Positions 1 to 22,769 of a stretch of 22,769 nt of DNA are shown piece by piece. Under the pieces are notes generated by a model. It saw only the letters and a list, made by a program, of their open reading frames with translations. It was not told where the DNA came from and searched no databases. Source of the stretch: a virus; the IMG/VR virus record IMGVR_UViG_3300020735_000063, positions 1 through 22,769 of that record; one strand, written 5' to 3'. The stretch's first letter is position 1. Each line of letters begins with the position of its first letter. The position numbers and the translations under genes are program-made.

Positions 1-172
1 GGTGACCAAGCTCGCTTTCTTTGTCTCGCTAGAAAAAATTACAAGATTTCCGTTGCGATTTGAAGTTTTGGCATGAAAACTGAATAAATTAACTGAAAAA
101 CAACAATCCCCCCAGCCATGCTCATTCGGCGGGTTATCCTTCGTGTCTCTCTTGGTTAGCCGGAAGGGTCGA
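1..172. other. Upstream region, no confirmed gene
   Basis: No complete gene is visible. Two plus-strand frames are open from the window edge: one closes with TGA at 61-63, the other with TGA at 74-76. Either could be the tail of an upstream gene, but 20-24 codons are too few to decide. The stretch is AT-rich between about 30 and 108 and contains a short direct repeat AACTGAA at 78-84 and 91-97. A run of six C lies near 109-114. Because it precedes a lambda-type terminase pair, it is a plausible place for part of a cos or terminase-binding region, but no recognised cos sequence was seen. Confidence 0.35.
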
Positions 173-808
173 ATGTGTAAAACGGCGCGAGACTCCTTTT
201 ATTTTTTAACGAAGGTCGTATTAACGTCCGATGACGGGCTGGCTTGCGCGGTATCTTCAGCCGGACTTTACTTCGGCAGAAATGTATTGACAAATCTACG
301 CCTTAAAGACAAAGTCAATTTCAACATGGACGACGAACCCTGCGGGATAGGCGGGCTGCGAATCATTAACGAGACTGGACACCTTGAAGGGGTGGACAAG
401 TCCGAAATGTCAGATGTCTATCGGCGGTTGTCAATTACTGACGGCGGCGACGTTTCGACAGAAGATTGGGAGCGGTTGGAAAAGTTGAAGGGCTTGGCGG
501 AATTGATGGACTCGGTTTTCTTTTGGTGCTGGACAGAAAAGACGGCGAGCGGATTTACACCACGCCACCCGAAAGCCGCGCAGAATCGGTTTGTGGCGAT
601 GACCGCTCTGGTCAGGCCGGACATGATAGGCGATAAGAGCTACGAGCAGATAGGCGAGCAAATAGGGGTTGGTAAAGCGTGGTTGTCGGCAATGGCAAAA
701 GACTTTCAAAAGAACTTCGGATTAAAATTTCAGCGCAGCCATAAAGACGGCGGAAATCATTCGGCAGCGGCAAAGAAAGTTTGGCAAAAGAAAAAAGCCA
801 AGGCATGA
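173..808 (+). CDS. Helix-turn-helix protein next to terminase
   Basis: A 211-residue soluble protein of unknown family. The C-terminal third, about residues 155-180, reads as a helix-turn-helix (SYEQIGEQIGVGKAWLSAM), followed by a basic tail rich in Lys, Gln and Ala. This fits a DNA-binding protein, either a regulator of the late genes or an accessory to terminase recognition of the packaging site; the role is inferred from position only. The frame is open back to a GTG at 143. I prefer the ATG at 173 because a purine-rich GGAAGGG sits at 162-168 just before it, whereas the GTG has no clear ribosome site. The stop overlaps the next start as ATGA at 805-808, implying translational coupling to the small terminase. 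Confidence 0.7.
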   Translation: MCKTARDSFYFLTKVVLTSDDGLACAVSSAGLYFGRNVLTNLRLKDKVNFNMDDEPCGIGGLRIINETGHLEGVDKSEMSDVYRRLSITDGGDVSTEDWERLEKLKGLAELMDSVFFWCWTEKTASGFTPRHPKAAQNRFVAMTALVRPDMIGDKSYEQIGEQIGVGKAWLSAMAKDFQKNFGLKFQRSHKDGGNHSAAAKKVWQKKKAKA

Positions 809-1287
809 CCATTCCCGAAAAAATCCACCGCAAAGACCTTGCCGAGCTAATCGGGTTGACGCCGCGCCGTGTTGACCAGATGGCCGAGGATGGAATCATT
901 CCCAAAGGCGAGAATGGAATGATAGATTTTAAGGGCGCGATTCAGGGCTTGCTGAACCGCAAAAAAGAAAACACGACGCCAGCCGTTGAGCGGTTGAATC
1001 TTGCGAAAGCCAAGCGCGAGGAGCGAAAAGACCGGCAAGAATCAGGCGACGACATTTCCGCGCCGGTCGTGATTAGGACTTGGGAAGAGGTTGCCGTCAC
1101 GGTTAAGCAAAGATTTTTGCGTGTCGGCAATAACGTCCAAAGCAAGCTAGGATTGACTGAAGCGCAAAGGCTGGCCATTGATGAAGAAATCAGGGGTGCG
1201 CTTTCAGAGTTTGGGAAAAAGTTAAACTACGCCGCTGCCGCCGCCGAATTGGAAGGCGACGAAAAAGGAATTGAGGCGTTGAAATGA
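805..1287 (+). CDS. Terminase small subunit, Nu1-like
   Basis: A 160-residue protein matching the lambda gpNu1 type of small terminase, which binds the packaging site and recruits the large subunit. The N-terminal segment, residues about 8-35 (KDLAELIGLTPRRVDQMAEDG), is the winged helix-turn-helix typical of this family and is followed by a phage-style Lys/Glu-rich region. The middle and C-terminal parts are helical and charged (LNLAKAKREERKDRQESGD), as expected for oligomerisation and contact with the large subunit. The start is the ATG overlapping the upstream stop. An in-frame TTG at 781 lies inside the previous gene and is not needed. Position directly before a GpA-type large subunit supports the call. 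Confidence 0.85.
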   Translation: MTIPEKIHRKDLAELIGLTPRRVDQMAEDGIIPKGENGMIDFKGAIQGLLNRKKENTTPAVERLNLAKAKREERKDRQESGDDISAPVVIRTWEEVAVTVKQRFLRVGNNVQSKLGLTEAQRLAIDEEIRGALSEFGKKLNYAAAAAELEGDEKGIEALK

Positions 1288-1396
1288 TTTAGTGGCCACC
1301 GATTTGAATTGGAATGCAATAATTAGGAGGCGTCGTCGGTGTATCTCCTCCGGTAAAAATCCGGCGTTGCTGGCACGATAGCCGCACAATTTTAAC
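1288..1396 (+). other. Gap between terminase genes with strong ribosome site
   Basis: This 109-base gap holds AGGAGG at 1325-1330, one of the best Shine-Dalgarno matches in the window, yet no long frame follows it. Eight bases later a GTG at 1339 opens a five-codon frame (M-Y-L-L-R-stop, ending at 1356). GGAGG at 1326-1330 can pair with CCTCC at 1347-1351, which would hide the ribosome site. CCGG is repeated at 1350-1353 and 1361-1364. A leader peptide or a relic start are both possible. The large terminase itself starts at 1397 without a visible ribosome site; an in-frame TAG at 1379 rules out a start further upstream. Confidence 0.35.
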
Positions 1397-3361
1397 ATGA
1401 CCGGACTGCCAAAAGCATTGCGCGAACTGGCGCGGATTATTGAACCGCCAGAGCATTTGCTTATTTCCGAATGGGCAGACAAGTATTTTTATCTGCCGTC
1501 CGAGGGTAACGCCGAAGCCGGAAAATACAAATGCTCACGGATGCCATTTCAGCGGGATATGCTGAACGACCCACTAGACCCAGCTTGCTCTGAAATCGCG
1601 TGGCAAATCTCATCCCAGCTTGGCAAAACGCTTTCCATTTGCATCATTCTCGGCTACCACGTTGACCACGCGCCTTGCGCGATGCAGGTTGTTTATCCAA
1701 CGCTCGATTCGGCCAAAAGTTTCATGCGGGAAAAATTTGTTCCCTCGACAAAAGAGACGCCACGACTAAAAGGCAAGTTGATAGAGCCGCGCGCGAAAGA
1801 TTCGGAAAGCACGACGATGAATCGAAAGTTTGCTGGCGGCAACTTGACCGCGCTTGGCGCAAATTCTCCGTCAGGCTTTCGGCAACGCTCAAAGAAAATT
1901 TCCATCCAAGACGAAATTGACGCTTACGAAACAACGGCGGAAGGCGACCCATGCGCGCTAGGTGACCGCGCAACAATTACTTTTCACGATGCTGTAAGGC
2001 TAAAGTCGTCAACCGTCACCAGCAAGGGCGCGTCACGCATTGAAGAGATTATCGAGCGGAGCGACAAGCAAATGTATTTCCTGCCTTGCCATGCTTGCGG
2101 ACATTTTCAGGTTTTGAAATGGTCTAACGTCAAATGGACATTCAAGCAATTGGACGGCAGCGAGGTTTCGGACACGTCAAAAACAATTTATGAATGCGAA
2201 AAATGCGGAAGTGAATGGAGCGACCAACAAAGGCTTGCGGCGATTGCCAGCGGGCATCCTGAAAATCCTGCGGTCAACGGATTTCGCGCCGAGTGGCGCG
2301 CGACCGCTGCGTTTAACGGAATTCGCGGGCGTTTGCTTTCAGGGCTGTATCAAACCATCGGCAAAAAGCGGGCGTTCAAATCCTATCTCCACCAGTTCGC
2401 AGAAAACTTTCTCACCGCAAAAAAAGGCGACAAGCAAACACTCCGTGTCTGGACGAATATCTTCTTAAACGAATCATGGGAAGAAGCGGCGGAGCAAGTG
2501 TTATGGAGTCCGCTTTTAGAACGCTGCGAAGATTACGAAGGCGAATTACCCGCAGAAGTTTGCTTGCTCACGGCGGCGGCGGACATTCAGAAAGACCGCG
2601 TTGAATTGGAGATTCTTGGTTGGGGTGACGAAGAGGAAACATGGGGCATCGAAAAACACGTCATCTACGGCGACTTCGATTTGCCGGACGTGCAAAAGCA
2701 GGTTGAAGATTATCTATCCAAGAAATTCACGCATCCGACCGGCGTTGAAATCGGCGTGACGTGCGCGGCCTTCGATAGTGGACACAAGACAAAGGCGGTT
2801 TATCGCTTTTGCAAGCGCAACTTTGCTCGCCGATTTTACGCCGTCAAGGGTAGTTCAACGCCGCATTCGCCGCTAGTTCAGGCCAACAAGAATAAATTTT
2901 ACGGCATTTGGCTTTACAACATCGGAACAGACACCGCGAAGGACGCAATTTTTTCGCGGTTGAAGATTGAAGACCCCGGAGCGCGGTTTTGCCACTTCCC
3001 GAAGGCGCGCGGCTACACCGAATCGTATTTCAAGCAGCTATGTTCTGAAAAGCTGCAAACATTCATGGAGAAGGGGCAAGTCCGTCGCCGCTGGGTCAAA
3101 ACTTTTGAGCGCAACGAATCTTTGGACTTGCGCGTGTATAATCTCGCGGCGTATGACATCTTGAAACCGAACATTGCGAAAGTTCGCGCAGCGGTGATTC
3201 CGCAAAACACGGTTGCTCCGATTGCTCAAGAGAAGACTGAATACGTTTTGAAGCCAGTTGAGAAATCCGCTCTGGTTACGCCCGCGCCAAAACCAATTGC
3301 CAAACCCGCCCCGCGTGTTCGCGTCGGCGGATTTGTTGGAAGTCGCAAGGGTTGGCTGTAA
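1397..3361 (+). CDS. terL: Terminase large subunit, GpA family
   Basis: A 654-residue packaging motor ATPase and nuclease of the lambda gpA family, which cuts concatemeric DNA and pumps it into the prohead through the portal. The N-terminus has the family pattern SEWADKY at about 24-30. Walker A is SSQLGKT at 72-78 and Walker B is ISIQDEID at 168-175. Two CxxC pairs at C231/C234 and C267/C270 form the zinc-ribbon insertion common in this family. The C-terminal nuclease domain starts near LTAAADIQKDRVE, with acidic residues D396 and D460 (AFDSGHKT) as likely metal ligands. The length is usual for the family. The end is Pro/Ala/Lys-rich, probably a flexible portal-contacting tail. ATG 1397 is the first start after an in-frame stop. 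Confidence 0.96.
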   Translation: MTGLPKALRELARIIEPPEHLLISEWADKYFYLPSEGNAEAGKYKCSRMPFQRDMLNDPLDPACSEIAWQISSQLGKTLSICIILGYHVDHAPCAMQVVYPTLDSAKSFMREKFVPSTKETPRLKGKLIEPRAKDSESTTMNRKFAGGNLTALGANSPSGFRQRSKKISIQDEIDAYETTAEGDPCALGDRATITFHDAVRLKSSTVTSKGASRIEEIIERSDKQMYFLPCHACGHFQVLKWSNVKWTFKQLDGSEVSDTSKTIYECEKCGSEWSDQQRLAAIASGHPENPAVNGFRAEWRATAAFNGIRGRLLSGLYQTIGKKRAFKSYLHQFAENFLTAKKGDKQTLRVWTNIFLNESWEEAAEQVLWSPLLERCEDYEGELPAEVCLLTAAADIQKDRVELEILGWGDEEETWGIEKHVIYGDFDLPDVQKQVEDYLSKKFTHPTGVEIGVTCAAFDSGHKTKAVYRFCKRNFARRFYAVKGSSTPHSPLVQANKNKFYGIWLYNIGTDTAKDAIFSRLKIEDPGARFCHFPKARGYTESYFKQLCSEKLQTFMEKGQVRRRWVKTFERNESLDLRVYNLAAYDILKPNIAKVRAAVIPQNTVAPIAQEKTEYVLKPVEKSALVTPAPKPIAKPAPRVRVGGFVGSRKGWL

Positions 3362-3382
3362 ATTGACTTTTGCTTAAAAGAG
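3360..3382 (+). promoter_or_regulatory. Recurrent leader motif, copy A
   Basis: AAATTGACTTTTGCTTAAAA begins inside the terL stop codon. It is the first of four near-identical copies in the window (others at 5756, 10100 and 18478). Unlike the others it does not abut a start codon: the next gene begins about 80 bases further on, and the bases aligned with the ATG in the other copies read AGC. It may be a degenerate copy or a promoter element read from a distance. Function is not established. Confidence 0.5.
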
Positions 3383-3426
3383 AAGAGCAGGTTTAACTTT
3401 CGCCGTCGCGCGATGGTTTGACTTAA

Positions 3427-3443
3427 TCGGCTGGCAAAGCCGA
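3427..3443 (+). other. Small hairpin upstream of connector gene
   Basis: TCGGCT at 3427-3432 pairs perfectly with AGCCGA at 3438-3443 around a five-base loop GGCAA. No T-run follows, so it is not a standard intrinsic terminator. It lies 19 bases before an unusual TTG start and just after a second TTGACTTAA at 3418-3426, so a role in mRNA stability or translation control is possible. Confidence 0.4.
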
Positions 3444-3462
3444 GATTGCAAATCAAATAGCA

Positions 3463-4104
3463 TTGTCAGTTCCAATTAAAAACTACGAGCCGATTCAAAT
3501 TGCGGCAGGTGATACGCTGTCTTGGCAGCGGTCGCTAGGCAATTATCCAGCGTCACAAGGCTGGCAACTCACCTACGAACTTCGCGGCAACGGTCAAGCC
3601 ATCGAGTTTTTATCCACCGCGAACGGCGACACGCACGTTATCAACGTAACGGCGGCGACAACCGCAACGTGGCTTCCAGCAAGTTACACGATGGAAGGCT
3701 TTGCTGGCAATGTCAGCACGGGCGAGCGTCAGCGCATCTACCTAAACAATCTCGCCGTCACGCCAAATCTTGAAGGGGCTGCGCCGGACATTGATTTGCG
3801 AACGCAAGCGCAAAAGATGATTCAGCTAATAGAAGCCGTCCAGCTTGGTAAAGCAACTCACGACATTTTGGAAAGCGAAGTCGAGGGGACGCGCATCAAA
3901 AGACTTTCGCCAAAAGATTTGCGCGACGAATACAATTATTGGAAACAAATCCGCCAAAACGAAGTGAAGAAAGAAAATTCCAAGATGGGCAGGAGCAACG
4001 GGCGCAACCGCTACACGGTTTTTACCGACCCGAACCAAGCCAGCATAGGCCAATTTGGTGCTTTACCGCCGATTTTCCCGTTTGGAGGCGGAAATTGTGA
4101 GTGA
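3463..4104 (+). CDS. gpW-like head connector with N-terminal beta domain
   Basis: A 213-residue protein in the terL-to-portal slot that lambda uses for the head-completion protein gpW. The C-terminal part, about residues 108-170, has the connector pattern: a helix (TQAQKMIQLIEAVQLGKATH), then a charged turn EGTRIKRLSPKDL and a second helix ending in basic residues. The N-terminal 100 residues look like a beta-sandwich (GDTLSW, GWQLTYEL, THVINVTAATTATW, GERQRIYLNNLAV), reminiscent of two-domain phage proteins found at this locus. The only usable start is TTG at 3463, since a TAA at 3424 closes the frame upstream; this is a rare start and suggests low expression, as expected for a connector. 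Its 3' end carries the portal ribosome site and overlaps the portal start by eight bases. Function is by position and weak pattern. Confidence 0.7.
   Translation: MSVPIKNYEPIQIAAGDTLSWQRSLGNYPASQGWQLTYELRGNGQAIEFLSTANGDTHVINVTAATTATWLPASYTMEGFAGNVSTGERQRIYLNNLAVTPNLEGAAPDIDLRTQAQKMIQLIEAVQLGKATHDILESEVEGTRIKRLSPKDLRDEYNYWKQIRQNEVKKENSKMGRSNGRNRYTVFTDPNQASIGQFGALPPIFPFGGGNCE
4084..4088 (+). promoter_or_regulatory. Ribosome binding site deciding the portal start
   Basis: GGAGG lies eight bases before GTG 4097, inside the end of the upstream gene. This marks the GTG as the portal start rather than the TTG at 4055, which would give a longer overlap and has no ribosome site. It is one of very few clear Shine-Dalgarno sites in the window. 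Confidence 0.75.
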
Positions 4105-5755
4105 AAAAGTCGTTAGAAAAGCGGGTGAAATCGCGGTTTTACCACCCATAAAAGGGCTTGAAAACACCCCAAAAGAGACGGTTATCACGGTAAAAACCAT
4201 TGAAAAACCGCTAGAATGGAACGAAAGAAAGTCCGTTCGCAGCGATGGCAAGCGGATGTTTGCGTCCGCAATGACTTCGCGGCTAACCGGCGATTGGCCG
4301 GTGTCCATTTCTTCCGCCGACGCCGAAATTTTAGTTTCTGCAATCGCCACGCGCTCACGGCTTCGCCAATTAGAGCGCGACGACGATTATATGCGCCGGA
4401 TGTTGCGCTTGTTTCAAAACAACGTCATCGGCCATCAAGGGATTCAGTTGCAAATGAAAATCCGCGAGCCTGCGCCCGCGTTGAAACCGCAACCAAACGA
4501 CCCCGCCAATCCGAACGCTAAAGTTTCCAACAAGCCGCGCTTTCAATTCGACACGGAAGCAAATCAGATGGTGCAAGATGCGTGGAAAGAATTTTTGAAG
4601 CCGCAAAATTGCACCGTGATGCGGAATATGTCAGGCGTGAATTTGCAACGGCTGGCGGTTCGCGCGTGGAAACGCGATGGCGCAATCATGGTTCGCAAGT
4701 ATCGCGGATTCAATAACGCCTTTGGCTTTGCGGTTCGTCCGTTGGAAATTGATTTTTTGAACTTTTGGAATGTTGGTAAAAATCCATTGAACGGAAATAA
4801 CATCAAATTCGGAATTGAATACGACGAATTTGATTGCCCGATTGCTTATTGGATTTTGTCGCGGCATCCCGGCGAAGTCCTGCCGAACAATTCCGACAAG
4901 ATTTATCAGACGCGCGTTCCCGCCGAAGACATCTACATGATTTTTGACATTGACCGCGCAAATCAGTTAGTCGGTATGCCGGATTTTTGCTCGATTGCTA
5001 CGCGATTAAATGCGCTTCACCGATACGAAGAGGCGGAAGCCGTCGCCGCGCGTGTGGCGGCTTGCAAGGGCGGATTTGTTTCCAAAACTTTGCCAACGGA
5101 ATATGACGGGCCAGTTGACCAGCGCGGAAATTCGCTTGAAGAAATGTCCCCCGGCATGGTTGAAATGGGCGACCCTGGGGAAGTCTGGCACGACATTGAC
5201 CCGAAACATCCGATGGATGCCTATGGTTCGTTTGTAAAAGGGATGTTGCGTGGAGGCGCGGCGGGAGCGGGGCTGGCTTACAACACCGTCGCCAATGATT
5301 TAGAGGGCGTGAACTATTCCAGCTTCAAGGCCGGACGGCTGGAAGATACCGCGCAGTATCAATACGACCAGCAGCACATCATTGACCAGTTGATGCAGCC
5401 GATGTTTGAAGACTGGCTTCCGTTTGCGATGTTGAAAGGCAAAATCAAAATGCCGCTGGCGAAAGAAGATAAAATTCTTTCAGGCGTCAACTGGCAACCG
5501 CGCGTCTGGGCGAGCGTTGAGCCGATGAAAGAAGTTCAAGCCGACATCCTTGAAGTTGAGGCTGGCTTTGCGACTCGCCGAGAGAAAATTGCCGAGCGCG
5601 GCGGGAACATTGACGAAGTTGACGAGACGCGCGAAGAAGACCAGCTATCCGAGCAGACGCACAACATTCAACCCGCGCCAATCTCACAACCAACAATTAC
5701 GAAGGGCGCAGTTGCCGAGCAGGGAGCTTCACCCGCGTCCTCTGGCGAAACTTAA
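4097..5755 (+). CDS. Portal protein, lambda gpB family
   Basis: A 552-residue portal, the dodecameric ring at the capsid vertex through which DNA enters and leaves. The family pattern is clear: an early segment RQLERDDDYMRRMLRLF followed by NNVIGHQGIQLQ, matching the lambda portal N-terminal region that keeps arginine-rich helices near the crown. A later block, VPAEDIYMIFDIDRANQLVG, equals the conserved site before the stem helix, followed by ALHRYEEAEAVAARVAACKGGF. GVNYSSFKAGRLED and QLMQPMFEDWL are also typical. The C-terminus is low-complexity, rich in Gln, Pro and Ser. The GTG start is chosen because of the GGAGG at 4084. Lambda gpB carries an internal start that makes a scaffold-protease; here that function is instead fused to the next gene, so none is expected. 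Confidence 0.94.
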   Translation: MSEKVVRKAGEIAVLPPIKGLENTPKETVITVKTIEKPLEWNERKSVRSDGKRMFASAMTSRLTGDWPVSISSADAEILVSAIATRSRLRQLERDDDYMRRMLRLFQNNVIGHQGIQLQMKIREPAPALKPQPNDPANPNAKVSNKPRFQFDTEANQMVQDAWKEFLKPQNCTVMRNMSGVNLQRLAVRAWKRDGAIMVRKYRGFNNAFGFAVRPLEIDFLNFWNVGKNPLNGNNIKFGIEYDEFDCPIAYWILSRHPGEVLPNNSDKIYQTRVPAEDIYMIFDIDRANQLVGMPDFCSIATRLNALHRYEEAEAVAARVAACKGGFVSKTLPTEYDGPVDQRGNSLEEMSPGMVEMGDPGEVWHDIDPKHPMDAYGSFVKGMLRGGAAGAGLAYNTVANDLEGVNYSSFKAGRLEDTAQYQYDQQHIIDQLMQPMFEDWLPFAMLKGKIKMPLAKEDKILSGVNWQPRVWASVEPMKEVQADILEVEAGFATRREKIAERGGNIDEVDETREEDQLSEQTHNIQPAPISQPTITKGAVAEQGASPASSGET

Positions 5756-5781
5756 AAATTGACTTTCGCTTAAATGGTAGA
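5756..5781 (+). promoter_or_regulatory. Recurrent leader motif, copy B
   Basis: AAATTGACTTTCGCTTAAAT followed by GGTAGA runs directly into the ATG at 5782. The distance from the end of TTGAC to the start codon is 18 bases, exactly as in copy C at 10100. The gap contains no clear Shine-Dalgarno. If TTGACT were a -35 box, the only -10-like hexamer, TAGAAT, is just 13 bases away and overlaps the start codon, so an ordinary sigma-70 promoter is a poor fit. A translation leader or phage-specific promoter is inferred. Confidence 0.55.
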
Positions 5782-7638
5782 ATGGAAACAGTTTTTTTTA
5801 GAAACGCAGAAATTGAAACCCCCGATGTCGCCACTGGCGCAATCAAACTTTCATTCGCTTCCGAGCTTCCTGTTTTGCGCTCGGATTCATCCGGCCAATA
5901 CTGGGAGGTTTTGTCTCACGCGCCCGGAGATGCAAACTTTGGCTTCATAAATCGCAAGGGAGTCGCGCTGCAAGACCACAATGAGAAGCTAGACATTGGC
6001 GATGTTGTAAATAATTCGGTCAAAGTTGACGCCGACAAAAAGACGCGCGGAGAAATCAAACTTTATGATGAAAACTGGCAAACCCGCGTTAAAACCGACT
6101 GGTCTAAAATACCTGTAAGTGTTGGCTACACTCGCCTTTCAATCGTTTCTGAAAGCGTTGGCGAAGATAAAATTCCAGTTCGCCGCTTCGCTTGGAGTCC
6201 CTACGAAGTTTCCCTTCTTACTGTCCGCGCTGCGGACTCAACTGTGGGCATAAATCGTGCCGCAGAAATTGACTCTACCGTAAATGTAGAAACAAAAGTT
6301 TCCGAACCAACCAAAATCATTATGTCAGAAAAAATTGAAATCACCGAGGCGCAACGCAAAGAATTTGGCGATGCCGCACTAACCACTGACCGCGCTCGCC
6401 GCAAGGCTATTCACGACGCAGCTGAAAAGATTGCGCAAAAAACGCCGACGATGGCCGAAGCGATTCGCAAGATTGCGACGGACTGCGATTTAGCTGGCGA
6501 AACGGTTGGCGACTTTTCCGGCAAGGCTCTGGAAGCCTTTGGCGCGCGCAAACTCGACCACACGGAAGCGCACATTGGCATGAGCCAAGCCGAGGTTGAA
6601 GATTACTCGATTGTTCGCGCCGTCCAGTCCTGCATGAACAGCAAGAGCGGCAAGATTGAAAAGGACTGCCCCGAATTTGATTACAATCAGGAAGCCGAAA
6701 AACGTTACGGCAAGCGCAGCTCGTCTTTCTGGATTCCTACCGATGTCACAGTCGGCAAGAAAGGCGACCCCGAAAAAGGCCGCCGCGATATGCAGGTCAA
6801 CATTTTCGGTCAAGGTGGCGCATTTGTGCCGACCTTGCTTGAGCCGACTCCCATTGAATTGCTCCGCAACAAGATGGTGCTTTCGACGCTCGGCATCCGC
6901 GTCATGGGTGGATTGACTGGCAACGTGTCGATTCCGCGTCAGACCGGCGCGGCTACGGCTTACAGTCTTTCTGAAATCGCGCAAACGGCTGTCAGCAATC
7001 AGACGATTGACCAAATCTCGCTCACGCCGAAACGCGTTTCGGCGGTTGGCATCTACTCGAAACAGCTTTTGATTCAATCCGCGATTGCGATTGAAAACTT
7101 CATGCGCGACGATTTGATGACCGTCAATGCCATCAAGTTGGATTATCTCGGCTTCAACGGTTCTGGCGCGGCCAGCGAGCCGCAAGGCATCATCAACACT
7201 CCCGGCGTTGGCTCGGTTACGTTTGGTGCGGCTGCTACCTACGCCAAGCTCGTTGCGTTTGAAACTGCTATCAACGCGGCCAACTCGCAGGGCGGCAACC
7301 GCGCCTATGTGACCACGCCGACGGCGAAAGGCACGCTCAAGAGCGCGGCCAAGTTCTTGACTGGCGGCGGCACGAACGTGACGAACATCGCGCTTTGGGA
7401 AGACAACGAAATCAACGGCTATCCCGCGCTGGACACGAACCAGATTTTGAACAACCAGATGATTTTCGGCAATTTCAACTCGCTGATTATGGCGATGTTT
7501 GGCGGGCTGGACATCGTAGTTGACCCCTACACTTTGGCGGACAAGGGGGAAGTCAAAATCACCATCAACAACTTCATTGATATCGCCTTGCGCCACCCGC
7601 AGGAATTTGTCGTGTCGGCTGATGCAGCCAACCAATAA
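5782..7638 (+). CDS. Capsid maturation protease fused to major capsid protein
   Basis: A 618-residue fusion. Residues 1-165 fit an HK97-type prohead serine protease: His66 in VALQDHNEKLD, Ser113 in KIPVSVGYTRLS and Glu142 in SPYEVSLLTVRAAD are the likely catalytic residues. Residues about 180-320 are helical and charged, fitting a scaffold or delta region that is removed on maturation. From about 320 an HK97-fold capsid protein begins, with GGAFVPTLLEPTPIELLRNKMV, the E-loop/P-domain stretch VSIPRQTGAATAYSLSEIAQ, and the conserved NGSGAASEPQGIINTPG. The C-terminal IALRHPQEFVV is also typical. An internal ATG at 6322 (Met181) could yield a protease-free form, but no ribosome site is seen there. 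The gene is preceded by leader motif B, fitting high expression. Fused protease-capsid genes are known in other phages. Confidence 0.93.
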   Translation: METVFFRNAEIETPDVATGAIKLSFASELPVLRSDSSGQYWEVLSHAPGDANFGFINRKGVALQDHNEKLDIGDVVNNSVKVDADKKTRGEIKLYDENWQTRVKTDWSKIPVSVGYTRLSIVSESVGEDKIPVRRFAWSPYEVSLLTVRAADSTVGINRAAEIDSTVNVETKVSEPTKIIMSEKIEITEAQRKEFGDAALTTDRARRKAIHDAAEKIAQKTPTMAEAIRKIATDCDLAGETVGDFSGKALEAFGARKLDHTEAHIGMSQAEVEDYSIVRAVQSCMNSKSGKIEKDCPEFDYNQEAEKRYGKRSSSFWIPTDVTVGKKGDPEKGRRDMQVNIFGQGGAFVPTLLEPTPIELLRNKMVLSTLGIRVMGGLTGNVSIPRQTGAATAYSLSEIAQTAVSNQTIDQISLTPKRVSAVGIYSKQLLIQSAIAIENFMRDDLMTVNAIKLDYLGFNGSGAASEPQGIINTPGVGSVTFGAAATYAKLVAFETAINAANSQGGNRAYVTTPTAKGTLKSAAKFLTGGGTNVTNIALWEDNEINGYPALDTNQILNNQMIFGNFNSLIMAMFGGLDIVVDPYTLADKGEVKITINNFIDIALRHPQEFVVSADAANQ

Positions 7639-7676
7639 TTGACGACCAACAGAAGAACATTCAACTAATAAATAAA

Positions 7677-8273
7677 ATGAAAATTAACAAATTGAAATTG
7701 CTGATTCTGGCGGTCGCCAGTCTTTCACTGGCCGCAAACGCGCAAGGCACGTTAGACTATTTCGCGCAGCCGCGAACCGTCGTCGTGTCCGTGCCGCAGC
7801 AGCTTTCCGGTTCGGCGGCGGTGACGAATAACTGGGTTGACATTCACACGCTCGGCGGCATCGCCAAGCTGGATGTTTCCATGTTTAACATCTCCGGCTC
7901 AAACGCCGTTACGTTTGCGGTTCAAACGTCTGCCGACCAAACCAACTTGGTCACGCTGGCGAATGTGGCGATTGCAAACGCGCTGTCTGTGATTTACACC
8001 AACGCAACTTATGGCGGGACAAGTCTGACGGCGACCAACACGTTTAACATCGCCGGAACGCTAACCACGCCAACCTCCGCAACCGCTGGCTGGGCAACTC
8101 AATACATTATTCCCGCGCCGTTCACAAATTCCGGCACAGGATTGACGCTTACTTCAAACAGCATAACCACGTTTGGCTTTAAGGCTGACGACGCCGCGCG
8201 CTACGTTCGGATTGTCTGGACGGGCGCAGCCACGGTTACAAACGTCGTGAGCGTAACTTTGACCGCACAATAA
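7677..8273 (+). CDS. Signal-peptide protein beside capsid gene
   Basis: A 198-residue protein of unknown family. The first 22 residues form a textbook Sec signal: KINKLK, a hydrophobic core LLILAVASLSLA, then ANA before Gln23 as a likely signal peptidase I site. The mature part is rich in Thr, Asn, Ala and Val with alternating hydrophobic residues, suggesting a beta-sandwich (WVDIHTLGGIAKLDVSMFNI; later ADDAARYVRIVWTGAATVT). The latter resembles jelly-roll-like domains in phage head-proximal proteins, so a capsid decoration role is possible. Its place directly after the capsid gene supports that, but an exported decoration protein would be paradoxical because capsids assemble in the cytoplasm. 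It could instead act in the periplasm or at the cell surface. No ribosome site is visible; an AT-rich leader precedes the ATG. Confidence 0.75.
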   Translation: MKINKLKLLILAVASLSLAANAQGTLDYFAQPRTVVVSVPQQLSGSAAVTNNWVDIHTLGGIAKLDVSMFNISGSNAVTFAVQTSADQTNLVTLANVAIANALSVIYTNATYGGTSLTATNTFNIAGTLTTPTSATAGWATQYIIPAPFTNSGTGLTLTSNSITTFGFKADDAARYVRIVWTGAATVTNVVSVTLTAQ

Positions 8274-8300
8274 ACCAAATAAAACCTAACAAAAAACACT

Positions 8301-8567
8301 ATGAAATTCAAAGCAACAAGCGACTTTCGGAACACGCACAAGCTGAAAGTTGACGGCAAAAAAGAAGGCGATTTGCATATCGCCAAAGGCGACACGTTTG
8401 AAGTGGATGTTGAAGACCAAAAGACAGCGGAACTTATCGCCATCCTCGGACATTCAGGCCGCATCGTTGACGTTGACGGCTCGCCGGTTAGCGTGGCGAA
8501 GATTGATGCCGAAGTGAAAGCGGAAAAGTCGAAAGCCGCCGCGCTTGCCGCCGCTGAAAAGAAATAA
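8301..8567 (+). CDS. Small head-region protein of unknown function
   Basis: An 88-residue protein. The N-terminal 65 residues look like a small beta-barrel (MKFKATSDFRN, DLHIAKGDTFEVD, ILGHSGRIVDVDG), the tail is a Lys/Ala-rich helix (EVKAEKSKAAALAAAEKK). Small proteins with an FRN...GD.FE.D pattern are common between capsid and neck genes in tailed phages, where they remain uncharacterised. A capsid-associated or connector role is inferred from position. It is the last gene before a strong terminator, so it should be expressed at about the same level as the capsid gene. Confidence 0.7.
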   Translation: MKFKATSDFRNTHKLKVDGKKEGDLHIAKGDTFEVDVEDQKTAELIAILGHSGRIVDVDGSPVSVAKIDAEVKAEKSKAAALAAAEKK

Positions 8568-8587
8568 TCTGGTTGCAACCATTCCCG

Positions 8588-8627
8588 CCGCTGCCGCTGT
8601 TTTTGGGTTTCAGCGGCAGCGGTTTTT
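8588..8627 (+). terminator. Strong rho-independent terminator inside structural operon
   Basis: CCGCTGCCGCTG at 8588-8599 pairs perfectly over 12 bp with CAGCGGCAGCGG at 8611-8622 around an 11-base loop. It is followed at once by TTTTTG and further T-rich sequence. This is a complete intrinsic terminator on the plus strand. It sits between the head block and the neck/tail block, five bases before the next ATG at 8633, and no obvious promoter follows it. It probably acts as a partial terminator that makes capsid mRNA more abundant than tail mRNA, or is antiterminated. Confidence 0.9.
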
Positions 8628-8632
8628 GATTT

Positions 8633-8959
8633 ATGTCAGTCTATTCAATCCATGCAGCATCGCTGAAACAAGTTTATGATGAACTTGGAGTAGACGCGCC
8701 AGTGTTCACATGGAACGAGACGGACTGGAAACTTCTTCCCGGCGGCGCAAAGTTCAAACGCGCAAACGACATCGGCGGATTTGCGCTGACAAGCGACTTG
8801 CAGTTGACTTGCTTGACAGGCCAATTCGGCGGCACACTGCCCGACTCTGGCGAGACGATTACTTACGTCGGCAAGGATTACACCATAACCAACGTCACGC
8901 CGGCGCCCGCTGGTTATCAGATGCGGATTAACGCCGATTTGAACGTGCAAGGAATGTAA
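8633..8959 (+). CDS. Head-tail joining (stopper) protein, gpFII-like
   Basis: A 108-residue protein. The C-terminal half, DSGETITYVGKDYTITNVTP followed by PAGYQMRINADLNVQ, matches the beta-barrel of lambda gpFII-type stopper proteins, where a turn of the form GD-x-hydrophobic-x-hydrophobic precedes two strands. The N-terminal 35 residues are helical then aromatic. Its place after the capsid block and before the gp10-like protein fits a head-closure protein. The ATG is only five bases past the terminator's T-run, without a ribosome site, so its translation depends on read-through. The stop overlaps the next start by one base (TAATG). Confidence 0.65.
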   Translation: MSVYSIHAASLKQVYDELGVDAPVFTWNETDWKLLPGGAKFKRANDIGGFALTSDLQLTCLTGQFGGTLPDSGETITYVGKDYTITNVTPAPAGYQMRINADLNVQGM

Positions 8960-9633
8960 TGGCAAACGCGCAATTCAAAATTGACGACCGAGAGTTTATG
9001 CGGACGCTGGAAAAGTATCAGGAATACACGCGCCGGACTATTCCCGAAATCGTGAACACGAAGGCGTTTTTCATCGCGCGTGCGGCGGTGGTTTATACGC
9101 CAAAGGCTGATTCGTCAAAGGTCAGGAAGTTTTTTGGATATGATGGTGGACGAATTGCAGGAATGATAATCAACAAGCGGCGTGGCGAGCGCGGGCAAAA
9201 AGGGCTTTACGGCGATGCGATGGCTGAAGCGCAACAAATGATGAAGGCGGCTCGCCTTCGCTCGGTTGCTTATATCAAATCGGGATGGCTTCCGGCGATA
9301 AAAACACTTGGCGGATTGATACCGTCTAAAAGCGGTGCCATGCGTAGCGAAGAGGGCAACGCAACGGGCAGGCCAAAACAAATTGGGCAACCAAAAGGAA
9401 AAGTATCACCCGCAAAAGGCGGTGGATTTTTAGCCAAAGCAATCATAACCAACATGGCGAATGCGCGTCACGATACGAAAGACGCCTTGATGGAATTTGG
9501 CGGGCCAGCACTGCAAAAAGCCATTGAACACGAAACGCTTTCCATGAAGGTTTACATTGAGGACAAAATGCAAAAAGCCGCTGGCATGGCTGGCGTTAAA
9601 TTAACCAAAGGCGGTCAAATTGTTAACCGCTAA
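8959..9633 (+). CDS. HK97 gp10-like neck / minor tail protein
   Basis: A 224-residue basic protein. The N-terminal block KIDDREFMRTLEKYQEYTRRTIPEIV then NTKAFFIARAAVVYTPKAD follows the HK97 gp10 and lambda gpZ pattern: an amphipathic helix, a second helix that ends in T-P, then a loop rich in Lys, Gly and Arg. The family helps join the tail to the head. The middle is longer than usual, with an inserted Gly/Lys-rich loop around residues 125-160. The C-terminus is helical (ALQKAIEHETLSMKVYIEDK), as in the family. AAGGA at 8949-8953 may serve as a weak ribosome site. Neighbours (stopper upstream, tail terminator downstream) support the call. Confidence 0.72.
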   Translation: MANAQFKIDDREFMRTLEKYQEYTRRTIPEIVNTKAFFIARAAVVYTPKADSSKVRKFFGYDGGRIAGMIINKRRGERGQKGLYGDAMAEAQQMMKAARLRSVAYIKSGWLPAIKTLGGLIPSKSGAMRSEEGNATGRPKQIGQPKGKVSPAKGGGFLAKAIITNMANARHDTKDALMEFGGPALQKAIEHETLSMKVYIEDKMQKAAGMAGVKLTKGGQIVNR

Positions 9634-9636
9634 TTT

Positions 9637-10101
9637 ATGGAACATCCCGAACTAATTGAAAACGCTTTCGTCAACTACCTAACTACAAAAGGCGGCTGGA
9701 CAAGCAACCTACTTTTGCTGGCGGGCGAAAACAACGTGGACAAATCAGATGCGCGGATTGTGGCGTATGTGGAAGGCGATTTAGGCAACGAAGACCCGCC
9801 GCTTTCCGGCAACCGTTGGGCGGATGTTGTTGTCGAATTACGGACACCGTATAGCAAGTTGACCGCCGCAGAAAAGGCGAACGGCACTACCGACCCATTG
9901 CCACAACACAAAGCCAACGCTGCCAACCTTCAAACGGTGATGCTGTCTCAAACCTTGCCAGAAGATTTGACGGCGGCACAGGCTAATTTCACCTGCTTTG
10001 GGTTAAGTGAGCGGACGCCGACGCGAAAGCTGGATGGAAACTATTGGGGAACTGGCTGGAAAATGAAAATCTATTCCTGCCCGTCAGCTATACCCGCATA
10101 A
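9637..10101 (+). CDS. Tail terminator-like protein
   Basis: A 154-residue protein in the slot of lambda gpU / HK97 gp10+1, which caps the tail tube at its head end. The layout fits: an N-terminal helix (HPELIENAFVNYLTTKGGW), then a strand with polar residues (RWADVVVELRTPY), a variable loop, and a C-terminal strand pair (TRKLDGNYWGTGWKMKIYSCPS). Sequence identity to a named family is weak, so the call rests on order and topology. It has no clear ribosome site; only TTT separates the upstream stop from the ATG. Its stop codon is shared with the next leader motif. Confidence 0.6.
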   Translation: MEHPELIENAFVNYLTTKGGWTSNLLLLAGENNVDKSDARIVAYVEGDLGNEDPPLSGNRWADVVVELRTPYSKLTAAEKANGTTDPLPQHKANAANLQTVMLSQTLPEDLTAAQANFTCFGLSERTPTRKLDGNYWGTGWKMKIYSCPSAIPA

Positions 10102-10125
10102 ATTGACTTTTACTTTAATTGTAGA
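10100..10125 (+). promoter_or_regulatory. Recurrent leader motif, copy C
   Basis: AAATTGACTTTTACTTTAAT then TGTAGA leads directly into the ATG at 10126. It starts inside the upstream stop and places the ATG 18 bases after TTGAC, matching copy B base for base in spacing. The last bases GTAGAATG are shared with copy B. The conservation across an intergenic gap is much higher than in other gaps of this window. Confidence 0.6.
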
Positions 10126-10530
10126 ATGACGAAACTTTTAGCCATCACCATTTTGATTTGCGGCTTGTGCGCCTCGCGCGCGGCTCTGGTTTCTTCTAAC
10201 TTGCTCACGCTGACTTCGGTGAATTTCACTACCAATACCGGCACGGCGATTTCGCTTGGTAACGCCTCGGTCTATCCCGCGCCGACTTTCCTTTTGCAAT
10301 CGGTTGGAACTGGCGGCACGAACTTTATGAGCGGCGGCAGGATTCTTTTAGGCGTCTCAACCAACGTCGCAAACATGGACGTGGTTGGCGATTATTCAGT
10401 CACCAATGACGGCATCGCGTCAATCTCACTTACCAACAGCGGCACAGTTACGATTTACTGCGCTTTTCAGGCTTACAACAAAACAAACATTGCCGTGCAA
10501 CTTGGCGCGCAGTCCGTTCAAAACAAATAA
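10126..10530 (+). CDS. Signal-peptide protein within tail genes
   Basis: A 134-residue protein of unknown family. MTKLLAITILICGLCASRA is a likely Sec signal of 19 residues with cleavage before Ala20. No good lipobox is present, although Cys12 and Cys15 lie in the hydrophobic core. The mature part is Thr/Asn/Ser/Gly-rich and beta-predicted (LLTLTSVNFTTNTGTAISLG; ISLTNSGTVTIYCAFQAYN). It sits between the tail terminator and the tail-tube candidate and is headed by leader motif C, so it may be a separately expressed cassette. A virion decoration, host-surface or exclusion function are alternatives; nothing in the sequence decides between them. Confidence 0.75.
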   Translation: MTKLLAITILICGLCASRAALVSSNLLTLTSVNFTTNTGTAISLGNASVYPAPTFLLQSVGTGGTNFMSGGRILLGVSTNVANMDVVGDYSVTNDGIASISLTNSGTVTIYCAFQAYNKTNIAVQLGAQSVQNK

Positions 10531-10534
10531 TTTT

Positions 10535-10861
10535 ATGACACCTATTGCCGGAGTAAAAACCATTGCGGACGCGCTGGCGGCGATTGAAGCCATCACCGCG
10601 CCGAGTCAACAGCCTGTGCCGTCAGTTAAAGAGGGTGCAAGTCCAACCGAAAAGGTCGCTGTTGAAAACTCCATTGCGCTGATTACTTCGCAGAACGCTT
10701 TTGCCGCGCGCGAAGCCGAAATGATTGACGCGCTCAAAACATTTGCGAAAGCGCGACTCGCCGCCGTGCCGACTGAAATTAAAGTTGTCGGCTTGGACAT
10801 TCGCGCCAGCATCGCGGACGGCATGGAATTAGTTAGCATCCGAATCATTCAACACAAATAA
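10535..10861 (+). CDS. Small tail-region protein, unknown function
   Basis: A 108-residue mainly helical protein (IADALAAIEAI; SIALITSQNAFAAREAEMID; ALKTFAKARLAAV). The frame is open upstream to 10385, but that part overlaps the signal-peptide gene out of frame, so the ATG at 10535 four bases after its stop is chosen. The start context TAATTTTATG is the common one in this window. The last 25 residues look like two strands (EIKVVGLDIRA; MELVSIRIIQHK). No family is recognised. Its place before the tail-tube candidate suggests a tail assembly or tail completion role. Confidence 0.6.
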   Translation: MTPIAGVKTIADALAAIEAITAPSQQPVPSVKEGASPTEKVAVENSIALITSQNAFAAREAEMIDALKTFAKARLAAVPTEIKVVGLDIRASIADGMELVSIRIIQHK

Positions 10862-10863
10862 TT

Positions 10864-11310
10864 ATGAGTTCAACCATTGTCCCACTGGGCTACGCGGTCA
10901 ACTTTGGCTTTAAGGCCACGTCAACCGACCACGGCGTGACGGCAACGCCGTTCACTGGAATGTTACTGCAATCGTCCAGCATCAAATCCATTGCGGAGAA
11001 AGAACGCATTCGCTCTTTGCAGGGCGATGTGGTTGCCGAGAATTATTATGGTCTGGAAACTGCCGCCGATTTGAAATTTGTCATTGGTTCGTCTGGCATT
11101 GCCGCTGCGATTACGGCGACGAAACTTTCCGCCGCGTTCACACCGGGGACAATCATTGCCATAACCGCCGCCGCCAGTTCGCCGGACTTGGTTTATTCGT
11201 ATTGGATTGTGCAACCGGGCGCGGACATTCCGCAAGAAATCACGAAGTCGGCGGAGCTTTCAATTCCGCTCTTGCAAGTGCCGAATGTGACCGCCGCCGC
11301 GAGCGCGTAA
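10864..11310 (+). CDS. Probable major tail tube protein
   Basis: A 148-residue protein rich in Ala, Ser, Thr and Ile with alternating hydrophobic residues, suited to a beta-sandwich tube subunit. It opens MSSTIVPLGYAVNFGFKATS, then ERIRSLQGDVVAENYYGLETAADLKFV, resembling conserved parts of short tube proteins in which a loop precedes the inner-face strands. The end, EITKSAELSIPLLQVPNV, is also strand-like. It occupies the usual slot of tail tube proteins: after the terminator gene and before the chaperone-position gene and tape measure. Its small size matches tubes of short-tailed siphoviruses. No clear named-family match was recognised, so the call is positional. Confidence 0.6.
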   Translation: MSSTIVPLGYAVNFGFKATSTDHGVTATPFTGMLLQSSSIKSIAEKERIRSLQGDVVAENYYGLETAADLKFVIGSSGIAAAITATKLSAAFTPGTIIAITAAASSPDLVYSYWIVQPGADIPQEITKSAELSIPLLQVPNVTAAASA

Positions 11311-11324
11311 AAGTTTTACAACTT

Positions 11325-11954
11325 ATGATTGCCGCCGAATTTACAGCGGCTTTACCAGAGCCGCAAATCATACTAGGTTTGCGGCTCTGGCCGTTAAGCC
11401 TCGGAAGATACCGCTTGTTGAAGCGGTTTGAATCGCCTTTCGTAGATGAATCACCGCGTGAAATTTCCGTTCAAGAATTGACGAATGAATTATTCTTTGC
11501 GTTGCTGATTTGCGGATTGCCGGTGAGCGAGTTCAAATCTTATTTGATGCAGCCAAAACTTCTGGCGAAACAGGCAAAGCGATTCGGCAAGATTGCGGGA
11601 AAGCATACGAAGCAAAAAGGCTTTTCCATCCTGCCCTGTTTCGAGCAGTTCAAAATTTATTGCGCGGAAGCAACCGCAATGCCGTGGCATCCGTTGTCCA
11701 ACTCGCGCACGAACGAAGCTGAAAGCATTTCGCATTGGTCGCACTCGATGGAAATTTGCCTGCGTTCAAACGCTGGCTGGACGGCGGAAGAAATTGAAGA
11801 AGAGCCGATGGCGAAAGCGATGACAGATTTTTTCAAATACATGGAATCGCAAGGCTCTGTGCGCTTAATCTCGCACGAAGATTATTCCGCGATGGAAGCG
11901 CATGGCGAAGCAAACGCGAAAGCCTTTGAAGAATACTTGGCAACGCTAAATTGA
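11325..11954 (+). CDS. Tail assembly chaperone-position protein
   Basis: A 209-residue helical protein in the slot between tube protein and tape measure, where tail assembly chaperones such as lambda gpG/gpGT lie. The N-terminal half (LRLWPLSLGRYRLLKRF, then ISVQELTNELFFALLICGLP) resembles chaperone-like helical proteins. The C-terminus is acidic and helical (AEEIEEEPMAKAMTDFF; DYSAMEAHGEANAKAFEEYL). The frame is open upstream to 11202 inside the previous gene; ATG 11325 is preferred because it lies just past that stop. I see no second overlapping frame and no slippery site, so the usual -1 or +1 frameshift product seems absent. Confidence 0.6.
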   Translation: MIAAEFTAALPEPQIILGLRLWPLSLGRYRLLKRFESPFVDESPREISVQELTNELFFALLICGLPVSEFKSYLMQPKLLAKQAKRFGKIAGKHTKQKGFSILPCFEQFKIYCAEATAMPWHPLSNSRTNEAESISHWSHSMEICLRSNAGWTAEEIEEEPMAKAMTDFFKYMESQGSVRLISHEDYSAMEAHGEANAKAFEEYLATLN

Positions 11955-11955
11955 T

Positions 11956-13368
11956 ATGGGCTTAAACCTTGAATCAACCATTTCGCTAAATTCCGCGTCG
12001 TTCGAGCGCGGGATGCACCGCGTCAAAGAATCGGTTGCGGACAGCATTAAATCTTTTGCCATCGGCGCGATTGGCGTTGCGACGGTTGAGGAAGCCTTTC
12101 GCCGCACGATTGAAACGGCAGATGAATTAGTGAACACGGCGAAACGATTGGGGACGACGGTTGAGCAGGTTCAATTATTGCGCCAAGCTGCAAAAGATGC
12201 CGGAACGGAGATGGATTCGGTGGCGACGGCGTTGGAAAAAATCAATCAGGCGCGAGCAAAGGCTCTTGGTGGCGACCGGGCGGCATCCGCTGCGTTTGGC
12301 GCGCTGGGCGTTTCGCAGACGGATTTGAAGACAAAGAGGGCGGCTGATTTGTTCATGCACGAAATCAGCGAGACGGTCAAAAAAGTTTCGCCGGAACAGA
12401 TCGCGCAACCATTGCGGGAAGTTTTAGGGCGCGGCGCGGGTCAAGGCATCGCCGTTTTGAAAACGGATTTTGACGAGCTTGGGCGGAAGATGCAGGGGTT
12501 TATGATGTCCGGCGAGGTTGCCGAAAAGCTCAAAAAAATGAGCGACAACTTTGAATTGTTGGGAATGATTTTCATAAAAGAATTTAGCCCGGTTATTGTA
12601 AAGGTGGTTGAGTCTTTCTTGAATTTAATAACAGGAACCGGACTTGTGGGTAAAGCATTTGAGAGTTTGATTTTCTTGATAAAAAAAAACACAGACGATG
12701 CGCCTGCCGGGCTTAATGGTTATTCTTCAAAAGAACGGTCAGATACGGCCATAAAAATCCTTGACCTGATGCAGAAGTTTTCACCCGAAAAAGCTTTTAA
12801 ATTAACCGGGAAAGAATCTCCAGGAGTTAAGGCGATCATGATTCTTAAAGGATATTCCGATGTTGTAAATTCAAGGCTTAAGGGCGGTCCGTTTGAAGAT
12901 TTCAAAGGAAAAAGCGGAGAGGAATTTTTTCATTACTTGCAGCAAATAATTCAAAAGCAATCGGATTTTACAATGGGTGCGGCGAAGGGCGCGGAGGTTG
13001 ATGTCGCTGATTTAAGGAATTGGGTTAAAAATTACGGAAAGGGAGATGGAAATCCAAAGCCGGACTTTTCCGCAACCGCCGATGTTGCTAAAAAAATGCG
13101 CGGCAATGGAAGAATTGAATCAGACTCGCTAGTTAGAGTCGGAAACTTTCTTGGCTCAAACATCGGCGCGGTGCATTCGGCGGCAAGGATGGAACAATAC
13201 TCAAAAACCACCGTGGAATTATTGCGGGGCGTAAATCAAACTTTGAAAACAATTCAGGTTCAGTTGCCGACGAAGAATTTTGGCGGCAATGGTTCGCTTG
13301 ATGGCGGAATGAAAAATAGTTTTGATTATTCCGGCATCATGTCGCTAATGAACATTCCGAACCATTAA
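11956..13368 (+). CDS. Tape measure protein (short)
   Basis: A 470-residue protein that sets tail length and is ejected at infection. The N-terminal half has the family pattern: long helices, ELVNTAKRLGTTVEQVQLL at 57-75, and the diagnostic ALEKINQARAKALGGDRA followed by SAAFGALGVSQTDL at 92-124. A hydrophobic segment at about 202-234 (LLGMIFIKEFSPVIVKVVES onwards) is a likely membrane-active part. At about 1.5 angstrom per residue the tail would be near 70 nm. The base composition changes near residue 195: bases 12241-12300 contain 39 G/C of 60, bases 12541-12600 only 20 of 60, and the AT-rich state persists for several hundred bases. This indicates a chimeric gene. Start spacing is one base from the previous stop. 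Confidence 0.88.
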   Translation: MGLNLESTISLNSASFERGMHRVKESVADSIKSFAIGAIGVATVEEAFRRTIETADELVNTAKRLGTTVEQVQLLRQAAKDAGTEMDSVATALEKINQARAKALGGDRAASAAFGALGVSQTDLKTKRAADLFMHEISETVKKVSPEQIAQPLREVLGRGAGQGIAVLKTDFDELGRKMQGFMMSGEVAEKLKKMSDNFELLGMIFIKEFSPVIVKVVESFLNLITGTGLVGKAFESLIFLIKKNTDDAPAGLNGYSSKERSDTAIKILDLMQKFSPEKAFKLTGKESPGVKAIMILKGYSDVVNSRLKGGPFEDFKGKSGEEFFHYLQQIIQKQSDFTMGAAKGAEVDVADLRNWVKNYGKGDGNPKPDFSATADVAKKMRGNGRIESDSLVRVGNFLGSNIGAVHSAARMEQYSKTTVELLRGVNQTLKTIQVQLPTKNFGGNGSLDGGMKNSFDYSGIMSLMNIPNH

Positions 13369-13371
13369 GCT

Positions 13372-14232
13372 ATGATTAACACGCAAAAAATTCTAGGCAA
13401 TACAACGCCGCAGCAGCAGCCTTACAGCTACGGGCGGCGTTCTGACGGACGTTGGTCAAAAGTGATTTACGCATCGTTGTCGGAAGCGCAAATAAATAAC
13501 ATCGCCGCGCAAGCTGATTTGCTCGGAATCAATTACGAGTATCAAAATAATTTTGGCTCGCGCTCGGAAATTACTTTAGATTACAACTGGAATTTCATCA
13601 ATACCGCCTTCAACGCGGCGGCGACGGAAGCGGAAGAAACTTGGGAGATTGTTCCGAGCAAAGTAATGAAGCCGCTTTTGGAATCGAACAACCAACTTGT
13701 TTTGCAAGCCATTGCCGACGCCTATGGTCAAGTTGAAGATTTGAGATTTCGAGTTTCTGAAGCCACGCTTGGGAATTACATAAAAGACCCATCCAGCGGG
13801 CTAATCGCAATTCAAACATGGGGAACGGCTGCAAATCTTTATTCAGCATCTGGAATGCAGTTGTATCAAATTCTTTTAACCGACCCGCAAGCGGCTGTTG
13901 AATTGCCCGCGCCGGTAATGACGCATACAAAAATCGTTACCGCGCAATATATCAACCCCGCTACTTTTACGAACATCGGAAATGTAATTTCAACGCCAAC
14001 TTTAATTACTAGCGAAGGCATACCCGGCGGGCTTCTTTTCGACATTGCAAGTTTGCCGTCCACCAATCCACCGCCGCAACCAATAGGCATTACGGGCTAT
14101 AATCAGGTATTCAATTACGGATGGCTTAAAAATGCGCCGTCTGTCCGTCAAGTTGCAAAGCGCAAATGGAGCATTACGCAGACATGGGATTACGGTTTGT
14201 GGAATACTAGCATCTACGGGAACGCGCTTTAA
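13372..14232 (+). CDS. Distal tail protein, unknown function
   Basis: A 286-residue protein right after the tape measure, the slot for distal tail or baseplate-hub proteins. It has mixed strands and polar stretches; SYGRRSDGRWSKVIYASLSE, ITLDYNWNFINTAF and SVRQVAKRKWSITQTWDYGL are notable. Residues near 65-110 are helical (NAAATEAEETWEIVPSKVM). The final Trp/Tyr-rich segment is strand-like. No named family is recognised. The single-base gap to the next gene suggests coupled translation of a set of distal tail proteins. A distal-tail role is inferred from order only. Confidence 0.6.
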   Translation: MINTQKILGNTTPQQQPYSYGRRSDGRWSKVIYASLSEAQINNIAAQADLLGINYEYQNNFGSRSEITLDYNWNFINTAFNAAATEAEETWEIVPSKVMKPLLESNNQLVLQAIADAYGQVEDLRFRVSEATLGNYIKDPSSGLIAIQTWGTAANLYSASGMQLYQILLTDPQAAVELPAPVMTHTKIVTAQYINPATFTNIGNVISTPTLITSEGIPGGLLFDIASLPSTNPPPQPIGITGYNQVFNYGWLKNAPSVRQVAKRKWSITQTWDYGLWNTSIYGNAL

Positions 14233-14233
14233 T

Positions 14234-14560
14234 ATGCTCTATCCGCCGCCAAAACCATCGCAGGACAAAAGCCCGATTTGGGTTTGGCTGGATTACCTTG
14301 TTAAATGGGCAACGAGTGAGCGCGTCTTCATTCAAGGCTGGACAGTAACGCATCGCGCCGATGGAAAGTATTTTACACCGCCGCCGCAAGTTGGGGCAGG
14401 CCAAAAAGTTTATATGCAAGCCTGCTTGCAAGACGGGACTACTTGCTATGTGCCGGTATTGATTTCCGGCACGATTTACCGATTACCGCCAGCGGGTGCG
14501 GTAGTTATTGCAACCATTAACGCGGCGGCTGTCCCGAATGGCAGCAACGCACTAATTTAA
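14234..14560 (+). CDS. Small distal tail protein, unknown function
   Basis: A 108-residue protein between the distal tail gene and the large tip gene. It starts MLYPPPKPSQDKSPIWVWLD and has a beta-type body (ERVFIQGWTVTHRADGKYFT; GQKVYMQACLQDGTTCYVPV; LISGTIYRLPPAGAVVIATI). This resembles small carbohydrate-binding or immunoglobulin-like pieces often found next to tail-tip genes. The frame is open upstream to 14132, inside the previous gene; the ATG one base after its stop is chosen. No family match is claimed. Confidence 0.65.
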   Translation: MLYPPPKPSQDKSPIWVWLDYLVKWATSERVFIQGWTVTHRADGKYFTPPPQVGAGQKVYMQACLQDGTTCYVPVLISGTIYRLPPAGAVVIATINAAAVPNGSNALI

Positions 14561-14562
14561 TT

Positions 14563-17500
14563 ATGTTCGGATGCTGCTGCTGCAACCTCGGTGCATACGT
14601 TCCGCGTTTGAAAAACGTGACGCAGGTGCGGACGCAATCGGATTGCACCGACCCGACGACGAACGCGACGGTGACGGCGGATGGCGTCAACATTCCAGCG
14701 GCGCGGTTGGATAATACTTACGACGCAGCTCCTGGTGGGCCGCGCGTGTGTTCCGGTGGCGCGAAGTGCGGCAAGTGCGGCGGTTGGTTGCAGATTGGCG
14801 ATTACAATGGCTTGCCCGCGCAGGAGGTGACGGCGGGGACGGATGACATCGTGGCGGGCGCAACGCCGGATGCCACGCACTATAATCTCGATAACAACGC
14901 TTACGAGGCATACCCGAACGCGGCGGCGAGTTTCTTTCAGGTGGGCGACATCGCGCAGATTGTGACGATTGGCACGACGGACTGGACGGCAATGGGCGCG
15001 AGCGCAAACACGGTGGGCTTGATTTTCACGGTGACGGCCACCGGCAGCGGGAGCGGCACGGCGCAGTTGATGACGGATATGCTGATGGCGCGGCGGCGCG
15101 GCGGAAACTGGATTTTCGCGCAGAAGTATTGGCATGGACGCCCAGGTTTTTTTACCTGCGATTCAAATAGCGACCCGACGACCACTGCGAATCAAATTCA
15201 CTATCTCAAATCAGCCCGCCGAGCAAGATTCAGCACCGGAAACGCGACGATTACAGGCTACAATGCTTATTCAGGTTCGCCGCCGGTTCAAATCAACGAT
15301 CCGCTGACCGACATCTACGGAAATTCTTTCACGCCATCTGATGTTTTTAATTTAAGCGCGGATTTCTCCATCGGCGCGGATTATGAGGTTGGCCGGACAA
15401 CCGGGATTTCGACGCAAACTTATATCGGCAACGCGGCAGCGATGCCGGTGAATTATCAGACAAATTACGGCTCGGCCATGGCGTATGTTCCGGGCTCCGT
15501 CGGCGGCTATGTGCAAACCACGAGCCTCGCCACGCCGACTTCGTTATTCACCTTCACTGGAAATTTCCCAATCAATTTAGTGACGGGCTTTGTCACGGTT
15601 CCGGCGGCGTGTTGGAACATGGGGGCGATTTCCGGCTTTCCAACCATTGATAATGAAAATTATTCACTGGCTTATTTCGGGGGCAATGTTTTTACCGCAA
15701 TGTCCGTTTTGATTCCGGTCTTTGCGGGCTTATGCAATCAACTCGCTTTGGCCGATGCGTTCTGTTCGGTGATTAGTGTTCCGGCGGCATATCCGTTGGA
15801 GAGCGGGTTTTCCGGTTCAGCTTCGGATTTGGAAACGGCGGTCATTGCAGCCATCACCAATGCCGTCATCGGCGCAACCAACATAGCGCCAACGCCAGCG
15901 ATAACTTGCGCGGTCACATTTACCGACACGGGGATTTCAGGCGTTTTTGCTTTAGGCGGGTTCACCGAAATAAAATTGGGCTGGGCGCAAACTGTCAGCT
16001 CTGGAATGTCAGGCAGTTTCTCGGTCACGCTGTCCAAACCCTACACCGCTGCGGACTGCGTATCTGATTTTGAAGCGGCATTGGCGGCGTGGGACATGAG
16101 CGACTTCAAACGGCTCAATAGTTTGCGGATAGATGAAAACTTGGCGCACGCCGCGCTTTGCACTTATGCGGAATGGCAAGGCGCCGTTGTGCCGCCAACA
16201 GATTTGTTCACGACTATGAACAACTACGCATCGCCAATCGCCGACAGCAACGGCTACGCGCCTTGGACTTACGACCCGCTACTTTACGTCCCGAACACCT
16301 CGACGCCGTTGCCAACCAATTACGGAACGTGGACGCCTGTAAGTGGTCAGGGCGCGGACTGGACGCCGACGTGGGCGCAAATCACTTGGCACGACCCTAA
16401 CGATTTCATTTGGCAGACACAGGCATTGCCCGCACACGGAATTTATTTCACCGACCCGACTACCGTTGGGTTGGTTCCCGCGAACTTCACGGACGCGAAC
16501 TTGCGGACTGGAATTTACGACGGCTCAATCATCGCGCACACGAAACCGATTGACCCAGCCACTAGCCAGAGCATCGGCATTTGCGACCGTCATTTCTGGT
16601 TCAATGCCGTGACGTATCGCCGCGAGCCGCAGATTGACCAATTTGGAAACCCAACGGGATTATCTTATTGGTTCCCTTATTCACATGGCGCGTATTCGGA
16701 TGATTCTGGCTTTACGGATTCGACAACGGAAAACCCTGCCGGAACGTATTTTGACGGACAGTTGCCGACGCCGACGATGCGCTGGATGCCGCCGCAAAAC
16801 GAGAAATACGATGGCTTGGCTGTGGGGACGCCGAACATCGGCAATTTCCCGCAACAGTTCACCGACTTCTCGAACGGTTGTTTGAAGGGCGGTAAGTATT
16901 GTCAGGCAGTGCAAAAATGGAATGCGGTGGATTATCTGCAACCGAGCGGCAAACGGAAATTTGACGTTGACCAAACTACCGTTGGCATCATCGTAGCGGC
17001 GGGCAGCGGTTATTTCACCGTGGGCAAACCCAGCACCACCAGCGCGTTTCCGGCGACGGGTTACATTGCGGTGACGGGCAGCATCGGCGTGACGGGGATT
17101 TATCCCGTGACGGGCGCGGCGACGGATAATGGCGACCATACTTGGAATGTGCCGGTGGGCGCGAAGATTGAAGATTTCCCGACGGGCGTTTATACTTACG
17201 GCGACCAGCGCGATAATGTGAATTGGCTCGGCTGGCTCAAGTGGGTTGGTTATACGCAATACGCGCAGACGTTCGCCAGCGCACCGGGCATCACTGGCCG
17301 CGTGGCCGTCACCACGAGTTACGCCGCTGGCGTCTTGACGGTGAACACGACCGCCGCGCAACCTTACTTCCGCAAAGGTTCTGACACAGCTTTGCGAGCG
17401 GTGAACCTTTACGACGCGGGCGGAACTTTGTTGAACGGTTCGCCGCTCGTGCTGGCGCGTGTCTCTACTTCGGACGACAATCATTTCACGGCGACAACTT

Positions 17501-18258
17501 CAAATTATCCGACGGCGGTTTGGATGGTGGACGCGGCGTTGACGTGGGCGCAATCAGGCTTTACCAACGCGAGTCAGAATACCGGCGTTCACATCAAATG
17601 GCAGTTTGACCAACGCAAAGCGAACTTGGCGACGGCAGCGCAACCGGCATGGCTTAATGGAACGGGCGCAGGTGTTGGTGATGGCGTGGTCGGCTGCTTG
17701 GATTCCGGCTATTCCATTGAGCAATTCAATTATCTAAATGGTTCATGTCCGGCCATCGTCGGCATCGTGCCGAGTGGTTCACCGGAGAATTTCGGGACGC
17801 AAGTGCTGTTTGATTTTCCGACCGTGCCGATTGATAACGGCTACGGCGCACACTCGCAAAGTTTTATCGGCCTGACGATGGAAGACCCGTTTGAAATCGC
17901 TTGCGGCACGCCGTTCAAGCCGGATTTTAACCCGATGGATTACACCACGCCATTGAGCTTTTCATGGAAAGAAGATGACGGCAGCGGGAAATCAGATGAT
18001 GGCGGGGCTACACCGCCCGTTTATTATTACGCGATGCGCCCGCTTGTGGAAGCCGCTGACGCCGTGCCGAGCGGCAAATCGTTGCCGACGGGCGTGACGC
18101 TGTTCTACGACCCCGCCAATAAATTTCCGCCGCCGTGTTACCCGAATGGCATCCTTTACGGCGCGACTGTCACGAGCGATTGGAAGACCACTGAACGCAT
18201 TTGCAACAACGTCTCGCGCTTTGTGGCGGACTACGCGGCGTGGTCATTCTGCCCATGA
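14563..18258 (+). CDS. Large tail tip / adhesin-like protein
   Basis: A 1231-residue protein, the largest here, probably forming the tail tip or central fibre that contacts the host. The first ten residues hold four consecutive Cys (MFGCCCCNLG), followed by VCSGGAKCGKCGGW at 62-75; these may bind metal. Residues about 124-168 (QVGDIAQIVTIGTTDWTAMG onward) match a widespread phage module in which GTTDxTAxGA precedes FTxTxxGSGxGTA. The remaining parts are Trp/Tyr/Asp/Thr-rich with many short strands and little helix, and no enzyme motif is visible. Its C-terminus contains a further Cys pair. The stop overlaps the next ATG as ATGA. Base composition is noticeably GC-rich near 14830-15110 and 16980-17180. 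Tip identity is inferred from size, order and neighbours. Confidence 0.72.
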   Translation: MFGCCCCNLGAYVPRLKNVTQVRTQSDCTDPTTNATVTADGVNIPAARLDNTYDAAPGGPRVCSGGAKCGKCGGWLQIGDYNGLPAQEVTAGTDDIVAGATPDATHYNLDNNAYEAYPNAAASFFQVGDIAQIVTIGTTDWTAMGASANTVGLIFTVTATGSGSGTAQLMTDMLMARRRGGNWIFAQKYWHGRPGFFTCDSNSDPTTTANQIHYLKSARRARFSTGNATITGYNAYSGSPPVQINDPLTDIYGNSFTPSDVFNLSADFSIGADYEVGRTTGISTQTYIGNAAAMPVNYQTNYGSAMAYVPGSVGGYVQTTSLATPTSLFTFTGNFPINLVTGFVTVPAACWNMGAISGFPTIDNENYSLAYFGGNVFTAMSVLIPVFAGLCNQLALADAFCSVISVPAAYPLESGFSGSASDLETAVIAAITNAVIGATNIAPTPAITCAVTFTDTGISGVFALGGFTEIKLGWAQTVSSGMSGSFSVTLSKPYTAADCVSDFEAALAAWDMSDFKRLNSLRIDENLAHAALCTYAEWQGAVVPPTDLFTTMNNYASPIADSNGYAPWTYDPLLYVPNTSTPLPTNYGTWTPVSGQGADWTPTWAQITWHDPNDFIWQTQALPAHGIYFTDPTTVGLVPANFTDANLRTGIYDGSIIAHTKPIDPATSQSIGICDRHFWFNAVTYRREPQIDQFGNPTGLSYWFPYSHGAYSDDSGFTDSTTENPAGTYFDGQLPTPTMRWMPPQNEKYDGLAVGTPNIGNFPQQFTDFSNGCLKGGKYCQAVQKWNAVDYLQPSGKRKFDVDQTTVGIIVAAGSGYFTVGKPSTTSAFPATGYIAVTGSIGVTGIYPVTGAATDNGDHTWNVPVGAKIEDFPTGVYTYGDQRDNVNWLGWLKWVGYTQYAQTFASAPGITGRVAVTTSYAAGVLTVNTTAAQPYFRKGSDTALRAVNLYDAGGTLLNGSPLVLARVSTSDDNHFTATTSNYPTAVWMVDAALTWAQSGFTNASQNTGVHIKWQFDQRKANLATAAQPAWLNGTGAGVGDGVVGCLDSGYSIEQFNYLNGSCPAIVGIVPSGSPENFGTQVLFDFPTVPIDNGYGAHSQSFIGLTMEDPFEIACGTPFKPDFNPMDYTTPLSFSWKEDDGSGKSDDGGATPPVYYYAMRPLVEAADAVPSGKSLPTGVTLFYDPANKFPPPCYPNGILYGATVTSDWKTTERICNNVSRFVADYAAWSFCP

Positions 18259-18473
18259 AACCCGCTGCTTTGAGATTTGAACCTGTAAGCAATCCTTACA
18301 AGTTCGACCGCGCCAAAGTGATTGCCGCGCCGGAACTGCAATCATCACGCCTCGCCATTTGCGAGCCGTGCCAATTCAACGCGAACGGCAATTGCAAGCA
18401 ATGTTGCGGCGGCGTGCCAATCCCGACGCTGGTGAATTTGACCGCCAGCCGTTGCGGACGCGGGAAGTGGTAG
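18255..18473 (+). CDS. Small Cys-rich tail-region protein
   Basis: A 72-residue protein with a zinc-ribbon-like pattern: CEPCQF, then CKQCCGG, ending in RCGRGKW. A short phage protein with C-x2-C, C-x2-C and a final Cys then GKW is a recurring member of tail-fibre loci, so this is likely the same type, but its function is unknown. The start ATG overlaps the upstream TGA by three bases, so it is translationally coupled to the tip protein, itself Cys-rich. A longer frame opening at 18201 lies in the upstream gene and is not used. Metal binding and help in folding or assembling the tip are possible roles. Confidence 0.7.
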   Translation: MKPAALRFEPVSNPYKFDRAKVIAAPELQSSRLAICEPCQFNANGNCKQCCGGVPIPTLVNLTASRCGRGKW

Positions 18474-18477
18474 CCAG

Positions 18478-18497
18478 AAATTGACTTTTACTTTATT
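18478..18497 (+). promoter_or_regulatory. Recurrent leader motif, copy D
   Basis: AAATTGACTTTTACTTTATT runs directly into ATGATG at 18498. Its first 17 bases are identical to copy C. Here the start codon is 12 or 15 bases after TTGAC instead of 18, the shortened form of the same leader. It lies five bases after the upstream TAG and precedes the fibre gene, again a signal-peptide product. Confidence 0.6.
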
Positions 18498-20639
18498 ATG
18501 ATGACACGGCTTATCGTTTTCGCGCTTTTATTGACACAGTTTGTTTGCCAAGCGCAAACGAACATCAGCGTAATTTATTCATTCGTTAATGGACTAGGTC
18601 AGACGCAAACCGTTAAGCAAGTTTCTTTTACGCCGCTGGCGTTTGGGCTTGATGGAAAAGCCTACGTCGTCGGCGACGAAACTTTCCGAGTAATCACTTC
18701 CGCAAGCTACACCAATCCAATGTTGTCCGGCTTCAGCTATCGCGTGAAATACTTTTCGACGATTCAGCCACCGACGCTGACGGCGTGTTTTACAAATTCA
18801 TTCAGCACAAATGTTACGGGGACGGTTTATGCCGCAGACTACACCGCCATTTCGACGAACTTAAGCAATGGACTTTATGCTTATTCAATGGCGGCCAGCG
18901 ACGCGCTCTTTGCGTCGTTGAATCAATCCACGAACATCGCGCTGGTGGCCGCAAAGAATGCCACGAATGGATTGCCGTCGAGCGTTTGGACGCTCGGCAC
19001 GGCTTCGGCGCAAAACACTAACGTCTTTCTCGGCACAAATTTCACCGTGACCACATTGAACGGATTGACGAATAAGTTTTCCGTGGATTCGACTGGTAAA
19101 GGGACGCTGACGATTGGCAACACCAACTCCACCTCCAACGTGGTGACGAATGGTGCAGGGCTGAATTATCCCGCTCCTGGCCAATCCGGTTCACTCGCTG
19201 GAAACGGCGGAGGAGTTGGTGGCCTTGCTGGTTTTCTTTTATACCCCAACTCCGGTGCAGGTGCTGGCTACCTAGCGAAGTATGACACCAATTACGGCGT
19301 GGAGCTTTATTATCCCGACCCAAACGGCAGCACCTCAACGCTGCTGGCTGACCAGTCGCATAATCTTCATGTCCCTGCCGGACTTTATGATGGAAATCAA
19401 TCTACTGGAGCTCAAGGAGATATCCTCACCGCCACCGGCTACGGCGGCGTTTATTGGAATAATTACATGACTGCGCAACAGTTTTATAGCGATTCGGCAA
19501 CGCTGTGGATAGCAAGTCACGACTACGGAGATGGCGGCTACGGCCGCGTCAGCATCGGCAACATAGACAACGGAGGCGGTCCAGGAAATCCGAACAATGG
19601 GTTGATGATGGCATCACAAGCAGGTAATACAACAATCGCTATGGACGCTGACACAGGATACGCGCAATTCGGTGGAGGTCTATCAACTATAAACAATATT
19701 TTGGACGATGGTAGTGGCAACATGACCGTGAATACTTCCAACAACAGTGGCGGATTAAATGTGCAAGGCAACGTTCCGAACGTCTGTCTTTCGCTTTACC
19801 CCACTGGAACTGGAGGCATTAAATGGCAGTTTTTTAGCACTAGAAGTGACTCTGGCTATGCTGGTGGTGAGTTCATTTTCAACCCATACGGATACTCTCC
19901 GGTTGTGGCGTATAACGCAAACGGCGGCGAAGCGCATGGCTCGTTCGCCAGTAGTCCCGTTCCTAGTTCTGGCGCACTCTTTGATAAAATCAGCGTCGGA
20001 ACCACAGTCGCAGCCGCAAAATTAGAAGTGGGTGGCACTATGCACTCAACGGACAATTACACCAATGATGCGAGCTTGTTTGTGGCGACCAAGTTGGGAG
20101 TTGGCACCACAACTCCGGGGGCAACCGTCGACATCTCCGGCACTGTTCACTCGTCTGGAAATTACACCAACGATGCGAGCTTGTTTGTGGCGACCCAGTT
20201 GGGAGTTGGCACCACAACTCCGGGGGCAACCGTTGACATCTCCGGCACTGTTCACTCGACCGGGAATTACACCAACGATGCGACCATTTTTGCAGGTACC
20301 GTTACAGCAGCTACCGCAATCACCGAGCGGGCTAAGGATGTCGCACCGCACGTCACCGCGTCGCCTTCGACCAGCGGGACGGTGACGGCTTCCACGTCAT
20401 ACTGGAATGAAACTGTTTATCTTGTCAATTTCTCAACCATCGCCAGTATTACCATCGCGTTGCCGTCCAGCGGCACGGTGGCAGGCCAGATTTATCGCAT
20501 TCACACCAAGTCAAGCGTGACCACCTTGAGCGTGACGGGCGGCTCTTTTGCTGACGCAGCAGTAGTCACTTTAACCGCAGGGCAAACAATCGCGTATCAG
20601 GCGACAACCACGACTGGCACATACATCCGAATTGAATAA
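18498..20639 (+). CDS. Tail fibre-like protein with signal peptide
   Basis: A 713-residue fibre-like protein. The first 19 residues (MMTRLIVFALLLTQFVCQA) form a Sec-type signal with likely cleavage before Gln20; Cys17 is not in a good lipobox. Next come Asn/Thr/Ser-rich beta stretches (NTNVFLGTNFTVTTLNGLTN; GNTNSTSNVVTNGAG), Gly-rich loops, and repeats of 35 residues around 520-590 built on LGVGTTTPGATVDISGTVHS, a motif typical of trimeric fibre shafts. The C-terminal 90 residues are strand-rich (LVNFSTIASITIALPSSGTV) and end in YIRIE; no intramolecular chaperone domain is visible. A secreted fibre would not be expected to join cytoplasmic virions, so either the leader is not cleaved or the protein is a surface adhesin. 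Leader motif D precedes it. Confidence 0.75.
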   Translation: MMTRLIVFALLLTQFVCQAQTNISVIYSFVNGLGQTQTVKQVSFTPLAFGLDGKAYVVGDETFRVITSASYTNPMLSGFSYRVKYFSTIQPPTLTACFTNSFSTNVTGTVYAADYTAISTNLSNGLYAYSMAASDALFASLNQSTNIALVAAKNATNGLPSSVWTLGTASAQNTNVFLGTNFTVTTLNGLTNKFSVDSTGKGTLTIGNTNSTSNVVTNGAGLNYPAPGQSGSLAGNGGGVGGLAGFLLYPNSGAGAGYLAKYDTNYGVELYYPDPNGSTSTLLADQSHNLHVPAGLYDGNQSTGAQGDILTATGYGGVYWNNYMTAQQFYSDSATLWIASHDYGDGGYGRVSIGNIDNGGGPGNPNNGLMMASQAGNTTIAMDADTGYAQFGGGLSTINNILDDGSGNMTVNTSNNSGGLNVQGNVPNVCLSLYPTGTGGIKWQFFSTRSDSGYAGGEFIFNPYGYSPVVAYNANGGEAHGSFASSPVPSSGALFDKISVGTTVAAAKLEVGGTMHSTDNYTNDASLFVATKLGVGTTTPGATVDISGTVHSSGNYTNDASLFVATQLGVGTTTPGATVDISGTVHSTGNYTNDATIFAGTVTAATAITERAKDVAPHVTASPSTSGTVTASTSYWNETVYLVNFSTIASITIALPSSGTVAGQIYRIHTKSSVTTLSVTGGSFADAAVVTLTAGQTIAYQATTTTGTYIRIE
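20055..20264 (+). repeat. 105-bp tandem repeat in fibre gene
   Basis: Two complete copies, 20055-20159 and 20160-20264, differ at six positions. A third copy keeps only its first 19 bases (from 20265), and a diverged copy lies just upstream (about 19998-20054). The period of 105 bases is 35 codons, keeping the frame. The near-identity includes synonymous sites, which points to recent duplication and possible copy-number change of the fibre shaft. Confidence 0.92.
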
Positions 20640-20643
20640 AACC

Positions 20644-21081
20644 ATGAAAAAAACTCTAATTACTATCGGCCTCGCTATTCTAGCGGGGATAACTTCTCAA
20701 GCTGTTCGCGCTCAAAGCTCGGTGGATGTCCAGACGGAAGCTGTGACTATATCCACCACTTTGCCAGTTGGAGTTGGCGAGAGCCTAATGTCTCAAGCGG
20801 TAGTTCCGAATGGATTTATTTCCATCAAAGGGACGAACGCCATCATCGGTGGAAAGGCAGTTATCATCGTGCCGCTGACGACGCTCGGCCAGTTGGTGAC
20901 AAATTTGCCCGCTGGTTATGACATCACAAATCTTGCGTCAGCAACCTTTTCCACGACAAGCAATGGGGTGGTGGTTCGCGCCAAGTTGGTGAGGTCGGTA
21001 GCTTCTGACTCAGCACCGACCACAAACGTGGAATCCAATGCGGACAACGCTGTTACAAACTCGCCATCGGTTAGTCAATGA
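20644..21081 (+). CDS. Small signal-peptide protein after fibre
   Basis: A 145-residue protein starting MKKTLITIGLAILAGITSQ, then AVRA before Gln24, a clear Sec signal. The mature part is strand-rich (TISTTLPVGVGESLMSQAVV; GKAVIIVPLTTLGQLVTNLP) and ends in a Ser/Asn/Thr-rich tail. No family is recognised. ATG 20644 is chosen; a TTG twelve bases earlier overlaps the fibre stop. The adjacent fibre suggests an accessory role, perhaps periplasmic or on the cell surface. It has no ribosome site, but its start is four bases from the fibre stop. Confidence 0.75.
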   Translation: MKKTLITIGLAILAGITSQAVRAQSSVDVQTEAVTISTTLPVGVGESLMSQAVVPNGFISIKGTNAIIGGKAVIIVPLTTLGQLVTNLPAGYDITNLASATFSTTSNGVVVRAKLVRSVASDSAPTTNVESNADNAVTNSPSVSQ

Positions 21082-21186
21082 AAGCTATTTAAGTTTTATG
21101 ACCAAGGGAGAAGGGAAAACAAAATGCACGAAATGATGTTAGCAAAAGCAACAATAACCGTGCCAGCTTAAATTTATGAGCGACAA
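21082..21186 (+). other. Gap with tiny open frames
   Basis: This 105-base gap contains purine-rich AGGGAGAAGGG at 21104-21114 followed ten bases later by an ATG at 21124 that opens a 15-codon frame (MHEMMLAKATITVPA) ending at 21171. An ATG at 21098 opens a shorter frame and one at 21177 opens four codons. The 15-codon frame has the better ribosome site, but a peptide cannot be claimed from this alone. No hairpin or promoter was recognised. Confidence 0.3.
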
Positions 21187-21438
21187 ATGACCAAACTCAC
21201 TATGAGCCTAGACCCTGAAAAGTTTGAAGCCTTACAAAAAGACGTTTCCGAGATAAAAACCGCATTGCTTGGAAATGAGCGGCTTGGAATTGACGGCATG
21301 GTTTCTGACGTGCGCGATTTGAAAAAATGGAAAAGCACGATGCGATTACGGATTGCTTTTTTCGCGGGCGGGGCGGCAACAATTTGGGAGGGACTAAAAT
21401 TCGCAGGTGAATACATTGTCAATAGCAACCACAAATGA
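21187..21438 (+). CDS. Holin-associated small membrane protein (XhlA-like layout)
   Basis: An 83-residue protein. Residues 1-50 form an amphipathic or coiled-coil helix (DPEKFEALQKDVSEIKTALL, later MVSDVRDLKKW). A single hydrophobic segment follows at about 54-75 (LRIAFFAGGAATIWEGLKFA). This layout of charged N-terminal helix plus C-terminal membrane segment is that of XhlA-like lysis accessory proteins. The start is the ATG at 21187, just after a four-codon frame. It lies directly before a holin-like gene, supporting a lysis module. Sequence similarity to a family is not strong. Confidence 0.6.
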   Translation: MTKLTMSLDPEKFEALQKDVSEIKTALLGNERLGIDGMVSDVRDLKKWKSTMRLRIAFFAGGAATIWEGLKFAGEYIVNSNHK

Positions 21439-21482
21439 TAGCTTGTCTGAAATCAAGCGCGAACTAAAAACCAAACACTGAT

Positions 21483-21800
21483 ATGAAAGCATTTAATCAT
21501 TACCTAGCCGTGATGAACGCGGGCGCGGTGCAAGCTGGTGTTCACAGTCTAAAAGCCTACGTCAGCGTGGCGGTGGCACACGCGACGACGGACGCCATTC
21601 CTGCGCTATCTTTTCAACAAATAATTGCCGTTTTTGGCGTTGCGTTTTTGCTTTCCGTCTTGGATTACATGGACAAAAATCCTTTGCCGATTTACGAGAC
21701 TCCGGTGGAAAATCAAGTGGTTATACCGCAAGTCCAAACTGCGCCTAGCCAGCCGGAGCCTCCTGCTTTGCCAAAACCTATTGACAATCCGCCGAAATAA
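21483..21800 (+). CDS. Holin-like membrane protein
   Basis: A 105-residue protein with a likely transmembrane segment at about 44-61 (FQQIIAVFGVAFLLSVL) and a weaker hydrophobic helix at about 11-33. The pattern LLSVLDYMDKNPLP directly after the membrane helix is seen in small phage membrane proteins of lysis cassettes. The C-terminal 35 residues are Pro/Gln/Glu-rich and soluble. A holin role, opening the inner membrane to release an endolysin, is inferred from the layout and from the neighbouring accessory protein; no endolysin lies in the window, so it could lie downstream. Confidence 0.6.
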   Translation: MKAFNHYLAVMNAGAVQAGVHSLKAYVSVAVAHATTDAIPALSFQQIIAVFGVAFLLSVLDYMDKNPLPIYETPVENQVVIPQVQTAPSQPEPPALPKPIDNPPK

Positions 21801-21819
21801 ACCTATAAACGTAAAACTT

Positions 21820-22488
21820 ATGAAAGAATCATCCATCAATCCCGCCGTCGCCAAAATCATCACCATTCTTGCGTTGCTTGGATTGGCTTTTATGTTATTC
21901 GGTGCGTTCAGCGCACACGCGCAGACAGCATCAGCAACGCCGCCAGCGACGTTTGCAAGCGAAGGCATCACCTTGCCGGCATCCATCACTCCGACAATTA
22001 GCGGCGGGCTTGAACAAGTCATGCAATCCGCTTTAGGCTCAACGAACTTTGCCGTTGCGGTTGGCGGAGGGCGCGGGCTTCATGGCAATAACAATCTGCT
22101 TTTCGTGGACTACCTCTACAACTTTGTCGGCAACGGTAAAACGAGCGCGGGCTTCATTCTTGGCTTTGACGAAATCGCTCATGGCGCACACTTCACTACT
22201 GACAACGTGAATTTTGTTAAGGGCGGCCTGAATGTTCAAACCGTCATTGCCCCGCTCAAAGGATGGGGACTCACGAACTTCTTTATTGCGCCGTTCGCTT
22301 CCGTGCTGATTGATACTAGTGGCGGGCAAGTAGGGCAAATCGTCGTCACTGGCGCGAACTACAAAATCGGCATTGGCAAGGGCTGGAATTTTAATCTGAC
22401 TGGCTTTTACGAAAATCGCACTGGCGGCGATACGTCCGTTGACGGCGCATATATTTGCGCGGCGATTGCTTTCAGTCGTAACTTTTAG
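21820..22488 (+). CDS. Phage-encoded outer-membrane beta-barrel-like protein
   Basis: A 222-residue protein. A basic, hydrophobic leader (VAKIITILALLGLAFMLFGA) followed by AHA before Gln35 is a Sec signal. The mature part has many alternating strands with Gly turns (GSTNFAVAVGGGRGLHGNNN; YKIGIGKGWNFNLTGFYENR) and ends IAFSRNF with a C-terminal Phe, the classical signal for recognition by the BAM complex. Together this strongly suggests an eight- to ten-strand outer-membrane barrel. A longer frame opens at 21625 inside the holin gene, but ATG 21820 gives the signal peptide. Roles could include superinfection exclusion, a lysis aid, or a host-surface change. Related phage outer-membrane proteins are known in principle (lambda Lom), but I see no specific match. 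Confidence 0.75.
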   Translation: MKESSINPAVAKIITILALLGLAFMLFGAFSAHAQTASATPPATFASEGITLPASITPTISGGLEQVMQSALGSTNFAVAVGGGRGLHGNNNLLFVDYLYNFVGNGKTSAGFILGFDEIAHGAHFTTDNVNFVKGGLNVQTVIAPLKGWGLTNFFIAPFASVLIDTSGGQVGQIVVTGANYKIGIGKGWNFNLTGFYENRTGGDTSVDGAYICAAIAFSRNF

Positions 22489-22503
22489 GCGTAAAACAAC
22501 GCC
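22488..22503 (+). other. Hairpin just after barrel gene stop
   Basis: GGCGT at 22488-22492 pairs perfectly with ACGCC at 22499-22503 around a six-base loop. It starts on the last base of the barrel gene stop codon. No T-run follows on the plus strand, so it is not a clear terminator. Confidence 0.45.
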
Positions 22504-22511
22504 GCAAAAAA

Positions 22512-22577
22512 TGGTCGCATCAGTGGCGATACGTCGCCGAAGTTGACTAAAAACTTTCCGCGAGACTGGTGCGACTA
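22512..22577 (+). other. Possible three-way-junction RNA element
   Basis: Bases 22512-22524 pair with 22565-22577 over 13 consecutive positions, two being G-U. Inside this stem lies a first hairpin, GGCGA (22525-22529) and TCGCC (22534-22538), around TACG, a UNCG-type tetraloop. A second hairpin is formed by AAGTT (22540-22544) and AACTT (22552-22556). The helix ends ten bases before the ATG at 22587. An ATG at 22511 also opens an 11-codon frame with three Arg codons in a row running through the left arm. The function could be RNA stability, translation control, or a DNA-level binding site. Confidence 0.6.
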
Positions 22578-22586
22578 ATCTGATTT

Positions 22587-22769
22587 ATGACAGAAGGATT
22601 CGACAACCTAACTTTAGACGTTGCGACAGGAAACGGAGCGGACGATGTTTTGCTTGAGCCGCTAGTTTTCGTGCGTCACGATAGGTCAAGAGTCCGCGCG
22701 CCGATTGGCGGCACTACTGACGGGCTTTCTACGCCTAAAATTATTCGCATCTTGCCGGGATATGACTCA
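22587..22769 (+). CDS. DUF1353-type protein, truncated by window end
   Basis: The first 61 residues of a protein cut by the window edge. The pattern DRSRVRAPIGGTTDGLSTPK followed by IIRILPGY matches the N-terminal half of the DUF1353 family, whose members have DG...TDxxSxP followed by a hydrophobic stretch and later an HDxLY motif, which would lie outside the window. The family occurs near phage lysis genes but its activity is not established. The ATG at 22587 has no ribosome site but lies just beyond the RNA-like element. Confidence 0.7.
   Translation, partial: MTEGFDNLTLDVATGNGADDVLLEPLVFVRHDRSRVRAPIGGTTDGLSTPKIIRILPGYDS

Follow-up and report, generated by a model that had tools for sequence, protein, structure and literature searches.

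Predicted Sec signal peptides on a cement-type protein, a fibre-like protein and three further products of an uncultivated tailed phage

The stretch of DNA analysed here (the window, 22,769 bases, an entire IMG/VR record) encodes five proteins, A to E, whose N-terminal leaders are almost certainly real signal peptides and which, judging from their sequences, are very probably exported. One of them, the product of gene A, is a cement-type jelly-roll protein with a signal peptide, as indicated by its profile, its position and its predicted fold. The best overall explanation, which we hold tentatively and with slightly less than even confidence, is that Sec and signal peptidase I serve to export parts of the virion exterior that are joined to the particle outside the cytoplasm, and that E may in addition be an outer-membrane protein.

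Five leader-bearing products in the window

The window contains the genes for the small and large terminase subunits, a head-tail joining protein, the portal and a protease-capsid fusion, followed by a head-to-tail block, the tape measure and tail/fibre genes, and its 3' end comes soon after gene E. An Rfam search gave no match. The features discussed below are as follows, with predicted cuts marked by an arrow:

5782..7638, + strand: protease-major capsid protein fusion (PHROG 617, E 1.4e-82), no signal peptide by our scorer, fixed upstream neighbour of gene A
7677..8273, + strand: gene A, 198 aa, jelly-roll cement/minor-capsid-like protein with a Sec signal peptide (score 5.07), homologous to leaderless capsid-adjacent proteins, leader present in 17 lineages
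7677..7742, + strand: predicted signal peptide of gene A, predicted cut ANA↓QG, supported by the sequence, the conserved Gln and a motif just 3' of it
10126..10530, + strand: gene B, 134 aa, small tail-region protein with a signal peptide (10126-10182), cut probably SRA↓AL (score 4.27)
18498..20639, + strand: gene C, 713 aa, fibre-like protein with a signal peptide (18498-18554), cut CQA↓QT (score 3.99)
20644..21081, + strand: gene D, 145 aa, with a signal peptide (20644-20712), cut VRA↓QS (score 4.06)
21820..22488, + strand: gene E, 222 aa, possible outer-membrane protein with a signal peptide (21820-21921), cut AHA↓QT, and a C-terminal Phe (score 4.08)

A preliminary description of this DNA had named five products starting at 7677, 10126, 18498, 20644 and 21820, with a basic start, a hydrophobic core and an A-x-A-like cleavage site. 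All five open reading frames are present, on the + strand and with ATG as start codon, and every leader has the basic n-region, the hydrophobic core and small residues at -3 and -1. The leaders are MKINKLKLLILAVASLSLAANA↓QGT in A, MTKLLAITILICGLCASRA↓ALV in B, MMTRLIVFALLLTQFVCQA↓QTN in C, MKKTLITIGLAILAGITSQAVRA↓QSS in D and MKESSINPAVAKIITILALLGLAFMLFGAFSAHA↓QTA in E, so that the predicted cut is Ala↓Gln in four of them (A, C, D and E), as had been described, and Ala↓Ala in B.

The leaders were evaluated with a rule-based scorer whose criteria are a positive n-region, an uncharged hydrophobic core and the -3/-1 rule. Exactly five of the 25 window genes were flagged, with A to E scoring between 3.99 and 5.07 and the remaining 20 no higher than 3.0. 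In the calibration on a 49-kb stretch of E. coli, all known or probable exported proteins (8/8) scored at least 3.9, and a score of at least 3.6 was given to 0/22 cytoplasmic and 0/11 inner-membrane proteins. On related phage loci 3/404 genes (0.7%) reach 3.6, and at this background rate the probability of finding five in 25 window genes by chance is about 1e-6 (binomial). None of the clade's genes for terminase, portal, capsid or tape measure passes the scorer. An exception among the other genes is a tail-completion-like gene of relative G005, which stands at the threshold (3.6) and is probably a false positive. The scorer also flags no gene of the Verrucomicrobia phage P8625, in agreement with the published SignalP analysis, which found no signal peptide in any of its proteins (PMC4642752); P8625 resembles the window phage in being tailed, with a GpA-type terminase and a weakly similar tape measure (2.7e-9), and differs from it in lacking leaders by either method. 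A second exception stands at a related locus (L123:7642-7938), where we observed a 98-aa open reading frame with a strong leader (5.44) and the cut AWA↓Q, located directly 5' of the capsid gene and starting with TTG.

Gene A and the distribution of its leader

The product of gene A had been called decoration-like, and its homology to jelly-roll cement or minor capsid proteins bears this out. Profile-profile comparison (hhalign) of its mature domain with the leaderless capsid-adjacent protein gave 94% with E 1e-7, and cross-searches between gene A and the leaderless profile with hmmsearch gave 4e-6 to 6e-6 in both directions. The leaderless homologues are encoded immediately 3' of the capsid gene in phages that include Xanthomonas phage Murka and the Synechococcus phages S-CBS1, S-CBS3 and S-LBS1, and gene A occupies the same place, between the capsid and head-closure genes. 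AlphaFold predicts a beta-sandwich for it (mean pLDDT 73, close to 90 in the core), and the viral fold matches of this model include a 115-aa protein of Pseudomonas phage PPpW-3 (TM 0.79 by target length). This match carries no name, and from the phage and the length we infer that it is gp07, which has the same length, matches the leaderless profile (8e-33) and lies before head closure. The authors of the Murka study compared their protein to jelly-roll cementing proteins by means of HHpred and AlphaFold (PMC10892653). A sequence search of solved structures with gene A returned nothing significant, the cementing protein 3j4u_H appearing at E 0.34, and the matches to animal-virus capsids in a fold search of the PDB (TM near 0.3) were discarded as generic jelly-roll similarity. 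At one related locus (L039:12266-13022) the capsid gene is followed by a tandem pair of gene A-type jelly-roll domains, neither of them with a leader.

Gene A thus shares with the jelly-roll cementing or minor capsid proteins (Murka mCP, PPpW-3 gp07 and those of S-CBS1, S-CBS3 and S-LBS1) a homologous domain, adjacency to the protease-capsid gene and a place before the head-closure genes. Those proteins, however, have no leader, about 125 aa and 14-20% charged residues, whereas proteins of the gene A type have a leader, about 180 aa in the mature part and 6-11% charged residues. A jelly-roll cement protein is expected to be made without a leader and to be added in the cytoplasm; because gene A carries one in all 17 lineages, we have filed it as a leader-bearing homologue and not as an ordinary cement member. 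The product may still be present on capsids; it could also have lost its capsid role.

Comparison of the post-capsid gene in all fetched capsid relatives found the leader inside the window's clade and none outside it. A further scan for gene A homologues used a pattern built from the mature part alone, and therefore blind to the leader; every additional lineage that it returned carries the leader, making 17/17 lineages with this version of gene A, which lies directly 3' of the capsid gene throughout. Among the 16 full-length homologues the leader sequences share a mean identity of only 40%, despite which Ala is kept at -1 in 15/16 and Gln at +1 in 14/16. In most clade members the cut site is directly followed by the motif D-x-[FY]-x(3)-R-[TS] (DxFxxxR[TS]) or a near variant, which the leaderless relatives lack. 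In the capsid tree (42 rows) the 17 leader-bearing lineages form one side of a branch with support 100/100, and such shared ancestry amounts to one change followed by long retention and not to 17 independent events. That the leader was gained in this clade is the simpler reading, although not the sole one since the root of the tree is not fixed.

Genes B to E, composition and host

At the protein level the leader of gene B is identical in G003/G004. Other lineages have small leader-bearing proteins in a comparable position; their alignment with gene B is poor (18-28% identity), and they are thus positional counterparts of it only. Gene C gave no PHROG or Pfam match above cut-off and no phage match; we keep for it the earlier designation of fibre-like, which is drawn solely from its length, its three 105-nt repeats, its place at the end of the tail block and its variable C-terminal part. 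Its N-terminal ~190 residues are kept in G003/G004 and the remainder is replaced, as would be expected for receptor-binding proteins. The Cys residues of B and C had raised a lipoprotein reading, which was rejected by inspection, no lipobox being present. Large leader-bearing proteins, which we regard as fibre- or spike-like, recur in G004, G005, G006, G013, G020 and G021. In G021 (L139:1405-9389) three consecutive leader-bearing proteins of 457, 962 and 1241 aa are encoded on the strand opposite the capsid gene, the 1241-aa one having LamG and Ig domains. Within the window, positions 14563-18258 encode a 1231-aa Cys-rich protein (24 Cys) with no leader and no family match, perhaps a tail tip.

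No homologue of gene D was found, and informative homologues of B and D are absent beyond the closest relatives. Gene E has a 50% identical homologue with a leader in G004, and G020 encodes a separate 210-aa leader protein ending in KF. The signal peptide of gene E, its C-terminal aromatic residue and its place after the fibre gene recall lambda Lom and other outer-membrane proteins encoded by phages, but no sequence match was found, and the model examined for an eight-stranded barrel is of low confidence (pLDDT 39), with no match below E 0.001; E is here called a possible outer-membrane protein. As to the lysis region of the preliminary description, the genes at 21187 and 21483 look holin-like by eye and neither has a family match, which leaves that designation weakly supported.

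Composition is an independent property that picks out the same five proteins, and it would fit a life outside the cytoplasm. Charged residues make up 5-10% of mature A to E as against 11-36% of the other 20 window proteins, and Thr and Asn together 17-25% as against 6-17%, with E overlapping the range of the others in the latter measure. Leader-bearing and leaderless gene A relatives are separated by a shift of this same kind.

With Gln at +1 in 4/5 window leaders and 14/16 gene A homologues, the leaders agree with the sequence criterion of the Bacteroidetes Q-rule. Under this rule the exposed Gln is cyclised, which protects exported proteins (PMC5837995, PMC10653852), and in Bacteroidetes Gln occupies +1 in 71% of substrates on average (PMC5837995). 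The rule is not exclusive to that phylum, Ignavibacterium reaching 77%. The Ala↓Gln preference resembles the Q-rule and may point to a host among Bacteroidetes or another high-Q group. No host was identified: genome contigs scanned with capsid and terminase profiles yielded no relative, and a plasmid search with the LamG-bearing protein gave no match. A verrucomicrobial host, guessed from the T/N-rich, Ig- and LamG-bearing exported proteins, was left unsupported, P8625 being without leaders and Ala↓Gln pointing elsewhere. The Bacteroidetes phages B40-8 and Flavobacterium phage 11b showed lipoprotein-like leaders only and no A-x-A↓Q. A Shine-Dalgarno motif is found at 1/25 window gene starts (781-22587) and in 12% of clade genes versus 35% in leaderless relatives, as would suit a host for which such a motif is dispensable, for example one of the Bacteroidetes.

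A further motif, AAATTGACTTTTACTT (up to 2 mismatches), occurs at 3360-3375, 5756-5771, 10100-10115 and 18478-18493 on the + strand and at 306-321 on the - strand, that is in 5 copies versus 0.23 expected in the window. It coincides with or closely follows the stop codon of the gene before it, lies 5' of the genes for head-tail joining, capsid, B and C, and is kept at the same four places in G003/G004. It is a possible late promoter or translation element.

Export of virion parts and its alternatives

In the explanation that we tentatively prefer, the clade of uncultivated tailed phages would use the leaders of A to E as signal peptides for Sec and signal peptidase I. The Sec system of the host would export the five proteins and signal peptidase I would cut them at A-x-A↓(Q), after which the mature proteins would stay in the periplasm or at the cell surface, their N-terminal Gln being converted to pyroglutamate in a Q-rule host. 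The exported set would be the exterior, late-added part of the virion (A as cement, C as fibre or spike, perhaps B), and these parts would bind finished heads and tails outside the cytoplasm once lysis frees them, the terminase, portal, capsid, tail and tape measure proteins being made without leaders in the cytoplasm. E would be a phage-made outer-membrane protein comparable to lambda Lom. That exported proteins join the virion outside the cytoplasm is, from the sequences, an appreciable possibility that falls short of the probable. More doubtful is a complete two-compartment assembly, with cytoplasmic heads and tails that Sec-exported cement and fibres join at lysis, coming from the periplasm or the cell surface. 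We favour a virion role because the leader-bearing set comprises the parts that other phages add last and on the outside (cement, fibres), because leaders are absent from core components and because gene A is never separated from the capsid gene. The leaders are confined to cement, fibre-like, small and membrane-like proteins, and export of exterior virion parts suits the gene set somewhat better than the exclusion, adhesion or envelope remodelling suggested in the preliminary description. We know of no precedent for cement loading outside the cytoplasm.

The five proteins might instead be exported without being virion parts and act on the host envelope, in an infected or a lysogenic cell, by excluding superinfection, masking receptors, mediating adhesion or helping in lysis, A being then a cement turned secreted factor. 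This possibility, which we consider open to doubt, ranks only a little lower, since the product of gene E resembles an envelope protein; that of D is exported and small, and the known exported phage proteins Lom, Bor and Llp act on the envelope. The sole published precedent that we found in open-access full text comes from the Porphyromonas gingivalis phages (Nixviridae), which encode Sec proteins that expose Gln after cleavage, as here, and that are proposed to modify the outer membrane; unlike here, their host is known and, in the accessible part of that report, they are products of genes of unknown function with no cement or fibre homology reported (PMC10367356). A purely envelope-directed function sits less easily with gene A lying always directly 3' of the capsid gene, with the finding of no leaderless second copy of gene A in the clade, and with leaders on large fibre- or spike-like proteins in several members. 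The same report also proposes that a prohead protease processes capsid proteins with predicted leaders (PMC10367356), and the window phage does encode a protease-capsid fusion, so that the leaders could be capsid-targeting peptides that resemble signal peptides and are removed by this enzyme. We consider this very unlikely here, since the same type of leader is found on fibre-like, small and membrane-like proteins and gene A homologues that lack a leader occur in relatives sharing this protease fusion.

Uncleaved leaders serving as membrane anchors had also been suggested, and on cytoplasmic virion proteins such leaders could equally be membrane-directing assembly helices. No new assembly route would then be needed to bring virion parts to the membrane, and the hydrophobic cores would presumably suffice for insertion. 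This is nonetheless unlikely, given that the A-x-A (-3/-1) and the Gln at +1 persist in otherwise diverging leaders, when an anchor would be under no selection for a cut site, and that the scorer passes no inner-membrane protein. As for wrong start codons or chance hydrophobic N-termini, starts are less certain where, as in most window genes, the Shine-Dalgarno motif is absent; such an artefact is extremely improbable against a chance rate of 0.7% per gene and a clade-wide conservation of the leaders. Start-site errors in related phages, raised in the preliminary description, do not account for the leaders either: in gene A no start codon lies in frame between codons 8 and 36 (0-based), the conserved motif of the mature part starting at residue 23, and leader codons change mostly silently in B (synonymous to non-synonymous 2:0) and C (2:1), the ratio in A being 3:3.

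We agree with the preliminary description that such a combination of leaders in one phage is unusual. For tailed phages, completion of the virion is assumed to take place in the cytoplasm. A clade whose cement homologue and fibre-like proteins retain Sec leaders would either assemble part of the particle outside the cytoplasm or have converted capsid parts into secreted factors, neither of which, to our knowledge, was known before. Phage proteins targeted by diversity-generating retroelements, which include fibres, have been described as lacking signal peptides (PMC6199706). For the annotation of phage genomes the present case carries a warning, namely that a signal peptide should not be taken as the mark of a non-structural gene.
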